Shown here: one piece after another, positions 1 to 64,000 of the stretch
How the letters are laid out: each line of letters starts with the position of its first letter
How positions within the stretch are numbered: position 1 is the first letter of the stretch
Assembly: GCA_026169195.1 (NCBI GenBank)
Contig: JAPFEH010000055.1
Coordinates: forward strand, 1 to 64,000
DNA: 64,000 bases
Reading direction: 5' to 3'
DNA from: Dysosmobacter sp.
GTDB taxonomy: Bacteria > Bacillota > Clostridia > Oscillospirales > Oscillospiraceae
Translations under genes and position numbers: made by a program
Notes under the pieces: model-generated
What the model was told of the DNA's origin: nothing
Seen by the model: only the letters and a program-made list of their open reading frames with translations
The model's database searches: none

Positions 1-28
1 AGCCTCGCCAGAATATCCTGGCGAGGCT
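1..28. terminator. Perfect hairpin at window edge
   Basis: Arms AGCCTCGCCAG (1-11) and CTGGCGAGGCT (18-28) pair perfectly around a 6-nt loop. No T-run follows on the + strand, and the minus-strand exit lies outside the window, so a terminator of a gene to the left is possible but unproven. Confidence 0.4.
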
Positions 29-372
29 CGTTTGATGACCACAACACATACCACAGAGGTCCTCGGAACGCGTGGAATATTGTGGTCAGGAGAGGTCTAA
101 ATACGAAATAATTATTAGCGGAAACTGTTAGATGGTCATTTCTCAGCACAAACTATACCATTTTCTTCGTTTGCATCCGAATGGACGCAGAGTGGAAAGC
201 GCAGGCGGACGCACGGCTTGCTGAATCCGGCAGGAACCTGACTGGTGACAGGCCATCGGGAATGCTGCATTCTCTTGGCGCGGCCGCTTGTCTGCTTGTG
301 CGCAGCCATTGTTCAAGGAATGAGGCACGGCGCAGGTAAATCCGATATTGTCAAACAGCGTCCAAATCCCTC
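29..372. other. No supportable gene
   Basis: No open frame here has a ribosome binding site or a recognisable product. An inverted repeat GACCACAA (38-45) / TTGTGGTC (80-87) is present. The stretch at 180-340 is GC-richer than its surroundings and may be a remnant of a lost gene, but I cannot identify it. Confidence 0.4.
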
Positions 373-401
373 TTGAATATTCAGGATTCTTATGATATAC
401 T
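373..401 (+). promoter_or_regulatory. Promoter of ABC-F leader
   Basis: TTGAAT (373-378), a 17-nt spacer and TATACT (396-401), with TG one base upstream of the -10 (extended -10). Transcription should start near 408, just upstream of the 7-codon leader ORF. Confidence 0.7.
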
Positions 402-431
402 GGCGAAAAATAAAGTTGGTGAGGTGAAAAG

Positions 432-455
432 ATGAGCAACTTTTCTTGCAAGTAA
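432..455 (+). CDS. 7-residue leader peptide MSNFSCK
   Basis: ATG at 432 reads MSNFSCK and stops at 453-455. It has a good ribosome binding site (GGTGAGG, about 419-425) and lies about 25 nt after the predicted transcription start. Its codons overlap the first strand (437-451) of the downstream attenuator, which is the arrangement of drug-inducible ABC-F and erm genes. A ribosome stalled by a PTC-binding antibiotic would mask that strand. The role is inferred from position and RNA pairing; the peptide itself is too short to compare. Confidence 0.65.
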   Translation: MSNFSCK

Positions 456-627
456 ATCGGAATATACAATGCTGCTGGATCTCCATGGCATCATTGTACC
501 CTTTGCAAGAAAGTTGAACGTCGATTCACTCGAAATATCGTAGCCGTATCACCCTTTAGAGGGTGGTACTGTTTTGCTATGACGAGCTGCAAGAAGTGAC
601 TTTCTTGCAGCTCTTATTTTATGTTTT
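437..627 (+). promoter_or_regulatory. Translation-dependent transcription attenuator
   Basis: Four strands can be paired by eye. Strand 1 (437-451, inside the leader ORF) is complementary to strand 2 (502-516). Strand 3 (584-595, GAGCTGCAAGAA) and strand 4 (602-613, TTCTTGCAGCTC) form a 12-bp terminator followed by TTATTTTATGTTTT (614-627). Strand 2 (504-514, TGCAAGAAAGT) is also an exact 11-nt complement of 599-609, so it can break the terminator. A small hairpin CACCCT/AGGGTG (550-565) sits between. When strand 1 is blocked by a stalled ribosome, strand 2 is freed to act as the antiterminator. Confidence 0.75.
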
Positions 628-666
628 GATGTCCAATTCCCGTTTAGAACAAAGGAGGAATGTTTG

Positions 667-2151
667 ATGTCCATGATCCAAGTTGAGGATCTTACCTTTT
701 CCTATCCATCCAGTTATGACAACATTTTTGAGCATGTCAGCTTCCAGATCGACACCGATTGGAAGCTGGGCTTTGTGGGCCGGAACGGTCGGGGAAAAAC
801 CACCTTTCTCTCCCTGCTGCTTGGCAAATATGAATATCAGGGGCGCATCCGGTCTTCTGTACAATTTGACTACTTCCCCTATCCCGTGGAGGATCGGGAG
901 CGGATGACTCAGGAGATCTTTTGTGAAGTCTGCCCACAGGCAGAGGAGTGGGAGCTTTTGCGGGAGCTATCCCATCTGGAGGTCCGTGAGGATGTGCTCT
1001 GGCGGCCCTTTTCCACCCTCTCCAACGGAGAGCAGACCAAGGTCCTGCTGGCGGCGCTGTTTTTGAACGAGGGCCATTTTCTGCTCATCGACGAGCCTAC
1101 CAACCATTTGGATGCCAGAGCGCGGGCGGTGGTGTCCGCCTATCTGAATCGAAAAAAGGGGTTCATTCTGGTGTCCCATGACCGCTGTTTTCTGGACGGC
1201 TGTGTGGACCACATCCTATCCCTCAATCGCTCCAATATCGAGGTCCAGCGCGGTAATTATTCCTCATGGTTTGCCAATTTCCAGCGTCAGCAGGAGTTTG
1301 AACTGGCTCAGAACACAAAGCTGAAAAGGTCCATTTCTGAGATGCAGCAGGCAGCGCGGCAGACAACACGCTGGTCAGATGCCGTGGAAAACAGCAAAAA
1401 CGGCGCCCGCACCGGCGGGGTGAAAGCCGATAAGGGCTACATCGGCCATAAAGCGGCCAAGATGATGCAGAGAGCCAAAAACATTGAGACCCGTCGGCAG
1501 CGTGCCATAGAAGAAAAGTCCGGCCTGTTGAAAAACTTAGAAAATACAGAGGAATTGAAGCTGTTCCCGCTGCGTTATTTTACCGATACACTGGTCACGT
1601 TTTCCGGCGTTGCGCCCGTCTTTGACGGGAAGGAGGTCTGCCGTCCCCTTTCCCTCGTGGTGAGGCAGGGGGACCGGATCGTGCTGGATGGCAGGAATGG
1701 CACGGGAAAGACCAGCCTGTTAAAATTACTTCTGGGACAGGAGATCCCCCATCACGGCACGCTGACCGTCGGATCAGGGGTGGTGATCTCCTATGTGCCT
1801 CAGGATGCTTCATGGCTGACAGGGTCCTTGACAGATTTTGCAGAGCAGAGCCGGATCGACGAGAGTCTGTTCAGGGCCATCCTGCATAAAATGGGCGTTT
1901 CCCGGATGCAATTTGAAAAGGATATGGCAGACTATTCCGCCGGACAGAAGAAAAAGGTGCTGCTGGCAAGGAGCCTTTGCCAGCGGGCACACCTTTATGT
2001 ATGGGACGAGCCCCTCAACTATATCGACGTCTACTCCCGGATGCAGATCGAGGCACTGATTCAGGTGTTCTCTCCCGCGATGATCCTTGTGGAGCATGAC
2101 CTCGCCTTTCAAAACGCAGTCGCCACCAAAACGGTCCCTGTTTTCAGGTAA
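667..2151 (+). CDS. Lsa-type ABC-F ribosomal protection protein
   Basis: Cytosolic ATPase of 494 residues with two ABC domains and no membrane segments, the ABC-F layout that displaces antibiotics from the 50S peptidyl-transferase centre. Domain 1 has GRNGRGKTT, signature LSNGEQTK and LLIDEPTNHLD. Domain 2 has GRNGTGKTS, signature YSAGQKKK and VWDEPLNYID, so both catalytic glutamates are present. A charged linker (about residues 205-310) joins them. Length and order fit the Lsa(A)/Lsa(C) group, typically linked to lincosamide, streptogramin A and pleuromutilin resistance; the exact spectrum cannot be read from sequence. ATG 667 is chosen because AAGGAGGAA (652-660) precedes it; TTG 664 is the alternative. 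Expression is probably drug-inducible through the attenuator upstream. Confidence 0.88.
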   Translation: MSMIQVEDLTFSYPSSYDNIFEHVSFQIDTDWKLGFVGRNGRGKTTFLSLLLGKYEYQGRIRSSVQFDYFPYPVEDRERMTQEIFCEVCPQAEEWELLRELSHLEVREDVLWRPFSTLSNGEQTKVLLAALFLNEGHFLLIDEPTNHLDARARAVVSAYLNRKKGFILVSHDRCFLDGCVDHILSLNRSNIEVQRGNYSSWFANFQRQQEFELAQNTKLKRSISEMQQAARQTTRWSDAVENSKNGARTGGVKADKGYIGHKAAKMMQRAKNIETRRQRAIEEKSGLLKNLENTEELKLFPLRYFTDTLVTFSGVAPVFDGKEVCRPLSLVVRQGDRIVLDGRNGTGKTSLLKLLLGQEIPHHGTLTVGSGVVISYVPQDASWLTGSLTDFAEQSRIDESLFRAILHKMGVSRMQFEKDMADYSAGQKKKVLLARSLCQRAHLYVWDEPLNYIDVYSRMQIEALIQVFSPAMILVEHDLAFQNAVATKTVPVFR

Positions 2152-2438
2152 AATACGGATATACATGAAAGACAATCTATGAAGGGACACCATGAACTCC
2201 ACGGAACAGTTTTTCCTGTGATTCTGCAAATTCCATTTCCCCACTGAGAAAACCGTGATATAATGCCCCTGATAACAGGAACAGGGCGATTCTTCGTTGT
2301 TTCAATTTCCTTTCATTTTACCTGTCATTTGGAACTTCCTGCTTTCTTTTTCGTCTATATTAGTAAAGCACGATCCTGAATTTTATTTCCTGTTCGCGAG
2401 CGGGGATAACAACGGAATGGAAGAACGCTCATACGGAT
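2152..2438. other. Intergenic, no gene seen
   Basis: AT-rich sequence downstream of the ABC-F gene with no credible ORF and no strong terminator directly after the stop codon. Confidence 0.5.
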
Positions 2439-2541
2439 GGAGGGTATGGATATGAAGAATAATCCCCCAGATCGGCCAGTTGGCTTTTCTGGGGGATATT
2501 TTATTATGCTTTTAAGGTTTCTAAGCGAAAAGTCATGCTAA
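2439..2541 (+). promoter_or_regulatory. Orphan leader ORF with terminator hairpin
   Basis: GGAGGG (2439-2444) precedes ATG 2446 and ATG 2452. The frame from 2452 encodes 29 residues, beginning MKNNPPDRPVGFSGGYF. Inside it, ATCCCCCAGA (2462-2471) and TCTGGGGGAT (2488-2497) form a 10-bp stem followed by ATTTTATT, an intrinsic terminator. A short ORF overlapping a terminator is the layout of tet(M)-class leaders; from memory the Tn916 leader peptide contains the similar NPSDKSVGF. No resistance gene follows, so this may be a stranded control region, or simply the terminator of the ABC-F transcript. Confidence 0.45.
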
Positions 2542-2599
2542 ATCCGTATCAATTTAATTCGGATAGAGAGTATTTATGACTTGAAATATTTTATGTTCT

Positions 2600-3948
2600 T
2601 CAGAGAATAGTGCCAAAAATCAGAAATAGAGCTGCACAGATAACCCACTGTACCATACGGTACGGCATAAAAGCTTTGCTCATTTCAACAGGATCCATTT
2701 CATTAGATCCTGACAGCATGATCAGTACATCAGAAATAGGAGAAGTCTGATCACCGAACTGAGAACCGCTATAACATGCACCAAAAGTAAGCGCAAGACT
2801 TGCATCTACCGCAGAGGCCAAAGGAAGTGCAATGGGCAGCATCATAACCAAAGCGGTACCCAGACTACCAGTGGTATAGGATACTAAGGATGCAACTATA
2901 AATACTAGCAACGGTACGATTACCTTGGATACTGTGCCTCCAAACATTGAAACGATATAATCGGAGAAACCAATTTCAGATAGCATTGAGCCAAAGCCGA
3001 AAGCAAACATCAAAATTAGAAATACAGGTGCCTGATTGACAAAGCCAGAAATACAACCACCACTGATCTCGTTGAACTTAATTGTGCCTCGTGCCAACGG
3101 ATAGATAATCGAAATAAGGCATCCAACCCATAATGCAGGGAGCAGAACAATTCCCTTGCCGATGATAGAGGTGATTGCCAACACAGAGGCAAGCCCAACC
3201 AGAGGCAATGCAAACGATAGAATGTCAGATACGCCCTCGCCATCTGTCGAGTGATTCATTTCATTGATTCGAGCTTGCAGAGAATCTTCGGATTCTGCAT
3301 CAACTTCTTGCTGATGCTTTTTCATCGGCCCAATATCCGGAATTATGCCCATTGCAAACAGGATTGAGGTCAATATAGACAGCATGGTGAAAAAGGAAAA
3401 CCAAATGGACTTGTAGTAGAATGTAAATCCGTCTGTACCCGGTAAAATAGAAGCTACCATACCAGAGCAGAATAGAAAGTACATGCAGAACGGAAGCAGT
3501 GAAGTGATATTTGCCGTGCTGGAAGTGATGAGCCCCAACTTGTGTCTAGCTACTCTATTTTGGAGTGCGACAGGTTTCATAATCTGGCCAACAGTCATAT
3601 CTGCCAAGTAGTCATTTACTGACAACAGAACAGAAAGAGCAAGAGTCATGCCTTTGGTCTTATTGGCAGAGTTGACTTTTTTTCTGCCCACTTTGCGATG
3701 GCTTTAAAGCCGCCCGCTTTTTGCATAAACCATAGCATAATGCCAATAGGAATAAAGGAAATTAGTACATCCCCATTTCCACCGATGCCTTTGACAATAT
3801 GTTCGCCAATGGGGGCTAGAAATCCCCAACCAGAGGTCATTATAGAAATAGAGCACATCCCAATGAACAATGCCATGATAACGTTCTTTGAAAGCAATGC
3901 AATTACAACTGCTAAGATCGGAGGCACAATTGTCCAAATACCAAACAT
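2600..3948 (-). pseudogene. NhaC-family antiporter, interrupted by a -1 frameshift
   Basis: Two overlapping frames together make one integral-membrane transporter of about 450 residues. The first (3948 down to about 3676) gives the N-terminal segments up to KAGGFKAIAKWAEKK. The second continues as VNSANKTKGMTLALS through VNDYLADMTVG to the family motif FGDQTSPISD near the C terminus. NhaC-family proteins exchange Na+ and H+ or organic acids; the real substrate here is unknown. The frames join at seven A residues (complement of 3677-3683) that read A AAA AAG in the zero frame, and a -1 slip restores the family sequence exactly. This is either an indel in the A-run, a sequencing error, or productive slippage. 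It is the last gene of the operon, 55 nt after yjbQ, with its own GGAGAAA site before ATG 3948. Confidence 0.75.
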
Positions 3949-4003
3949 AGTAAATTTCTCCTTCCAAGTAATAGCTCAAGTGGGCCGGACACGGTTTATT
4001 CTG

Positions 4004-4405
4004 CTATCCTGCAATGATTTTTACTATAAATTCTCTTTCGCGTGGGCCGTCAAACTCCAACATATATATTCCCTGCGAAGACCCCAACATCAATTTGCCA
4101 TCAGAAATAATCTGTACCATCGATGTTCCGGTCAATGCGGACTTGATGTGTCCCGAAGCATCTGTGGGTGATTCTTGGTGTTTAAAATCAATTCGGGAAG
4201 GAATCATTTTATTCAATTCGTCCATCAAATCCTCCCAACCAAGAGGGTCCCAGAAGGAAGTAACAACTAAACCTGCTGTAGTATGCGGAATTGAGATTAT
4301 ACAAAAACCATCTTTGATTTCACTCTGGTCAATAATTTCCCTTATCATGCTGGTTAATTCGAGAGCCTGATTATGTTTTGTAGAAACATGTTTTCTTACA
4401 AGCAT
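4004..4405 (-). CDS. YjbQ family (UPF0047) protein
   Basis: 133-residue cytosolic protein with the YjbQ signatures: PHTTAG near residue 45, DASGHIKSALTG near residue 90, and the final GIYMLEFDGPRER. Members are small trimeric barrels annotated as secondary thiamine-phosphate synthases because E. coli YjbQ can partly replace ThiE; the physiological reaction is unsettled. Here it sits inside a sugar-catabolic operon, 14 nt after the SIS gene, which hints at a role on a pathway intermediate and not in thiamine synthesis (inference). The start at 4405 is chosen from AGGAGG placed 6 nt upstream; an in-frame extension to 4423 lacks such a site. Confidence 0.85.
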   Translation of the reverse strand: MLVRKHVSTKHNQALELTSMIREIIDQSEIKDGFCIISIPHTTAGLVVTSFWDPLGWEDLMDELNKMIPSRIDFKHQESPTDASGHIKSALTGTSMVQIISDGKLMLGSSQGIYMLEFDGPREREFIVKIIAG

Positions 4406-4419
4406 GCTTATCCTCCTAA

Positions 4420-5583
4420 TCAAACAATCACAATTTTACTGGTTCTGATGGGATAGACTCCGGAGGGATCTTTCCAATTTCCAGCATCACCCTCACGATA
4501 GTAGTGCCTTCCCAAAAGTTCTCCGATGTACGAACTTAAGAGCACCGCTGGTAAATGTTGCATCAATGGATTATAGCGATAATCCGGTGCGCTGGGGACC
4601 TTACATACCGAAACAAACGGGGGAAGATCCTTGCTTTCTCCGTTTGTAATGACAAGTGTTGGGCGACCAATTCGGGTCATTACTGTAACTGTTTCCAAGC
4701 ATCTTCCATATGATGGACTATCTTTATCTGCAAAAATTACCGTACCAATTTTCTCTGGATGCATATATAGAAAATTCTCATGTAACCAGTTTTCGGAATC
4801 TTCTGCATTAGTAATGCCCCCAAACGCCTCTATGCATTTCCAAGCTGAGAATTGTGCACTAGCAAATGCGCCGCTATCACCTACAAAATCAAAGCTATAT
4901 AAATCCTTCCAGGTTTCTGCCAATTCGCGCATTTGCTTTGCCATCGGTGTAATTACTTCCGGTGTAAACAAATTGATATAATTCATTGCTGTTGCACGGA
5001 TACGATCTTCTTCAGCGGGATCGTAACTCCTTAATACGCGCCCTGCGCGAATGCAAAACGCAAGCAGTGCGAAGCAAGATGCTACGTATGCACAACAGCC
5101 CGGTGCACGTTCTACCGGAGGAGTTTTTAACTCTAATACGTGCCTGCACTCTTTAGCAAGTGGAGTTTCCTTATGATCGGTGATTGCAAGAGTGTTCGCC
5201 CCATAATAGGCTGCGCGTTTTGCTGCTTCTACAATACGCGAGACACTTCCTGAGACACTAATTAAAATGACTAGTGGACTGTTAGGCCCCTTTTTTAGCA
5301 GAGTTGATGGATAGTACCGACTAAAATCAATATTTCTGCAAACATCGACCTCGTATCCAGTCAAAAATTCGATCAGAGGCTTCATTGCGATTCCTGCTAA
5401 ATATGAGTCTCCGCAGCCAGTAATGATCACTTTTTTAGTATCATAGATTTCCTTCATTGTAATGCTGTCCATGAGATACACGAAAGAAAGATTCTGATTG
5501 ATTATTTGCATGAACTCAGGAATCTGCATTACCTGCCGTGCAAGTGGATTAGAAAATAGGTTCTCCATTTCTTCTTGGTTCAT
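4420..5583 (-). CDS. SIS-domain sugar isomerase/deglycase
   Basis: 387-residue cytosolic protein with two sugar-isomerase (SIS) domains. The first shows VIITGCGDSYLAG (about residues 50-62) and the serine-rich loop ILISVSGSVSRIVEA (about 105-120); the second has SFDFVGDSGAFASAQ and VIFADKDSPSYGR. The layout matches the GlmS-isomerase, AgaS and FrlB group, which act on aldose/ketose phosphates or remove an amine from a phosphorylated sugar adduct. No glutaminase domain is present. It lies 16 nt after the PfkB kinase gene, so its substrate is probably the phosphorylated product of that kinase. ATG 5583 fits the AAGAAGGA site better than ATG 5592. The exact substrate cannot be read from sequence. 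Confidence 0.8.
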   Translation of the reverse strand: MNQEEMENLFSNPLARQVMQIPEFMQIINQNLSFVYLMDSITMKEIYDTKKVIITGCGDSYLAGIAMKPLIEFLTGYEVDVCRNIDFSRYYPSTLLKKGPNSPLVILISVSGSVSRIVEAAKRAAYYGANTLAITDHKETPLAKECRHVLELKTPPVERAPGCCAYVASCFALLAFCIRAGRVLRSYDPAEEDRIRATAMNYINLFTPEVITPMAKQMRELAETWKDLYSFDFVGDSGAFASAQFSAWKCIEAFGGITNAEDSENWLHENFLYMHPEKIGTVIFADKDSPSYGRCLETVTVMTRIGRPTLVITNGESKDLPPFVSVCKVPSAPDYRYNPLMQHLPAVLLSSYIGELLGRHYYREGDAGNWKDPSGVYPIRTSKIVIV

Positions 5584-5599
5584 ATGTTGCATCCTTCTT

Positions 5600-6517
5600 T
5601 CAAACGTATTTTTTGCAATATTCTGAAAATATGCTACGTGCCTCAGCTCTCAGCTCATCGCTGAATTTCGGGATAAGGCCGTACTGACGAACGTTGTATG
5701 CCGCTGTGATATTGCACATGACTGCAATTTCTGCAGAAGAATACCCCTCGCAGAAGGCATATAAAGCTGTAGCCGTAGAAGAATTACCACAGCCTGTTGG
5801 GTCCTCTTCTTTTCCGAGCGAAATGCTAGGTACAAAATGTGTTTCGCCATTCATAATCATGTAGGAGCCTTTTGCACCAACACGGAAAAAGCAAGGGGTG
5901 GGATAACTTTTGAGAATTTCGATGGTTTCTTCATCGTTATGAGATCCCAATAATTCTCTGCCTTCACGACTATTGATTGAGAAAATATCTATATTAGGAA
6001 GAATTTCTTCAATCACTTCTCTCGGGTTATTCCAATAATTCTCACGTTGTATTTCCCACATCAACTTAAAACCTTTTTGCTTTTTTAGCTTAATTAACTG
6101 TTTAAAGAACTCTTTTTCAATAGGATGCTCTAGATACATTCCTTTGATATTGTCACAAAATGGTACAATGTCCTCGATGGAAATACGGAGGTATCCGAAA
6201 TTGATCGTGCCAAATTTTCCTGGAAGTCCATACCGATACTCATAACTTCCGTCTGAACGGTACGAAAGTGTAAAGTGATTGGTAAAATCACTTTTTACTT
6301 TAATTCCTTTTGTTGCAATTTTATTTGTTTCAATCCAATTTTTGAAATGTTCGTAATAATCCGCACCAGCGTTGCTTACAATCATGCAATTATCTGTCCA
6401 CAAACGAATCCCAGAATAAGCAAATGCTGCTGGACCGCCAGCATTAATCCCACTATTGCTTCCGTCTGCGAATTCAACAGTGTCAAAGAGCAAGTCGGCT
6501 ATTGCTAAATAGTCCAT
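5600..6517 (-). CDS. PfkB-family carbohydrate kinase, atypical active site
   Basis: 305-residue ribokinase-fold protein. The N-terminal sugar-binding GG is in GSNSGINAGGPAAFAYSG and the C-terminal PfkB signature is DPTGCGNSSTATALYAF. In most family members this motif reads GAGD, where the Asp is the catalytic base; here the residue is Asn (GCGN). The enzyme may use another base, act on an unusual substrate, or be impaired. It would phosphorylate a sugar or sugar adduct for the SIS protein and DeoC-type aldolase beside it. ATG 6517 follows GGAGA with a workable spacing; an in-frame extension to 6610 would overlap deoC and lacks family similarity. Confidence 0.8.
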   Translation of the reverse strand: MDYLAIADLLFDTVEFADGSNSGINAGGPAAFAYSGIRLWTDNCMIVSNAGADYYEHFKNWIETNKIATKGIKVKSDFTNHFTLSYRSDGSYEYRYGLPGKFGTINFGYLRISIEDIVPFCDNIKGMYLEHPIEKEFFKQLIKLKKQKGFKLMWEIQRENYWNNPREVIEEILPNIDIFSINSREGRELLGSHNDEETIEILKSYPTPCFFRVGAKGSYMIMNGETHFVPSISLGKEEDPTGCGNSSTATALYAFCEGYSSAEIAVMCNITAAYNVRQYGLIPKFSDELRAEARSIFSEYCKKYV

Positions 6518-6561
6518 GCAATATATCTCCAATCTTAGAAGTATTTGTAGCTGGGTTGAAG

Positions 6562-7206
6562 TTATCCAGTTATTAAATTCTTTCCGTGGCTCGTGCCAAT
6601 ACGATCGCAACCAGCTTGATAGAAATTTAGAAAATCCTGTTTTTCACTTATTCCCCCAGCTGCTTTGATTCTAATATTGGGTCCAATATGTTCTTTGAAT
6701 AAGCGAATATCTTCTAATTTTGCACCGGATACCCCAAAACCTGTAGAGGTTTTAATAAAATCTGCTCCACCATCAGTAACACACTTGCAAACTTCGATTT
6801 TTTCTTGTTCGGTCAAATTGCATGTCTCTACAATTACCTTAAGACAATGATTGCCTATGGCCGCCTTAATACTAGAAATTTCTTTTGTTACTTCGGAAAA
6901 GTTGCCATCTTTTACAGCCCCTTGATTGATTACCATGTCAATTTCATCGGCACCGTCCTCAATGGCTTCTTTAGCTTCTGCGATCTTTACAGTTGTAGTA
7001 CTATAACCAAGTGGAAAGCCAATCACTGTACAAATACACAGATCGTTAAAGGTGTCTCTTACGCGTTTTACAAATGAAGGTGGAATACAAACGCTTGCAG
7101 TTTCTAATTGTATTGCTTCCTCGCAAAGACCCTTAATTTCTGCCCAGCTGGATGTAGGCCGTAGCAACGTGTGGTCGACGATGCTTAAAATTTTGCGTGT
7201 GTCCAT
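6562..7206 (-). CDS. DeoC-type class I aldolase
   Basis: 214-residue TIM-barrel aldolase of the deoxyribose-phosphate aldolase family. Visible signatures are DHTLLRP (about 11-17), VIGFPLGY, EIDMVINQGA, the KVIVETC strand, and FIKTSTGFG with the Schiff-base lysine, followed by IKAAGGIS. The classical reaction splits 2-deoxyribose 5-phosphate into acetaldehyde and glyceraldehyde 3-phosphate. A second, clearly different DeoC lies at 34.8 kb with purine nucleoside phosphorylase, so this AT-rich copy probably serves the island pathway. It is the first gene of the operon, reading away from the DeoR regulator, with AGGAGGTCATA before ATG 7206. Confidence 0.88.
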   Translation of the reverse strand: MDTRKILSIVDHTLLRPTSSWAEIKGLCEEAIQLETASVCIPPSFVKRVRDTFNDLCICTVIGFPLGYSTTTVKIAEAKEAIEDGADEIDMVINQGAVKDGNFSEVTKEISSIKAAIGNHCLKVIVETCNLTEQEKIEVCKCVTDGGADFIKTSTGFGVSGAKLEDIRLFKEHIGPNIRIKAAGGISEKQDFLNFYQAGCDRIGTSHGKNLITG

Positions 7207-7460
7207 TATGACCTCCTGTTAAAAAATCTGTGGTTACCTTAACAAAACAATAACATTATTTCGGTATAATATCAACTAAAAATGTTAATATCGTAACATT
7301 TCATACATTGTCGCCACAGAAATTGTGCAATATAACATATATTTTCGAGGATTATAGGAGAATAATCATACTGTTTAACTTCCTTCTTTACATTTTTCGT
7401 AAATTGTGTTATCATCAATAACACTTGATCAGAAAGCAATGTTTTTCGGAGATGTTTTAT
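7207..7460. promoter_or_regulatory. Divergent control region with two palindromic operators
   Basis: Between the divergent deoC and deoR genes. ATGTTA (7282-7287) faces TAACAT (7294-7299) and GTGTTAT (7406-7412) faces ATAACAC (7418-7424); both share TGTTA/TAACA half-sites 6-7 nt apart, as expected for one dimeric regulator. On the minus strand TTGATA, a 17-nt spacer and TATTGT form a possible operon promoter just downstream of the first operator. The second palindrome lies about 35 nt before the deoR start, which suggests autoregulation. Confidence 0.6.
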
Positions 7461-8240
7461 ATGTCAAAAAGAGATGACAGACTGACACAAATTGTTAATT
7501 TACTCAAAATTCGAGAGCACTGTTCCATTAAAGAACTCTCCTCTGTGTTCAATGTATCAGAAATGACAATCCGGCGTGATTTGAAGGTTATAGAAGCAAG
7601 TTCTATCGCAAATGTTATAAATGGGGTTGTGATATACAATCCTGCGCAAACAGCACTTAATTCAACCGAGGACTATAACATTATTCTTGAGGGGGAAAAG
7701 CACCGCGCTGAAAAGAAAGCAGTCGGACGATATGCTGCTTCTTTAGTTAATCCTAATGATATTATTATTCTCGATACGGGAACAACGACTGTCCGTATTG
7801 CAGAAAATTTGCCTCAGAATATTCCTCTCACCGTATTGTGCTATAATATTAATATTCTAATGGAATTGTACCGTTTACCCAATGTAGACATTCTTCTTGC
7901 TGGTGGGCATTATTATCGCAATACCCAAATGTTTCAAAGCCCACAAGGCCTTGACTATATTAAGAATACACGTGCGCACAAAGTCTTTATCTCGGTTGCT
8001 GGAATTCACGAAGATCTAGGCCTTACCTGTTGCCATGATAATGAAATTGAAACTAAAAGGGCAATCCTAAATTCTGCACTGGAGAAAATTTTAGTTACAG
8101 ACTCTAGCAAATTCGGGCAAGTACATTCCTCCCATTTTTGTGATTTAACGGATATAGATATGATTATAACCGACAAAAATCTGGAATCTGAATGGGTTCG
8201 CCGTATTCATGAGCTTAATATCAAGCTCCGGTTAGTTTGA
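7461..8240 (+). CDS. DeoR-family transcriptional regulator
   Basis: 259-residue DNA-binding regulator. The N-terminal helix-turn-helix is visible as CSIKELSSVFNVSEMTIRRD (about residues 23-42). It is followed by the DeoR sugar-phosphate sensor domain, with ILDTGTTTVRIAENL (about 108-122) and the C-terminal LVTDSSKFG. Family members repress sugar operons and are released by a phosphorylated intermediate. It is divergent to the aldolase-kinase-isomerase operon and the intergenic palindromes are its likely targets. ATG 7461 is chosen from CGGAGAT 8 nt upstream; ATG 7452 and TTG 7425 are in frame but poorly placed. Confidence 0.85.
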   Translation: MSKRDDRLTQIVNLLKIREHCSIKELSSVFNVSEMTIRRDLKVIEASSIANVINGVVIYNPAQTALNSTEDYNIILEGEKHRAEKKAVGRYAASLVNPNDIIILDTGTTTVRIAENLPQNIPLTVLCYNINILMELYRLPNVDILLAGGHYYRNTQMFQSPQGLDYIKNTRAHKVFISVAGIHEDLGLTCCHDNEIETKRAILNSALEKILVTDSSKFGQVHSSHFCDLTDIDMIITDKNLESEWVRRIHELNIKLRLV

Positions 8241-8322
8241 TTCGTTTTCAATCTATGCTGAATAATTTCACAAAACCGCAGTTATGATTTAGACTGCACT
8301 AAATTCATTATTTGTAACACGT

Positions 8323-8365
8323 AAAGGCAGATATCTAAAACCATTTAGTATATCTGCCTTTATTT
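8323..8365 (+). terminator. Terminator after deoR regulator
   Basis: AAAGGCAGATAT (8323-8334) pairs with ATATCTGCCTTT (8350-8361), followed by TATTTC. Confidence 0.7.
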
Positions 8366-8438
8366 CAATGCCCAGATTCTATATCTGCGCTCTAGAAGAA
8401 GAGACAAGGCTCGCGCCCTGCCTTTTGTGCTTTATTTA

Positions 8439-8760
8439 TTAAATAGTCAAGCGAGAACTTGTGTGCTGGGCTTGAGTTAGTATTTCTTTGTCTCTTACAC
8501 CGTTTAGGTAGGTCTGTGTGATGGAGGTATTTTCACGCCCCGGTAGCCCAGACAACGATATAGTCATATTTTAGTTGTTCTTCGGTCAAACTTATTAATT
8601 CGCTCATGCGAATACCTGTATCTATCAGCAGGAGTATGATTACCTTATTGTGAATTTGCAGATATTCGATTTGTTTGCGATAATTCTTTATCGTTTTTGG
8701 AGAAAGATTTCGGCTTTGGCAATGGAATACAAACTCATCGTTTACTGTGGATAGCAACAT
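8439..8760 (-). pseudogene. Remnant of tyrosine recombinase/integrase
   Basis: Broken phage-type integrase. The first 75-codon frame (8760 to 8533) begins with the SAM-like core-binding domain (NLSPKTIKNYRKQIEYLQ), then jumps directly to the catalytic-domain segment LLIDTGIRMSELISL and YIVV, so the stretch between is deleted. A second frame (about 8540 to 8439) supplies the C terminus, ENTSITQTYLNGVRDKE, which contains the presumed catalytic tyrosine. An intact relative would be roughly 300 residues; only about a third remains. It lies at the junction between the AT-rich island and GC-rich backbone and is probably the relic of the element's own integrase. Confidence 0.75.
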
Positions 8761-8762
8761 AA

Positions 8763-8810
8763 AAAAACACTCCTTTTCCGGCTATTTGATACCGAAAAGG
8801 GAGTGTTTTT
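8763..8810. terminator. Bidirectional terminator at island edge
   Basis: AAAAACACTCC (8763-8773) pairs with GGAGTGTTTTT (8800-8810), extended by TTTTC/GAAAA. U-runs exist in both directions. On the minus strand it would end the gap transcript. It also lies just upstream of the integrase remnant. Confidence 0.65.
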
Positions 8811-8947
8811 ATTGTCAATGGGAATTCACCTGCTGGAATAACAAAAGGAGTCGTTATTCCACTTGGCACAGTTTTTTCCACCAGTTTGATTTACTCTAAT
8901 AAAGAAACTCTGCGGAAAAGTTGCGAATTCTTTTGCTTTTCTTGTGC

Positions 8948-10050
<1,103 letters not shown>

Positions 10051-10173
10051 GTAGCATATTACGGGTTTTTTGACAATTGTCATTTCAGATAACATTCCAA
10101 ATGTCCCCTTGTGGATTTTGATAAGAAAATAGTGAAAATCACAAAACTTTTGCCGAAAAACCGAGAAAAGACC

Positions 10174-10247
10174 TTGACGAATGCGGGAAACCTGTCCTAT
10201 ACTGAGCTTGAACTAATTGATTACGCAAGAAAATGAACGTTTGCGCA
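10174..10247 (+). promoter_or_regulatory. lacI promoter and operator half-sites
   Basis: TTGACG (10174-10179), an 18-nt spacer and TATACT (10198-10203). Downstream, TACGCAA (10222-10228) and TTGCGCA (10241-10247) repeat the half-sites of the gap-side palindrome, which suggests autoregulation. Confidence 0.6.
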
Positions 10248-10262
10248 AAAGGGTGAACTGAT

Positions 10263-11276
10263 ATGAAAGTGACCATCAGCGATGTGGCGCGGCTGGCGGG
10301 GGTCTCCACCGCCACGGTGTCCCATACCATCAACAATACCAGATATGTCTCCAGCGAGACCAAGGAAAAGGTCTATCAGGCCATCGCGGAGCTGGGCTAC
10401 ACACCGGACGCCTCCGCCCGCAGCTTCCGCACCGGAAAGAAAAAAACAGTGGGCTTCATCGTGCCCGATATTTCCAACAAGTTTTTCGGCACCATCATCG
10501 AGGCTGTGGAAAACTGTCTCTCTGCCCATGGCTACCATCTGATTATTGCCAATACCAAGGAGGATGCCCAGCGGGAGGAGAACAACATCCGCCTTTTGAG
10601 CGCAGGGCTGGTGGACGGATTGCTGATCGCCAGCACCATGGACGATTTCCAGCGGTTCGATCAGGTGATTCCCGCGGGGTTCCCGGTGGTGCTGGTGGAC
10701 CGGACCTTTGAGGTGAAGAAATACTCCTCGATCTGCGTCTCCAATTTCCAGCCCATTTACCGCAGCGTGTGCCGTCTGGCCGGAAAGGGCGCCCGCCGCA
10801 TCGGCATCGTGGGCGGCCTGCCCCGTCTTTCCTCCACGCGGGAGCGGATCTCCGCCTATCAGGAGGCCATGACGGACTGCGGGCTTCCTGTGGACGAGGC
10901 GCTGATCCGGTACGGCAACTCCATGGAAAACAGCGTGCAGGCCTGTCTGGATCAGCTGCTGGAGCAGAAATGCGACGCCATTGTGGTCTGTCAGGGGCTG
11001 ATGGCTTCGGAAACGGTCGTCTATCTCCACCAGAAGGGCATCCGTCTTGCCGAGGACATTGACCTTGTGAGCTTTGTAGATTATGATTCCAATTTCTACG
11101 AGCTTTATTCCAAGCAGATGGACTGCATCGTCCAGCCGGCGGAGGAGCTGGGCAAGGCTGCCGGAGAGCAGATCCTCAGCCGCATCGAAAATCCCGACGC
11201 CCCTGTTTTTGAAAAGGTGCTGACCTCCTCGTACCGTCCCTATGACAACCCTGCCAGCTGGAACGGAAACAAGTGA
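10263..11276 (+). CDS. LacI-family transcriptional regulator
   Basis: 337-residue repressor-type regulator. The helix-turn-helix ISDVARLAGVSTATVSHTIN occupies about residues 4-23, with the hinge near residue 55. The periplasmic-binding-like sensor starts at KKTVGFIVPDISNKFFGTII (about 61-80). The ligand is not evident. Its only divergent neighbour is gap, and matching palindromes with CGCAA/TTGCG half-sites lie at both promoters, so it probably controls gap and itself (inference). AGGGTGAACTGAT precedes ATG 10263. Confidence 0.9.
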   Translation: MKVTISDVARLAGVSTATVSHTINNTRYVSSETKEKVYQAIAELGYTPDASARSFRTGKKKTVGFIVPDISNKFFGTIIEAVENCLSAHGYHLIIANTKEDAQREENNIRLLSAGLVDGLLIASTMDDFQRFDQVIPAGFPVVLVDRTFEVKKYSSICVSNFQPIYRSVCRLAGKGARRIGIVGGLPRLSSTRERISAYQEAMTDCGLPVDEALIRYGNSMENSVQACLDQLLEQKCDAIVVCQGLMASETVVYLHQKGIRLAEDIDLVSFVDYDSNFYELYSKQMDCIVQPAEELGKAAGEQILSRIENPDAPVFEKVLTSSYRPYDNPASWNGNK

Positions 11277-11285
11277 AGCGCGTCC

Positions 11286-11320
11286 CTGTCCGGAGCCTTT
11301 CGGCTCCGGACAGTTTTTTT
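11286..11320 (+). terminator. Terminator after lacI gene
   Basis: CTGTCCGGAGCC (11286-11297), loop TTTC, GGCTCCGGACAG (11302-11313), then seven T. Confidence 0.9.
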
Positions 11321-11329
11321 GCGGGATGC

Positions 11330-11376
11330 TTGACAAGGGCGGTCTATTATTGTAGACTTCAAACAGGAGGTCTACA
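11330..11376 (+). promoter_or_regulatory. Promoter and operator of blaI/blaR1-like pair
   Basis: TTGACA (11330-11335), a 17-nt spacer, TAGACT (11353-11358). The inverted repeat TGTAGAC (11351-11357) / GTCTACA (11370-11376) covers the -10, as expected for BlaI/MecI/CopY-type autorepression. Confidence 0.7.
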
Positions 11377-11400
11377 TGGATAGACCGGAAGGAGGAGACC

Positions 11401-11763
11401 ATGGAGCATATCCGTCTTTGCGACAGTGAGTATCGCTTTATGCAGGTGGTGTGGGAGGCGGCGCCGGTGAATTCCGGCCGTCTGGCGGCGTTGTGCCGGG
11501 AACGGCTGGGGTGGAAAAAATCCACGGTCTACACCGTTTTGAAGCGCCTTTGCGACCGGGGGCTTTTGCGCAATGAAAACAGCATCGTAACGGCGCTGGC
11601 AGAGCGGGAGGCCGTGGATGCGGAAGCGGCGGAGGACTTTGTGGACCGGACCTTCGGCGGCTCACTGCCGGGGTTTCTGGCGGCATTTATGAAAGGGCGG
11701 AGCTTGACGGAACAGGAGGCTGAGGATTTGAAGCGTCTCATCGACGCCCGTCAGGAGGGATGA
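11401..11763 (+). CDS. BlaI/MecI/CopY-family repressor
   Basis: 120-residue winged-helix repressor. LCDSEYRFMQVVWEAAPVNS and WKKSTVYTVLKRLCDRGLL (about 40-58) are the family's recognition region. The C-terminal half provides dimerisation and, in relatives, the site cut after BlaR1 signalling. It is translationally coupled to the following membrane peptidase gene by a 4-nt ATGA overlap, the classic BlaI-BlaR1 arrangement. The inducer is unknown, since no beta-lactamase gene lies nearby. AAGGAGGAGACC precedes ATG 11401. Confidence 0.88.
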   Translation: MEHIRLCDSEYRFMQVVWEAAPVNSGRLAALCRERLGWKKSTVYTVLKRLCDRGLLRNENSIVTALAEREAVDAEAAEDFVDRTFGGSLPGFLAAFMKGRSLTEQEAEDLKRLIDARQEG

Positions 11764-13712
11764 AGATGGCGGTTTTGACAGGAATCGTCCGGCAGCTGCT
11801 GACCATGGCGCTGGAAGCCCTTCCGGTCATGGCGGCGGTGCTGCTGGCAAGGCTGCTTTTGAGAAAAGCGCCCAAGAAATTCAGCATGGTGCTGTGGCTG
11901 GCGGTGGCGCTCCGTCTGATCTGCCCCGTCCTGCCGGAAAGTCCTGTGGGGCTGGTGCAGACGGAGCGGGCGGAGCAGGCGGTGTCCGTCCTGCTGGAGA
12001 AGCCGCAGGCGACCGCGCCCCGGCTGCCGGTGCCTTCTGCGGGAGCGGAGGAAAGCGGCGGCGCGTCCGGTCACAGCGCCGGAGAGCGCCCGCCCGCGGA
12101 GAGCGCCGCTGCGGAGGACGGGGGATGGCTTCCGGTTTTGAGCCTTTTGTGGCTGGCGGGCTTTGCGGCCATGGCGGGCTGGATGCTGCTCGGCTGGCTG
12201 CGGCTGCGGCGGCTGGTTTCCGCCGCGGTGCGGCGGGAGGGGGATGTGTGGGAGTGCGATGGACTGCCGTCCCCCTTTGTCATGGGGCTGCTGCGGCCGA
12301 GAATCTATGTGCCCTTCCGCCTGACCGATGCGCAGCGGACCTGTGTGATGGCCCACGAGCGGTACCACATCCGGCGGAGGGACCCATGGTGGAAGCTGCT
12401 GGGCTGCGGGCTTCTGGCGGTTTACTGGTGGGATCCGGCGGTGTGGCTTTGCTGGAGCCTGTTCTGCCGGGATCTGGAAATGAGCTGCGACGAGGCGGTG
12501 CTGGACCAGCTGGGGGATCAGGCGCGCCATGGATACAGCCTGTCTCTGGTGGACTTTGCGCAGGTCCGCCGTTTCCCCGCGGCGCTGGCCTTTGGAGAGC
12601 ATGACGCCGCCCGACGGGTGAAGAACGTGCTGCGGTGGAAGCGGGCAACGCCCGCCGTGGCGGCGCTGGCCATGGCGGCGGTGCTGCTGGTGATGAGCGT
12701 GGGCGTGCATAACGCCCGTGCCGGAGACGAAAGCGTGGTGACACTGGCGGCGGCAGAGGACGGCGGCGTGGAGATTTCCGTTCGGGCGTCGGAGCAGGTC
12801 CGCTCATGGGCGCTTCTGGAGGAGGTCTATCAGGACGGCCGGCTGGTCTCCAGCGCCTATCGGGTCTTTGACGGCTTTGCCGATCAGGAGGACGGCGTCA
12901 CGGAGCGGAGCTTCCGCTGCACTCTGCGGGCAGAGGTCCCCCAGCTGGCAGACGGCGGATTTGCCGGAGAGCTGGCGGTTTCCTGCGCGGGGGCAGCTCA
13001 GACGCTGCCGCTGCCGCACCAGCGTTATACCGGCGTGGGCGTTCTGGTGGGGGAGGATGACCGGACCCGCTTCCGCCTGAAGCCGGGGGAGTCTGTGAAC
13101 GTGTGCACGGTTCTGCTGTCCACCGGGCCTGACGGTGCCATCACCTTTTCGGCAGAGGGCGTGGATCCGGCGCAGCGGAACAGCGCGGCGGTACGCTACC
13201 GGCTGGTGCTCTCGGAGAAGTCCTTCGTGGAGCTGGAAGCGCCGCCGCTGGATCTGGCGCAGACCCTCTACGACCTGCGGGTGCCGTCCCGAAAGGAGAT
13301 GGGAGCCGTGCGGACGCTGGCGGATGCGCTGGGCATGGAGCGGTTTGGCCTGTACACCATCGTGGAGTATGAGCAGGCGATCGAGCTGGCCTATTTCGAG
13401 CCGATGGAGGAGTGGGAGGAAACGCTCCTCTGGAAACGGGCGATGGTGCTGCTGGCGCTGATCTCCGACGCCGACGAGGTGGACATTTCCTTCCCCGCGG
13501 CAGACGGCGGCAACCGGTATACCTATTATTGCGGACTGGAGCAGCCGGACGGCTGGGCGCAGGCGCTGGACTACGAGGACCTCAAGGAGATGGGGCAGTC
13601 GCCGCAGGGGGTGCGGGAGCTGCTTGACTATCTGGATGTGGAGGAAGCGGAAGGCACGGGGGCGGAACTGCCGGAGGGCTTTCTGGAGTACAGCGACCGG
13701 ACGATGCCATAG
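11760..13712 (+). CDS. BlaR1-like M56 membrane metallopeptidase with novel sensor
   Basis: 650-residue membrane protein. N-terminal hydrophobic segments (about residues 13-32, 40-60, 120-145) flank a cytoplasmic M56 peptidase with the zinc motif HERYH (about residue 199) and CRDLEMSCDEAV. A further membrane segment lies near residue 305-320. In BlaR1 the extracytoplasmic part is a penicillin-binding domain; here about 320 C-terminal residues show no SxxK/SxN/KTG set and resemble no domain I know, so the signal is probably not a beta-lactam. On sensing, the peptidase would inactivate the BlaI-type partner. The targets may include the SLH protein gene downstream (inference). Confidence 0.8.
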   Translation: MKMAVLTGIVRQLLTMALEALPVMAAVLLARLLLRKAPKKFSMVLWLAVALRLICPVLPESPVGLVQTERAEQAVSVLLEKPQATAPRLPVPSAGAEESGGASGHSAGERPPAESAAAEDGGWLPVLSLLWLAGFAAMAGWMLLGWLRLRRLVSAAVRREGDVWECDGLPSPFVMGLLRPRIYVPFRLTDAQRTCVMAHERYHIRRRDPWWKLLGCGLLAVYWWDPAVWLCWSLFCRDLEMSCDEAVLDQLGDQARHGYSLSLVDFAQVRRFPAALAFGEHDAARRVKNVLRWKRATPAVAALAMAAVLLVMSVGVHNARAGDESVVTLAAAEDGGVEISVRASEQVRSWALLEEVYQDGRLVSSAYRVFDGFADQEDGVTERSFRCTLRAEVPQLADGGFAGELAVSCAGAAQTLPLPHQRYTGVGVLVGEDDRTRFRLKPGESVNVCTVLLSTGPDGAITFSAEGVDPAQRNSAAVRYRLVLSEKSFVELEAPPLDLAQTLYDLRVPSRKEMGAVRTLADALGMERFGLYTIVEYEQAIELAYFEPMEEWEETLLWKRAMVLLALISDADEVDISFPAADGGNRYTYYCGLEQPDGWAQALDYEDLKEMGQSPQGVRELLDYLDVEEAEGTGAELPEGFLEYSDRTMP

Positions 13713-13753
13713 GGAACGCCGGAGAAAATTCCGTGCCAGTACATTTTTTACCA

Positions 13754-13782
13754 TTGCAGGATTCCGGCAAACCGTGTATAGT
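13754..13782 (+). promoter_or_regulatory. Promoter of SLH protein gene
   Basis: TTGCAG (13754-13759), a 17-nt spacer, TATAGT (13777-13782). The transcript would begin near 13789 with a leader of about 95 nt. Confidence 0.65.
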
Positions 13783-13803
13783 AAGGAAATAGAAGGAAAA
13801 TCG

Positions 13804-13850
13804 ATGGCTCCGCCCGGGCGGAGCCATTCCCGCTGTGGTGCAGCGGGAAT
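13804..13850 (+). promoter_or_regulatory. Tandem hairpins in SLH mRNA leader
   Basis: A perfect 24-nt palindrome (13804-13827; GGCTCCGCCC/GGGCGGAGCC) abuts a second hairpin, ATTCCCGCTG (13826-13835) / CAGCGGGAAT (13841-13850). No T-run follows, so mRNA stabilisation is more likely than termination. Confidence 0.6.
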
Positions 13851-13883
13851 GGATTCCTTTGAATGTGATGAGGAGGAAACGTT

Positions 13884-16709
13884 ATGCGAAAACACAAATT
13901 GCTGGCGGTCCTGCTGGCACTGGCCATGACCATCAGCCTGCTCCCCACGGCTGCGGCTGCGGAAAGCGGCTATCGGGATACCGACGGCCACTGGGCGGAG
14001 ACCGCCATTGACCGCTGGAGCGGCTATGGCATCATTCAGGGCAACAACGGGGCGTTCAACCCCAACGGGGCGCTGACCCGCGCCCATATGGCGGCGATTC
14101 TGACCCGCCTGCTGGGGCTGCCCGCGGCGGACAGCGCCGGCTTTACCGACGTTGACGAGGGCGCGTGGTACGCGGAGTACATCAACCGCTGCGCCGCCGC
14201 CGGCATTATGCTGGGCGCCAACGGAAAGGCCAGCCCCAACGCCCTGATTACCCGCCAGCAGGCGATGGTGATGCTGGCGCGGGCGCTTGGAATCCAGCCC
14301 GTCAAAAATCCGGACCTGAGCGCCTACAAGGACGGCGGAGCGGTCAGTGAGTACGCGCGGGGCTATGTGGCGGCTTTGATCGAAGCCGGCATTGTGAGCG
14401 GCGTCAGCGCGGATACGCTGGGCTGCGGCAGCAGCATCACCCGTGCTGCCACGGTCACCATTCTGGACCGGAGCATCACCACCTATGCCAACCGGCCCGA
14501 CAGTCGGGTGGAGGCGGTTTCCGGCGGCATCGTGCTGGTAGCGGCAGACGGCGTGGAGCTCACCGGCAGCGCGGACAGCGTTCTTGTGACGCAGGGCGCG
14601 GCAGACGGCACGGTGACGCTGGACGGCGTCACGGCGGACAGTGTTCTGGTGCTGGGGGAAAACACGACCGTCCTGCTGGAAGGAGACAGCAAGGCGGAGA
14701 CTGTCACGGTCTCTGAGACCGCTGAGGGCGCGCAGGTCGTGGTGGAAGAGGACGCAAAGGTGACCACCGTGGTTACCGAGGCCCCCGAAAGCAAGGTTTC
14801 CGTGTCCGGTCAGGTGGGCGATGTGGTCACCGCGGAGAGCGCCCGTGAGGCAGCCGTGGAGGTTGCCAAGGGCGGCCGTGTGGAGGAAATCACCGCTGCC
14901 GGCGAAAAGACGGACATTGCCGTTTCCGGCAAGGTGGAGAACGTCACCGTAGAGGAGAGCGCGGAGGATACCACCGTGGAGGCCGGTACCGGCGGCGTCA
15001 TCAGCAAGGTGGACAATGCCGCTGAGGGCACCACGGTCAGCGGCAAGGGCAAGGTGGAGAGCGTGACCACCAGCGGCGACAATACCACCGTGACCACCAA
15101 GGGCACCGAGGTGGAGGTGGAAAAGGGCACCACCGGCACCACCGCCGGCGGCAAGGACGTGTCCGGCGGCACCACCGTCACCACGCCCGGCAGCTCCGGC
15201 TCCGGCGGTTCTTCCTCCGGCGGCGGATCTTCCCATTCCCACCGCTACACCTATCAGGATAACGGCGACGGAACCCATACCGGAACCTGCTCCTGTGGCG
15301 AAAAGACCAGCCCCGAGGCACACAAGGTGGATGATACCGGCGTCTGTACCGTCTGCGGCGCGGACGGATTCGTGGCACGGATCGGCACCACCGGCTACAA
15401 GAACCTGCAGGATGCCCTGAACGTGGGCGGGGATGTTGTTCTGGTGCAGGATGTTATTATTATGCCGGAGGGGATGGGAAAAGGACTTGTTCCCCAGATG
15501 AATGTTGCACATGATACAGTGCTGAACTTGAATGGAAAGAGTATAGCACTTGATCCTAAAGTTGCTGAGGAAAGTCTTACCTATACTCCGGCTATTATGG
15601 ATGTCCCTACCGGCGTGACGCTGACCATCAACGGTTCCGGAACGATCACGGCAGAGGCTGGAAATAACAACAGCTATGGAATTAACGTTATGGGTGGACA
15701 TGTGATCGTCAATGGTGGTAATCACTATGGCGCTATGACAGCTTTCCAAGTCCAAACCGGAGAACTGACCATCAATGACGGTCTGTTTGATTTGGCACCG
15801 ACCTGCAAAGAAGCAGTACCGCAGTATGCAAAGTACATGATCAATGTCATTGATGATAGCTATAAAGATGGAAGCGCCACAATTGCAGTCAAGGGCGGCA
15901 CCTTTGTAAAGTTTGATCCTTCTGCCAACCCCGAAGGACCGGATACCTCTTATGTAGCCGATGGTTACAGCGTTGTGCAGGACGGCGAGAATTACAAGGT
16001 TCTGGAAGGCACCTATGTCTCCACGGAAGAGGAGCTGAACGAGCAGATCAAAAATGGAACGGCGAGCGAGATTCATCTGGCAGGCGATATTGAACTGACA
16101 AATAATCTTTCTGTTTCCCGGGATGTTACGCTGGTGGGACATGGATACGCGATTTCCAAGTATCCCACGTATGTGGGAGCCGAGACCAATGTGGTGTTCC
16201 AGAATGTGAAGTTTGAGGATAACACGGCAACGGACAAGGGGTCCAGTGTCTATGGATCAGGTTTCATGGGAACTATGACGTTTATTGAATGTGCATTTGG
16301 CAATAGTAACTGGGAATCCATTCAGGTCACTCCAAAGGGAGATGCGACTGTATTGATTCAAGACTGCACCTTCACTGCAACAAAGGACATGAAACGGTTT
16401 ATCCACATTGAGCCGGATCCCAGAAATACGTTGCAAGTAAATGTTGCAATCGAAAATTGTTTGTTTACCGGTTGCGAAAAGGTCAATTATAGCAACTCTG
16501 ATACGGTATCTGTAATTGATATGGATTATTTTGCAAGCGGAAGCACCATGACACTGGGTGGGTGTGAGTTCTTCAATACTGATGGGACTGAGGCGACAAA
16601 TGCTCACGCATATTTCTGTGATGCTAACGGACAAAGACCCAGCGAGTATGAGTATGATGGAATGTATTCCAAGCTGACTGGCGGTATTCAAACGTATACC
16701 GTTGACTAA
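13884..16709 (+). CDS. SLH-domain cell-surface protein with beta-helix region
   Basis: 941-residue exported protein. Signal peptide at residues 1-27 (LLAVLLALAMTISLLPTAAA). Three S-layer-homology repeats (about 28-205), recognisable from DGHWAETAID and LTRAHMAAILTRLLG, anchor it to secondary wall polymers. Then comes a low-complexity Val/Thr/Gly region with ENTTV and GKVENVTV-type repeats (about 210-435), a GS-rich hinge, a cysteine-rich module with CSCGEK and CTVCGADG (about 470-495), and a region resembling a parallel beta-helix (about 500-930). The last 1.2 kb is visibly AT-richer than the rest, suggesting exchange of the distal domain. Ligand or adhesion role unknown. GAGGAGGAAACG precedes ATG 13884. 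Confidence 0.88.
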   Translation: MRKHKLLAVLLALAMTISLLPTAAAAESGYRDTDGHWAETAIDRWSGYGIIQGNNGAFNPNGALTRAHMAAILTRLLGLPAADSAGFTDVDEGAWYAEYINRCAAAGIMLGANGKASPNALITRQQAMVMLARALGIQPVKNPDLSAYKDGGAVSEYARGYVAALIEAGIVSGVSADTLGCGSSITRAATVTILDRSITTYANRPDSRVEAVSGGIVLVAADGVELTGSADSVLVTQGAADGTVTLDGVTADSVLVLGENTTVLLEGDSKAETVTVSETAEGAQVVVEEDAKVTTVVTEAPESKVSVSGQVGDVVTAESAREAAVEVAKGGRVEEITAAGEKTDIAVSGKVENVTVEESAEDTTVEAGTGGVISKVDNAAEGTTVSGKGKVESVTTSGDNTTVTTKGTEVEVEKGTTGTTAGGKDVSGGTTVTTPGSSGSGGSSSGGGSSHSHRYTYQDNGDGTHTGTCSCGEKTSPEAHKVDDTGVCTVCGADGFVARIGTTGYKNLQDALNVGGDVVLVQDVIIMPEGMGKGLVPQMNVAHDTVLNLNGKSIALDPKVAEESLTYTPAIMDVPTGVTLTINGSGTITAEAGNNNSYGINVMGGHVIVNGGNHYGAMTAFQVQTGELTINDGLFDLAPTCKEAVPQYAKYMINVIDDSYKDGSATIAVKGGTFVKFDPSANPEGPDTSYVADGYSVVQDGENYKVLEGTYVSTEEELNEQIKNGTASEIHLAGDIELTNNLSVSRDVTLVGHGYAISKYPTYVGAETNVVFQNVKFEDNTATDKGSSVYGSGFMGTMTFIECAFGNSNWESIQVTPKGDATVLIQDCTFTATKDMKRFIHIEPDPRNTLQVNVAIENCLFTGCEKVNYSNSDTVSVIDMDYFASGSTMTLGGCEFFNTDGTEATNAHAYFCDANGQRPSEYEYDGMYSKLTGGIQTYTVD

Positions 16710-16740
16710 AAGACCATTCTGACAGAAGTTCATTCTTTTA

Positions 16741-16780
16741 AGCAGGAGAGCCCCTCAGGGGCTCTCCTGCTGTTCTTTTT
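16741..16780 (+). terminator. Strong terminator after SLH gene
   Basis: AGCAGGAGAGCCCC (16741-16754) / GGGGCTCTCCTGCT (16758-16771), followed by GTTCTTTTT. Confidence 0.92.
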
Positions 16781-16835
16781 CATCAACCTATGCAAAAACT
16801 ACCAAAACTTCCAGAGAATGTTGTGCAAGATACTG

Positions 16836-16866
16836 CTTGCATAAATATTCATCAAAAGAGTATAAT
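16836..16866 (+). promoter_or_regulatory. argG promoter overlapped by ARG box
   Basis: Positions 16836-16853 (CTTGCATAAATATTCATC) match 16 of 18 positions of the ArgR consensus TNTGNATWWWWATNCANA. The -35 TTGCAT (16837-16842) lies inside it, with an 18-nt spacer to -10 TATAAT (16861-16866). ArgR with arginine would block RNA polymerase, repressing the arg cluster from this promoter. Confidence 0.8.
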
Positions 16867-16905
16867 TCATACATCGTCAAACAGAACATACGGAGGAGAT
16901 CCACC

Positions 16906-18132
16906 ATGAAAAAGAACAAAGAAGACATCAAGAAGATCGTGCTGGCTTATTCCGGCGGTCTGGATACATCCATCATCATTCCGTGGCTGAAGGAACACTA
17001 CAACAACCCCGAGATCATCGCCGTGGCCGGCGACGTGGGTCAGAACGATGAGCTGGAGGGTCTGGAGGAAAAAGCCCTCAAGACCGGCGCCAGCAAGCTC
17101 TATATCGCCGATCTCACCGACGAGATGGTGGACGAGGTCATCATCCCCTCCCTGAAAATGGGCGCCAGCTACGAGCAGTACCTGCTGGGCACCGCCTTCG
17201 CCCGGCCCATCATCGGCAAGAAGCTGGTGGAGATCGCCAAGGCCGAGGGCGCCGACGCCATCGCCCACGGCTGCACCGGAAAAGGCAACGATCAGGTGCG
17301 GTTTGAGCTGGCAATCAAGCGGTTTGCGCCGGATATGACCATCATTGCCCCGTGGCGGGAGTGGGACATCAAGGGACGGGACGAGGAGATCGACTACGCC
17401 GAAGCCCACAACGTGCCCCTGAAAATCTCCCGCGAGACCAACTATTCCAAGGATAAGAACCTGTGGCACCTGAGCCACGAGGGTCTGGATCTGGAGGACC
17501 CCGCCAACGAGCCTCTGTACGAAAAGGAGGGCTTTCTGGAGATGGGGGTCAGCCCCATCACCGCTCCCGACCAGCCCACTTATGTGACCATCGACTTTGA
17601 AAAGGGCGTGCCTGTGGCCGTGGACGGCGAGAAGATGAAGGCCAGCGACGTGATCCGCAAGCTCAACAAGCTGGGCGGAGAAAACGGCATCGGCCTTCTG
17701 GACATCGTGGAAAACCGGCTGGTTGGCATGAAGGATCGCGGCGTATACGAGACTCCCGGCGGCACCATTCTCTACAAGGCCCACCAGTGTCTGGAAATGC
17801 TCACAGTGGATAAAGATACAGCCCACATGAAGAGCAAGCTGGCGGTGGACTTCGCGGATCTCATCTATAACGGCAAGTGGTTCACCCCTTTGCGGGAGGC
17901 CCTCAGCGCCTTTGCCGACAAGACGCAGGAGCACGTGACCGGCTCCGTGAAGCTCAAGCTCTACAAGGGCAACATCATCACCTACTCCATCACCTCTCCG
18001 GAGTCCCTGTATTCCGAGGAGCTGGTGACCTTCAATGAAAGCGCCTATGACCAGACCAACGCCACGGGCTTTATCAACCTCTGGGGTCTGCCCGATACGG
18101 TGCTGGCGCTGCGGGAGCAGGGGAAGCTCTAA
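16906..18132 (+). CDS. argG: Argininosuccinate synthase
   Basis: 408-residue enzyme joining citrulline and aspartate with ATP, the penultimate step of arginine synthesis. The PP-loop [20 protein letters not shown] begins near residue 13. Further family signatures are [15 protein letters not shown] and [17 protein letters not shown]. Length is normal. ATG 16906 follows CGGAGGAGATCC; upstream in-frame starts would place the promoter within the gene. It is the first gene of the arginine cluster, with an ARG box over its promoter. Confidence 0.97.
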
Positions 18133-18139
18133 GAGCTTT

Positions 18140-18367
18140 CGGAGGGGAGCGGGCTCCCCTCCGAGCCACCCCACCACCAGTCTTCGGACTGGTGTGTGCG
18201 CCCCAAGGGCGCACGGGTCAAAGTATGTTCGGCAGGTAAACGCCCTGCCGAACATGATTGAAATGGCAGGCGCATGTCCTGCCGAACATGATCGAAACAG
18301 CCGGCAGAGCCGGACACAGCCACAGGACCACAGGTCCGGGGCGGCGAGCTGCTTCGCCCCGGACCTG
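18140..18367 (+). repeat. Five consecutive hairpins between argG and argH
   Basis: Perfect stems: 18140-18150/18153-18163; 18175-18182/18187-18194 with a C(TTCG)G tetraloop; GTGCGCCC 18196-18203/18207-18214; ATGTTCGGCAGG 18225-18236/18244-18255; CAGGTCCGGGGCG 18331-18343/18355-18367. The 15-mer CCTGCCGAACATGAT occurs twice (18244-18258, 18278-18292). No T-runs follow, so these are not ordinary terminators; they may set the argG:argH mRNA ratio or be a repeat family. Confidence 0.85.
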
Positions 18368-18386
18368 TCAGGAAAGGAACCGACAT

Positions 18387-19772
18387 ATGAAACTTTGGGG
18401 CGGACGGTTTCAGAAGGAAACCGACGATTTGGTAAACGAACTCAATGCCTCCATCGGCTTTGACCAGAGGCTGTACAAGGAGGATATCACCGGCTCTCTG
18501 GCCCACGCTGCCATGCTGGCGGACTGCGGCATCATCTCTCAGGAGGATGCCGCCGCCATCGCGGAGGGCCTGCGGGGGATCCTTGCGGACGTGGAGGCCG
18601 GAACGGTGGCATTCACCGCCGATCAGGAAGACATCCACATGAACATCGAGACGCTGCTGACCGCGCGGATCGGGGACGCCGGCAAGCGGCTGCACACCGC
18701 CCGCTCCCGCAACGATCAGGTGGCGCTGGATTTCCGGATGTATGTGCGGGAGCAGATCCCCGTAATCACGGAGCAGCTTCTGGCGCTGGAATCGGTCCTC
18801 TGCAAGCGGGCGAAGGAGTATCAGACCGCCGTCATGCCGGGGTATACCCACCTTCAGCGGGCGCAGCCCATTTCCTTTGCCCAGCACCTGATGGCCTATG
18901 CCGGAATGTTTGCCCGTGACGTGACCCGTCTGGAGGACTGCGCGGCACGGCTCAATGAATGTCCCCTCGGCTCCGGCGCGCTGGCGGGCACCACCTATCC
19001 CATTGACCGCTGGGCCACGGCGGCGGCGCTGGGCTTTGACCGGCCCGTGTCCAATTCGCTGGACGGCGTTTCCGACCGGGATTATGCGCTGGAGCTGATG
19101 AGCGCCCTTTCCATTTTGATGATGCACCTGTCCCGTTTTTCCGAGGAGATCATCCTCTGGTGCAGCTGGGAGTTCAAATTCATCGAGCTGGATGATGCCT
19201 ACGCCACCGGAAGCTCCATCATGCCGCAGAAGAAAAATCCGGATGTGGCGGAGCTGGTGCGGGGCAAAACAGGGCGGGTATACGGCGATTTGATGAGCCT
19301 GCTGACGGTGATGAAGGGCCTCCCGCTGGCGTACAACAAGGATATGCAGGAGGACAAGGAGCCGGTCTTTGACGCGGTGGACACCGTGGAGATGTGCCTG
19401 CCGGTATTCACCGCCATGCTGGATACCATGACCGTCCGCACGGACAACATGCGCTCCGCGGCGGGCAGGGGCTTCATCAACGCCACGGACTGCGCCGACT
19501 ACCTGACCAAAAAGGGGATGCCCTTCCGGGATGCCTATACCGTCACCGGCAATCTGGTGGCTGCCTGCACGGCGCAGGGCAGAACGCTGGAGGAGCTGAC
19601 GCTTCCGGAATTTCAGGAGGTCTCGCCGCTCTTTGAGGCGGATGTATACGAGGCCATCCGTCTGGAAAACTGCATGGCGCTGCGGGCCAGCTACGGCGGC
19701 CCCGCCGTCTCCGAGACCAGCCGCCAGATCGCGGATGCGGAGGCGTTTGTCAAGGCTCATACGAAATCATAA
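18387..19772 (+). CDS. argH: Argininosuccinate lyase
   Basis: 461-residue enzyme that splits argininosuccinate to arginine and fumarate, the last biosynthetic step. It starts MKLWGGRFQKETDD, has TARSRNDQVALDFR (about 110-123) and the fumarase/aspartase signature GSSIMPQKKNPDVAEL (about 273-288). AGGAAAGGAACC precedes ATG 18387; the frame is open further upstream, but that part covers the hairpin cluster and is not family sequence. Confidence 0.97.
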   Translation: MKLWGGRFQKETDDLVNELNASIGFDQRLYKEDITGSLAHAAMLADCGIISQEDAAAIAEGLRGILADVEAGTVAFTADQEDIHMNIETLLTARIGDAGKRLHTARSRNDQVALDFRMYVREQIPVITEQLLALESVLCKRAKEYQTAVMPGYTHLQRAQPISFAQHLMAYAGMFARDVTRLEDCAARLNECPLGSGALAGTTYPIDRWATAAALGFDRPVSNSLDGVSDRDYALELMSALSILMMHLSRFSEEIILWCSWEFKFIELDDAYATGSSIMPQKKNPDVAELVRGKTGRVYGDLMSLLTVMKGLPLAYNKDMQEDKEPVFDAVDTVEMCLPVFTAMLDTMTVRTDNMRSAAGRGFINATDCADYLTKKGMPFRDAYTVTGNLVAACTAQGRTLEELTLPEFQEVSPLFEADVYEAIRLENCMALRASYGGPAVSETSRQIADAEAFVKAHTKS

Positions 19773-19789
19773 CGAGGGAGATGGTCCCA

Positions 19790-20725
19790 TTGAAGCCCAA
19801 GGTCTATATCGACGGCAGGGAGGGCACCACGGGGCTGCAGATCTATGACCGCCTTGCCGGACGCGGTGACATCCAGCTGCTGCTCATTGACGAGGACAAG
19901 CGCAAGGACCCCGCGGAGCGGAAAAAGCTGATGAACGCGGCGGACATCGTGTTTTTGTGCCTCCCCGACGGCGCGGCGCGGGAGGCGGTGGAGCTGGTGG
20001 AGGATCCCCGCACGCGGATCATCGACGCCTCCACCGCCCACCGCACGGCTGCCGGCTGGGTCTACGGCTTTGCGGAGCTGCGGCCGGGTCAGCGGGCGGC
20101 CATTGCCGGCGCGGCACGGGTGGCAAACCCCGGCTGCCATGCCACCGGCTTTCTCTCCATTGCGGCGCCGCTGGTGGAGCTGGGGCTGCTGGAAAAGGAC
20201 GCGGCGCTGTCCTGCTTTTCCCTCACCGGCTATTCCGGCGGCGGAAAAAAGATGATCGCCCGGTATGAGGCGGCGGACAGGGACGCGCTGCTTTCCACGC
20301 CCTGTCCCTACGGCATGGGGCAGGGGCACAAGCACCTGCCGGAGATGCAGAAGATCTGCGGTCTGGAACAGCCGCCGGTGTTCACCCCGATCGTGGACGA
20401 CTATGCGCAGGGAATGCTGACCGCGGTCCCCCTGCACATGAGCTGGCTGCGGGGCGTTTCCACGCTGGCGCAGGTGCGGGCGTGTCTGGCGGATTACTAC
20501 GCCGGAGCGAAGCTGGTGCGGGTGTCGGACGATCCCGATACTGCCGGACTGTACGCCGGTGAACAGGCGGGGAAGGATACCCTGACGCTGTACGCGGCGG
20601 GGAATGACCGGCAGTTCACCCTTTCGGCCCTGTTTGACAATCTGGGAAAAGGGGCCAGCGGCGCGGCGGTGCAGAACATGAACCTGATGCTGGGGTTTGA
20701 GGAAACCGCCGGCTTGAACCTGTAA
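19790..20725 (+). CDS. argC: N-acetyl-gamma-glutamyl-phosphate reductase
   Basis: 311-residue NADPH-dependent reductase, third step of the acetylated arginine pathway. It begins KPKVYIDGREGTTGLQIYDR, has the active-site cysteine in NPGCHATGF (about 114-122) and HKHLPEM (about 181-187). It belongs to the short form of the family (about 310 residues), not the 340-residue form. A TTG start at 19790 is preferred because GAGGGAG lies 8-10 nt upstream; ATG 19781 abuts that site with no spacing. It follows argH by 17 nt. Confidence 0.92.
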   Translation: MKPKVYIDGREGTTGLQIYDRLAGRGDIQLLLIDEDKRKDPAERKKLMNAADIVFLCLPDGAAREAVELVEDPRTRIIDASTAHRTAAGWVYGFAELRPGQRAAIAGAARVANPGCHATGFLSIAAPLVELGLLEKDAALSCFSLTGYSGGGKKMIARYEAADRDALLSTPCPYGMGQGHKHLPEMQKICGLEQPPVFTPIVDDYAQGMLTAVPLHMSWLRGVSTLAQVRACLADYYAGAKLVRVSDDPDTAGLYAGEQAGKDTLTLYAAGNDRQFTLSALFDNLGKGASGAAVQNMNLMLGFEETAGLNL

Positions 20726-20783
20726 GCGCCTGCGGGCACAAACACACCCGCCCCGGCGCTTGGATTGTTGGGAGGAATCGACC

Positions 20784-22007
20784 ATGAATTTTATTGAAGG
20801 CGGCGTCTGCGCCGCGCAGGGCTTCCGTGCCGCCGGCATCCATGTGGGAGTCAAGACCCATGCCAGCTGGAAAAAGGACGTGGCCCTCATCGTCTCCGAT
20901 ACGGACTGCGCCGCGGCGGCGGTCTTTACCAGAAACGTGGTGAAGGCCGCACCTATCCATGTGGACCTTGCGCATCTGGCCGGCGGCCATGCAAGAGCCA
21001 TCATCGCCAACAGCGGCAACGCCAATGCCTGCGCGCCGCAGGGCGAGGAAAACGCCGAGAGAATGTGCGCGGCGGCAGCCGCGGCGGTGGGCTGCCGGCC
21101 GGAAGAGGTGCTGGTAAGCTCCACAGGCGTCATCGGTCAGACGCTGAACGTGCAGGTCATCGAGGAAGGGGTTCCGGCGCTGTATGGACAGCTGGCCCGC
21201 TCTGCCGCGGGCAGCGATGCCGCCGCCCACGCCATTATGACCACGGACACGGTGAAAAAGGAAGCGGCGGTGGAGACCGTCATTGGCGGAAAGACCGTCC
21301 GGATCGGCGGCATCGCCAAGGGCAGCGGCATGATCCACCCCAACATGGGCACGATGCTGTGCTTTTTGACCACGGACTGCGCCATTTCCCCCGCCATGAT
21401 CAAAAGCGCGCTGCTGGAAACGGTGCAGGTGAGCTTCAACCGCATCAGCGTAGACGGGGATACCTCCACCAACGATTCGTGCATCGTGCTGGCAAACGGC
21501 CTTGCGGGAAATCCGGAGATCACGGAAAAGAACGGAGACTACGCCGCCTTTGCGGAAGCCCTGAAGCATTTGTGCACGGCACTTGCCAAAAAGATGGCGG
21601 CGGACGGCGAGGGCGCCAAGCACCTCATCACCTGCACGGTGACCGGCGCGAAGGACGAGGAGCAGGCGGAGACCATCGCAAAATCCGTCATTTCCTCCAC
21701 CCTGACCAAAGCCGCCGTGTTCGGCGCGGATGCCAACTGGGGCCGGGTGCTGTGCGCCATGGGGTACTCCGGCGCGGAGTTTGACCCGCAGCGGGTGGAT
21801 GTGTCCTTTGCCAGCGCCGCCGGTGAGGTGGCGGTGTGCGCCGCCGGCCGCGGTCTCAGCTTTGACGAGGAGCAGGCCAAGGCCGTCCTGACGGAGCACG
21901 ACGTGGAGATCCGCATTGCCATGGGAGAGGGCGGCGCCGGCTGCACCTGCTGGGGCTGCGACATTACCTACGATTACATCAAGATCAACGGAGATTACCG
22001 GACCTGA
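20784..22007 (+). CDS. argJ: Bifunctional ornithine acetyltransferase/N-acetylglutamate synthase
   Basis: 407-residue ArgJ, which recycles the acetyl group from acetylornithine to glutamate and in the bifunctional form also makes acetylglutamate from acetyl-CoA. The self-cleavage site is in KGSGMIHPNMGTMLCF (about 176-191), with the nucleophilic threonine opening the beta chain, and GEGGAGCTCWGCD lies near the C terminus. Since no argA or argE is present here, ArgJ can account for both steps. GGGAGGAATCGACC precedes ATG 20784. Confidence 0.96.
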   Translation: MNFIEGGVCAAQGFRAAGIHVGVKTHASWKKDVALIVSDTDCAAAAVFTRNVVKAAPIHVDLAHLAGGHARAIIANSGNANACAPQGEENAERMCAAAAAAVGCRPEEVLVSSTGVIGQTLNVQVIEEGVPALYGQLARSAAGSDAAAHAIMTTDTVKKEAAVETVIGGKTVRIGGIAKGSGMIHPNMGTMLCFLTTDCAISPAMIKSALLETVQVSFNRISVDGDTSTNDSCIVLANGLAGNPEITEKNGDYAAFAEALKHLCTALAKKMAADGEGAKHLITCTVTGAKDEEQAETIAKSVISSTLTKAAVFGADANWGRVLCAMGYSGAEFDPQRVDVSFASAAGEVAVCAAGRGLSFDEEQAKAVLTEHDVEIRIAMGEGGAGCTCWGCDITYDYIKINGDYRT

Positions 22008-22065
22008 GACCGGCGGAAAGCGGCCGGCCCCTGTCCGCGGAGGATTCAACAAGGAGCTGATATTC

Positions 22066-22929
22066 ATGTCATCCCACGCCCAGCAGGCCCGGACACTGAT
22101 CGAGGCCCTGCCTTACATTCAAAAATTCACGGGAAAAACGGTGGTGGTCAAATACGGCGGAAACGCCATGATCTCGGATGAGCTGCGCCGCGCGGTGATG
22201 AGCGACATCATCCTGCTGCATCTGGTCGGCATTCGGGTGGTCATGGTCCACGGCGGCGGTCCGGAGATCAGCGAAATGCTCCAGCGGCTGAACCACACCA
22301 CGGAGTTTGTAGACGGCCTGCGGTATACGGACGAGACCACCATGGACGTGGTGCAGGCGGTGCTCTGCGGAAAGGTCAACAAAAATCTGGTGGCACAGCT
22401 CAACCGTCTGGGCGGGCAGGCCATCGGCCTTTGCGGCATGGACGGCGAGCTTTTTCAGGCAGAGCGGCTGGATGAAAAATACGGTCTGGTAGGCCGCATT
22501 ACCGGCGTGAATCCCGCGCCGGTGGAAAACGCCCTGCTCTCCGGTTATATTCCGGTGGTCTCCACGGTGGCACAGGGCATGGATGCCGACACCGCCTACA
22601 ACATCAACGCCGACACCGCGGCCGCCCGTCTGGCGGAGGCCCTGCACGCGGAAAAGCTGATTTTGCTGACGGACGTGCGGGGACTTCTGCGGGACCCCGC
22701 AGACGAAGAGACCCTGATCCACGAGATCCACACCGCCGAGGTGCCCGGTCTCATTGCCGACGGCGTGATCTCCGGCGGCATGATCCCCAAAATGCAATGC
22801 TGCGTGGACGCCATTGCAGGGGGCGTGGAGCGGGTCCACATTCTGGACGGACGGATCCCGCACTCCATCCTCATTGAGCTTTTGAGCGACCGGGGCATCG
22901 GGACGATGCTGAAACAGGAGGACTGCTGA
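22066..22929 (+). CDS. argB: Acetylglutamate kinase
   Basis: 287-residue amino-acid kinase family enzyme that phosphorylates N-acetylglutamate. VVVKYGGNAM (about 27-36) and MVHGGGPEIS (about 62-71) form the phosphate and substrate sites; LTDVRGLLRD and SGGMIPKMQC follow. An N-terminal helix of about 25 residues is present, seen in arginine-feedback-sensitive hexameric forms (family knowledge), so feedback control by arginine is plausible. AAGGAGCTGA precedes ATG 22066. Confidence 0.96.
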   Translation: MSSHAQQARTLIEALPYIQKFTGKTVVVKYGGNAMISDELRRAVMSDIILLHLVGIRVVMVHGGGPEISEMLQRLNHTTEFVDGLRYTDETTMDVVQAVLCGKVNKNLVAQLNRLGGQAIGLCGMDGELFQAERLDEKYGLVGRITGVNPAPVENALLSGYIPVVSTVAQGMDADTAYNINADTAAARLAEALHAEKLILLTDVRGLLRDPADEETLIHEIHTAEVPGLIADGVISGGMIPKMQCCVDAIAGGVERVHILDGRIPHSILIELLSDRGIGTMLKQEDC

Positions 22930-22931
22930 CC

Positions 22932-24110
22932 ATGACATCTCAGGAAATCAAGACCTTGACCGGACAGTATATCATGAATACCTACGGCCGCTTCCCGGTG
23001 GCCATCGACCACGGGGAGGGCGCCACCCTCTACGACCCCGAAGGGCGGGCGTACATCGACTTTACCAGCGGCATCGGCGTCTGCGATCTGGGGTATGGCA
23101 ATCAGGCATGGGCGGACGCCATTGCCGTGCAGGCAAAGAAGCTGGGCCACGTGTCCAACCTCTTTTATACGGAGCCTGCCGCCCGTCTGGCGGAGACCCT
23201 CTGCAAGCGCACCGGCATGAGCTGCGTGTTTTTTGCCAACGGCGGCGGCGAAGCCAACGAAGGGCTGATCAAGCTGGCGCGGAAGTACAGCTTTGACAAA
23301 TACGGCAAGGGCCGCGCCACCATCATCACCCTGAAAAATTCCTTCCACGGCCGCACCATCACCACCCTCAAAGCCACCGGACAGGAGGTTTTCCACCAGT
23401 ACTTCTTCCCCTTCACCGAGGGCTTCCGGTATGCCGACGCCAACGACCTCGCCTCTTTGAAGGCCGCCGCAGGCGACGACGTCTGCGCCGTGCTGGTGGA
23501 GCTGGTGCAGGGAGAGGGCGGCGTGCTGCCGCTGGAGACGGAGTATGTGCAGGCGCTGAAGGCGCTCTGCGAGGAGCGGGACTGGCTGCTGCTGGCGGAC
23601 GAGGTCCAGACCGGTGTGGGCCGCACGGGAACGCTGTTTGCCTTCCAGCAGTACGGCATTCTGCCGGACGCGGCCTCCTTTGCCAAGGGCATTGCCGGCG
23701 GACTGCCCATGAGCGGCGTCATGGCGGGAGAGAAATGCCGCCATGTGCTGGGCCCCGGCACCCACGCCACCACGTTCGGGGCAAACCCGGTCTGCGCCGC
23801 CGCGGGTCTGGTGGTGCAGGAGACCCTCACGGACCGCTTTTTGGAGGAAGTGACGGTCAAGGGCAGCTATCTCCGCAGTCAGATCGAGGCGATGGACCTG
23901 CCCTGCTTCGGAAAGACCCGTGGAATGGGGCTGATGATCGGCGTGGAGGTCCGCGCAGGGTATGACAAGAGCGAGATCGCCGCAAAGCTCATCGAAAACG
24001 GCCTGCTGGTGCTGACGGCGGGGCCGGGGATGCGGCTTCTTCCGCCTCTGGTCATCACCAAGGAGGAAATGGACCAGGGTCTTGCCATCATGAAAAAAAC
24101 ACTCGGCTGA
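22932..24110 (+). CDS. argD: Acetylornithine aminotransferase
   Basis: 392-residue class III PLP transaminase converting acetylglutamate semialdehyde to acetylornithine. Signatures: FTSGIGVCDLGY near the N terminus, SFHGRTITTLKATGQ (about 137-151), LADEVQTGVGRTG (about 219-231) and the PLP lysine in FAKGIAGGLPMSG (about 249-261). It starts 2 nt after the argB stop, so the pair is translationally coupled. The same enzyme type also serves lysine synthesis in some bacteria. Confidence 0.94.
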   Translation: MTSQEIKTLTGQYIMNTYGRFPVAIDHGEGATLYDPEGRAYIDFTSGIGVCDLGYGNQAWADAIAVQAKKLGHVSNLFYTEPAARLAETLCKRTGMSCVFFANGGGEANEGLIKLARKYSFDKYGKGRATIITLKNSFHGRTITTLKATGQEVFHQYFFPFTEGFRYADANDLASLKAAAGDDVCAVLVELVQGEGGVLPLETEYVQALKALCEERDWLLLADEVQTGVGRTGTLFAFQQYGILPDAASFAKGIAGGLPMSGVMAGEKCRHVLGPGTHATTFGANPVCAAAGLVVQETLTDRFLEEVTVKGSYLRSQIEAMDLPCFGKTRGMGLMIGVEVRAGYDKSEIAAKLIENGLLVLTAGPGMRLLPPLVITKEEMDQGLAIMKKTLG

Positions 24111-24155
24111 GATTCTTTTCTCTCCGGAGGGCGGCGCTGCCGCCCGCTCTCACAC

Positions 24156-24221
24156 GAGCACTTGCTCTTACACTGACACTAGCACTTACTCTTACACTTA
24201 CTCTTACACTAACACTAGCGG
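24156..24221. repeat. Degenerate hexanucleotide tandem repeat
   Basis: Eleven consecutive 6-nt units, mostly TTACAC, TTACTC, TGACAC, TAGCAC or TAACAC. It lies between argD and argF, just before a long palindrome. No coding frame is supported. Slipped-strand copy-number change is possible. Confidence 0.75.
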
Positions 24222-24230
24222 ACGGTTTTC

Positions 24231-24258
24231 GAAGATTTTGAAAATTTTCAAAATCTTC
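24231..24258. repeat. 28-nt perfect palindrome
   Basis: GAAGATTTTGAAAA (24231-24244) is exactly mirrored by TTTTCAAAATCTTC (24245-24258). AT-rich in a GC-rich setting, without a clean T-run. Could be a weak terminator, a protein-binding site or a recombination junction. Confidence 0.7.
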
Positions 24259-24326
24259 AGCAGGCTGCCGGTCTCCGGAGGGATCTGCCGCCGGAGGCCG
24301 CACACCGCGGAAAGCGAGGAGACATC

Positions 24327-25310
24327 ATGGAACATCACACCCATTTTCTCAAGCTGCTGGACTTTACTCCGGCGGAGATCCAGCAGTTTCTGGATACCGC
24401 CGCCGACCTGAAGGCCAAGAAAAAAGCCGGCGTCCCCCACCGCTATCTGGAGGGGAAGAACGTGGCGCTGATTTTTGAAAAGACCTCCACCCGCACCCGC
24501 TGCGCCTTTGAGGTAGCCGCAAGGGATCTGGGAATGGGGACCACCTATCTGGGTCCCACAGGCAGCCAGATCGGGGTGAAGGAGTCCATCGCGGACACCG
24601 CCCGTGTGCTGGGCCGGATGTATGACGGCATTGAGTACCGGGGATTCGGGCAGGCGCTGGTGGAGGAGCTGGCGCAGTATGCCGGCGTCCCCGTGTTCAA
24701 CGGCCTGACCAACGAGTTCCATCCCACGCAGATTCTGGCGGATTTCCTGACCATTCAGGAGCATTTCGGAAAGCTGCGGGGAGTGAAGCTGGTGTATCTG
24801 GGAGACGCCCGCTACAATATGGGAAACAGCCTCATGGTGGGCTGCGCCAAAATGGGGATGCACTTTGTGGCGTGCGCCCCCAAGGAGTACCTGCCGGATG
24901 CCGCGCTGGTGGAGACCTGCAGGGCCATTGCTGCGGAGACCGGCGCCGTGCTGGAGTTCACGGAGGACCCCATGGCGGCGGTAAAGGGCGCCGATGTGCT
25001 CTATACCGACGTGTGGGTCTCCATGGGCGAGCCGGTGGAGGTCTGGGCAGAGCGCATCGAGGCGCTGGGCCCGTATCAGGTGACCAAAGCCCTCATGGAC
25101 GCCGCAGGCCCCCAGTGCCGCTTCATGCACTGCCTGCCCGCCTACCATGACCACAAAACGCAGGTGGGACGGGAGATGGGCCAGCGGTTCGGCCGCGACG
25201 CCATGGAGGTCACCGACGAGGTGTTTGAAGGTCCGCAGTCCATCGTCTTTGACGAGGCGGAAAACCGGATGCACACCATCAAGGCTGTGATGTACGAGCT
25301 GATGAAATAA
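24327..25310 (+). CDS. argF: Ornithine carbamoyltransferase
   Basis: 327-residue enzyme forming citrulline from ornithine and carbamoyl phosphate. The carbamoyl-phosphate motif is [13 protein letters not shown] (about 51-63), the ornithine side has FHPTQILAD (about 131-139), and the cysteine motif is MHCLPAYHD (about 270-278). Length is normal. Catabolic (arcB) versus anabolic use is settled by context: it closes the biosynthetic cluster argG-H-C-J-B-D-F and no arcA/arcC lies nearby. Confidence 0.95.
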
Positions 25311-25324
25311 GCGGAAACCCGCAG

Positions 25325-25364
25325 GCAGGGGCGGAACCAACCGGTTCCGTCCCTGCGTTTTTTT
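25325..25364 (+). terminator. Terminator of the arginine cluster
   Basis: GCAGGGGCGGAACC (25325-25338) / GGTTCCGTCCCTGC (25343-25356), one G-T pair, then seven T. Confidence 0.92.
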
Positions 25365-25497
25365 GCGTCTGCGGGATGTTCCGCTCCGACGCTCTTTTCC
25401 CCGTTGGACTGATTTATAAGATAGAGAATCTCCCTTCGTGGAAATGACGGGGAAGGGATCTTCACAGTTGGCAGCTGCCCGATAAACCGGAACTTGT

Positions 25498-25825
25498 CTA
25501 CCTGTTATTTTCTCCCCAGACGCAAAGCTGGTCTAAGACAACCATCAGGGATTTTCCCCTGTCGCTGAGGCGGTATTCTACCTTAGGCAGGATCTGCGGG
25601 TATTCTGTCCTTACGATCAAATGATCGGCTTCCAATTCTTTCAGGTTTGTGCTGAGTGTCTTGTCGGAGATGTTTTTCAAATACCGTTTCAGCTCATTGA
25701 ACCGTACGACCTCGAACTCCATGAGACAATACAGAATCACCATTTTGTGTTTGCCGGATATGAGAGAGCGTGTAGCTGAAGCCGGTATCTTCAAAGTTTG
25801 CCTTCTCAATATAGTTTTTTATCAT
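25498..25825 (-). pseudogene. HxlR-family regulator, frameshifted
   Basis: Winged-helix regulator of about 110 residues. The main frame carries LISGKHKMVILYCLMEFEVV, FNELKRYLKNISDKTLS and VEYRLSDRGKSL, all typical of HxlR proteins. The natural N terminus, MIKNYIEKANFEDTGFSYTLS, is encoded from ATG 25825 in another frame. The frames meet at a CT dinucleotide repeat (complement of 25762-25768): adding one CT unit gives an unbroken family sequence. So this copy has probably lost 2 bp, or the repeat is variable. It is divergent from a flavin-reductase-like gene it would be expected to control. Confidence 0.75.
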
Positions 25826-25869
25826 AGTACGCTTTCCTTTTGGATAGTACATTTCTAAAATATCAGTAC
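25826..25869. promoter_or_regulatory. AGTAC repeats in HxlR/flavin-reductase divergent region
   Basis: AGTAC occurs at 25826-25830, 25846-25850 and 25865-25869, about 20 nt apart, and the last extends to palindromic AGTACT. Regular two-turn spacing suggests a dimeric regulator binding region. Confidence 0.4.
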
Positions 25870-25951
25870 TTGAATTGCTGCCGATGCCCGATATAATTAT
25901 ATTCGGGATCAGGAATCCTGTCAATTCAATCAGCGAAAAGGGGGAGTTGTT

Positions 25952-26518
25952 ATGAGAACAAAGCTGAATATAACCGAGGGGATCTTCCCGATGCCGGTTC
26001 TGATGGTTGCAACTTATAATGAAGATGGCAGCGTCAATGTTATGAACGCCGCATGGGGGACCATGCAGGAAAGAAATATGGTGGCCCTCAATCTGACCGA
26101 AACCCATAAAACTGTAAAGAACATCAAAGCACGCGGTGCTTTCACCATAAGCATTGCAGATGCTGCGCACGTGGTTGAAGCGGACTACTTTGGGGTCGAA
26201 TCCGGAAACAGGGTGTCTGAGAAGTTTGCGCGCAGCGGTCTTACCGCCGGCAAAGCGGAAACGGTTGACGCCCCTGTTATCAACGAGTTCCCGTTGTGTC
26301 TGGAGTGCGAATTCGTGGAATACCAGAGTGGCGGATATGGCTGCGGCGTAATCGGAAAGGTTGTCAATGTTACAGCGGATGAGCGCGTAATGGTGAACGG
26401 TAAAATTGATATGTCTCTGGTAAACGCCATTGCTTTTGACCCGTACACGCACGGCTATTACAAGGTAACAGAGCGGGTGGGCGAAGCCTTCAAAGACGGA
26501 CTGAAACTAAAAGGGTGA
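25952..26518 (+). CDS. Flavin reductase-like FMN-binding protein
   Basis: 188-residue split-barrel protein. MPVLMVATYNEDGSVNVMNA (about 11-30) and LNLTETHKTVKNI (about 47-59) match the flavin-reductase-like domain that binds FMN and accepts electrons from NAD(P)H or transfers them to other flavoproteins. No partner oxygenase is nearby. A divergent HxlR-type regulator, a family that often senses quinones or electrophiles, suggests redox-stress induction (inference). GGGGGAGTTGTT precedes ATG 25952. Confidence 0.85.
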   Translation: MRTKLNITEGIFPMPVLMVATYNEDGSVNVMNAAWGTMQERNMVALNLTETHKTVKNIKARGAFTISIADAAHVVEADYFGVESGNRVSEKFARSGLTAGKAETVDAPVINEFPLCLECEFVEYQSGGYGCGVIGKVVNVTADERVMVNGKIDMSLVNAIAFDPYTHGYYKVTERVGEAFKDGLKLKG

Positions 26519-26529
26519 GCGCAGAAAAG

Positions 26530-26562
26530 CAGGATCTCTCATTTACGAGGGATCTTGTTTTT
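26530..26562 (+). terminator. Terminator after flavin reductase
   Basis: CAGGATCTCTC pairs imperfectly with GAGGGATCTTG across ATTTAC, followed by six T. Confidence 0.8.
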
Positions 26563-26763
26563 TCGCAACATGACGGAATGTTGCTTTGCGCAGCTCCGCC
26601 GGTTTATATTTCCACATCTGTTAAATAAGAATTTATATTCCACCAGATTCTGATTGATCGTCTTTTTTGCTTTATCAGATTCTTCTGCTTCATTCATCGC
26701 ATCGTGAAATCGGCGAAGGCATTGCGCATCAGTAAAAGAGAAAGAGGGAGATCCGGCTTTCCC

Positions 26764-26792
26764 TTGACAGCGTCCTCCGGAATCCATACAAT
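26764..26792 (+). promoter_or_regulatory. malQ promoter
   Basis: TTGACA (26764-26769), a 17-nt spacer, TACAAT (26787-26792). The preceding stretch 26563-26763 is AT-rich and holds no gene I can support. Confidence 0.75.
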
Positions 26793-26824
26793 AAAACGGG
26801 ATCTAGAGGAAGTGAGGTTTTTCT

Positions 26825-28312
26825 ATGAAGCGCGCATCCGGTATTTTGCTGCCGGTTTTTTCTCTGCCGGGGCCGTACGGCATCGGCTCTCTGGGCAAAG
26901 AGGCCAGAGCGTTCGCGGAGTTTTTGCAGGCGGCGGGCCAGAAGTGGTGGCAGGTGCTGCCGGTCGGGCCTGCGGACGGGAGGAACTCTCCCTATGCCAG
27001 TCCCTCCACCTTTGCGGGTAATCCCCTGCTGATCGACTTGGACACGCTGGGGGAAGCCGGACTGCTGACAGAGGGGGAGCTGCGGCGGGCACGGGTGAAG
27101 AGCGGCAGCCTGATCCGTTATGAACCCTTGAAAAAGAACCGGGAATCTCTGCTGCGCAAGGCGTTTTCCCGCATGGGAGCAGCGGACCGGCAGGCTGCGG
27201 AGGCGTTTTCCAATGCCCGATCGTGGGTGGGGGAGTACGCCCTGTACTGCGCCGCCAAGGCCCGCTTCGGCGGCGCGCCGTGGTATGAATGGCCGGACAG
27301 GGCGCTGCGCCGGCACGAGCCCCATGCGCTGGCACAGTGGCGGGAAGAGCTGCGGGAGGAGGTCGCCTTTCACACCTGCCTGCAATTCTGGTTCTTTGCC
27401 CAGTGGGAATCGCTGAAGCGGTATGTCAACGATCTGGGGATTCAGATTATGGGAGACCTGCCCATCTATGTCTCTCTGGATTCCGCCGACGTGTGGGCGG
27501 AGCGGGAGCAGTTTTTGCTGGATGAGGAGGGCAGACCCGATCGGGTGGCAGGGGTGCCGCCGGATTATTTCAGCGCCGAGGGGCAGCTGTGGGGCAATCC
27601 CCTGTACAACTGGGCTTTTATGGAAGAAGACGGGTTCGGCTGGTGGATCCGGCGGGTGGATGGCGCCATCCGCCTGTTTGACGCCGTCCGCATCGACCAT
27701 TTCCGTGGGCTGGAGAGCTTCTGGTCGGTGCCGGCGGACGCGGAGACCGCCAGAACGGGCCGCTGGGAGCAGGGGCCGGGCATGAAGCTGCTGCGGGTTT
27801 TGAACGAGTGGTTCCGGGACGCCGGAGCGCCCTTTGTGGCTGAGGATCTGGGACTTTTGACGGAGGACGTCCACCGGCTGCGGGAAGCGGCGGGCCTGCC
27901 GGGGATGAAGGTGCTGGAATTTGCCTTCACCGGACCGGACAACGCCTATCTGCCCCATCACTACGACCCCCGCTGCATCTGCTATACAGGCACCCATGAC
28001 AACAACACGCTGGCAGGGTGGTGCGCGGAGGCGGAACAGGAGGAACGGGACTTCGCGGAGCGGTATCTGGGCGTGCGGGAGGATCCGGAGGCACTGCGCC
28101 GCGCCGTGCTGCGGTGCGGGCAGGGGAGCGTGGCGGCGCTGTTCATCGCCCAGATGCAGGATTATCTGGGGCTGGGGGCGGAGGCCCGGATCAATGTCCC
28201 CGGAGTGGCGGATGGAAACTGGCGCTGGCGGATGCTGCCGGATCAGGCCACCCCTGCGCTGGCGGCGGAGATCCGGCAGCTGACCGCCGATTTCGGCCGC
28301 TGCGCCCCTTGA
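26825..28312 (+). CDS. malQ: 4-alpha-glucanotransferase (amylomaltase)
   Basis: 495-residue GH77 enzyme that transfers glucan segments between maltodextrins, releasing glucose, in glycogen or starch-oligosaccharide use. It begins with SGILLPVFSLPGPYGIGSLG; WWQVLPVGP and SPYASPSTFAGNPLLIDL follow. The nucleophile lies in DAVRIDHFRGLESFW (about 285-299), the acid/base in FVAEDLGLLTEDV (about 337-349), and the third carboxylate in TGTHDNNTLAGW (about 387-398). It is alone, with its own promoter, and its stop codon overlaps the promoter of the next operon. Confidence 0.95.
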   Translation: MKRASGILLPVFSLPGPYGIGSLGKEARAFAEFLQAAGQKWWQVLPVGPADGRNSPYASPSTFAGNPLLIDLDTLGEAGLLTEGELRRARVKSGSLIRYEPLKKNRESLLRKAFSRMGAADRQAAEAFSNARSWVGEYALYCAAKARFGGAPWYEWPDRALRRHEPHALAQWREELREEVAFHTCLQFWFFAQWESLKRYVNDLGIQIMGDLPIYVSLDSADVWAEREQFLLDEEGRPDRVAGVPPDYFSAEGQLWGNPLYNWAFMEEDGFGWWIRRVDGAIRLFDAVRIDHFRGLESFWSVPADAETARTGRWEQGPGMKLLRVLNEWFRDAGAPFVAEDLGLLTEDVHRLREAAGLPGMKVLEFAFTGPDNAYLPHHYDPRCICYTGTHDNNTLAGWCAEAEQEERDFAERYLGVREDPEALRRAVLRCGQGSVAALFIAQMQDYLGLGAEARINVPGVADGNWRWRMLPDQATPALAAEIRQLTADFGRCAP

Positions 28313-28337
28313 CGGCGGCAGGGATTTTCGATATAAT
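28309..28337 (+). promoter_or_regulatory. Promoter of TM1266/ABC operon
   Basis: TTGACG (28309-28314, overlapping the malQ stop codon), a 17-nt spacer, TATAAT (28332-28337). Confidence 0.8.
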
Positions 28338-28343
28338 TTCCTT

Positions 28344-28508
28344 GCCTGCGGGAAGTGCTTCTGACCGCCGGCTCACGCGATATTTGAAATTCTGACGGCG
28401 AGGAAGTCTCCGGACCGGAAGAGGGAACGCTTGTGGTGCAGGGGGAACTCCCTGTGCCTGTGATTGGTATGCCCCCTTCGCCGGAGAACGGCGGAGGGGG
28501 ATTTTTTT
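28344..28508 (+). promoter_or_regulatory. Structured leader with terminator: candidate riboswitch
   Basis: The leader from about 28344 can fold CCGCCG (about 28361-28366) with CGGCG (about 28394-28398), TCCGG/CCGGA near 28410-28420, and GCAGGG/CCCTGTGC near 28437-28458. It ends in an 11-bp terminator, CCCCCTTCGCC (28472-28482) / GGCGGAGGGGG (28490-28500), followed by seven T. The AGGGGG near 28440 can pair with CCCCCT (28472-28477), giving a possible antiterminator. The sequence does not match the TPP, cobalamin, FMN, SAM, glycine or guanidine-I consensus as I know them. The ligand is unknown. Confidence 0.6.
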
Positions 28509-28527
28509 GGAGAAAGGAAGTGTCTGC

Positions 28528-28779
28528 ATGGAGACCCGCGTGGCTGTGCTGGCTGTCATCGTGCGGGAGGGGGCCGCGGTGGACCGGCTCAACGACCTGC
28601 TGCATCAGTACAGCGGCTTTATCATCGGCCGCATGGGGCTGCCCTACCGGCAAAAGGGGGTCAGCCTCATCAGCATCGCGCTGGACGCGCCCCAGACGGA
28701 GATCTCGGCCCTGTCGGGAAAGATCGGCCGGCTGGACGGCATCACCGCGAAAACCGTGTATGCGCCGGAGCATCTGTAA
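28528..28779 (+). CDS. TM1266-family putative hydrogenase-system regulator
   Basis: 83-residue protein with an ACT-like fold: RVAVLAVIVREGAAVDRLND, then YSGFIIGRMGLPYRQKGVSL, then SALSGKIGRLDGITAKTVY. It matches the family named after TM1266, annotated as putative regulator of the iron-only hydrogenase system because it often occurs with hydEFG; its biochemical role is not known. Here no hydrogenase gene is nearby; it leads an ABC importer operon behind a structured attenuator, so it may sense or regulate the transported nutrient. AAAGGAAGTG precedes ATG 28528; an upstream in-frame ATG at 28507 lies on the terminator tail. Confidence 0.85.
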   Translation: METRVAVLAVIVREGAAVDRLNDLLHQYSGFIIGRMGLPYRQKGVSLISIALDAPQTEISALSGKIGRLDGITAKTVYAPEHL

Positions 28780-28823
28780 GGCGCCTGCGGAAATGGAATC
28801 AAATCAGAAAAGAGGAAACGAAT

Positions 28824-29849
28824 ATGCGTATGTTGAAGAAAACCGTGCCGCTGCTGCTGGCGCTGCTGCTGGCGTTGTCCGTGACCGCCTGCGGAGGGAA
28901 AACGGAGCCTCCGGCGCCGGAAACGCCCGAAGGGCAGGAGCCGCCTGCGGCGGAAGAGGTCACCTTGCGGCTTGCGGCTTTGAAAGGCCCCACCGCCATG
29001 GGCCTTGTGAAGCTGATGCGCGACAGTGAGGAAGCGGGGGCGGACGGCAGCCGCTATGAATTTACGCTGGCCGGCTCCGCCGACGAGGTGACGCCCGCTC
29101 TCATCAAAGGAGAGCTGGACATGGCCTGCGTCCCCGCCAACCTTGCCTCTGTGCTGTACAACAAGACGGAGGGGCAGATCGTGACGCTGGCGGTGAACAC
29201 GCTGGGGGTTCTCTATCTGGTGGAAAACGGCAATGCCGTGCAGTCCCTGCGGGATCTGGCGGGCAAGACCATTGTGGCGGCAGGGAAGGGCAGCACGCCG
29301 GAGTACGCCCTGCGGTATCTGCTGAAGGAAAACGGGATCGATCCCGATCGGGATCTGGTCATCGACTGGAAATCGGAGCACAGCGAGTGCGTGGCGGCTC
29401 TGGCCTCCGGAGCCGCCACCATCGCCCTGCTGCCCCAGCCCTTTGTCACCGTGGCGCAGACCAAGCTCGCGGGGCTGCGGATGGCGGTGGACCTGAATGC
29501 GGAGTGGGACGCGCTGGACAACGGATCCGGACTCATCACCGGCGTGGTGGCAGCCCGAAAGGACTTTGTGGACGCCCATCCCGAAGCCGTGGAGGCGTTT
29601 TTGAAGGAGTATGCCGCCTCCGTGGAGTGGGTCAACGCCAACACCGCTGACGCCGCCGCCCTCATCGGGGAGTACGGCATCGTGGATGCCGCCGTGGCGG
29701 AAAAGGCGCTGCCCTACTGCAACATCGTCTGCCTGACCGGTGGGGAGCTGGCGGAAAGGCTGCCCGGCTACCTGCAGGTGCTGTTTGAGGCGGATCCGGC
29801 CTCTGTGGGCGGAAAGCTGCCGGAGGAGACGTTCTGCTATCACGCATGA
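28824..29849 (+). CDS. ABC importer substrate-binding lipoprotein, NMT1/THI5-like
   Basis: 341-residue exported lipoprotein: signal peptide with lipobox LSVTAC (cysteine about 23). Mature domain resembles the NMT1/THI5/SsuA group (TLRLAALKGPTAMGLVKLM, GELDMACVPANLASVLYNK, KTIVAAGKGSTPEYALRYLL). Such proteins bind sulfonates, nitrate, riboflavin precursors or thiamine pyrimidines; the substrate cannot be told here. It is followed by permease and ATPase, making a complete importer. GAGGAAACGA precedes ATG 28824. The frame is open much further upstream but lacks a start site and overlaps the TM1266 gene. Confidence 0.88.
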   Translation: MRMLKKTVPLLLALLLALSVTACGGKTEPPAPETPEGQEPPAAEEVTLRLAALKGPTAMGLVKLMRDSEEAGADGSRYEFTLAGSADEVTPALIKGELDMACVPANLASVLYNKTEGQIVTLAVNTLGVLYLVENGNAVQSLRDLAGKTIVAAGKGSTPEYALRYLLKENGIDPDRDLVIDWKSEHSECVAALASGAATIALLPQPFVTVAQTKLAGLRMAVDLNAEWDALDNGSGLITGVVAARKDFVDAHPEAVEAFLKEYAASVEWVNANTADAAALIGEYGIVDAAVAEKALPYCNIVCLTGGELAERLPGYLQVLFEADPASVGGKLPEETFCYHA

Positions 29850-29889
29850 CCGCCACCCCGCAGGGAACGATCAGGAAAGGAGACTGCCC

Positions 29890-30657
29890 GTGAAGCGGAA
29901 TGAAAAAACGCCTGTCCGGCTTTGGGCAGTGGGCTTCTGGCTGCTGGTGTGGCAGGCGGCCGGCATGGCGCTGGGAAGGCTCTGGACCGGCGGTCACCTG
30001 CTGCTGGCTACGCCGCTTTCCGTGGTCATGCGGCTGGGAGAACTGGCGGTGACGGCGGAATTCTGGCAGGCGGTGGGCTGGTCCTCTGTCCGGATTTTCG
30101 GGGGATTTCTGCTGGCCTCCCTGCTGGCGGCGGCGCTGGCGGTGCCGGCTGCGCGGTACCGGTGGGTGCGGGAGCTGCTGGGCCCGCCGGTGGCGGCGGT
30201 GAAGGCGGTTCCGGTGGCCTCGTTCATCATTCTGGCGCTGGTGTGGCTGGACAGCGGTTCCCTTTCCTGCTTCATTGCGGGGATGATGGTGTTTCCTCCG
30301 GTGTATCTGGGCGTGATGGAGGGCATCCGGAGCGCGGACGGACAGCTGCTGGAAATGGCTGCGGTCTTTCGCGTGCCACCCCTGCGGCAGCTCCGCTGGA
30401 TCTATCTGCCGGCGGTGCTGCCCCGTTTCCGCACGGCGGCTTCGCTGGGGCTGGGGCTTTGCTGGAAGGCGGGGGTGGCGGCGGAGGTGATCGGCCTGCC
30501 TGCCGGCTCGGTGGGCGAGCGGCTGTATACCGCCAAGATCTATTTCCAGACGCCGGACCTGTTTGCGTGGACGGTTGTCATTGTGGCGGTGTCCGTTCTG
30601 TTTGAGCGGGTGCTTTTGAAGCTGGTGGATCACTTGGCAGGAAAGGCGGGGAGGTAA
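29890..30657 (+). CDS. ABC importer permease
   Basis: 255-residue inner-membrane permease with about six hydrophobic segments. It has the binding-protein-dependent transport signature around residues 140-170 (LGVMEGIRSADGQLLEMAAV, then RVPPLRQLRWIYLPAVLPRF), the EAA-type loop that docks the ATPase. Belongs to the SsuC/ThiX-like group. A GTG start at 29890 is chosen because GGAAAGGAG lies just upstream; no ATG is suitably placed. It ends 1 nt before the ATPase gene. Confidence 0.87.
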   Translation: MKRNEKTPVRLWAVGFWLLVWQAAGMALGRLWTGGHLLLATPLSVVMRLGELAVTAEFWQAVGWSSVRIFGGFLLASLLAAALAVPAARYRWVRELLGPPVAAVKAVPVASFIILALVWLDSGSLSCFIAGMMVFPPVYLGVMEGIRSADGQLLEMAAVFRVPPLRQLRWIYLPAVLPRFRTAASLGLGLCWKAGVAAEVIGLPAGSVGERLYTAKIYFQTPDLFAWTVVIVAVSVLFERVLLKLVDHLAGKAGR

Positions 30658-30658
30658 T

Positions 30659-31249
30659 ATGGAGCTGCGGGCGGAACGGATCTGCAAAGCTTACGGCGGC
30701 GTGCCGGTGCTGCAAAACGTCACCTTTACGGCAGGGCCGGGGGTCACCTGCCTGATGGGGCCCTCCGGACGGGGCAAGACCACGCTGCTGCGGATCCTGA
30801 TGGGGCTGGAGCAGGCGGACAGCGGGCGGGTCGTTCTGCCTGCCGGCTGCCGCTGGGGGGCGGTCTTTCAGGAGGACCGGCTGCTGGAGCGGCTGGACGC
30901 CCGTGAAAATCTGCGCTTTGTGCTGGGCGGGGCATATCGGGAGGACGCGGCTTCCGGCCTTTTGGAACAGCTGGGGCTGGGAGACGTGGGAGCAAAGCCC
31001 GCCGGAGCGTTTTCCGGCGGCATGAAGCGGCGGCTGGCGCTGGCCCGCGCGCTGCTGGCGCCCGCGGACCTGCTGGCGCTGGATGAGCCGCTGACGGGAC
31101 TGGACGAAGGGGCCCGAGCGGCGTCCGTGGCGTGCATCCGCCGCTGGGGGGCAGGGAAGACGGTGCTGCTGGTGACCCATATGCCGTCGGACGCCGAAGC
31201 GCTGGACGCGGCGGTGGTGCAGCTGGATGACGCCGCGCCGGAGCGGTGA
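30659..31249 (+). CDS. ABC importer ATPase
   Basis: 196-residue nucleotide-binding subunit, short for the SsuB/TauB group (usually about 240). Walker A GPSGRGKTTLL (about 37-47), Q-loop in GAVFQEDRLLERL, signature FSGGMKRRLALARALL (about 119-134), Walker B LLALDEPLTGLDEG (about 138-151) and H-loop in LLVTHMPSDAEAL. All catalytic motifs are present. Completes the importer with the two preceding genes. Confidence 0.9.
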   Translation: MELRAERICKAYGGVPVLQNVTFTAGPGVTCLMGPSGRGKTTLLRILMGLEQADSGRVVLPAGCRWGAVFQEDRLLERLDARENLRFVLGGAYREDAASGLLEQLGLGDVGAKPAGAFSGGMKRRLALARALLAPADLLALDEPLTGLDEGARAASVACIRRWGAGKTVLLVTHMPSDAEALDAAVVQLDDAAPER

Positions 31250-31339
31250 GAAAAAAGACTGGCTTTTTCCGGAGCGCTGTGGTACAATATGCCGGATATA
31301 ACAACATGAAAACGGCTCTGTGCCGAAAAGGAGAACCCC

Positions 31340-32179
31340 ATGATCAAAATCACCACAGACAGCACCTGTGATCTGCCGGCAGCGCTGCTGGAGCGGTACG
31401 GCATTTCCGTGATCCCGCTGGGCATCGTCAAGGGCGACCGTCTGTATCGGGACGGCGTGGACATCCACACCGGCGACATTGCGGCCCACGTGAGCGCGGG
31501 CGGCGACATTACCACCACCAACGCGGTCAACATTGCGGACTACGAGCTGCTGTTCCGGGAGCAGATGGAGCGGTACGATGCGGTCATCCACATCAACATC
31601 GGCTCCGGCTTCTCCTGCTGCCATCAGAATGCGCGGCTGGCGGCGGAGAGCGTGCCCGGCATCAGCGTGGTCAGCTCGGAAAACCTCTCCGTAGGGCACG
31701 GAATGGTGGTTCTGGCCGCGGCGCAGGCTGCGGAGGAGGGAAAGAGCGTCAGCGAGATCCTGACGCTGCTGGAGGGTCTGGCAGAGCGGGTGGAGATGAG
31801 CTTTGTTCTGGACCGGCTGGACTATATGAAAAAGGGCGGCCGCTGCTCCGCCGTTACGGCGCTGGGCGCCAACCTCTTGAAGCTGCATCCCTGCATCGAG
31901 GTGGTGGGAGGCAGGATGGCGGTCACCAAAAAGTTCCGCGGCTCCATGGAAAAGGTGGTTCTGGACTACGTGCGGGAGCGGCTGGAAGGCCGCACCGATC
32001 TGGATACCAGCCGTGTGATTCTGGTGGACACCTGTCCGGACGACCGGCTGGCTGCCATCGCGCGGGAGGCTCTGCGGCAGGACGGCCGTTTCGGCGAGAT
32101 CATCGAAGCCAAGGCCGGCTGCACCATCTTTTCCCACTGCGGACCCGACACGCTGGGTCTGCTGGTGGTGCGCAAATAA
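31340..32179 (+). CDS. DegV family fatty-acid-binding protein
   Basis: 279-residue two-domain protein of the DegV/FakB family. It begins IKITTDSTCDLPAALLERYG; the lipid-contact region has SGFSCCHQNARLA and the second domain has LDRLDYMKKGGRCSAVTALG. FakB proteins hand exogenous fatty acids to the FakA kinase; DegV paralogs of unknown ligand are common in Firmicutes. No fakA is nearby, so the lipid role is family knowledge only. Probably monocistronic, with a TACAAT -10 at 31283-31288 and GGAGAACCCC before the ATG. Confidence 0.9.
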   Translation: MIKITTDSTCDLPAALLERYGISVIPLGIVKGDRLYRDGVDIHTGDIAAHVSAGGDITTTNAVNIADYELLFREQMERYDAVIHINIGSGFSCCHQNARLAAESVPGISVVSSENLSVGHGMVVLAAAQAAEEGKSVSEILTLLEGLAERVEMSFVLDRLDYMKKGGRCSAVTALGANLLKLHPCIEVVGGRMAVTKKFRGSMEKVVLDYVRERLEGRTDLDTSRVILVDTCPDDRLAAIAREALRQDGRFGEIIEAKAGCTIFSHCGPDTLGLLVVRK

Positions 32180-32227
32180 ACGCAGAAGGGTTTCCACAGC
32201 CTGTGGAAACCGCAATGAGAGACCAGA

Positions 32228-32259
32228 AAGTCCGCCGTTCCGGAAAACGGCGGACTTTT
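32228..32259 (+). terminator. Terminator after degV gene
   Basis: AAGTCCGCCGTT (32228-32239) / AACGGCGGACTT (32246-32257), then TTC. A separate GGTTTCCACA/TGTGGAAACC hairpin precedes it (about 32189-32211). Confidence 0.8.
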
Positions 32260-32300
32260 CTCACACCCGCGTCTCCGCGCCGGAGGGAACAGATTGCCCC

Positions 32301-32329
32301 TTGCGGGGCGGATGGAATCATGATAGAAT
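32301..32329 (+). promoter_or_regulatory. Promoter of HAD phosphatase gene
   Basis: TTGCGG (32301-32306), a 17-nt spacer, TAGAAT (32324-32329). Confidence 0.5.
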
Positions 32330-32352
32330 TTTCAGCGAAAGGATGATTCATC

Positions 32353-33009
32353 ATGTATCATACTATTTTTTTCGATCTGGACGGTACGCTGACCGATTCC
32401 AAGGAAGGAATCCTCAACTGCCTGCGATATGCGTTGGACCGGATGGGAAGGCCAGTCCCGCCGGAGCAGACCTTGATCCAGTTCATCGGGCCGCCTTTGC
32501 AGGAGTCCTTTGTGAAGTTCTGCGGCTTGACGGAGGAGGAGGCCATTCAGGGCGTCCGGCTGTTTCGGGAGCGGTATGCGCCCATCGGCAAATTTGAAAA
32601 CGCCGCCGCCCCCGGCATGGCGGAGCTGTGCGCTCGGCTGAAGGCACGGGGATATGTGCTGGCGCTGGCGTCCTCCAAACCGGAGGAGATGTGCGTGCCC
32701 ATCTGCGAAAAGTTCGGCTTTGCCCCCTCCATGGAGACCATCACCGGCAGCCCGCCGGTGGGGGACTGGGAGAAGGAGGACGTGATCCGGGAGACGATGC
32801 GCCGTCTGGGGCTGGGGCCGGAGGACCGGGCGACCATTTTGATGGTGGGAGACCGGAAGTTTGACGTTCTGGGCGCCAAGGCCTGCGGGATCGACTGCGT
32901 GGGTGTGGAGTTTTTCGGCTATGCCGCCCCCGGCGAGCTGGCGCAGGCCGGCGCGGTCGCCGTGGTGCAGACGGCGGAGGAGCTGGAGCATTTTATTTTG
33001 AGCCATTGA
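32353..33009 (+). CDS. HAD-superfamily phosphatase
   Basis: 218-residue HAD hydrolase of the phosphoglycolate phosphatase/PpaX type. Motif I FFDLDGTLTDS (about 6-16) holds both catalytic aspartates; motif II is LALASSKP (about 102-109); motif III/IV is MVGDRKFDVLGAK (about 162-174). An alpha-helical cap between motifs I and II restricts substrates to small phosphorylated metabolites. The natural substrate cannot be assigned. GAAAGGATGATTC precedes ATG 32353. Confidence 0.9.
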   Translation: MYHTIFFDLDGTLTDSKEGILNCLRYALDRMGRPVPPEQTLIQFIGPPLQESFVKFCGLTEEEAIQGVRLFRERYAPIGKFENAAAPGMAELCARLKARGYVLALASSKPEEMCVPICEKFGFAPSMETITGSPPVGDWEKEDVIRETMRRLGLGPEDRATILMVGDRKFDVLGAKACGIDCVGVEFFGYAAPGELAQAGAVAVVQTAEELEHFILSH

Positions 33010-33016
33010 AAAAACG

Positions 33017-33272
33017 GAGAGCGTCCGGTACAGGGACGCTCTCAGCGTATTGAAAAAGCCTCGTAGAGTTCGCCGCCCGCAGGCGGCGAATCAAGTGAAA
33101 TCATTTTCTGCCGCGGCGTGTACGTGGCAGAAAATACTTTTCGCCCTGCAAGTGTGGAATTTGTCTGCCACAGGCAGACAAATTATGCGCGCAGCAGGGT
33201 GCAGCCTTTTCGAAAAAGTGGCCACAGTCACTTTTTCGACAGTCTCAGAGCGTCCGGTACAGGGACGCTCTC
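33017..33272. repeat. Non-coding hairpin cassette bounded by direct repeats
   Basis: A 25-nt hairpin sequence (AGAGCGTCC / GGACGCTCT arms) occurs identically at 33018-33042 and 33247-33271. Between the copies are four more perfect stems: TTCGCCGCC 33069-33077/33082-33090; ATTTTCTGCC 33103-33112/33126-33135; AATTTGTCTGCC 33158-33169/33173-33184; CGAAAAAGTG 33211-33220/33229-33238. The outer copies could terminate the convergent genes; the inside looks like a mobile or duplicated non-coding element. Confidence 0.8.
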
Positions 33273-33311
33273 CTTTTCCTTTCGGGAACCGGCAGCATGC
33301 CGGCAGGCGGT

Positions 33312-34577
33312 TCAGCCGACCACGTTTCCGGCTTCCTCCAGCGGGACGCCGGAGCCGGTGAGGTCTGCGGTCAGCAGGGGGTCCGCCGGTACAGCCAGAT
33401 ACAGGCTGTTGCCCTGTGTGAACGCGCCGGAGGTGACGGCGACCACCCGCCCGTATTCATTCAGAAGGGCTCCGCCGCTGCTGCCCCGGGAAATGGGGGC
33501 GGTGCTGAGCACGCAGGGCAGGTCATAGCGGGAGACCTCCACGGCAGGCGCGCTGACGATCCCCTCGCTGACCACCGGCCCCAGTCCCAGAGGGCTGCCC
33601 AGCGCATAGACCCGATCCCCTGCCCGCAGGTCCCGGACGCCTGCCGGCGCAAGGGCGGCAAAGGCGGGGGTGGTTTCCCCCTCGGCAGAGGTTCGGGAGA
33701 TCCGCAGCACGGCAAGGTCCATGCCTGCGTCGTACCAGATCACCGATTCCACGGGATAGCGTTCTCCGGTGACCAGTGTGGCGGCGGCAGCGGCGCAGCC
33801 CTCCAGCGCGTGGAAGTTGGTGACCGCCAGACCGCTGCCGGTGATGAAAAATCCGGTGGCATTGGCAATGGGGGCGTCTGCGGCATAGCCCTCTTTGCCG
33901 GAATAGGTGTTCAGGCAGAATACGGCGGAGAGGTGGCGGTCCGCGGCCTGACGGGCGGTGAGCCGCGGGTTCAGCAGTCCCAGCGCAGCCGCGGCTTCGC
34001 GGCTGCAGGCGCCTGTGGAGAGCAGGCGGTCCAGCACGGTTCCGCTGCCGTCCGGAACGGGGAAGTCCAGCGCGTCGTACAGGGCTTCCGCGGCGTCACC
34101 GCGGGTCATGAGGCCGTGATAGCTGCGGGAGAGCAGGCCGATGCGGCGGGCAAAATCCGCGGCATCGGGAAAGGAAAATCCCTCCACCCCCTCCGGATAG
34201 CCCAGCATCCGCAGCAGCATGGCGCACCAGCCCTCGGCTGTGACCGGTTCCTCCGGCAAAAACCGCTCCGGCTCCAGCGGCGGGATCCAGCCCTGCCGGA
34301 CGGCGCAGGCGATTTCCCCCGCGGCCCAGTCGGGGACGTCTGCGAAGGGAGGGGCGGCTGGCTCCGGAGACAGACCGGAGAGCCGTGTCAGCAATACGGC
34401 GGCCTGCGCGCGGGTCAGAGGGGCTTCCAGATCGTAACCGGCGCCGCTGCCGTGGAACAGGCCCAGCGTATCCAGCGCTTCCGCCCGTCGGAGCGCTTCC
34501 CCCTCCAAAGCGGCGGCGGGGACGGTGCATACCAGCAAAGCCAGCGCGCACAGCAGGGCAAACAGGTGTTTTTTCAT
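33312..34577 (-). CDS. SLH-domain trypsin-like serine protease
   Basis: 421-residue exported protein. Signal peptide (LFALLCALALLVCTVPAAA) at about 5-23, then S-layer-homology-like repeats (about 28-190; for example DLEAPLTRAQAAVLLTRLSG and LMTRGDAAEALYDAL), then an S1C/HtrA-like protease. The triad is visible: His in TNFHALEGC, Asp in YDAGMDLAVL, Ser in ISRGSSGGALL. There is no PDZ domain. It probably acts at the cell surface on misfolded or wall proteins. ATG 34577 follows GGGAGGCAGCC; an open upstream extension has no site. Confidence 0.87.
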   Translation of the reverse strand: MKKHLFALLCALALLVCTVPAAALEGEALRRAEALDTLGLFHGSGAGYDLEAPLTRAQAAVLLTRLSGLSPEPAAPPFADVPDWAAGEIACAVRQGWIPPLEPERFLPEEPVTAEGWCAMLLRMLGYPEGVEGFSFPDAADFARRIGLLSRSYHGLMTRGDAAEALYDALDFPVPDGSGTVLDRLLSTGACSREAAAALGLLNPRLTARQAADRHLSAVFCLNTYSGKEGYAADAPIANATGFFITGSGLAVTNFHALEGCAAAAATLVTGERYPVESVIWYDAGMDLAVLRISRTSAEGETTPAFAALAPAGVRDLRAGDRVYALGSPLGLGPVVSEGIVSAPAVEVSRYDLPCVLSTAPISRGSSGGALLNEYGRVVAVTSGAFTQGNSLYLAVPADPLLTADLTGSGVPLEEAGNVVG

Positions 34578-34676
34578 AGGCTGCCTCCCGGAATCAAGAT
34601 CGAAGTGACGCCATTTTAGCACGGCGGACGGAAAGGCGCAAGGGGGCGCGCCGGCGGCAAATCCCCTGTGAGACGC

Positions 34677-34705
34677 TGGACAGCGGAGGAAAAAGCTGAT
34701 ATGAT
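34677..34705 (+). promoter_or_regulatory. Promoter of deoC-deoD
   Basis: TGGACA (34677-34682), a 17-nt spacer, TATGAT (34700-34705). Confidence 0.55.
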
Positions 34706-34773
34706 AAATCCGCAACGGAATCCATTGCCCGCGCCGGAACGGGGCGGGCGTCAGAAGAAAAGGAGGACGATTT

Positions 34774-35430
34774 ATGGAACTCAAGGACATTCTCAGCAGA
34801 TGCGACCACACCCTGCTGGCTCAAACGGCCACGTGGGATGAGATCCGCGCCATTTGCGATGACGGCATGAAATACGGCTGCGCCAGCGTCTGCATCCCCG
34901 CAAGCTATGTCAGGCAGGCGGCGGAATACACGGCGGGCCGGCTGCCCATCTGCACCGTCATCGGCTTCCCCAACGGCTATGACACCACGGCTTCCAAGTG
35001 CTTCATGGCGGAGGACGCCGTGAAAAACGGCGCGGAAGAGGTGGACATGGTCATCAACATCGGCTGGGTCAAGGACCGGAAGTGGGAGGAATTGCTGGAG
35101 GAGATCAAGGCCGTCAAGGCTGCCTGCCACGGAAAGCTTTTGAAGGTCATCATTGAGTGCTGCTTCCTGACGGATGAGGAGAAGATCAAGCTCTGCGAGA
35201 TCGTCACGGCCTCCGGCGCGGACTATATCAAGACCTCCACCGGCTTCGGCGGCGGCGGTGCGACCCGTGAGGACGTGGCGCTGTTTGCCAAGCACGTGGG
35301 CCCGCAGGTGAAGATCAAGGCTGCCGGCGGCATTGCCGATTTGCAGGATGCGGAGGACTTTATCCGGCTGGGGGCGTCCCGTCTGGGCACCAGCCGCATC
35401 GTCAAGGCCGTCAAGGCCATGGAGCAGTGA
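34774..35430 (+). CDS. deoC: Deoxyribose-phosphate aldolase
   Basis: 218-residue class I aldolase cleaving 2-deoxyribose 5-phosphate to acetaldehyde and glyceraldehyde 3-phosphate. [46 protein letters not shown] and [13 protein letters not shown] (Schiff-base lysine) are all present. Backbone-like composition and a place next to purine nucleoside phosphorylase and a nucleoside importer mark this as the housekeeping copy, unlike the AT-rich DeoC at 6.6-7.2 kb. AAGGAGGACGA precedes ATG 34774. Confidence 0.94.
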
Positions 35431-35462
35431 ACAATCAGATTGGATCGGGAGGTTGATACGCC

Positions 35463-36185
35463 ATGGGAACACCCCACAATGAGGCCGCTGCCGGGGCCTT
35501 TGCCAAAACCGTTTTGATGCCGGGAGACCCTCTGCGGGCGGCATTCATTGCCGAGACCTTTTTGCAGGACGCCCGCCTTGTGAACAACGTCCGGGGCGTT
35601 CAGGGCTGGACAGGGACGTATGAGGGGGTCCCTGTGTCTGTGATGGCCTCCGGCATGGGCATGCCCTCCATCGGGATTTACTCCCACGAGCTGTTCCACT
35701 GCTATGATGTGGACAACATCATCCGCGTGGGCAGCGCCGGAGCGCTTTCCCCGAAGCTGAAGCTGCGGGACATCGTCATCGGGCAGGGCGCCTGCACGGA
35801 CTCGGATTACGCCCACCAGTACGAGCTGCCGGGCACCTTTGCCCCCATTGCGGATTTTACGCTGCTGGAGACCGCCGTGGCGCAGGCCAGACGGCTGGGG
35901 GTGGAGCCTGCGGTGGGCAACCTCTTTTCCTCGGATGTGTTTTACAACAAGGCGGGCCGGACGCTGGACTGGGGCGCCATGGGGGTGCTGGCCATTGAGA
36001 TGGAAAGCGCCGCCCTCTACTGCAACGCCGCCGAAGCCGGAAAGCGGGCGCTGACCATCTGCACCATTTCCGACAGTCTGGTCACCGGAGAGGAGCTGCC
36101 GCCTGCCGACCGCCAGACCACCTTTACTCAAATGATGGAGATCGCGCTGAAGGTGGCAGTCGAGATGGCAGGCAGGAAGGATTGA
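35463..36185 (+). CDS. deoD: Purine-nucleoside phosphorylase, DeoD type
   Basis: 240-residue hexameric-type phosphorylase that splits purine (deoxy)nucleosides into base and (deoxy)ribose 1-phosphate. MPGDPLRAAFIAE (about 20-32), IRVGSAGAL (about 90-98) and IEMESAALYCNA (about 178-189) are the DeoD signatures. It follows deoC by 32 nt; a phosphopentomutase linking the two steps is not in the window. Downstream comes a nucleoside-type ABC importer, so uptake, cleavage and sugar catabolism are co-located. Confidence 0.94.
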   Translation: MGTPHNEAAAGAFAKTVLMPGDPLRAAFIAETFLQDARLVNNVRGVQGWTGTYEGVPVSVMASGMGMPSIGIYSHELFHCYDVDNIIRVGSAGALSPKLKLRDIVIGQGACTDSDYAHQYELPGTFAPIADFTLLETAVAQARRLGVEPAVGNLFSSDVFYNKAGRTLDWGAMGVLAIEMESAALYCNAAEAGKRALTICTISDSLVTGEELPPADRQTTFTQMMEIALKVAVEMAGRKD

Positions 36186-36220
36186 GCGGAAAGCGCCGCC
36201 CGCAGGGCGGAACAGGGCGG

Positions 36221-36250
36221 AGGGGAGCGAAAGCTCCCCTTTCGCTGTTT
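36221..36250 (+). terminator. Possible weak terminator after deoD
   Basis: AGGGGAGC, loop GAAA, GCTCCCCT (36221-36240), then TTCGCTGTTT. The same stem sequence recurs between argG and argH at 18141-18162. Confidence 0.55.
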
Positions 36251-36333
36251 GAAGGGAAGCGGGCGTTTTGCCCGTGAAGTGCCCCGAATTGTGAAGAAAT
36301 TTTGACAAATCCGAAAACAATGCGGTGTGCCGG

Positions 36334-36362
36334 TTGAAATCGCCGGAAAAAGTTGCTATAAT
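36334..36362 (+). promoter_or_regulatory. Promoter of nucleoside importer
   Basis: TTGAAA (36334-36339), a 17-nt spacer, TATAAT (36357-36362). The leader has an ACCTCCG/CGGAGGT hairpin near 36386-36406. Confidence 0.75.
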
Positions 36363-36432
36363 AAGCTCGACCGTTCAAGGTCAGACCTCCGCTGTGCCGG
36401 AGGTTCAATAATTTGAAGGAAGGTAGATTCCA

Positions 36433-37647
36433 ATGAAGAAGTTTCTTGCTTTGATTCTGGCATTGGTCATGTCCCTCTCTCTGGTCGCCTGCGGCGGCAA
36501 GGACGAGGAAGCACCTGTAGAGCCCGCTCCCGGAACGGAGGAGCCTGCCGGGCAGACCGCTGAGTTCAGCGTTGCCATGATCACGGACTACGGCGATATC
36601 ACCGACCAGTCCTTTAACCAGACCACCTATGAGGCCTGCAAGGCCTACTGCGACGCCAACGGCGTGACCTTCAACTATTTCAAGCCCGCCGGCAATAACA
36701 CCGCTGACCGCGTGGCCATGGTGGAAAAGGCCGTGGATGAGGGCTATACCGTCATTGTCATGCCCGGCTATGCATTTGCCGGCACCATCGTTGAGGTTCA
36801 GGATGAATATTCCGACATCACCTTTGTGGGTCTGGACGTGTCCGAGTTCGACATTGAGGACTGCTTCTACAACCACGATGATACCGGTGCCCGCACCGGT
36901 CTGATCGATCCCGAAAATGAGCCTCATGTGGCTTCCAATGTTTATTGCGCCGTGTATCAGGAAGAGCTGTGCGGCTACATGGCAGGCTACGCCGCTGTGA
37001 AGCTGGGCTACACCCATCTGGGCTTCTTGGGCGGCATGGCGGTTCCCGCTGTTGTCCGCTATGGCTACGGTTTCGTGCAGGGCGCTGACGCGGCCGCTGT
37101 GGAGACCGGCGCCGATGTGACCGTGGAGTATGTTTACGGCAACCAGTTCTCCGGCGACGCCGACATCACCGCTTACATGGACAACTGGTATCAGACGCTG
37201 GGCGTGCAGGCCGTGTTCGCCTGCGGCGGCGGCATCTTCATTTCTGCAGCTGAGGCTGCTGCCAAGGTGGATGGCGCCAAGGTCATCGGCGTGGACGTGG
37301 ATCAGGCCGGCATCATCGACGGCGGCTACGGCGAGGGCATGACCCTGACCTCTGCCATGAAGGGCCTTGCTCCCACCGTGGAGCATATGCTCAGCGAGAT
37401 CGCTGCCGGCAACTGGGCCAACTACGGCGGCAAGATCGAGTCTCTGGGCCTTGTGAACGGCGACGATCCCACCGCCAACTATGTCCAGCTGCCCATGGAG
37501 TCCACCCAGTGGGGCGACGGCTTTACGCAGGATGACTATAAGGCTCTGGTGAAGGACATGTTCGACGGCAAGATCACCGTGTCCAATGACGTCACTGCCA
37601 TGCCCGAGACCACCATCACGGTCAACGAGTACGGCAACATCAAGTAA
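36433..37647 (+). CDS. BMP/PnrA-family nucleoside-binding lipoprotein
   Basis: 404-residue lipoprotein: signal peptide and lipobox LSLVACGGK (cysteine about 20), then the basic membrane protein fold: VAMITDYGDITDQSFNQTTY, then YTVIVMPGYAFAGTI, then LGFLGGMAVPAVVRYGYGF. Family members such as PnrA and BmpA bind purine nucleosides for ABC import. It is immediately followed by the matching ATPase and two permeases, and preceded by deoC-deoD. An internal terminator after it would keep the binding protein in excess. GAAGGAAGGTAG precedes ATG 36433. Confidence 0.9.
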   Translation: MKKFLALILALVMSLSLVACGGKDEEAPVEPAPGTEEPAGQTAEFSVAMITDYGDITDQSFNQTTYEACKAYCDANGVTFNYFKPAGNNTADRVAMVEKAVDEGYTVIVMPGYAFAGTIVEVQDEYSDITFVGLDVSEFDIEDCFYNHDDTGARTGLIDPENEPHVASNVYCAVYQEELCGYMAGYAAVKLGYTHLGFLGGMAVPAVVRYGYGFVQGADAAAVETGADVTVEYVYGNQFSGDADITAYMDNWYQTLGVQAVFACGGGIFISAAEAAAKVDGAKVIGVDVDQAGIIDGGYGEGMTLTSAMKGLAPTVEHMLSEIAAGNWANYGGKIESLGLVNGDDPTANYVQLPMESTQWGDGFTQDDYKALVKDMFDGKITVSNDVTAMPETTITVNEYGNIK

Positions 37648-37666
37648 AATTACGCGCTGCGCAAAA

Positions 37667-37696
37667 GAGGACGGGAAGCTTCCCGTCCTCTTTTTT
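37667..37696 (+). terminator. Terminator between binding protein and importer
   Basis: GAGGACGGGAAG / CTTCCCGTCCTC (37667-37690), a perfect palindrome followed by six T. Read-through would set the binding protein to transporter ratio. Confidence 0.88.
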
Positions 37697-37717
37697 CGCG
37701 CAAGGGCGGAAAATGTT

Positions 37718-37746
37718 TTGAATTCTGACCGCGGATATAGTACAAT
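37718..37746 (+). promoter_or_regulatory. Second promoter, importer ATPase-permease genes
   Basis: TTGAAT (37718-37723), a 17-nt spacer, TACAAT (37741-37746). A CTTTGCC/GGCAAAG hairpin follows just before the ribosome binding site. Confidence 0.6.
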
Positions 37747-37795
37747 AGAATATCATTACCTTTGCCTGACGGCAAAGAGGGGGAGGTCGTGAACG

Positions 37796-39328
37796 TTGGA
37801 ACAGACCTATGCCATTGAAATGCTGAACATCACCAAGCGTTTCCCCGGCATCGTAGCCAATGACAATATCACATTACAGTTGAAAAAGGGTGAGATCCAC
37901 GCCTTGCTGGGTGAAAACGGAGCCGGAAAATCCACGCTGATGAGTGTGCTGTTCGGCTTGTACCGTCCGGAGGAGGGCACCATCAAAAAGGACGGACAGG
38001 TGGTGGAGATCAAGGATCCCAATGACGCCAATGCGCTGGGGATCGGCATGGTCCACCAGCATTTCAAGCTGGTGGAGTGCTTCTCCGTGCTGGATAATAT
38101 CATTCTGGGCGTGGAGCCTTGCAGCCACGGCTTCTTGCAGAAGGCCGAGGCGCGGAAAAAGGTGCTGGCTCTGAGTGAAAAGTACGGGCTGCATGTGGAT
38201 CCGGACGCCATGGTGGAGGACATCACCGTGGGCATGCAGCAGCGCACGGAGATCCTGAAAATGCTGTATCGGGAAAACGAGATCCTGATTTTCGACGAGC
38301 CGACCGCCGTGCTGACGCCGCAGGAGATCGAAGAGCTGATGCAGATTATGCGGAATCTGGCGGCAGAGGGAAAGAGCATCCTGTTCATCTCCCATAAGCT
38401 CAACGAGATCATGTCGGTGGCGGACCGGTGTTCCGTGCTGCGGAAGGGCAGATACATCGGCACCGTCAACATCAAGGACACCTCCCGTGAGGAGCTTTCC
38501 CGCATGATGGTGGGCCGGGACGTGGAATTCGTGGTCCACAAGGAGCCGGCCAGACCCGGCAAGACCATTCTGGAGGTGGAAGGCCTGACGGTGGCCTCCA
38601 AGAGCCATGGAAACAACGCTGTAAAGGATGTCAGCTTCACGGTGCGGGCGGGGGAGATCGTCTGCATTGCCGGCATTGACGGCAACGGACAGACGGAGCT
38701 GGTCTACGGCCTGACCGGTCTGGAGCCCCTCAAGGGCGGCAGGATCACGCTGGAGGGGCAGGACATCACCCATGCCTCCATCCGCAAGCGCTCCACGCTG
38801 GGCATGAGCCATATTCCGGAGGACCGCCACAAGCACGGTCTGGTACTGGACTATACGCTGGAGGACAATATGGTGCTCCAGCGGTACTTCCAGCCGGAAT
38901 TTGTCAACAGGGCGGGCTTTTTGAAGCGGAAGGCCATTCGGGACTATGCCGGACGGCTGATCGAGCAGTATGACGTGCGCTCCGGTCAGGGCCCCGTGAC
39001 CATTGCGCGCTCCATGTCCGGCGGCAACCAGCAAAAGGCCATTGTGGCCCGGGAGATCGACAAGGCTCCGGAGCTGCTGATCGCCGTGCAGCCCACCCGC
39101 GGCTTGGACGTGGGCGCCATCGAGTACATCCACAAGCAGATCGTGGCGCAGCGGGACGCCGGAAAGGGCGTGCTGCTGGTGAGTCTGGAGCTGGATGAGG
39201 TCATGGCCCTGTCCGACCGGATCCTCGTGATGTACGAGGGAGAGATCGTGGGTCAGCTGGATCCCAAGACCACCACGGTGGAAGAACTGGGCCTGTATAT
39301 GGCAGGCGCGAAAAGGGAGGGAGCATAA
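37796..39328 (+). CDS. Nucleoside-type ABC importer, tandem ATPase
   Basis: 510-residue ATPase with two ABC domains. First domain: [20 protein letters not shown] (about 37-56), signature [10 protein letters not shown], Walker [14 protein letters not shown]. Second: [12 protein letters not shown] (degenerate Walker A, usual for this group), signature [13 protein letters not shown] (about 402-414). The layout matches ribose/nucleoside ATPases such as NupA/RbsA, energising the two permeases downstream. TTG 37796 is the start, 7 nt after GGGAGGTCGTG-type spacing; no ATG is closer to the family N terminus. Confidence 0.9.
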
Positions 39329-39330
39329 CC

Positions 39331-40482
39331 ATGAAAGAACAAAAACGTTCCCTGCTGCGGAACGATGCGGTCCAGTCGCTGCTGGCGTCGCTGCTGTGCA
39401 TCCTCATCGGCCTGCTGGTGGGTTATGTGGTGCTGCTGCTGATCAACCCTGCCGGAGCGGGCGAGGCCATCAGTACCATTGTCAAGAACTTTATGACCTA
39501 TTCCCGGCGGAACGCGCAGCTGAAATATCTGGGCAGCACGCTGGTAAAAACGGCGCCGCTGCTGATGTGCAGCCTGTCTGTGCTCTTTGCCTATAAAGCG
39601 GGCCTTTTCAACATCGGCGCCGCCGGACAGTATGTGGTGGGCGCCGGCGCCAGCTTGTATTGCGCGCTGGCGCTGGGAATGCCGTGGTATGTGTGCATGC
39701 TGGCGGCCATTGCGGCGGGCGCGCTGCTGGGCGCCGTTTCCGGCGTTCTGAAGGCTTACTTCAATGTCAACGAGGTCATTTCCTGCATCATGCTCAACTG
39801 GATCAGCCTGTATGCGGTGAACACCCTGCTCAGTCAGGTGAAGGAGGCCACCAGCCCGTACACCTTGAATCTTGCCAATACCAATCCCGATGCGATCCTG
39901 CCGGCGCTGCCCTCTTTCTGCATGGCGTGGTTCAACGACAACCAGTATGTCACCATTGCCGTTCCTCTGGCGGTGATGATGGCGGTGCTGATCTGGGTGC
40001 TGCTGGAAAAGACCAAGATGGGCTATGAGCTGAAGGCCACCGGCTTTAACAAGGCCGCCGCCAGATACTGCGGTATGCGGGAGAACAAGAACCTGATCCT
40101 GACCATGGCGATCTCCGGCGGACTGGCCGCCATGGGCGCATCCATGCTGTTCCTCACGGGCTTTGAGCAGTGGCAGTGCACCCAGTCCTCCATCCCCGGC
40201 ATGGGCTTCAACGGCATTGCCGCCGCGTTTCTGGGCGGCTTGAATCCGCTGGGCACGATCCTTTCCTCCTACTTCATCCAGCACATCACCAACGGCGGCG
40301 CCTATGTGGACAAGACCATGTACTCTGCGCAGATCTCCGACTTTATCTCCGCCCTGATTATTTACCTGTGCGGCTTTGTGCTGTTCTTCAAATATGCGCT
40401 GAACAGCCGCATGGACCGGCGGGAGGAGAAAAAAAGAGCCGCCTCCGCTGAGGACCGCGAGAAAGGAGGGACGGAACAATGA
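39331..40482 (+). CDS. Nucleoside-type ABC importer permease 1
   Basis: 383-residue inner-membrane permease of the RbsC/NupB group, about eight to ten hydrophobic segments. IGLLVGYVVLLLINPAGAGE near the start, GLFNIGAAGQYVVGAGASLY (about 91-110), ISCIMLNWIS and GMGFNGIAAAFLGGLNPLG (about 289-307) are family motifs. It starts 2 nt after the ATPase stop and overlaps the next permease by 4 nt. Confidence 0.9.
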   Translation: MKEQKRSLLRNDAVQSLLASLLCILIGLLVGYVVLLLINPAGAGEAISTIVKNFMTYSRRNAQLKYLGSTLVKTAPLLMCSLSVLFAYKAGLFNIGAAGQYVVGAGASLYCALALGMPWYVCMLAAIAAGALLGAVSGVLKAYFNVNEVISCIMLNWISLYAVNTLLSQVKEATSPYTLNLANTNPDAILPALPSFCMAWFNDNQYVTIAVPLAVMMAVLIWVLLEKTKMGYELKATGFNKAAARYCGMRENKNLILTMAISGGLAAMGASMLFLTGFEQWQCTQSSIPGMGFNGIAAAFLGGLNPLGTILSSYFIQHITNGGAYVDKTMYSAQISDFISALIIYLCGFVLFFKYALNSRMDRREEKKRAASAEDREKGGTEQ

Positions 40483-41420
40483 TCCTGCTGCTGCAATACA
40501 CGCTGATCTTTGCCTCCGTTTTGCTGCTGGTGGCGTTGGGCGGGTGCTTTTCCGAGCACTCCGGCGTCATCAACATCGGCTTGGAGGGCATCATGGTCAT
40601 GGGCGCGCTGGGCGGCGCGCTGATGATGAAATTCCTGCCGGCAGGAACGCCTGCCATCGCCATGATTTTGCTGGTGGTGCTGGCTGCCATCCTGCTGGGA
40701 ATGCTGTATTCCCTGCTGCTGGCTGTGGCAGCCATCAATTTCAAGGCGGACCAGACGCTGGTGGGCACGGCGATGAACCTGCTTGGCACCGCCGGCGCCA
40801 CGGTGTTCGTCAAGGCCATGAACACCGCCGAGAGTGTGGATAACGTCTCTTCCACCATTCAGTACATCGATGCGAAAAAAGCCTTTCTCGTGAACATCGG
40901 CAGCTTTGAGTTCAACTGGTTCATGCTGCTGGCGGTCATCGCGCTGGCAGCGGCGTATGTGACCCTTTACAAGACCCGCTTCGGCCTGCGGCTTTGTGCC
41001 TGCGGCGAGCATCCGCAGGCGGCGGACAGCGTGGGCATCAACGTTTACAAAATGCGGTATGCCGGCGTGCTGATTTCCGGTATGCTGGGCGGTCTGGGCG
41101 GCATCGTTTACATCACCGCCGGCGTCAGCGAGTGGAAGTTTGAAAACGGCGTGGCGGGCTTTGGCTTTCTGGCGCTGGCGGTCATGATCTTCGGCCAGTG
41201 GAAGCCCACCCGCATCGCGCTGGCGGCGCTGCTGTTCGGGTTCTTCCGGGCTTTGGGCAATGTCTATACGGGCTTTGACTTCCTGAAGGCGCTGGAACTG
41301 CCCAGCTCCGTGTATAATATGCTGCCCTATATCATCTCTCTGGTGGTGCTGGCCTTTACGTCCAGAAAGTCCCGCGCCCCCAAGGCGGAGGGCGTTCCCT
41401 ATGACAAGGGACAGCGATAA
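40479..41420 (+). CDS. Nucleoside-type ABC importer permease 2
   Basis: 313-residue permease, the shorter partner of the pair (NupC-like position). VINIGLEGIMVMGALGGALM (about 30-49), LCACGEHPQAADSVGINVYK (about 171-190) and GVAGFGFLALAVMIFGQWKP (about 223-242) are typical. It begins in an ATGA overlap with permease 1. With the BMP-type lipoprotein and tandem ATPase it forms a complete importer. Confidence 0.9.
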   Translation: MILLLQYTLIFASVLLLVALGGCFSEHSGVINIGLEGIMVMGALGGALMMKFLPAGTPAIAMILLVVLAAILLGMLYSLLLAVAAINFKADQTLVGTAMNLLGTAGATVFVKAMNTAESVDNVSSTIQYIDAKKAFLVNIGSFEFNWFMLLAVIALAAAYVTLYKTRFGLRLCACGEHPQAADSVGINVYKMRYAGVLISGMLGGLGGIVYITAGVSEWKFENGVAGFGFLALAVMIFGQWKPTRIALAALLFGFFRALGNVYTGFDFLKALELPSSVYNMLPYIISLVVLAFTSRKSRAPKAEGVPYDKGQR

Positions 41421-41447
41421 TCCAATACAAATTGCAATATTTTGTCG

Positions 41448-41486
41448 AAAAATCCCTCTCTGTTTTCAAAACGGAGGGGGATTTTT
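41448..41486. terminator. Bidirectional terminator, importer/ylbJ
   Basis: AAAAATCCC (41448-41456) / GGGATTTTT (41478-41486), with inner CTC/GAG and GTTTT/AAAAC pairs. Serves the convergent importer and ylbJ genes. Confidence 0.85.
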
Positions 41487-41500
41487 CCGGCAAAGGGGAA

Positions 41501-42418
41501 TCAAAGAACCCACTGCCAGACGGCCGCTGCCAGCAGAAGGGAAAAAAGACCTTGCAGCAGCTTGCCCAGCAGACATGGACGAAGGGAGAGATCCGTGTCC
41601 GCCAGAACGGCTGCTGTCTGGCACAGCACGGAGCAGCCGCCCCAGCCTGCGCAGCCTGCCGCCAGCAGAAACCCGAACCGGTCGGGTGAGAGCAGCGGCG
41701 TGAGGGAAAACAGTTCCAAAAGCCCCGTCAGGGCGGGGCCGGCATGGGGCCCCAGATCCTGCAGCGGGGCGGCCAGCACGGAAAAAAGCACCACAAAGGC
41801 GCAGATCGACAGCATCCCGCCGGCAGCGTTCCGGACGGCGTCCACCACGGCGCTTGAAAAGGAGACGGCCCGACAGGTGAGGCGGGGAGGCTGCTGCCGC
41901 CGGCGCTCTGCCGTTCCGCGGCCGCGGAAGCAAAGGCCTGTCAGCAGAGCGGAGAGCAGGTGGATCAGCCACAGCCATACTCCGGTCCGGACGCTGTGAA
42001 AAACCCCCGCTCCCAGAACGCTCACCAGAAACACGGGATTGGAGTTGTTGCAGAAGGCCAGCAGCCGCTGGGCTTCGCTTCGGGTCAAGTCTCCCTGACG
42101 GTACAGTTCCGCTGCCGTCCGGGCGCCGATGGGATATCCGCCCACCAGCCCCAGCACCAGCGCGCCCGCCGCCTGCCCCGGCAGACGGAACAGCGGGCCC
42201 ATCAGTCCCCGCAGACAGGGGGAGAGCCACGCGCCGAACCCCAGTGACACCAGCAGCCCCGATACCGCCAGAAAGGGGAACAGGGCGGGGATCACAGCTC
42301 CGGCGCAAAGCGCCAGCGCCTCAGCCGCCCGTGCGCGGATGCGGGCCGCGTCTGCCAAAAACCAGATCAAGATCCCGCAGAGAATCAAAAAAAGGTCGGT
42401 TCTGCCTTGCTTTTTCAT
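41501..42418 (-). CDS. ylbJ: Sporulation integral membrane protein YlbJ
   Basis: 305-residue polytopic protein of the nucleoside-recognition (GATE) fold. GAVIPALFPFLAVSGLLVSL (about 41-60), VLGLVGGYPIGARTAAELY (about 94-112) and the conserved LLAFCNNSNPVFLVSVLG (about 125-142) identify YlbJ. In Bacillus it is sigma-E controlled and needed for spore cortex formation. ATG 42418 is chosen from GGTGATGG a few nt upstream; ATG 42424 and 42433 are in-frame alternatives. Divergent to yqfC, another spore-lineage gene. Confidence 0.87.
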   Translation of the reverse strand: MKKQGRTDLFLILCGILIWFLADAARIRARAAEALALCAGAVIPALFPFLAVSGLLVSLGFGAWLSPCLRGLMGPLFRLPGQAAGALVLGLVGGYPIGARTAAELYRQGDLTRSEAQRLLAFCNNSNPVFLVSVLGAGVFHSVRTGVWLWLIHLLSALLTGLCFRGRGTAERRRQQPPRLTCRAVSFSSAVVDAVRNAAGGMLSICAFVVLFSVLAAPLQDLGPHAGPALTGLLELFSLTPLLSPDRFGFLLAAGCAGWGGCSVLCQTAAVLADTDLSLRPCLLGKLLQGLFSLLLAAAVWQWVL

Positions 42419-42506
42419 TTCCATCACCGCCACAGCTTATGCGCCCCGCAGGAAAACCATGCAACTTTCGGCAGGGACGCGCATAGCGTTTGCTGAGGTG
42501 AACGAT

Positions 42507-42812
42507 ATGGAGCGAAACCGGAAAGACAATCGGGACGGGGGCATCCTCAGCGCCGTGGCGGAGCTGTTTGACCTGCCGGCGGATGTGGTGGCGGGACTGC
42601 CGCACATGGAGATGGTGGGGAGCCGCCAGCTGTATCTGGAGCATCATACAGGGCTTTTGTCCTACAGCGAAGATCAGATCGACGCCAACACCACAGCGGG
42701 GGTCCTGCGGGTGCGGGGAGAGCGGCTGACGCTGCTGGCGATGACGGCGGAGGAGCTGCGGATCGGCGGCCGGATTGCAGCGGTGGAATGGCTGGAGGGA
42801 GGCGGCGTATGA
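42507..42812 (+). CDS. yqfC: Sporulation protein YqfC
   Basis: 101-residue protein matching YqfC: LFDLPADVVAGLPHMEMVGS, LEHHTGLLSYSEDQI and LTAEELRIGGRIAAVEW-type C terminus. In Bacillus it is made in the mother cell under sigma-E; molecular role unknown. GAGGTGAACG precedes ATG 42507; the longer open frame upstream lies over ylbJ and is a shadow. The stop overlaps the yqfD start (ATGA). Confidence 0.87.
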   Translation: MERNRKDNRDGGILSAVAELFDLPADVVAGLPHMEMVGSRQLYLEHHTGLLSYSEDQIDANTTAGVLRVRGERLTLLAMTAEELRIGGRIAAVEWLEGGGV

Positions 42813-44005
42813 TGACGGGCCTGCTGAACCGGCTGCGGGGACAGGTGCGTCTGCGGGTGGAGTGCCCCTTTCCGGAGCGGGTGCTGAACCTGTGCGGTGC
42901 GCGGGAGCTGGCATTCTGGGATCTGCGGTGGGAATCGGCAACCGCCTTTACCTGCCGCGTTTCCCGACGGGATTACCGGACGCTGCGGCAGGTGTCGGAA
43001 AAGCTGGAGTGCGTGCTGACGGTGGTGGGACGGGAGGGCGCACCCTTCTTTCTCATGCGGTTCCGGCACCGGCAGGCGCTGGTGACAGGACTGGTGGGCT
43101 GCGGTCTGGCGCTGCTGGTGGGGTCTTTTTTTATCTGGGATTTTGAGATCGAGGGGAATGAGGCGGTTCCGGAGGAGGAGATCCTGCGGGCGCTGGAGCG
43201 GCAGGGAGTCAGGATCGGCAGCTTTGGCATGTCGCTGGACGGAGAGGCGCTGCGCAATCAGGTGCTGCTGGACATTCCGGAGCTTTGCTGGCTGTCGGTG
43301 AACGTCTCCGGCTGCCGGGCCTATGTGCAGGTACGGGAGCGGGTCCCCGTGCCGGAGATGCTGGACGGGGCAACGCCCTCCAACGTGGTGGCGCGGCGGG
43401 ACGGACTGGTGATGGAGGTGCGGGCCAGAAACGGCAGGGCAGCCGTTCCGGCGGGAACGGCTGTGACAGAGGGACAGCTGTTGATCTCCGGCGTGGAGGA
43501 TCTGGACACCTTCGGCGCGCGGGTGCTGGCGGGAAACGGCTCGGTCAAGGCCCGCACATGGCACACGCTGACGACCCGCATTCCCCTGACTGTCCGGGAA
43601 AAACGGTATACGGGGCAGGAAAAGACCTTTTTTTCGCTGGTGTTCGGGAAGCATCGGGTAAAATTCTTTGCAAACAGTAGCATCCGGGGGGCAAACTATG
43701 ATAAAATAACAAAACGATCTTCGTGGTCCCTGCTGGGGGTGGCCCTGCCGGTGACGCTGGTGCGGGAAACCTGCCGCTTTTATGAGACGGCAGAGGTCCC
43801 GCTGGACCCCGTTCGGGCAGAACAGCTGGGGGAGCGGGTCCTGACCGGACAGCTGCGGGAGGAGGTAGCTCCTTATGGAGCGGTGACGTCCACCCTCTGC
43901 ACCTCCCGTCAGACAGGGAACGCCCTGACGGTGACGCTGCGGGCAGAGTGCATGGAGGAAATCGGAGAACGGGTCCCGATTTTACTGGAAAACACGGACC
44001 CATGA
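42809..44005 (+). CDS. yqfD: Sporulation protein YqfD
   Basis: 398-residue membrane-anchored protein. A short N-terminal domain (to about residue 85) is followed by one hydrophobic segment (LVTGLVGCGLALLVGSFF, about 91-108) and a FtsQ/POTRA-like region (FEIEGNEAVPEEEILRALER). Matches YqfD, made with YqfC during sporulation and of unknown mechanism. It starts at ATG 42809, overlapping the yqfC stop; its own stop overlaps the phoH start at 44002. Confidence 0.88.
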   Translation: MMTGLLNRLRGQVRLRVECPFPERVLNLCGARELAFWDLRWESATAFTCRVSRRDYRTLRQVSEKLECVLTVVGREGAPFFLMRFRHRQALVTGLVGCGLALLVGSFFIWDFEIEGNEAVPEEEILRALERQGVRIGSFGMSLDGEALRNQVLLDIPELCWLSVNVSGCRAYVQVRERVPVPEMLDGATPSNVVARRDGLVMEVRARNGRAAVPAGTAVTEGQLLISGVEDLDTFGARVLAGNGSVKARTWHTLTTRIPLTVREKRYTGQEKTFFSLVFGKHRVKFFANSSIRGANYDKITKRSSWSLLGVALPVTLVRETCRFYETAEVPLDPVRAEQLGERVLTGQLREEVAPYGAVTSTLCTSRQTGNALTVTLRAECMEEIGERVPILLENTDP

Positions 44006-45000
44006 TTGACTGGAGTGACGTGAAGTTGGAACAACGAATCAGCATTGAGCGGCTGGAGCAGGCCGTGAACATTTTTGGCTCCTTTGATGAGAACATCCGG
44101 CTGCTGGAGCAGGAGTTTTCCGTGGCCGTTGTGAACCGGGAGGGTGAGCTGCGCGTGGAGGGCGAGCCGGAGAACACCATGCTGGCGGCCAAGGCCATTC
44201 AGGCGCTCCTGACGCTCTCCTCCCGGGGAGAGGCCATCGGGGAGCAGAACGTGCGCTATGTGGTGGGGCTGGTGCGTGCCGGAAAAGAGGCGCAGATCTC
44301 GGAGCTGACCGGCGACGTGCTGTGCATTTCCGCCAAGGGCCGCCCCATCAAGCCGAAGACCATCGGGCAGAAGGAGTATATCGCCTCGGTTCTGAACAAT
44401 ACCGTCACCATCGGCGTAGGCCCTGCCGGCACCGGCAAGACCTATCTGGCGGTGGCAGCCGCCGTGCAGGCCTTTCGGGACAAGCAGGTCAACCGCATCA
44501 TCCTCACCCGTCCGGCGGTGGAGGCCGGAGAGCGGCTGGGCTTTCTGCCGGGGGATCTCCAGAGCAAGGTGGACCCCTATCTGCGGCCGCTGTATGACGC
44601 CCTGTTTGATATGCTGGGTGCGGAGACCTATCAGAAGTATCTGGAGCGGGGCAATATCGAGGTTGCCCCCCTTGCCTATATGCGGGGCCGGACGCTGGAT
44701 GACAGCTTTATCATTCTGGACGAGGCGCAGAACACCAGCAGGGAGCAGATGAAAATGTTCCTGACCCGTCTGGGCTTCGGCTCCAAGATCGTCATCACCG
44801 GCGACGTGACCCAGATCGACCTGCCGGACGGAAAGCCCAGCGGATTGAAGGAGGCCATGCGGGTGCTGCGGCACGTGGAGGGCATCGGGATCTGCCAGCT
44901 GACCAACGCGGACGTGGTGCGCCATGTCATGGTGCAGCGGATCGTGGAGGCGTACGAACGCTATGAGACCCACAAAAATGGCGGGAAAGGGGCAAAATAA
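44002..45000 (+). CDS. phoH: PhoH-family ATPase
   Basis: 332-residue P-loop protein of the PhoH/PhoL (YbeZ) group. N-terminal KH-like segment, then Walker A GVGPAGTGKTYLAVAAAVQA (about 136-155), LTRPAVEAGERLGFLPGD (about 168-185), Walker B FIILDEAQNTS and TGDVTQIDLP. Its near-universal neighbour is ybeY, and the two are thought to cooperate in rRNA maturation or ribosome quality control (family knowledge). ATGA overlap with yqfD; the last stop base is the first base of ybeY. Confidence 0.93.
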   Translation: MIDWSDVKLEQRISIERLEQAVNIFGSFDENIRLLEQEFSVAVVNREGELRVEGEPENTMLAAKAIQALLTLSSRGEAIGEQNVRYVVGLVRAGKEAQISELTGDVLCISAKGRPIKPKTIGQKEYIASVLNNTVTIGVGPAGTGKTYLAVAAAVQAFRDKQVNRIILTRPAVEAGERLGFLPGDLQSKVDPYLRPLYDALFDMLGAETYQKYLERGNIEVAPLAYMRGRTLDDSFIILDEAQNTSREQMKMFLTRLGFGSKIVITGDVTQIDLPDGKPSGLKEAMRVLRHVEGIGICQLTNADVVRHVMVQRIVEAYERYETHKNGGKGAK

Positions 45001-45497
45001 TGGCAAAAAGACACTATATACCGGTCACTTCGGATGTTCCGGGCGTCAATGACAGCCAGCGGGCCTTTATCCGGAAGGTCATCCGCACCGCGTTGGCGGC
45101 AGAGGGCATGGAGCTGCCCTGCGAGGTGGATGTGCTGCTGACCAACGATGAAAACATCCACCGGATCAATTTGGAGATGCGGCAGGTGGACAGGCCTACG
45201 GATGTGCTGAGCTTTCCCGAATTTGACCTGACGCCCGGCGAGCTTCCTGCACAGGAGGACGCGGACCCCGGAACGGGGCTGATTCCTCTGGGGGACATGG
45301 TGATTTCGATGGAGCACGTGACGGCGCAGGCGAAGGAATACGGCCATTCCAACCGGCGGGAGCTGGCGTATCTGGTGGTCCATTCCGTGCTGCATCTGCT
45401 GGGATATGACCATTTGGACGAAGGCCCTCAGAAGCGGCAGATGCGGGAGCGGGAGGAGGTCATTCTGGCGGAGCTCGGGATCACGCGGGAGGACTGA
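45000..45497 (+). CDS. ybeY: Endoribonuclease YbeY
   Basis: 165-residue single-strand endoribonuclease involved in 16S rRNA 3' end maturation. The zinc site HSVLHLLGYDH (about 123-133) fits HxxxHxxxxxH, and RPTDVLSFP (about 64-72) is the other family signature. It is about 25 residues longer than the E. coli family minimum because of a TSDVPGVND-type N-terminal extension. Start ATG 45000 shares one base with the phoH stop. Confidence 0.94.
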   Translation: MAKRHYIPVTSDVPGVNDSQRAFIRKVIRTALAAEGMELPCEVDVLLTNDENIHRINLEMRQVDRPTDVLSFPEFDLTPGELPAQEDADPGTGLIPLGDMVISMEHVTAQAKEYGHSNRRELAYLVVHSVLHLLGYDHLDEGPQKRQMREREEVILAELGITRED

Positions 45498-45499
45498 AC

Positions 45500-45727
45500 A
45501 TGAAAGACGACCTTTCCAGAAAAATCGGCATTCTGTTTCTAGCGGTATTATGTTTCCTGCTTTTTGGGCGGGATAGCGGAATGGCGGGTCTTTTCATCTT
45601 TGTGCTGATCCCGGGGCTGATGATTGATAACCTGCTCAGGCTGAACAGAGTGGAAAAGAAGCTGGACAAACTGCTGGAGGAAAAGGAGGGGAACGATGGA
45701 TCGGGAAGCATGGATGACCTGCCTTGA
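45500..45727 (+). CDS. Small membrane protein, unknown
   Basis: 75 residues. Hydrophobic segments at about 8-22 (KIGILFLAVLCFLLFG) and 27-42 (MAGLFIFVLIPGLMID), then a charged amphipathic tail with VEKKLDKLLEEKEG and an acidic end. It begins 2 nt after the ybeY stop, clearly in the same transcript. The tail resembles a short coiled coil. I recognise no family. The C-terminal codons overlap the next small ORF. Confidence 0.65.
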   Translation: MKDDLSRKIGILFLAVLCFLLFGRDSGMAGLFIFVLIPGLMIDNLLRLNRVEKKLDKLLEEKEGNDGSGSMDDLP

Positions 45728-45872
45728 AAAAGCCAGCGAGCGGTTTGCCTGTCAGACGCGGGAAGCTGCGGCGGACACGGAGGCAGACGATATGCAGCAG
45801 CAGATGCAGGAAGAGGAGCTGGCGCGTCTGGTGGCGCAGCAGATGGGACTTGCGCAGGAGGAAGACGCATGA
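45696..45872 (+). CDS. 58-residue soluble small ORF
   Basis: ATG 45696 is preceded by GGAGGGGAACG and the frame runs 58 codons to TGA 45870-45872. Sequence starts MDREAWMTCLEKASERF and continues as an acidic, Gln-rich helix (DDMQQQMQEEELARLVAQQM). It overlaps the preceding ORF by 32 nt and the following one by ATGA, so all three are translationally coupled. No family recognised. Predicted mostly helical, possibly pairing with the charged tails of its membrane neighbours (inference). Confidence 0.6.
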   Translation: MDREAWMTCLEKASERFACQTREAAADTEADDMQQQMQEEELARLVAQQMGLAQEEDA

Positions 45873-46093
45873 AAACGTTTTTGATGAGTCTGCTGGGCTT
45901 CGGCGTGATCGGATATGTACTGCTGATGGTGCTGGGAAGCCTGCTGGGGGAAGGCGGAATTTTCGTTGCGGGTCTGCTGGCGGCGGGGGCGCTGTTTGCG
46001 TTGCTGGCGTGTGTGCTGGAAAAGCAGCAGCAGATCGAGGCAGCGCTGAACAAGCTGATAGAGGAGAAACCCGCGGAGCAGGCGGAGGAGTAA
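45869..46093 (+). CDS. Small membrane protein, unknown, paralog-like
   Basis: 74 residues with two hydrophobic segments (about 4-24 and 29-49) and a charged helical tail, LEKQQQIEAALNKLIEEKPA. The layout (two membrane spans then a short coiled coil with a KLxEEK motif) copies that of the ORF at 45500-45727 (KLDKLLEEK), although sequence identity is low. Starts in an ATGA overlap with the 58-codon ORF. Confidence 0.62.
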   Translation: MKTFLMSLLGFGVIGYVLLMVLGSLLGEGGIFVAGLLAAGALFALLACVLEKQQQIEAALNKLIEEKPAEQAEE

Positions 46094-46150
46094 ACGGCCC
46101 TGCCGCACCTTTGCGCGTCTGATGGCATACACTGTTCCGAGGTGATTGGA

Positions 46151-46483
46151 ATGGGTTTGCTGCAAGACGGGATCATTGCGTTCCTCTCCGCTGTGGGGCT
46201 GACCACGGTGGTCTGGCTGGCGTCGGGGGTGCTGCTGGGGACCGGACGGCCGCAGGTGCCGGGACTGCTGCTGGTGCTGCCGCTGCGGGGTGAGGCGCTG
46301 GCGATGGAGGCGGATATGCGGGAGCTGCGGCGGCTGCAGGGGCGGCTGCCGGGGGCAAGAATCCTGCTGGCGGACTGCGGCCTGACAGAAGAAGCCAAGG
46401 CAATGGCCAACTATCTGGCGGATCGGGAAACAGACGCGGAGGTCGTAGACGCCAAAGAATTTCAAATCGAAGCATGGAGTTAA
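46151..46483 (+). CDS. Hypothetical protein with N-terminal membrane anchor
   Basis: 110 residues: one N-terminal hydrophobic segment (FLSAVGLTTVVWLASGVLL, about 10-28) followed by an apparently cytosolic domain with LLLVLPLRGEALAMEADMRE and a conserved-looking LLADCGLTEEAKAMANYLA. GAGGTGATTGGA precedes ATG 46151; GTG 46142 is an alternative. It ends 3 nt before recD2 and is probably co-transcribed with it. The soluble part resembles small glycosyltransferase-like or regulatory modules found next to membrane anchors, but I cannot assign a function. Confidence 0.6.
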   Translation: MGLLQDGIIAFLSAVGLTTVVWLASGVLLGTGRPQVPGLLLVLPLRGEALAMEADMRELRRLQGRLPGARILLADCGLTEEAKAMANYLADRETDAEVVDAKEFQIEAWS

Positions 46484-46486
46484 GAG

Positions 46487-48700
46487 ATGGAAGAACGGAT
46501 GACCTGTGAGGGGACCGTACATAGTGTGATTTTTCAAAATGCCGAAAACGGCTATACGGTTCTGCGCCTGCTGATGGAGGAAGGGGAGGTCATCACGGTG
46601 GTGGGCTGCATCCCGTGCGTGGCGCCGGGGGAGCACCTGTCGGTCTGCGGCGTGTGGGAGACCCACCCGCAGCACGGGGAGCAGCTCCGCGCGCTGGAGC
46701 TGGAACGGATGCTGCCGGAGGAGGAAGAGGAGATTTTCGCCTATCTGGCCTCCGGTATCTGTAAAGGGGTCGGCCCTGCCACCGCCCGGCGGATCGTGGA
46801 CCGGTTTGGCGCAGAGACGCTGGAGGTTTTGGAGCGGGAGCCGGAGCGGCTGAGTCTGATGAAGGGCATCACCGCAAAAAAGGCGCAGGAGATCGCGGAG
46901 CAGTTCCGCCGGCATATGGGGCTGCGGCGGCTGATGGCCTTTCTGGGGCAGTATCAGCTGCCCCCCGTGCTGGCCATGCAGCTGCGCCAGCAGTACGGAG
47001 ACGGGGCGCTGGACATGGTGCGCAGCAACCCGTATCTGCTCTCCAACGATGTGTGCGGTGTGGAGTTTTCCGTGACGGATGAGATCGCCATGAGCATGGG
47101 CTTTTCTCTGGAGAGCCGGGAACGGCTTCAGGCGGCGCTGACCTTTGAGCTTTCCCACAATGAAAACAACGGTCACGTCTTTCTCCCCAGAAACAAGCTG
47201 ACGGCAGCCACCTGCCGCCTGCTGGACTGCGGGGAGGATCTGGTGGAACAGGCGCTGGACGAGCTGTTGGAGCGTCATGCCGTGGTACAGGAGCGGGTGG
47301 CGGGAGAGGATGCCTGCTACCTCCGCCGGCTGTGGGAGGCGGAGACCTCCGCCTGTCTGCGGCTGAATCATCTTCTGGCGGCTGAGACAGACCGGAGCCG
47401 TCAGGCGGAGCGGACCCTGCGGGAAATTGAAGCGGAGGCAGGCATCACCTATGCCCGCCAGCAGCGGCAGGCGGTGTGTCTGGCGGCGGAGCAGGGCGTC
47501 CTGATCCTGACAGGCGGCCCCGGCACCGGAAAAACGACCACGGTGCGGGGCATTGTGGCGCTGTTCCGGAAAATGGGGCTGGAGATCGTGCTGGCGGCGC
47601 CCACCGGACGGGCAGCCAAGCGGATGAGTGAGCTGACGGGAATGGAGGCGCAGACCGTTCACCGGCTGCTGGGGATGAGCTGGAACGAGCAGACCCATCA
47701 GGTGACCTTCCAGAAAGGGGAAAAGGAGCCGTTGGAGGCGGACGCCGTGATTGTGGACGAGATGTCCATGGTGGATCTGAGTCTCTTTTCCGCTCTGCTG
47801 CGGGCGCTGCGGCCCGGCACCCGTCTGGTGCTGGTGGGGGACGCGGACCAGCTGCCCTCGGTGGGGGCGGGAAACGTGTTTTCCGACCTGATCCGCAGCG
47901 GGCGGATCGAGACGGTCTTTCTGCGGGAGGTGTTTCGTCAGGCGGAGCGGTCTGCCATCATCCGCAATGCCCACGCGGTCAATCTGGGGGAGCCGCCCCG
48001 AATGGACAGCAATCAGGGAGACTACTTTTTCCTCTGCCGGCGGGACGGACAGCGGGCTGTGTCCACGGTGGTGGAGCTGTGCCGGACGCGGCTGCCGGAG
48101 AAGATGGGGATTCCGGCGGAGCATATTCAGGTGCTGACCCCGACCCGGAAAGGGCCGACAGGGACGGTCAACCTGAACCGGCTGCTGCAAAACGCCCTCA
48201 ACCCCAAAACGCCGGAGAAAAAAGAGCTTCAGTGGGGGGAGCGGCTGTTTCGGGAGGGCGACCGGATCATGCAGACCAGAAACGACTATGATGTGGTGTG
48301 GAGTAAGGCGGACGGCACGGTTGGAACCGGTGTGTTCAACGGGGATGTGGGACATATTGCGGAAATCGACCCCTCCGGAGAGTGGCTGGCTCTGGATTTT
48401 GACGGCCGCACGGCGGCTTATTCCGTGGAAATGCTCAACGAGGTGGATCTGGCATATGCCCAGACGATCCACAAGGCACAGGGCAGCGAATATCCCTGCG
48501 TGGTGCTGGCGGCCATGCCGGCGGCGCCGTCTTTGATGGTGCGGGGCGTGCTCTATACCGCACTGACCCGGGCGCGGGAACTGCTGATCGTGGTGGGAGA
48601 CGACGCGGCCCTGCGGGCCATGGCAGCCAACGACCGCCAGCAGCGGCGGTATTCCGGTCTGCGGTGGAGGCTTGCACACAGCGAAAACGGCGCTGTATGA
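46487..48700 (+). CDS. recD2: ATP-dependent 5'-3' DNA helicase RecD2
   Basis: 737-residue SF1B helicase, the stand-alone RecD of bacteria without RecBC. An OB-like start (SVIFQNAENGYTVLRL) is followed by a helix-hairpin-helix region (SGICKGVGPATARRIVDRFG, about 89-108), Walker A LTGGPGTGKTTT (about 340-351), DEMSMVD (about 424-430), LVGDADQLPSVGAGN (about 449-463) and motif VI region AYAQTIHKAQGSEYP (about 660-674). Likely roles are replication-fork repair and recombination. Confidence 0.95.
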   Translation: MEERMTCEGTVHSVIFQNAENGYTVLRLLMEEGEVITVVGCIPCVAPGEHLSVCGVWETHPQHGEQLRALELERMLPEEEEEIFAYLASGICKGVGPATARRIVDRFGAETLEVLEREPERLSLMKGITAKKAQEIAEQFRRHMGLRRLMAFLGQYQLPPVLAMQLRQQYGDGALDMVRSNPYLLSNDVCGVEFSVTDEIAMSMGFSLESRERLQAALTFELSHNENNGHVFLPRNKLTAATCRLLDCGEDLVEQALDELLERHAVVQERVAGEDACYLRRLWEAETSACLRLNHLLAAETDRSRQAERTLREIEAEAGITYARQQRQAVCLAAEQGVLILTGGPGTGKTTTVRGIVALFRKMGLEIVLAAPTGRAAKRMSELTGMEAQTVHRLLGMSWNEQTHQVTFQKGEKEPLEADAVIVDEMSMVDLSLFSALLRALRPGTRLVLVGDADQLPSVGAGNVFSDLIRSGRIETVFLREVFRQAERSAIIRNAHAVNLGEPPRMDSNQGDYFFLCRRDGQRAVSTVVELCRTRLPEKMGIPAEHIQVLTPTRKGPTGTVNLNRLLQNALNPKTPEKKELQWGERLFREGDRIMQTRNDYDVVWSKADGTVGTGVFNGDVGHIAEIDPSGEWLALDFDGRTAAYSVEMLNEVDLAYAQTIHKAQGSEYPCVVLAAMPAAPSLMVRGVLYTALTRARELLIVVGDDAALRAMAANDRQQRRYSGLRWRLAHSENGAV

Positions 48701-48750
48701 GCCGCATCAAACGGAGAGGGCCGAAGCAGGCTCTTTTGCGGAGGAACGCC

Positions 48751-49479
48751 ATGGAATCAAAGCATCAAACAGACAATCCGAACCGGCGCAGAGCTGTCAG
48801 CAGAGCCAAGAAGCTGCTGGAGCGGCTGCTGGATCTGCTGTTCCCGCCCAAGTGTCCCTTCTGCGGCAGGCTGATGGAGCATGCGGGCATCTGCGCTGCC
48901 TGCCGGCAGGAGCTGCCGTGGATCGAGGATACGGACAGCCTGCGGGAAGGGGCGGACGGCCTTCGCTGCGCCGGAGTGCTCTGGTATGAGGGCAGCGCCG
49001 CGGAAGGGCTGCGGCGGCTGAAGTTTCAAGGCGCTTCCGCGGCGGCGGAGCCGATGGGCGCGCTGGTGGCGCAGTGTGCCGCCCGGTGGTTTTCCGGAGA
49101 GTTTGACACGGTGACGTGGGTTCCGGTGAGCCGGAAACGGCTGCGGCAGCGAGGCTACGATCAGGCGGAGCTGCTGGCGCGGGCTGCCTGCCGCCATTGG
49201 GAGACTGCGCCGGTGCGGCTGCTGAACAAGACGCAGGACAACCCTGCCCAGTCCGGTCTGCGGGAGGCCGCTGCCCGCCGCGCCAATGTGCTGGGGGTCT
49301 ATGAGCCGGCAGGGGAGATCGCGGGAAAGCGGGTGCTGCTGGTAGATGATATCTGCACCACAGGGGCAACCTTGTCAGAGTGCGCCAGAGTGCTGAAGGA
49401 CGCCGGGGCAGACAGCGTGGTCTGCGCCGCCGTGGCCCTGACACGGCAGCACGGAGCTTCTGAAAAAGTTCACAAATAG
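48751..49479 (+). CDS. comF: ComF family phosphoribosyltransferase-like protein
   Basis: 242-residue protein with an N-terminal zinc-ribbon (CPFCGRLMEHAGICAAC, about 30-46) and a phosphoribosyltransferase fold with VLLVDDICTTGATLSEC (about 197-213). ComF/GntX proteins assist single-stranded DNA handling in natural transformation and PriA-linked processes; activity as a transferase is unproven. ATG 48751 follows GCGGAGGAACGCC; ATG 48697 overlaps the recD2 stop and would add 18 basic residues. Co-location with recD2 fits a DNA-processing role. Confidence 0.88.
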   Translation: MESKHQTDNPNRRRAVSRAKKLLERLLDLLFPPKCPFCGRLMEHAGICAACRQELPWIEDTDSLREGADGLRCAGVLWYEGSAAEGLRRLKFQGASAAAEPMGALVAQCAARWFSGEFDTVTWVPVSRKRLRQRGYDQAELLARAACRHWETAPVRLLNKTQDNPAQSGLREAAARRANVLGVYEPAGEIAGKRVLLVDDICTTGATLSECARVLKDAGADSVVCAAVALTRQHGASEKVHK

Positions 49480-49493
49480 GTGAAAAATTTGGG

Positions 49494-49522
49494 TTGCATT
49501 CGGAGAATTCTGCCGTTATAAT
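49494..49522 (+). promoter_or_regulatory. mreB promoter
   Basis: TTGCAT (49494-49499), a 17-nt spacer, TATAAT (49517-49522). A second possible -10, TATAAT, lies at 49563-49568. Confidence 0.7.
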
Positions 49523-49601
49523 GGAAAATGTATGATTGCGGACAAAAAAACTGTAAAACCGTTTATAATAGAACAGTAGAAAGAACAATGAGGTGGAATT
49601 T

Positions 49602-50627
49602 ATGTCCATGGCAAAGGATATCGGCATTGATCTGGGTACCGCTTCGGTCCTGATTTATGTAAGAGGAAAGGGCATCGTGCTGAACGAGCCGTCTGTGGTG
49701 GCGCTGGATAAAAATACCGGAAAGCTGCTGAAGGTCGGCACCGACGCGCAGGCCATGCTGGGACGCACGCCCGGCAACATCGTGGCGATCCGTCCTCTGC
49801 GGGAGGGCGTCATTTCGGACTATGATATGACGGAGCGGATGCTGAAGGAATTCATCCACAAGGTGGCGGGCTTCTCCTTCTTCAAGCCCCGGGTCATCAT
49901 CTGTGTGCCCTCCGGCATTACCGAGGTGGAGGAGCGTGCCGTCATCGACGCCGGCATTCAGGCCGGTGCGCGGAAGGTCTTTTTGATCGAAGAGCCCGTG
50001 GCTGCCGCCATCGGCGCCGGCATCGACATTGCCAAGCCCGACGGTCATATGGTGGTGGACATCGGCGGCGGTACCGCCGACATTGCCGTCATCTCCCTTT
50101 CCGGCGTGGTGGAGAGCGCCTCCATCAAGATCGCCGGCGACCAGCTCAACGAGGCTGTGGTGAAGTATATGCGCCGCACCCACAACCTGCTGGTGGGCGA
50201 GCGCACGGCGGAAGAGATGAAAAAGCAGATCGGCTGCGTGTTCCCCAAGGACGAGGAGGAGACCATGGACGTCAAGGGGCGCTGCCTGCTGACGGGTCTT
50301 CCCAAGGTGGTCACGGTCAGTTCCACGGAGATGATGGACGCCTTTGAAGAGCCGGTGGAGCGCATCATGGAGGCCATCCATTCCGTGCTGGAACGCACGC
50401 CCCCCGAGCTGGTGGCGGATATTTCCACCAACGGCATCGTGATGACCGGCGGCGGCAGTCTGGTCTCCGGCTTCGACAAGCTGGTGGCAGCCCGCACCGG
50501 CATTCAGACCGTCATTGCGGAGGATGCGATCTCCTGCGTGGCGCTGGGTACCGGCAAGAGTCTGGAGTCTCTCAACAATATGCAGGACGGCACCATGAAC
50601 CTCTCCCGGCGCAAGCAGATGAACTGA
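49602..50627 (+). CDS. mreB: Rod-shape determining protein MreB/Mbl
   Basis: 341-residue bacterial actin. Phosphate-1 motif IGIDLGTASVLIYVRGKGIV (about 6-25), FKPRVIICVPSGITEVEERA (about 90-109), phosphate-2 VVDIGGGTADIAVISL (about 152-167) and adenosine motif VMTGGGSLVSGFD (about 281-293). It forms membrane filaments directing lateral wall synthesis. No mreC/mreD follows, so it may be an additional paralog (Mbl/MreBH) apart from the main mre operon. ATG 49602 follows GAGGTGGAATTT. Confidence 0.92.
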   Translation: MSMAKDIGIDLGTASVLIYVRGKGIVLNEPSVVALDKNTGKLLKVGTDAQAMLGRTPGNIVAIRPLREGVISDYDMTERMLKEFIHKVAGFSFFKPRVIICVPSGITEVEERAVIDAGIQAGARKVFLIEEPVAAAIGAGIDIAKPDGHMVVDIGGGTADIAVISLSGVVESASIKIAGDQLNEAVVKYMRRTHNLLVGERTAEEMKKQIGCVFPKDEEETMDVKGRCLLTGLPKVVTVSSTEMMDAFEEPVERIMEAIHSVLERTPPELVADISTNGIVMTGGGSLVSGFDKLVAARTGIQTVIAEDAISCVALGTGKSLESLNNMQDGTMNLSRRKQMN

Positions 50628-50664
50628 GGCGCGTTCGGGCGGCGTTTGTCTCCCTGAAATACGG

Positions 50665-50699
50665 AAGAGGTCTCCGGCCAATCGCCGGAGACCTCTTTT
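50665..50699. terminator. Bidirectional terminator after mreB
   Basis: AAGAGGTCTCCGGC (50665-50678) / GCCGGAGACCTCTT (50684-50697), with T or A runs on both sides. Serves convergent mreB and acetyltransferase genes. Confidence 0.9.
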
Positions 50700-50723
50700 G
50701 GCTCCTTTTTCCGGTTGCGGCGT

Positions 50724-51386
50724 TCAGTCCGCTCCATCGCCCGCGGAGACATCCGGAGAGGCGCCGGGGCGGGAAGGCGCCGTTTCCCGCAGGTATTCCT
50801 GCCGCAGCCGTTCCCAATGCGTCCGGTCTGCGGCGGTGAGAGGCCGCAGGATCCGGCATGGATTTCCGGCGGCAAGAACGCCGGAGGGCACGCTTCTTGT
50901 CACCACGGAGCCGGCGGCGATGATGGAGCCGCTGCCGATGGTGACGCCGGGGCAGACGGTCACATGCCCGCCCAGCCATACGTCCGCTTCCAGTGTGATG
51001 GGGCGGCCGAACTCCAGACTGGAGGCCCGCACCGCGGGGTCCAGCGGATGACCGGCGGTATACAGCCCCGCCTGCGGGCCGATGAGGACCCGGTCGCCGA
51101 CGGTGATGGGCGCGACGTCCAGAAAGACGCAGTCATAATTGAGAAACACGCCGCTGCCCAGTGTAATGTTGGAGCCGTAATCGCAGCGGAAGCCCGCTTC
51201 GATCCAGCTGTTTTCTCCGAGATGTCCCAACAGCTCCCGTAGCAGGGCCAGCCGTCCGGCGCGGTCGGCAGGGTCCAGCCGGCTGCATTGCCAAAGCAGG
51301 CGCTGTGCCCGCTCCCGTGCGGCGGTCAGTGCCGGATCTCCGGCAGAATAGAGCATTCCGGAGCGCATCCGGTCGGCTTCTGTCAT
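50724..51386 (-). CDS. Maltose/galactoside O-acetyltransferase-like
   Basis: 220-residue acetyl-CoA-dependent transferase. The N-terminal MTEADRMRSGMLYSAGDPAL is the Maa domain; the rest is left-handed parallel beta-helix hexapeptide repeats (for example ITLGSGVFLNYDCVFLDVAP and ITLEADVWLGGHVTVCPGVT), with the catalytic histidine in LYTAGHPLD. Acetylates sugars such as maltose or galactosides, possibly for detoxification. The last 30 residues form a Pro/Asp-rich tail not usual for the family. Confidence 0.88.
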   Translation of the reverse strand: MTEADRMRSGMLYSAGDPALTAARERAQRLLWQCSRLDPADRAGRLALLRELLGHLGENSWIEAGFRCDYGSNITLGSGVFLNYDCVFLDVAPITVGDRVLIGPQAGLYTAGHPLDPAVRASSLEFGRPITLEADVWLGGHVTVCPGVTIGSGSIIAAGSVVTRSVPSGVLAAGNPCRILRPLTAADRTHWERLRQEYLRETAPSRPGASPDVSAGDGAD

Positions 51387-51487
51387 GGCGGTTCCTCCTT
51401 TGTGGATCGGTTCAGGATGTCTGCGGCGTGCATTGTGGCATCGGCCACTGCGCCGGAGGGAATGATGGGGTAAGATCAGAAACAGGG

Positions 51488-51520
51488 AAAAAGACTGCCG
51501 CTGCCGGCCGGCAGCGGCAG
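51488..51520 (-). terminator. Terminator of sodium symporter gene
   Basis: Perfect 26-nt palindrome 51495-51520 (CTGCCGCTGCCGG and its complement). On the minus strand it is followed by TCTTTTT. Confidence 0.85.
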
Positions 51521-51531
51521 GAGGGAACGGC

Positions 51532-53040
51532 TCAGAAAATCCCCAGACGGAAGAAGGTGTCGATCTGCCCCAGAAGGATCATCACCATGCCAAGCGGGGC
51601 GATGAACCTGATGCAGAAGCTGAAGAATCCGTCGATCCGCAGGCGGGAGCCCTGATGGATCTCATCCAGCAGGGTGCGGGGCTTGATCTCCCAGCCCACC
51701 ATCAAACTCATGAGCAGGGCGCCCAGCGGCATGGCGATGCCTTCGGACATCATGTCCATGAAATCCAGCCAGCAGTCATTCCAGCCGTTGATGTTGTTTT
51801 CCATGCCCAGCAGGTTATAAGGGGCGATGCCGTTGGAGCCGAGACCGTCCATGGCAACCAGAAAGGCTTCCACCATAATGGCAAGGCACACCCACAAAAC
51901 GATGCGGGGCCGGTTGCCCTGCCTCCCCTTTTCCGCGGCCCGGTCCATGAAGTAGGTGACCACCACTTCGATCAGGGAGATGGCGGAGGAAATGGCGGCG
52001 ATCAGCACCAGCAGATAAAAGATCACGCCGAACAGGGGACCGATGGGGCCCATGGCCTGAAACACATCCTGCAGGGTGACAAAGAGCAGGCTGGGGCCGC
52101 CCAGCTGAATATCGGCAAAGGTCATGGCCCGCTCCAGACCGGTGGCGGCATCCATGACCGTGGCGCCGCCGTTGATCTGGGCGATGCCGTTGGCCACGGC
52201 GGCAGGGATCACCGCAAGGCCCGCCATGGTGGCGACGATGGTATCCGCCACCACGATGATGCCGGAGTTTTTCACCAGATTTTCCTGCTTGCTGAGATAG
52301 GAGCCGTAGGTAATCATGGCGCCCATGGCAAGAGACAGGGAGAAGAACATCTGACCGCCGGCGGTTGCCAGCACCGTCAAAAAGCCGGGGGCCTCCGAAA
52401 TGAATCCGGCCTTTACGGCATATCCGGGGACGAACATGAATTTCAGTCCTTCGGAAGCGCCGGGCAGCGTCAGAGAACGGATGATGATGATGACCAGCAT
52501 GACAAAAAGAGCCGGCATTCCGATTTTGTTGAATTTCTCAATGCCACCGGAAACGCCGCTGCGGTTGATGAGATAGCAGATCACCATGAACAGCACGGTG
52601 AACGCCACGGCGCCGAAGGGATTGGTCAGCATGGAGCCGAACAGGTCCGCGCCGGTTTTGATCTCCGCGCCGGCGAAGGCCAGATTGCTCAGGTTCAGAG
52701 ACATATACTCGATGCAGTAGGCGCCCAGCACAGAGTAAAAGCTCATGATGATGAAGGGGGAAAAGACCGCCAGCCATCCGATCCAGCGGAACTTTCTGGA
52801 AAGGGTGTGGTAGGCGCCGATGGTGCCCTTGCCCGTCTTGCGGCCCATAGCCAGCTCCGCGATCATGATGATGAAGCCCACAAAAACCGCCAGCAGGAAG
52901 TAGATGATCAAAAAGGTAAAGCCGCCGGACTTTCCCATTTTATAGGGGAAGCCCCAGATGTTGCCAAGACCCACAGCGGAGCCGATGGCAGCCAGAAGGA
53001 AGCCGATGTTGCTTCCCCAGGAACCTCTGCTTTGTTCCAT
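51532..53040 (-). CDS. Sodium-dependent amino-acid transporter (NSS/SNF family)
   Basis: 502-residue membrane protein with 11-12 hydrophobic segments. The first helix, GFLLAAIGSAVGLGNIWGFP (about 10-29), carries the unwound Na+/substrate site of LeuT-like symporters, and GKSGGFTFLIIYFLL follows. Substrates in bacterial relatives are hydrophobic amino acids, tyrosine or tryptophan; not resolvable here. ATG 53040 is set by GAGAGGAGAAAC upstream. Monocistronic with its own terminator. Confidence 0.92.
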   Translation of the reverse strand: MEQSRGSWGSNIGFLLAAIGSAVGLGNIWGFPYKMGKSGGFTFLIIYFLLAVFVGFIIMIAELAMGRKTGKGTIGAYHTLSRKFRWIGWLAVFSPFIIMSFYSVLGAYCIEYMSLNLSNLAFAGAEIKTGADLFGSMLTNPFGAVAFTVLFMVICYLINRSGVSGGIEKFNKIGMPALFVMLVIIIIRSLTLPGASEGLKFMFVPGYAVKAGFISEAPGFLTVLATAGGQMFFSLSLAMGAMITYGSYLSKQENLVKNSGIIVVADTIVATMAGLAVIPAAVANGIAQINGGATVMDAATGLERAMTFADIQLGGPSLLFVTLQDVFQAMGPIGPLFGVIFYLLVLIAAISSAISLIEVVVTYFMDRAAEKGRQGNRPRIVLWVCLAIMVEAFLVAMDGLGSNGIAPYNLLGMENNINGWNDCWLDFMDMMSEGIAMPLGALLMSLMVGWEIKPRTLLDEIHQGSRLRIDGFFSFCIRFIAPLGMVMILLGQIDTFFRLGIF

Positions 53041-53206
53041 GGTGTGTTTCTCCTCTCTCATTCAAAAAAAGCATGGGTGCTATTAAAAAGATGCATACAG
53101 AATACTACACCGCCGGAGACACGTCAAGAGAAACCGTGCGGTTTGCATGAAAAAACCCTGATACTATCACAATAACCATACAAATTCCAACAAAAGGACA
53201 GATATT

Positions 53207-54610
53207 ATGCTTGAATTTAAGGCAGTGACCAAACAAGACGGCGGAAAGCTGCGGGAATATTACCGGACCTGTGATTACGGACTGTGTGAATACTCCGTGG
53301 GGACCAAGCTCATGTGGCGCAAGACGCTCCGCACCGCGTGGGCGGAAACGGCGGGGTGTCTGGTGGTGCGCAATGAGCAGGGGGGCCGGTGGCTCTTTGA
53401 ATATCCCGTGCCCGGCCCCGAAGGGGATGAGGACGCGGCGCTGGACGCCATCGAACGGGAATGTCTGGAGCAGGGGATGCCCCTGCGGTTTTCCGTGGTG
53501 CCCGCGTGCAAGGCGGCCCGCTTGCTGGAGCGGTATCCCTATGTCCGCACCAGCAGCTTCCGCACATGGCAGGACTATCTCTATTACCGGCAGGATCTGC
53601 AGCTTTTTGCGGGACGGCGGTATTCCGGCCAGCGCAACCACATCAAAAAATTCCGCGCGCTGTGTCCGGAGGCGGAGCTGCGGCAGCTGACGGCAGCCGA
53701 CCGGCCTGCCATTGAACGGTTCTGGCAGGATTATGAGGCGGAATTCCCCAAGGGGGAGAATGAAAAAGCGCGGGATGAGCTGGAGCTTGCAAAAAAAATG
53801 CTGCGGATGGTGGACAAGCACTGGTTTGTCTGCGGCGGGCTGTTTGACGGGGAGAAGCTGATTGCCCTGTCACTGGCGGAAATGTGCGGGGAGACCCTGA
53901 TTATCCACATTGAAAAGGCTCTCTATTCCTATACGGGCGTGTATCCGACGCTGGTGCAGGCCTTCGCGGACCGGTTCGGCGACGGCTGCCAGTGGATCAA
54001 TCGGGAGGATGACGCGGCGGAGCGCGGCCTGCGGACCTCCAAGCTGCAATACGGCCCGGCAAAAATGGGAATCAAATACTGCTTCGCACCGGAAAATGAG
54101 CTGATGCGCAATCTGGATGCCATTCCGGTGCTGCAAACGGAGCGGCTGACCCTCTCCGCGCTGACGGAGGCGGATATTCCCGCCTACAACGCGCTGGTGC
54201 TGGACGGCGAGCGGAATCGCTGGTGGGGCTATGACGACGTGGCAGGGCTGGGGGCGCCTGTGGAGGAGCGGAGCTTTTTCGAGGTGGCCCGACAGGATTT
54301 TGAAAACCGGCAGGCGGTGAATTTTGCCGTGCGGCTGGATGGAAAGCTGATCGGTGAGGCGGTGCTCTACCGCTTTGACTGTCGGGGCGGCGCGGAGCTG
54401 GGCTGCCGGATCGACCGGGCCTATGCCGGACATGGATACGGCACGGAAGCCTTTGGGGCCGTGGCGGAATGGGGCCTCTACCGGCTGGAGCTGTGCCGCG
54501 TTGTTGCCAAATGCTTCAAAGAAAATACGGCATCTTACAAGATGCTTTCCTCCTGTATGCGGAAAAGCGGCGAGGATGAGACCTTTTTCTATTTTGAAAA
54601 GCTGGTATAA
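53207..54610 (+). CDS. DUF2156-GNAT fusion protein
   Basis: 467-residue two-domain protein. Residues about 1-300 match DUF2156, the GNAT-like fold of the catalytic half of aminoacyl-phosphatidylglycerol synthases but without membrane segments (FKAVTKQDGGKLREYYRTCD, RYSGQRNHIKKFRALCPEAE, YPTLVQAFADRFGDGCQWIN). Residues about 305-467 are a RimJ/RimL-type N-acetyltransferase with LQTERLTLSALTEADIPAYN and the acetyl-CoA loop RAYAGHGYGTEAFGA. The fusion suggests two transfer steps on one substrate (inference). Each domain alone is common; the pair in one chain is less so. Confidence 0.82.
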   Translation: MLEFKAVTKQDGGKLREYYRTCDYGLCEYSVGTKLMWRKTLRTAWAETAGCLVVRNEQGGRWLFEYPVPGPEGDEDAALDAIERECLEQGMPLRFSVVPACKAARLLERYPYVRTSSFRTWQDYLYYRQDLQLFAGRRYSGQRNHIKKFRALCPEAELRQLTAADRPAIERFWQDYEAEFPKGENEKARDELELAKKMLRMVDKHWFVCGGLFDGEKLIALSLAEMCGETLIIHIEKALYSYTGVYPTLVQAFADRFGDGCQWINREDDAAERGLRTSKLQYGPAKMGIKYCFAPENELMRNLDAIPVLQTERLTLSALTEADIPAYNALVLDGERNRWWGYDDVAGLGAPVEERSFFEVARQDFENRQAVNFAVRLDGKLIGEAVLYRFDCRGGAELGCRIDRAYAGHGYGTEAFGAVAEWGLYRLELCRVVAKCFKENTASYKMLSSCMRKSGEDETFFYFEKLV

Positions 54611-54664
54611 AGGGGAGGGCGGCAGCGCCTGCGGGCGCGTGCCGGTCCCCTTTCCCATAACAAC

Positions 54665-54703
54665 GCCCCCCTGATGCAGAAAGACAGACTGCATCAGGGG
54701 GGC
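54665..54703. terminator. 15-bp hairpin between convergent genes
   Basis: GCCCCCCTGATGCAG (54665-54679) / CTGCATCAGGGGGGC (54689-54703), 9-nt loop. Perfect but with weak T-runs (GCGCTTCGTTT on the + strand). Confidence 0.7.
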
Positions 54704-54747
54704 GCTTCGTTTGCGGTTTTGGCGGCTTGTCTCGTTTGGCGCTGAAG

Positions 54748-55716
54748 TCATGGCGCGGAGTGCCCCTCTGCCAGAGACTGATGCAGGCGGGTGGTAAAGC
54801 GGATGGAGGCGGTGACGGATTCCTCCAGAAAATGCAGGAACTGCATCGTCATGGGGGAGCGCTTCCCGCCGCGGGGAAGGATCCAGCCGATGCGGATGGC
54901 GTGCTCCTCCTCCAGCGGTACGGATACCACCGCCTGCGAGATGAAGCTTTCCACCAGCAGGCCGCTGCCGGTGGTGAAGGCGTCTGTACGGGCCAGAACA
55001 TTCATCATGGTGGCGCGGTTGTTGACGCTGATGCAGCGGTCCGGCCGCTTCATGGACATCATCTGGTACTCCTCGGAAAAATCAGCCGCGACCCCCTGCG
55101 CGTGCTCGAAGGATACATAGGGAAAGCCCTCCAGATCCTGAGCGCTGACTGCGTCCCTGCTGGCAAGGGGATGCCCCTTGCGCACATATACGCAGGGGGG
55201 CACGGAGGCCACCTCATGGAATTCCAGCTCGCGGGCATCCAGCAGGCGGCGGATCATCTTTTCCGTCAATTCCGTGAGAAAAATCACGCCGATATCAGCG
55301 CGGTGGTCATACACATCGTCGATCACGGTATCCATGCCGGTCTCCTTGATGGAAACATGGTAGCGGACATCGCCGGCTGCCTCCAGCATCCGCAAAAAGG
55401 CGTCCTCCGTGAAGGGATAACGCTGGGTGGAGACGGAAAAGCGCTCCGGCGCGGTGACGTCCCGTGTCTCATACAGCCGCTCGATCCGCTCTTTCTGGTC
55501 CAGCAGAGAGACCGCATAGCTGAGAAACTCCCTGCCGTCCGGCGTGAAATCGACGCCGCGGTTGCTGCGGACGAAAAACTGGATCCCCAGCTCCTCCTCC
55601 AGCTCCCGAACCGCGGAGGAGATTCCGGACTGGGACTGCATCAGTTTATGAGCGGCCTTGTTGATGGAGCCGCACTTGGAGATCTCCACCACATATGCCA
55701 GCTGTTGAAAGGTCAT
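54748..55716 (-). CDS. LysR-family transcriptional regulator
   Basis: 322-residue regulator. The N-terminal helix-turn-helix spans FQQLAYVVEISKCGSINKAA to QSQSGISSAVRELEEELGIQ (about 3-43), followed by the periplasmic-binding-like effector domain. The effector pocket and target are not evident; no metabolic gene lies divergently within the window, since its upstream neighbour (a DUF3795 gene) reads in the same direction. Possibly the target is elsewhere, or the regulator controls itself. Confidence 0.88.
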   Translation of the reverse strand: MTFQQLAYVVEISKCGSINKAAHKLMQSQSGISSAVRELEEELGIQFFVRSNRGVDFTPDGREFLSYAVSLLDQKERIERLYETRDVTAPERFSVSTQRYPFTEDAFLRMLEAAGDVRYHVSIKETGMDTVIDDVYDHRADIGVIFLTELTEKMIRRLLDARELEFHEVASVPPCVYVRKGHPLASRDAVSAQDLEGFPYVSFEHAQGVAADFSEEYQMMSMKRPDRCISVNNRATMMNVLARTDAFTTGSGLLVESFISQAVVSVPLEEEHAIRIGWILPRGGKRSPMTMQFLHFLEESVTASIRFTTRLHQSLAEGHSAP

Positions 55717-55780
55717 GCCGTTTCCTCCTTGACTGTGCGTTGGTTATCGGTTTTTATTATAACCGCTGAGGGACAGCCTG

Positions 55781-56341
55781 TCAAATCCGGCAGCCGGAAG
55801 TTTCCTGTCGGGGTTTCCTTCTGAGCTTCAATTCCACACCATTCTCTTTTGCGATTTCCCGAAGCCGGACGGATGCAAAGGCCGCCTTTTCTTTCAGCGA
55901 CAATCCATCGGGCAGTCTGCTGCCTTCCTCAATGGTTTTTTTGATATCTTCAATGGAAAGCAGATTCACGGCAAGAGTGAACAGCGTTTTTTCACGACCG
56001 GAATTGTATCCGGACAGCAGTGTTTCCAACAGCTCCACTTTTTCCATCTGTTCGCTTGCATAGGCTTCGATACCGATTTCCCTTGCTTTCTGCAAATCTG
56101 CCTTTTGGTTTCTGTGTGTGATAAAAGAATCGTAATCGTCCGCATGCTCATATGCTGCGCAGGGATAGTCCGGACATTCGAAGCAATGCGCAACCTCATG
56201 CTCCATTCCGCATCGGGCTATCTTACAGGGCTTGTTCCCTTGGCCGCATCCGGGACAGTGTCCGCCGAGTTTCATGGTGCACAGCCCGCAATTCAGCCCG
56301 CAAAGAGAAAAGAAAGGGTCTTTCCTTTGAAAATCCGTCAT
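55781..56341 (-). CDS. DUF3795 cysteine-rich protein
   Basis: 186 residues. The N-terminal third holds many cysteines: CGLNCGLCTMKLGGHCPGCG and CKIARCGMEHEVAHCFECP, then DYPCAAYEH, the pattern of DUF3795, which probably binds zinc or an iron-sulfur cluster. The remainder is helical (EQMEKVELLETLLSGYNSGR). Function unknown. GGAGAAACCT precedes ATG 56341; in-frame ATG 56353 lies inside that site. Confidence 0.82.
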   Translation of the reverse strand: MTDFQRKDPFFSLCGLNCGLCTMKLGGHCPGCGQGNKPCKIARCGMEHEVAHCFECPDYPCAAYEHADDYDSFITHRNQKADLQKAREIGIEAYASEQMEKVELLETLLSGYNSGREKTLFTLAVNLLSIEDIKKTIEEGSRLPDGLSLKEKAAFASVRLREIAKENGVELKLRRKPRQETSGCRI

Positions 56342-56430
56342 AGGTTTCTCCATCAAAGTTCGATTGATCGTTCACTTTTATTTTATAGTATGTTTGTGCG
56401 TCCGCCCGCCGCTCCGAAGAGAAACCGGAA

Positions 56431-56467
56431 GGACAAAAGAAAGGGCTGCCGCAGCTTGCGGCAGCCC
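56431..56467 (-). terminator. asnS terminator
   Basis: GGGCTGCCGCA (56443-56453) / TGCGGCAGCCC (56457-56467). On the minus strand TTTCTTTTG follows the stem. Confidence 0.85.
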
Positions 56468-56490
56468 TCTTGAAATGGCGGGGGTTCCGG

Positions 56491-57891
<1,401 letters not shown>

Positions 57892-58141
57892 TCACCCGTT
57901 TTCTTGTTTTTGTAGGCATAATTATAAGTATTGTACTCCCTTGCGCCTCAATTTACAAGAGGAAACGGCGTTTTTTCCGGAAGCTCCGTGGGCAGGCGGA
58001 TCGTTCGCCGGCTCGCAGTCCGGCGCCTGCGCAGCCGTTGGCGGCTCTGCCGCCTTATTACGGATGCGGTGTACTCCCTGCGGGTAAGCGGCTGCGGTTT
58101 GGAAAGGAGAAGCAGCAAAATGAGTGCGCTCTGGCTTGTTA

Positions 58142-58178
58142 TAAAAAAGTCGGAGCAAACGTTATGTCGTTTGCTCCG
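58142..58178 (-). terminator. Terminator of tRNA-Ser
   Basis: CGGAGCAAAC (58151-58160) / GTTTGCTCCG (58169-58178). On the minus strand the stem is followed by ACTTTTTTAT. Confidence 0.88.
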
Positions 58179-58181
58179 ATG

Positions 58182-58273
58182 TGGCGGAGAAGGAGGGATT
58201 CGAACCCTCGAGACCCTTTAGGGGCCTACATGATTTCCAATCATGCGCCCTCGACCAACTAGGCGACTTCTCC
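58182..58273 (-). tRNA. tRNA-Ser (anticodon GGA)
   Basis: 92-nt gene including an encoded CCA. Acceptor GGAGAAG pairs with CTTCTCC, discriminator G. The anticodon arm is CATGATTGGAAATCATG with anticodon GGA, reading UCC/UCU. A long variable arm, as expected for serine tRNA, includes GGCCCCTAAAGGGTC, and the T-loop is GGTTCGAATCC. It has its own promoter and terminator. Confidence 0.96.
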
Positions 58274-58314
58274 AGATATTTGATTGTTGACTGCCTCAAG
58301 CAGACAGCATTGTT

Positions 58315-58342
58315 ATTATAACAGAGGATTTGAAAAAGTCAA
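58315..58342 (-). promoter_or_regulatory. tRNA-Ser promoter
   Basis: On the minus strand TTGACT (58342-58337), a 16-nt spacer and TATAAT (58320-58315), about 40 nt before the tRNA. Confidence 0.7.
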
Positions 58343-58408
58343 TCCCTAATTTTTCTTTTTTTTCTTTTTTTAAGCCGCGGAGGAATCACCCCCCGCGGCT
58401 TTGGCGCT

Positions 58409-58588
58409 TCAGCGCATTTCAGAGACGATGCTGTCCACAGCATGATCCACAGCGACACCCAGCTTGTGGATACTTTTTCCCACTTGCGTTTTCATAGGAT
58501 CTCTGCCGCAGGGGAGCATCGTTCCCATTGCGGCGCCGGCCAGCAGACCGGCACTCATACCGACCCAGAATCCGGTACACATTTTCAT
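58409..58588 (-). CDS. Small YtxH-like envelope protein
   Basis: 59 residues: one N-terminal hydrophobic segment rich in small residues (FWVGMSAGLLAGAAMGTMLP, about 6-25) followed by a charged helix, VGKSIHKLGVAVDHAVDSIV. This is the pattern of short YtxH-like proteins, membrane-anchored and of unknown role. AAGGAGTGACTGC precedes ATG 58588; an in-frame extension to 58660 lacks a site. Confidence 0.7.
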   Translation of the reverse strand: MKMCTGFWVGMSAGLLAGAAMGTMLPCGRDPMKTQVGKSIHKLGVAVDHAVDSIVSEMR

Positions 58589-58654
58589 TGCAGTCACTCC
58601 TTTATCGGTCCGGAAATAGTTTGACCGGAATCCGGAAAAAGATACGGGCCTTAT

Positions 58655-58683
58655 TTGCAAAAAAACAGAACATGCGCTATACT
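58655..58683 (+). promoter_or_regulatory. Promoter of phosphatase-GNAT gene
   Basis: TTGCAA (58655-58660), a 17-nt spacer, TATACT (58678-58683). Confidence 0.75.
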
Positions 58684-58714
58684 ACCGGTAAATCAGAGGG
58701 TTTTCGGAGGCAGT

Positions 58715-59812
58715 ATGACCAGACTTTATTTGATCCGCCATGCGGAGGCGGAAGGAAATCTTTACCGCATCGCACAGGGGCAGGACAACAGCAATCTGAC
58801 CGATCGGGGATGGCGGCAGGTGCGGGCATTGGAACGGCGGTTTGCGGACATCCCTGTTGACGCGGTCTATGCCAGTGACTTGTATCGCACCTGCGCCACA
58901 GCCAGCGCCTTATATCAGCCAAAGGGACTGCCCCTGCACCGCCGGACGGACCTGCGGGAGATCTGTGTGGGAAGCTGGGAGCGGAGAACGTGGGGGGATA
59001 TCGCCCGTGAGTCTCCGGAGCAGATGGATGCCTTCAGCCATCATCCGGAAAGATGGCACGTGGAGGGGGCGGAAACGCCGGAGCAGGTGCTGGAGCGGGT
59101 GCTGAAAGCGATCGAAACCATTGCGGCAGAGCAGGCGGGGAAAACGGCCGCGGTTGTTTCCCACGGCTACGCCATCCGGCTGCTGCTGGCGCATCTGCAG
59201 GGAATTCCGCTGGAAAAGCTGGGAGAGACCCCGACCGGAGACAATACGGCGGTTTCTCTGCTGGAAGCGGAGGAGGGCGTGCTGCGGGTCGTATTTCGGG
59301 ATGACAACCGTCACTTAAAAACGCCGGAATTTCTGGCGGGGGAAAAGGTGCGCCGCCGTGCCAACGCTTTGGAGCCGGGACTGTGGTTCCGTCCGCTGCA
59401 GCTTCCGCAGCAGGCGGACACCTTGCGGGAACTGCTGGAAGGGCGGGAAGCCGGCTTCGATGCGGAGCGGCTTTTGTCAGATGCTGCCGGCCAAATGACG
59501 CTGGTGGGATATCTGCGGGAGGAGCCGGTCGGCGTGGTGCAGCTGGGGCCGGAACCGGAGCGGATCTGCCGGCTTTGGATCCGGCCGGACTGCCGGCGGC
59601 GGGGCTTTGGAACGCAGCTGATCGGGCAGGCCGTGCAGAATGCCCGCCAATCGGGAAAGGAACGGCTGATTGCCGAGCTGGAGGAAGAACATCCGGCTGC
59701 CGGCTTCTTTGCGGATCATGGCTTCCGCCCTGCGGGAACGCTGGCGGACGGACGGCGGTATCTGGAAAAGAACATCGGGTTTCTTCCGGAATTTTTGAGC
59801 TGCACCTTATGA
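58715..59812 (+). CDS. Histidine phosphatase-GNAT fusion protein
   Basis: 365-residue two-domain protein. Residues about 1-200 are a phosphoglycerate-mutase-type histidine phosphatase: LYLIRHAEAEGNLYRIAQGQ with the phospho-accepting His, DAVYASDLYRTCATAS and the second His in AAVVSHGYAIRLLL. Residues about 225-365 are a GNAT acetyltransferase with LWIRPDCRRRGFGTQLIGQA. A phosphatase joined to an acetyltransferase suggests sequential dephosphorylation and acetylation of one metabolite, or self-contained regulation (inference). GGAGGCAGT precedes ATG 58715. Convergent and overlapping by 6 nt with the next gene. Confidence 0.87.
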   Translation: MTRLYLIRHAEAEGNLYRIAQGQDNSNLTDRGWRQVRALERRFADIPVDAVYASDLYRTCATASALYQPKGLPLHRRTDLREICVGSWERRTWGDIARESPEQMDAFSHHPERWHVEGAETPEQVLERVLKAIETIAAEQAGKTAAVVSHGYAIRLLLAHLQGIPLEKLGETPTGDNTAVSLLEAEEGVLRVVFRDDNRHLKTPEFLAGEKVRRRANALEPGLWFRPLQLPQQADTLRELLEGREAGFDAERLLSDAAGQMTLVGYLREEPVGVVQLGPEPERICRLWIRPDCRRRGFGTQLIGQAVQNARQSGKERLIAELEEEHPAAGFFADHGFRPAGTLADGRRYLEKNIGFLPEFLSCTL

Positions 59813-60514
59813 TTCGCGCGTGATGCCGGTCAGCAGGGTTTCCAGTTCCTCCAGCGGGACCTTCCGTGTTTCCATGTCATAATTCACGGCGCCATACGAA
59901 AACTGCACCATGAATTGATCCTGTATGGCATAGATGCAGGCTGTGGTCCCGTTGATCTTCGATTCCTTCGGAGTCTCACACAAAAAGAAGCAGTCCCTCA
60001 GCGGCGCTTCTCCGGCACAGATTGCGATGTTCACGCTGCCGCCCTGTTCCGTCAGAAATTCAAAGACATAATCGTGCGGGACATAGACGCCGCTCTTGGG
60101 AGAGGTCGGGGCATCTATGGAATAAAATGCCGTTTGCCGGCAGGAAGGCGGCAGCTTTGAGGTAAATTCTTCATAGCGCATGCCGACCGACTGTTCAAAC
60201 GCCTTCAGCACCGTGTTCCATTCCTCTGCGGAGAAGTCGGTGTAATGGGAGATTTGAACGTCCATATCCAGCTGCTCAAGGGTCTCTGCTTCGTTTACCG
60301 CCAGATTCGAGGTCTCCGGCTGCGCAATGGCTGCGTCGGGAGGCTCGCCGGAATACAGCATCGCAAAAATGCCAAGGGCCGCGAAGCAAAGACAGGCTGC
60401 CGCAGTGGCCCGCTTGAGCCAAACAGCCCGCTTGACCGTTCCGGATTTTTTCGCCTTTTGCACATGCTTTTCGTGGATGTCCCTCAGAACTTCATACAGC
60501 TGCCCGCTTGTCAT
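59807..60514 (-). CDS. Anti-sigma-factor-like membrane protein
   Basis: 235 residues. A short cytosolic N terminus (SGQLYEVLRDIHEKHVQKAK), one membrane span (TAAACLCFAALGIFAMLYSG, about 37-56) and an extracytoplasmic domain of about 175 residues. This is the layout of membrane anti-sigma proteins paired with ECF-like sigma factors in Clostridia. The ATG overlaps, by ATGA, the stop of a preceding reading frame that is a sigma factor remnant, so the natural operon was sigma then anti-sigma. With the sigma broken, this gene may be an orphan. Confidence 0.75.
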   Translation of the reverse strand: MTSGQLYEVLRDIHEKHVQKAKKSGTVKRAVWLKRATAAACLCFAALGIFAMLYSGEPPDAAIAQPETSNLAVNEAETLEQLDMDVQISHYTDFSAEEWNTVLKAFEQSVGMRYEEFTSKLPPSCRQTAFYSIDAPTSPKSGVYVPHDYVFEFLTEQGGSVNIAICAGEAPLRDCFFLCETPKESKINGTTACIYAIQDQFMVQFSYGAVNYDMETRKVPLEELETLLTGITRES

Positions 60515-60791
60515 AATGCAAAGCCCCTTTCTGAAAGATGGTTGTGCAGGTTCAGGCGGAGACGGCTCAGACCATGGACACAGCGCCGTCTTTCATGCCA
60601 TGCCGGACCGCGATGTCTGAAATGCTGCCGGCGTGCCAATACCGGCTGATGAATATGGATCGCTGGCACATTCCCCTCGTTTGCGCTGCATCTTCACTTA
60701 TATACACAACATTTGCGCCGGAATCGCACACAATTTCCGCGCCATGATACCATGCTGCCGCCATTGCCGCATAGAACAACAGGACTGCCAC
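60511..60791 (-). pseudogene. Remnant of sigma-70-family factor (region 4)
   Basis: The upstream frame ends with SRYWHAGSISDIAVRHGMKDGAVSMV, a sigma region 4 helix-turn-helix, then meets a premature TGA. One base over, the frame resumes SRLRLNLHNHLSERGFAL and stops at 60511-60513, overlapping the anti-sigma start. Restoring one nucleotide near 60570 rejoins them. Region 2 and the N-terminal half of the protein are absent. So the factor is both truncated and frameshifted. Confidence 0.72.
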
Positions 60792-60847
60792 CCGTTTTTG
60801 GATGGCAGTCCTGTTTTATTAGACAATTTCGCACTGGCGGAGCGGAA

Positions 60848-61456
60848 CTATTCTGATAAGATATCCCGGATGATCCGGGCGGTCATGCCCCAGATGGCAT
60901 GCCCCTGCCAATGCCACACCGGCAGCTCGACCCGTCCGGACGCCCACGGATAGTCCGGACGGATGCCGACGGCTTCGAAGGGAAAATCCTTGGGCGGTCG
61001 GGGAAGCAGGTCATAGCTGTATACCTGCGGAGGCGTTTGGCGGAAGAAGGCGAGGGGGACCGTAAAGGCCTCGGCGACTTCTGCGGGGGAGGGGCGCAGG
61101 GCGGCCATACCGGCAGGGGATACCGCGCCCAAAATGGGCCGGAGCAGGAATCCGCGCTGGTTGCAGATAAAGTCGGAAGCCCCCAGAATTTCAATTTCTC
61201 CGCGGGGAATGGAAAGCTCCTCCTCCGTTTCCCGCAGGGCGCACTGGGTTGGGGTTTCATCCGGCTCCATGCGGCCGCCGGGAAGACAGACCTCTCCGCC
61301 CTGAGGAAGCGCTGCCGCCCGCACTTCCAGCAGCAGGTGAAGACCGTCGGGACGCTGCACCAGAGGAAAGAGCACGGCGTATTCGCGGCGGGCGCCCATC
61401 AGCCCCGGCGTATGGCCCTGATAGCGGCGGCGCAGGGCATCCAATGGGGCGCTCAC
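60848..61456 (-). CDS. Nudix hydrolase, CoA pyrophosphatase type
   Basis: 202-residue Nudix protein. The Nudix box is complete: GGRMEPDETPTQCALRETEE followed by EL (about 68-89), fitting Gx5Ex7REUxEExGU closely. REYAVLFPLVQRPDGLHLLL precedes it. Resembles NUDT7/8-like CoA pyrophosphatases, which split CoA into phosphopantetheine and 3',5'-ADP; the UPF0035 signature upstream of the box is only partly evident. GTG 61456 is preferred as start because it overlaps the stop of the lipid kinase gene (GTGA). Confidence 0.83.
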   Translation of the reverse strand: MSAPLDALRRRYQGHTPGLMGARREYAVLFPLVQRPDGLHLLLEVRAAALPQGGEVCLPGGRMEPDETPTQCALRETEEELSIPRGEIEILGASDFICNQRGFLLRPILGAVSPAGMAALRPSPAEVAEAFTVPLAFFRQTPPQVYSYDLLPRPPKDFPFEAVGIRPDYPWASGRVELPVWHWQGHAIWGMTARIIRDILSE

Positions 61457-62340
61457 AGCAGCATGGTCAGCGACCGCTGACAGTTCCGGATGCTTACCGC
61501 GGGGCAGCTGGCGGCATACTCTCCGTCCAGAGACCATGGAAGCACCTCCTGCGTTTCCAACTGGATGGAGGAAACGTGGCGGAAGATCAGTCCCTCCCGG
61601 TCATAGTGCTGATCCAGCAGAGCCAGCACCAGATTTTGCAGGTCCTGAGGGGATTTGATGTTGGGGATCAGGAGCAGCTCGAATTTTCCGTCATCCAATA
61701 CCACCCGCTCCGGATTCAGCTTCATAAGTCCCCCGATGGAGGTGGAGTTGCATACGGCGCCGAAGAGATAGTCGCCGTCCAGGACCTCGCCGTCAGCGGT
61801 CAGCTTGATTTTATAGGGCCGCAGTGTATTGAGGTCCTTCATTCCCTCCAGAATATAGGCAAAATGCCCCAGCGCGTTTTTGGCAGCCTGCGGCGCGGCG
61901 TAGGAGCTGCGGGTAAACGCGCCGAAGGAGGCCACATAGATAAAGTGGCGGTCGTTCCAGCGGCCGATATCCAACTGGCGCGGCACGGCCTTGACCATGG
62001 CGGCTGCTGCGGCGGCAGGATCGCCGGGAATCCCCAGACTTGCGGCAAAGTCATTGGTGCTGCCCTGTGCCAGATAGCCCAGCATGGGGGGGTGCTCCAG
62101 CTGCAAAATGCCGGAGACCACTTCGTTGAGGGTGCCGTCTCCGCCGACGGCTACGATCAGATCATATGCGCCGCCTTCCTGCAGGACAATGGCAGAGCCG
62201 TCTCCGGCTCCGGCGGTGCTGCGGATGGAAAGCAGGTAACCGGCCTGCGAGAAAATGGACGCCGCGTCAAACAAGGGTCCGCGGGGCTTGCTGCGGCCGG
62301 CGGAGGGGTTGACGATCATCAGCAGTTTCTTCTGCTCCAT
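61453..62340 (-). CDS. Diacylglycerol kinase family lipid kinase
   Basis: 295-residue YegS/DgkB-type lipid kinase. LLMIVNPSAGRSKPRG (about 6-21), then the DAGK catalytic motif LIVAVGGDGTLNEVVSGIL (about 60-78), then GYLAQGSTNDFAASLGIPGD. Phosphorylates diacylglycerol or a related lipid for recycling into phospholipid synthesis. CAGGAGGCAATT precedes ATG 62340; the open frame upstream to 62493 is not family sequence. Coupled to the Nudix gene downstream. Confidence 0.92.
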   Translation of the reverse strand: MEQKKLLMIVNPSAGRSKPRGPLFDAASIFSQAGYLLSIRSTAGAGDGSAIVLQEGGAYDLIVAVGGDGTLNEVVSGILQLEHPPMLGYLAQGSTNDFAASLGIPGDPAAAAAAMVKAVPRQLDIGRWNDRHFIYVASFGAFTRSSYAAPQAAKNALGHFAYILEGMKDLNTLRPYKIKLTADGEVLDGDYLFGAVCNSTSIGGLMKLNPERVVLDDGKFELLLIPNIKSPQDLQNLVLALLDQHYDREGLIFRHVSSIQLETQEVLPWSLDGEYAASCPAVSIRNCQRSLTMLL

Positions 62341-62424
62341 AGAATTGCCTCCTGAAAACGAGAATGACATGGATGCAAGTCCGTCAAAGAAATGCAAAGG
62401 AAGTATATCACGGGAAAAACGCGA

Positions 62425-62453
62425 TTGCAATTCTTTGGAGGGGAATGTACAAT
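62425..62453 (+). promoter_or_regulatory. Promoter of AI-2E family exporter
   Basis: TTGCAA (62425-62430), a 17-nt spacer, TACAAT (62448-62453). Confidence 0.75.
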
Positions 62454-62491
62454 GAATATTGAAAAAATTCAGTGGATACAGGAGGATGGAC

Positions 62492-63754
62492 ATGATCTGG
62501 AAAAACCGCTATGTCAAATGGGGATTGACGGTTTTTTGCACGGTGGGCGCCCTGCTGCTGTTTTATGATACGGTTTTTAGCAGTCATGCCCTGATCGATT
62601 TTGTAAAAAAGCTGTTCAAAGCCGCTCAGCCGGTGCTTTACGGGGCGTTTATGGCCTATTTGCTGGCGCCGGTGGTGAACTTTTTCGAGCTGCGCCCGTT
62701 TGCGCCGCCCTCCGGCAGCTATCGGACGCAGGAGGCCGGGGCCCGGAAAAATGGCAAGGGGATCCGTGCAGTCAGCATTCTGCTGACATGGGCATTGATT
62801 CTGGTGATGGTATACGTGCTCTTTTCCATCCTGATTCCGGAGCTTTATAAAAGCCTGCAGCAGCTGCTCAGCAATATTGAGACGTATTATCAGACCATCA
62901 GCGGCTGGGTCCAGCATCTGCTGGAAACCAATCCGGCGCTGGAGCGCTGGGCTGCCCAGCAAATGGACACGTATTACCAGCTGATGGAAAACTGGGTGAA
63001 AAATGAGCTGCTGCCCCATGCCACCACCCTGATGGGAATGCTCTCCGGCGGCGTGTTCAGCGGTGTGTACAGCGTGGTGAGCTTTTTCAGCGACCTGCTG
63101 GTGGGGATCATTGTGTCAGTTTACTTTCTGGCCACCAAGGAATCCTGCGCCGCCCACGCCCGCAAGGTGGCATACAGCGTTTTTTCGGAAAAGCAGGTGG
63201 GCTGGGTTTTGCGGGGCACTGCCAAGGTGGACCGGATCTTTTCGGGTTTTGTCCGCGGAAAGCTGCTGGATTCGCTGATTATCGGAGTGCTGTGCTTCTT
63301 GGGTTGTACGGTGCTGAAAATGCCCTATACGCCGCTGGTCTCCGTCATTGTGGGCGTCACCAATGTGATTCCCTTTTTCGGGCCGTTTCTGGGTGCGATC
63401 CCCAGCACCTTCCTGATTCTGCTGGTCTCCCCCATGAAGGCGGTGTACTTTGTGATTTTTGTGCTGGCGCTTCAGCAGCTGGACGGCAATGTGATCGGCC
63501 CCAAGATCCTTGGGGATAAAACGGGCCTTTCCAGCCTGTGGGTCATCATCGCCATTTTGATCGGCGGCAGCTTTTTCGGCTTGGCGGGCATGTTCTTCGG
63601 CGTGCCGGTGTGCGCATGCCTCTACAGTCTTGTGACGTTTCTTGTGGAGCTGCGGCTCAAGGAAAAGGGACTGCCGCTGGAAACGGCGGCCTATGGTTCG
63701 GGACAGAGGGATCCTGCGGTGCCGGCTGAAACGCCGCCGTCCTCCGGAGAATAA
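62492..63754 (+). CDS. AI-2E family transporter
   Basis: 420-residue membrane protein with about eight hydrophobic segments. LTVFCTVGALLLFYDTVFSS near the start, a paired-helix region in the middle (YKSLQQLLSNIETYYQTISG), LLVGIIVSVYFLATKE, and the conserved GVTNVIPFFGPFLGAIPSTF (about 286-305). Family members (TqsA/YdiK/PerM) export AI-2 or small solutes, or act as Na+/H+ antiporters; the substrate here is unknown. GGAGG (62481-62485) sits 6 nt before ATG 62492. Divergent to the lipid kinase. Confidence 0.9.
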   Translation: MIWKNRYVKWGLTVFCTVGALLLFYDTVFSSHALIDFVKKLFKAAQPVLYGAFMAYLLAPVVNFFELRPFAPPSGSYRTQEAGARKNGKGIRAVSILLTWALILVMVYVLFSILIPELYKSLQQLLSNIETYYQTISGWVQHLLETNPALERWAAQQMDTYYQLMENWVKNELLPHATTLMGMLSGGVFSGVYSVVSFFSDLLVGIIVSVYFLATKESCAAHARKVAYSVFSEKQVGWVLRGTAKVDRIFSGFVRGKLLDSLIIGVLCFLGCTVLKMPYTPLVSVIVGVTNVIPFFGPFLGAIPSTFLILLVSPMKAVYFVIFVLALQQLDGNVIGPKILGDKTGLSSLWVIIAILIGGSFFGLAGMFFGVPVCACLYSLVTFLVELRLKEKGLPLETAAYGSGQRDPAVPAETPPSSGE

Positions 63755-63777
63755 GGGGAAACAGCGGGAAAAAGGGC

Positions 63778-63860
63778 TTGCAATCAGGCTGGATATCCTG
63801 TACAATACTGCCTTGCGGAATGCTTGTTATAAAAATAACGACATGCCGCAAGGCTTTTTT
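63778..63860 (+). ncRNA. Promoter-terminator pair: possible ~50-nt RNA
   Basis: TTGCAA (63778-63783), a 17-nt spacer, TACAAT (63801-63806) would start RNA near 63812. A terminator with arms GCCTTGCGG (63810-63818) and CCGCAAGGC (63846-63854), an inner GTTAT/ATAAC stem and TTTTTT follows at once. The transcript would be little more than the hairpin itself. It may instead be only the terminator of the AI-2E gene with a fortuitous promoter. Confidence 0.4.
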
Positions 63861-63950
63861 ACAATTGAATAAAGCCGATTACTTCTGAAGGGCGGCAGAA
63901 CCGCCCGACATTGACCGCCAAAGGCGGCAGTGATGCAAAGGAGAAGCAGT

Positions 63951-64000
63951 ATGAAGAAGAAACTCACAGCCCTCCTTCTTCTGGTCAGCCTTCTGGGCGC
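63951..64000 (+). CDS. Exported protein, 5' fragment
   Basis: Only the first 16 codons are in the window: MKKKLTALLLLVSLLG, a basic start and hydrophobic core typical of a signal peptide. GGAGAAGCAGT precedes ATG 63951. Two small hairpins, GGGCGG/CCGCCC and CCGCC/GGCGG, lie in the leader at 63890-63929. The product cannot be identified. Confidence 0.6.
   Translation, partial: MKKKLTALLLLVSLLG

Follow-up and report, generated by a model that had tools for sequence, protein, structure and literature searches.

The locus considered here raises the question of which compound is processed by a compact set of sugar-enzyme genes. The first-pass annotation knew of no pathway that uses this exact set, and likewise no pathway assignment of the set was found here. 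The locus lies within the window, a term used for the whole 64-kb stretch of DNA that was analyzed. Five genes are found on the minus strand, beginning with DeoC (6562–7206), a DERA-type class I aldolase, and continuing with a PfkB-family sugar/nucleoside-type kinase to which no equivalog is assigned (5600–6517; Pfam PfkB, 53.9 bits), a SIS protein of the GlmS/FrlB type, resembling phosphosugar isomerases and deglycases (4420–5592; Pfam SIS, 60.6 bits), YjbQ (UPF0047; 4004–4405; PF01894, 114.9 bits over a gathering score of 27) and an NhaC/DcuC-type transporter (2600–3948). In this order they are separated by gaps of 44, 7, 14 and 55 bp, calculated from the coordinates. A DeoR-family regulator is divergent from them on the plus strand (7461–8240; DeoRC 162.8 bits, HTH_DeoR 46.3 bits). 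Other listed ORFs in 2600–8240 overlap these genes, and seven proteins from this interval were scanned with Pfam and NCBIfam.

The profile scans agree with each family originally claimed, at its place. The tight spacing of the five genes stands, at 7–55 bp, but the transporter is spread over two reading frames, not one. The description of an AT-rich island is borne out, as the operon genes have a G+C content of 38–43% compared to 58% for the window. At the island edge is a truncated tyrosine-recombinase-like remnant (8439–8760, minus strand), of which 8533–8760 matches Phage_integrase (E 3.2e-5) at 24.2 bits, under the curated cut-off of 27.1, and 8439–8567 was named by eye. The operon is a horizontally acquired, gut-bacterial one.

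The transporter, PfkB, SIS and YjbQ genes are also found together in Ruminococcaceae bacterium Marseille-P2935, with identities of 60–73% (PfkB 66%, SIS 60%). No DeoC- or DeoR-type ORF was found beside the four genes there. Across nine genomes, 31 of 46 YjbQ genes lie within 500 bp of a SIS-family copy, compared to 0.53 expected under random placement, although the members of an array are not independent and tandem duplication inflates the observed count. Of the 15 YjbQ genes scored as not near, two sit in SIS arrays behind another YjbQ. Together with the Marseille-P2935 set, this clustering rules out a chance cluster for the core, which is a four-gene unit of transporter, PfkB, SIS and SIS-linked YjbQ. 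Conserved co-occurrence outside this genome thus exists for these four genes, and for YjbQ with SIS, but not for the exact set with DeoC that had been proposed.

Seen from the SIS side, 38 of 67 copies lack a YjbQ within 500 bp, and some of these 38 are accompanied by BtpA-family proteins. When SIS matches below 100 bits are dropped (one each in stretches L018, L061 and L073), a YjbQ lies on the same strand within 1.8 kb of 27 of 49 SIS copies and a PfkB gene within 6 kb of 36 of them. These searches used Pfam's own model for YjbQ and, for SIS, a profile built from eight copies, some already known to adjoin YjbQ, which detected at least 65 copies in total. At E ≤ 1e-50, the SIS profile matched the window's own genome alone among 295 genomes of the order. 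A single scan of named genomes gave one relative only. On plasmids, the top-ranked matches of SIS, YjbQ and PfkB coincide in a single stretch of Rhizobium leguminosarum. In Marseille-P2935 a tryptophanase-family gene, a possible further partner, begins 285 bp past YjbQ, and another contig of the window's genome carries a relative of it, with two matched segments (best 43% identity) in a 589-aa open frame.

YjbQ had been regarded as an unexpected partner in this operon; it is instead closely linked to SIS genes. SIS-linked YjbQ proteins, a subfamily defined in the present analysis, separate from housekeeping ones in a tree, and the window YjbQ is on the SIS-linked side with moderate support (95/73). 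It scores 201 bits with the SIS-linked profile, whose training set includes it, compared to 110 bits with the housekeeping profile. The typing left out the 31st match (genome G023, stretch L123). A further match, in stretches L121/L122, belongs to a separate operon of kinase, Amidohydro_2 and YjbQ genes. YjbQ was found in 10 of 14 control genomes, and it occurs in both bacteria and archaea. A figure legend in a 2021 review gives its function as unknown (PMC7954711), and the portion of that review available describes rescue of a pdxB mutant by YjbQ overexpression through a route left unresolved. The other activity named for it, in a title from a reference list, is that of a thiamin phosphate synthase, at a low level and as a secondary function.

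The SIS protein keeps a catalytic pair known from phosphosugar enzymes. In an alignment with GlmS, FrlB and AgaS, the counterparts of their Glu/His pair are E255 and H271, and each is kept in 56 of 59 SIS copies. We take this pair to be E488/H504 in GlmS, and its histidine to be H230 in FraB. Residues 3–361 match GlmS isomerase domains in phmmer (E 2.6e-6), but identity to the Enterococcus faecium SIS, FrlB, AgaS and GlmS is only 13–20%. A single-sequence AlphaFold model was too poor for a fold search (mean pLDDT 36.4, pTM 0.26). Salmonella FraB likewise has a catalytic Glu, and its E214A variant is catalytically inactive according to the available part of PMC12755824; H230 was sought and not found in that part.

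The closest parallels in logic are the fra and frl systems. According to the part of PMC4072780 available, the Salmonella fra locus likewise combines a SIS-type phosphosugar enzyme, a sugar kinase and a Dcu-type transporter, serving the use of fructose-asparagine; FraD is named there as the kinase and FraB as the deglycase, and the transporter FraA is called a homologue of the Dcu family. An ion-coupled NhaC-type transporter is therefore not the unexpected partner that it had seemed. This likeness is one of description, and that of the transporter is tentative. The fra set also contains the asparaginase FraE, which is absent among the seven proteins scanned from 2600–8240, and the window operon has DeoR instead of a GntR regulator, with DeoC and YjbQ as extra components.

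The frl (fructoselysine) operons of E. coli and Bacillus share the logic of a SIS deglycase and a PfkB kinase. However, neither equivalog is matched: the SIS protein, 14% identical to FrlB, gave no match to the FrlB model NF008481 at E ≤ 0.001, and the kinase gave none to the FrlD model NF007321 in the NCBIfam scan. The Marseille-P2935 SIS orthologue scores 19.3 bits on NF008481 (cut-off 430), and the kinase of the frl-like locus on E. faecium DO plasmid 2 (stretch L018) provides a positive case for NF007321 (295.9 bits over a cut-off of 247). The operon proteins also include no FrlA-kind amino-acid permease and no FrlC. At the E. faecium locus, YjbQ has this kinase, a permease, a GntR regulator and a SIS protein as its neighbours, and the permease is FrlA-like at 532.5 bits, under the cut-off of 800. 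In contrast to the window, its YjbQ and SIS are of other subfamilies and amidohydrolases are present. In the tree, this YjbQ sits on a long branch and not among the SIS-linked proteins, so its link to frl is a separate association. The Marseille-P2935 locus differs from the window in having an FCD-type GntR regulator and the added tryptophanase-family gene, and in lacking DeoC. The original description of an uncharacterized sugar or amino-sugar operon thus holds in the form of a kinase/SIS catabolic operon near frl and fra in logic, with the aldolase outside its core.

We favor, at a probability of about 40%, a Fra/Frl-like route of import, phosphorylation and deglycation for sugar-amine (Amadori-type) conjugates, with YjbQ as a dedicated partner. 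In this route, the transporter would take in a sugar-amine conjugate, for which the likeliest candidate is a fructosamine of the Amadori type, formed with an amino acid or a related amine. The PfkB kinase would place a phosphate on the terminal carbon of the sugar. Through its GlmS-like Glu255/His271 pair, the SIS enzyme would then convert the phosphorylated ketosamine toward an aldosylamine, hydrolysis of which would give a sugar phosphate and the free amine. YjbQ may act on the same phosphosugar intermediate by ring opening, anomerization or hydrolysis of a glycosylamine phosphate. A broader proposal, which we consider rather unlikely, is that SIS-linked YjbQ is a dedicated enzyme for a distinct step of this kind (e.g., ring-opening, anomerization or phosphorylated-glycosylamine hydrolysis) in a widespread, undescribed module of kinase, SIS and YjbQ for phosphosugar cleavage.

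DeoC and the regulator could point to a different substrate. DeoC matches the TIGR00126 deoC equivalog at 234.5 bits (cut-off 117.3) and is 50% identical to a second DeoC at 34774–35430, already noted near 34.8 kb, which precedes a nucleoside-phosphorylase-like ORF named by eye. In an alignment, K152, K181 and D90 are invariant across the operon DeoC, E. coli DeoC and this second copy; judging by E. coli DeoC, we presume these to be the Schiff-base lysine, the second lysine and the aspartate. With the DERA catalytic residues all kept, the sequence gives no argument for the different job that the first-pass annotation had assigned to the operon copy. An altered active site is unsupported, as the odd residues of the C-terminal phosphate loop differ in the second copy too.

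Among NCBIfam models, the regulator matches the DeoR repressor model NF007961 best, although its 173.5 bits fall below the cut-off of 244 for the E. coli-type equivalog. The palindromes reported earlier, which are operator-like, are present in the divergent deoC/deoR intergenic stretch: AAATGTTA-N6-TAACATTT (7280–7301, perfect 8+8 arms around 6 nt) before deoC, and GTGTTAT-N5-ATAACAC (7406–7424, perfect 7+7 arms around 5 nt) before deoR. These are the only two occurrences of TGTTA-N4..8-TAACA in 64 kb, compared to 0.03 expected, and none of 100 shuffles attains two. The half-sites presumably resemble the E. coli DeoR operator. The second palindrome overlaps a −10-like promoter match and the first is 4 bp from one, a proximity that is weak because such matches number 23 compared to 17.4 ± 4.0 in shuffles.

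These features could indicate salvage of deoxyribose or 2-deoxyribosyl conjugates, in which a deoxyribokinase-like PfkB would supply DeoC for cleavage to acetaldehyde and glyceraldehyde-3-phosphate, DeoR would be the sensor, and SIS and YjbQ would strip an amine or base. The deo operon and deoxyribose kinase pathway likewise contain DERA, a DeoR-type regulator and a PfkB kinase. We consider this reading unlikely, though the strongest of the alternatives. DeoC adjoins SIS in only one of 28 SIS-bearing stretches, the window itself; the other 27 (up to 20 kb each) yielded none. This excludes DeoC from the conserved core, and the core is thus not the kinase, isomerase and aldolase combination originally proposed. 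Moreover, the four genes stand without DeoC or DeoR in Marseille-P2935, and the DeoR equivalog cut-off is not reached. To our knowledge, deoxyribose use requires no SIS isomerase, and neither SIS nor YjbQ belongs to the deo pathway. The sulfoquinovose (yih) pathway shares the logic of isomerase, kinase, class I aldolase and DeoR, but the aldolase here is DERA-type, family scans of the operon proteins (Pfam, NCBIfam) gave nothing for this pathway, and its enzymes belong, as far as we know, to other families.

The best reading of DeoC and DeoR is probably that of a lineage-specific addition to the four-gene core. On the Amadori-type route, DeoR would act at the two palindromes to repress transcription in both directions, and DeoC may use up a deoxyribose-5-phosphate-like product or inducer. 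A deglycase yields a 2-hydroxy aldose phosphate, and we know of no DERA cleavage of such a compound.

The transporter bears on whether the pathway works in this genome. Its two ORFs (3646–3948 and 2600–3691) overlap in different frames at an A-run near 3680, and both are 70–73% identical to one single-frame, 445-aa homologue in Marseille-P2935. The ORF at 2600–3691 matches Pfam Na_H_antiporter (75.8 bits) and DcuC (31.4 bits, over 23.1) and scores under the cut-offs of the NCBIfam DcuC models; a Pfam scan of 3646–3948 gave no match. An artefact of the assembly could explain the break, as could slippage or a mutation that inactivates the gene. If the frame is truly broken, the pathway would be inoperative here, and the island, with its foreign G+C and recombinase remnant, would be decaying cargo. 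This is improbable, as each of the other five genes has an open frame of the expected length and a single A-run difference in a draft assembly may be artefactual.

Diverse SIS loci might instead serve modified nucleosides, with PfkB as a nucleoside-type kinase and SIS and YjbQ opening and cleaving a 5′-phosphorylated N-glycoside. Nucleoside hydrolases (L009 and L066 by Pfam, L059 by cluster membership) and PNP_UDP phosphorylases (L013, L076) lie near SIS at some loci, with YjbQ present or absent, and point to N-glycosides rather than Amadori products. BMP-type transporter binding proteins are annotated in L011, with members of the same sequence cluster in L061 and L076, and the Marseille-P2935 kinase has a single NCBIfam match, to a nucleoside kinase model, at 38.4 bits against a cut-off of 450. 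Still, no base-processing protein was present among the scanned window operon proteins or the scanned or recognized Marseille-P2935 ORFs. We know of no nucleoside cleavage by SIS enzymes, and we hold this reading to be very improbable. Equally improbable is amino-sugar catabolism with SIS as an AgaS/NagB-II-like deaminase-isomerase and DeoC as the class I aldolase acting on its product, since the SIS matches in NCBIfam scans to NagB-II (window 30 bits, Marseille-P2935 41.6) and GlmS models (53–55 and 76) are far under the curated cut-offs of 430 and 381–418, the scanned operon proteins include no PTS or deacetylase, and DeoC is not conserved beside SIS.

The tight and repeated pairing of YjbQ, SIS and PfkB guides an enzymologist's choice of substrates. 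If SIS-linked YjbQ is indeed a dedicated enzyme of an undescribed phosphosugar-cleavage module, the orphan family YjbQ/UPF0047 would gain its first pathway role, and housekeeping YjbQ would remove spontaneously formed phosphosugar amines. One genome has no fewer than 16 SIS copies, which suggests that some genomes of the order hold large unannotated gene sets for the use of sugar-amines, with a possible bearing on what becomes of glycated compounds from food.

The unit at 2.6–8.24 kb of the window is a real, conserved and still unassigned catabolic unit that was horizontally acquired. Its operon lies on the minus strand (2600–7206) and is transcribed in the order DeoC, PfkB kinase, SIS protein (4420–5592), YjbQ (4004–4405) and NhaC/DcuC-type transporter, with intergenic gaps of 44, 7, 14 and 55 bp, respectively. 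A DeoR-family regulator gene (7461–8240) is divergent from it. TGTTA/TAACA palindromes with spacers of 4 to 8 nucleotides occur only twice in the whole 64 kb, both within the divergent stretch between deoC and the regulator gene, and their half-site is similar to that of the E. coli DeoR operator. The island genes have a G+C content of 38–43% compared to 58% in the window, and truncated tyrosine-recombinase-like ORFs (8439–8760, minus strand; Pfam match below the curated cut-off) lie at the right edge.

A related locus in Ruminococcaceae bacterium Marseille-P2935 (L003), itself of 42% G+C and thus close to the island genes, carries the transporter, PfkB, SIS and YjbQ together (70–73%, 66%, 60% and 68% identity to the window proteins). 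The first-pass annotation had called for a neighborhood search for co-occurrence of the five families; these four co-occur in L003, without DeoC. L003 also differs in its regulator, which is an FCD-type GntR protein, and in a tryptophanase-family gene downstream of the module. The L003 transporter is a single 445-residue frame, whereas that of the window (2600–3948, minus strand) is split into two ORFs in different frames, the frame changing close to an A-run at about 3680.

Close relatives of the window SIS protein are rare. In overlapping genome samples, each including the window's own genome, they were found in 2 of 394 genomes of the order (E≤1e-30), 1 of 391 of the class (1e-40), 2 of 86 of the genus (1e-40) and 1 of 398 of the phylum (1e-35); a profile search of the order, again counting the window's own genome, found 1 in 295 (1e-50). 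In the taxonomic family of genome G329, 119 genomes were searched by profile; 7 of them carry SIS proteins of this family, with at least 65 copies overall and at least 16 in a single genome.

SIS and YjbQ form a linked pair. In nine genomes, where YjbQ genes were identified with Pfam's own UPF0047 model, 31 of 46 have one of the 67 SIS copies no farther than 500 bp away, compared to 0.53 expected from random placement; conversely, 29 of the 67 SIS copies have a YjbQ gene within 500 bp. Array copies are not independent, which puts the effective sample below these raw counts and those that follow. One of the nine genomes, G777 from the window's genus, has a SIS copy of 30% identity with YjbQ adjoining. 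A set of 28 wider stretches contains 49 SIS copies with scores of 100 bits or more. Of these, 27 lie no more than 1.8 kb from a YjbQ gene of the same strand, 36 have PfkB within 6 kb, and 31 adjoin another SIS. Layouts such as PfkB-SIS-YjbQ-SIS-YjbQ recur, and in one array (L070) two YjbQ domains are fused in a single frame; L070 also has five tandem PfkB genes (13880–18711) next to a SIS-YjbQ array. The PfkB/SIS/YjbQ trio is also found on a Rhizobium leguminosarum plasmid (L013), which is the best-ranked plasmid match to the window SIS and YjbQ proteins and the sole plasmid match to its PfkB.

The paired YjbQ proteins form a subfamily. A tree built from 49 YjbQ domains places all 30 from SIS loci, including Rhizobium, on one side of a branch of moderate support (95/73, the bootstrap not being fully settled), together with one other, L087, whose 8-kb stretch contains no SIS of this family. 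Two alignment positions, Glu and Trp in each of the eight housekeeping proteins, are mostly Ser or Thr, most commonly Ser, in the other 41. At several further positions a His, Lys, Glu or Asp is retained in 33–38 of those 41. Another sample, of 295 genomes from the order, contained 31 YjbQ proteins (E≤1e-25), 30 of which were typed by profile scores. The window protein, whose row is in the training set, is the only clearly SIS-type member (201 versus 110 bits). Another 28 are housekeeping-type, and for none of them does a member of this SIS family lie within about 1.5 kb. The ambiguous L121 protein (102 versus 87 bits) likewise has no such SIS nearby and belongs to a different kinase operon, alongside genes for Amidohydro_2 and transaldolase-type proteins and a glycyl-radical enzyme. 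In stretch L122 of the same hit (6929–14295), this YjbQ-linked sugar operon of a separate type encodes PfkB kinase, Amidohydro_2, YjbQ, a LacI-like ORF, a glycyl-radical enzyme, an activase-like ORF and a transaldolase/FSA-type protein, the LacI-like and activase-like ORFs being named by eye. On two Enterococcus plasmids (L019, 6387–8462; L020, 6418–8465), class II aldolase, triose-phosphate isomerase and YjbQ genes are consecutive.

The window SIS protein matches no equivalog model above its cut-off. In alignment, its E255 and H271 fall on the Glu/His pair found in GlmS, FrlB and AgaS; each residue is kept in 56 of 59 SIS copies, while the C-terminal lysine is retained in just 20. An extract of PMC12755824 reports that FraB E214A has no catalytic activity. 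Paralogues are numerous per genome and often in tandem pairs (stretches L057–L076; genomes G1246, G1269, G1275, G1283, G1334 and G329). Since Glu and His are each lost in 3 of 59 copies, some pairs may mix active and inactive subunits. For Salmonella, an extract of PMC4072780 assigns the use of fructose-asparagine to three proteins: a deglycase of SIS type, a kinase and a transporter of the Dcu family. The window operon is predicted to supply the same three activities. On E. faecium DO plasmid 2, YjbQ adjoins FrlD (over its cut-off), an FrlA-like permease (scoring too low for the FrlA model's cut-off) and a SIS gene, although this YjbQ is of a different subfamily from that of the window. By analogy, the Glu/His pair, the Salmonella trio and the E. 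faecium neighborhood favor a route in which sugar–amine conjugates would be phosphorylated and then deglycated. In its gene logic the unit works like the fructose-asparagine and fructoselysine pathways, of which it is at most a candidate member.

Both score and residues mark the operon's DeoC as a regular DERA, for which an Amadori pathway offers no obvious substrate. Together with DeoR, it is best taken either for something added locally or for an indication that deoxyribose-5-phosphate is formed here. The latter, a salvage of deoxyribose or 2-deoxyribosyl conjugates, draws on those properties of DeoC, and we consider it unlikely. A second DeoC lies in the 34774–37647 region, followed by ORFs named by eye as nucleoside-phosphorylase-like (35463–36185) and BMP-type binding-protein-like (36433–37647).

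Some neighborhoods do not fit the phosphorylate-then-deglycate route favored for the window: BtpA neighbors, and the nucleoside hydrolases or phosphorylases of several SIS loci with or without YjbQ, suggest that the substrates of the SIS family overall may be a range of sugars in N-glycosidic or amine linkage. BtpA-family proteins occur in seven SIS stretches without YjbQ, called by annotation (L011, L012), Pfam (L075, L061) or sequence cluster (L068, L071, L076), some of which also hold BMP-type or other ABC transporters. It is possible that BtpA/SgcQ proteins are an alternative SIS partner where YjbQ is absent. In some stretches, such as L011 and L012, a protein of this family directly adjoins SIS. 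A SIS-YjbQ module is described in none of the titles and abstract openings that searches of the open-access literature listed. It is this pairing that is the most valuable part of the finding.
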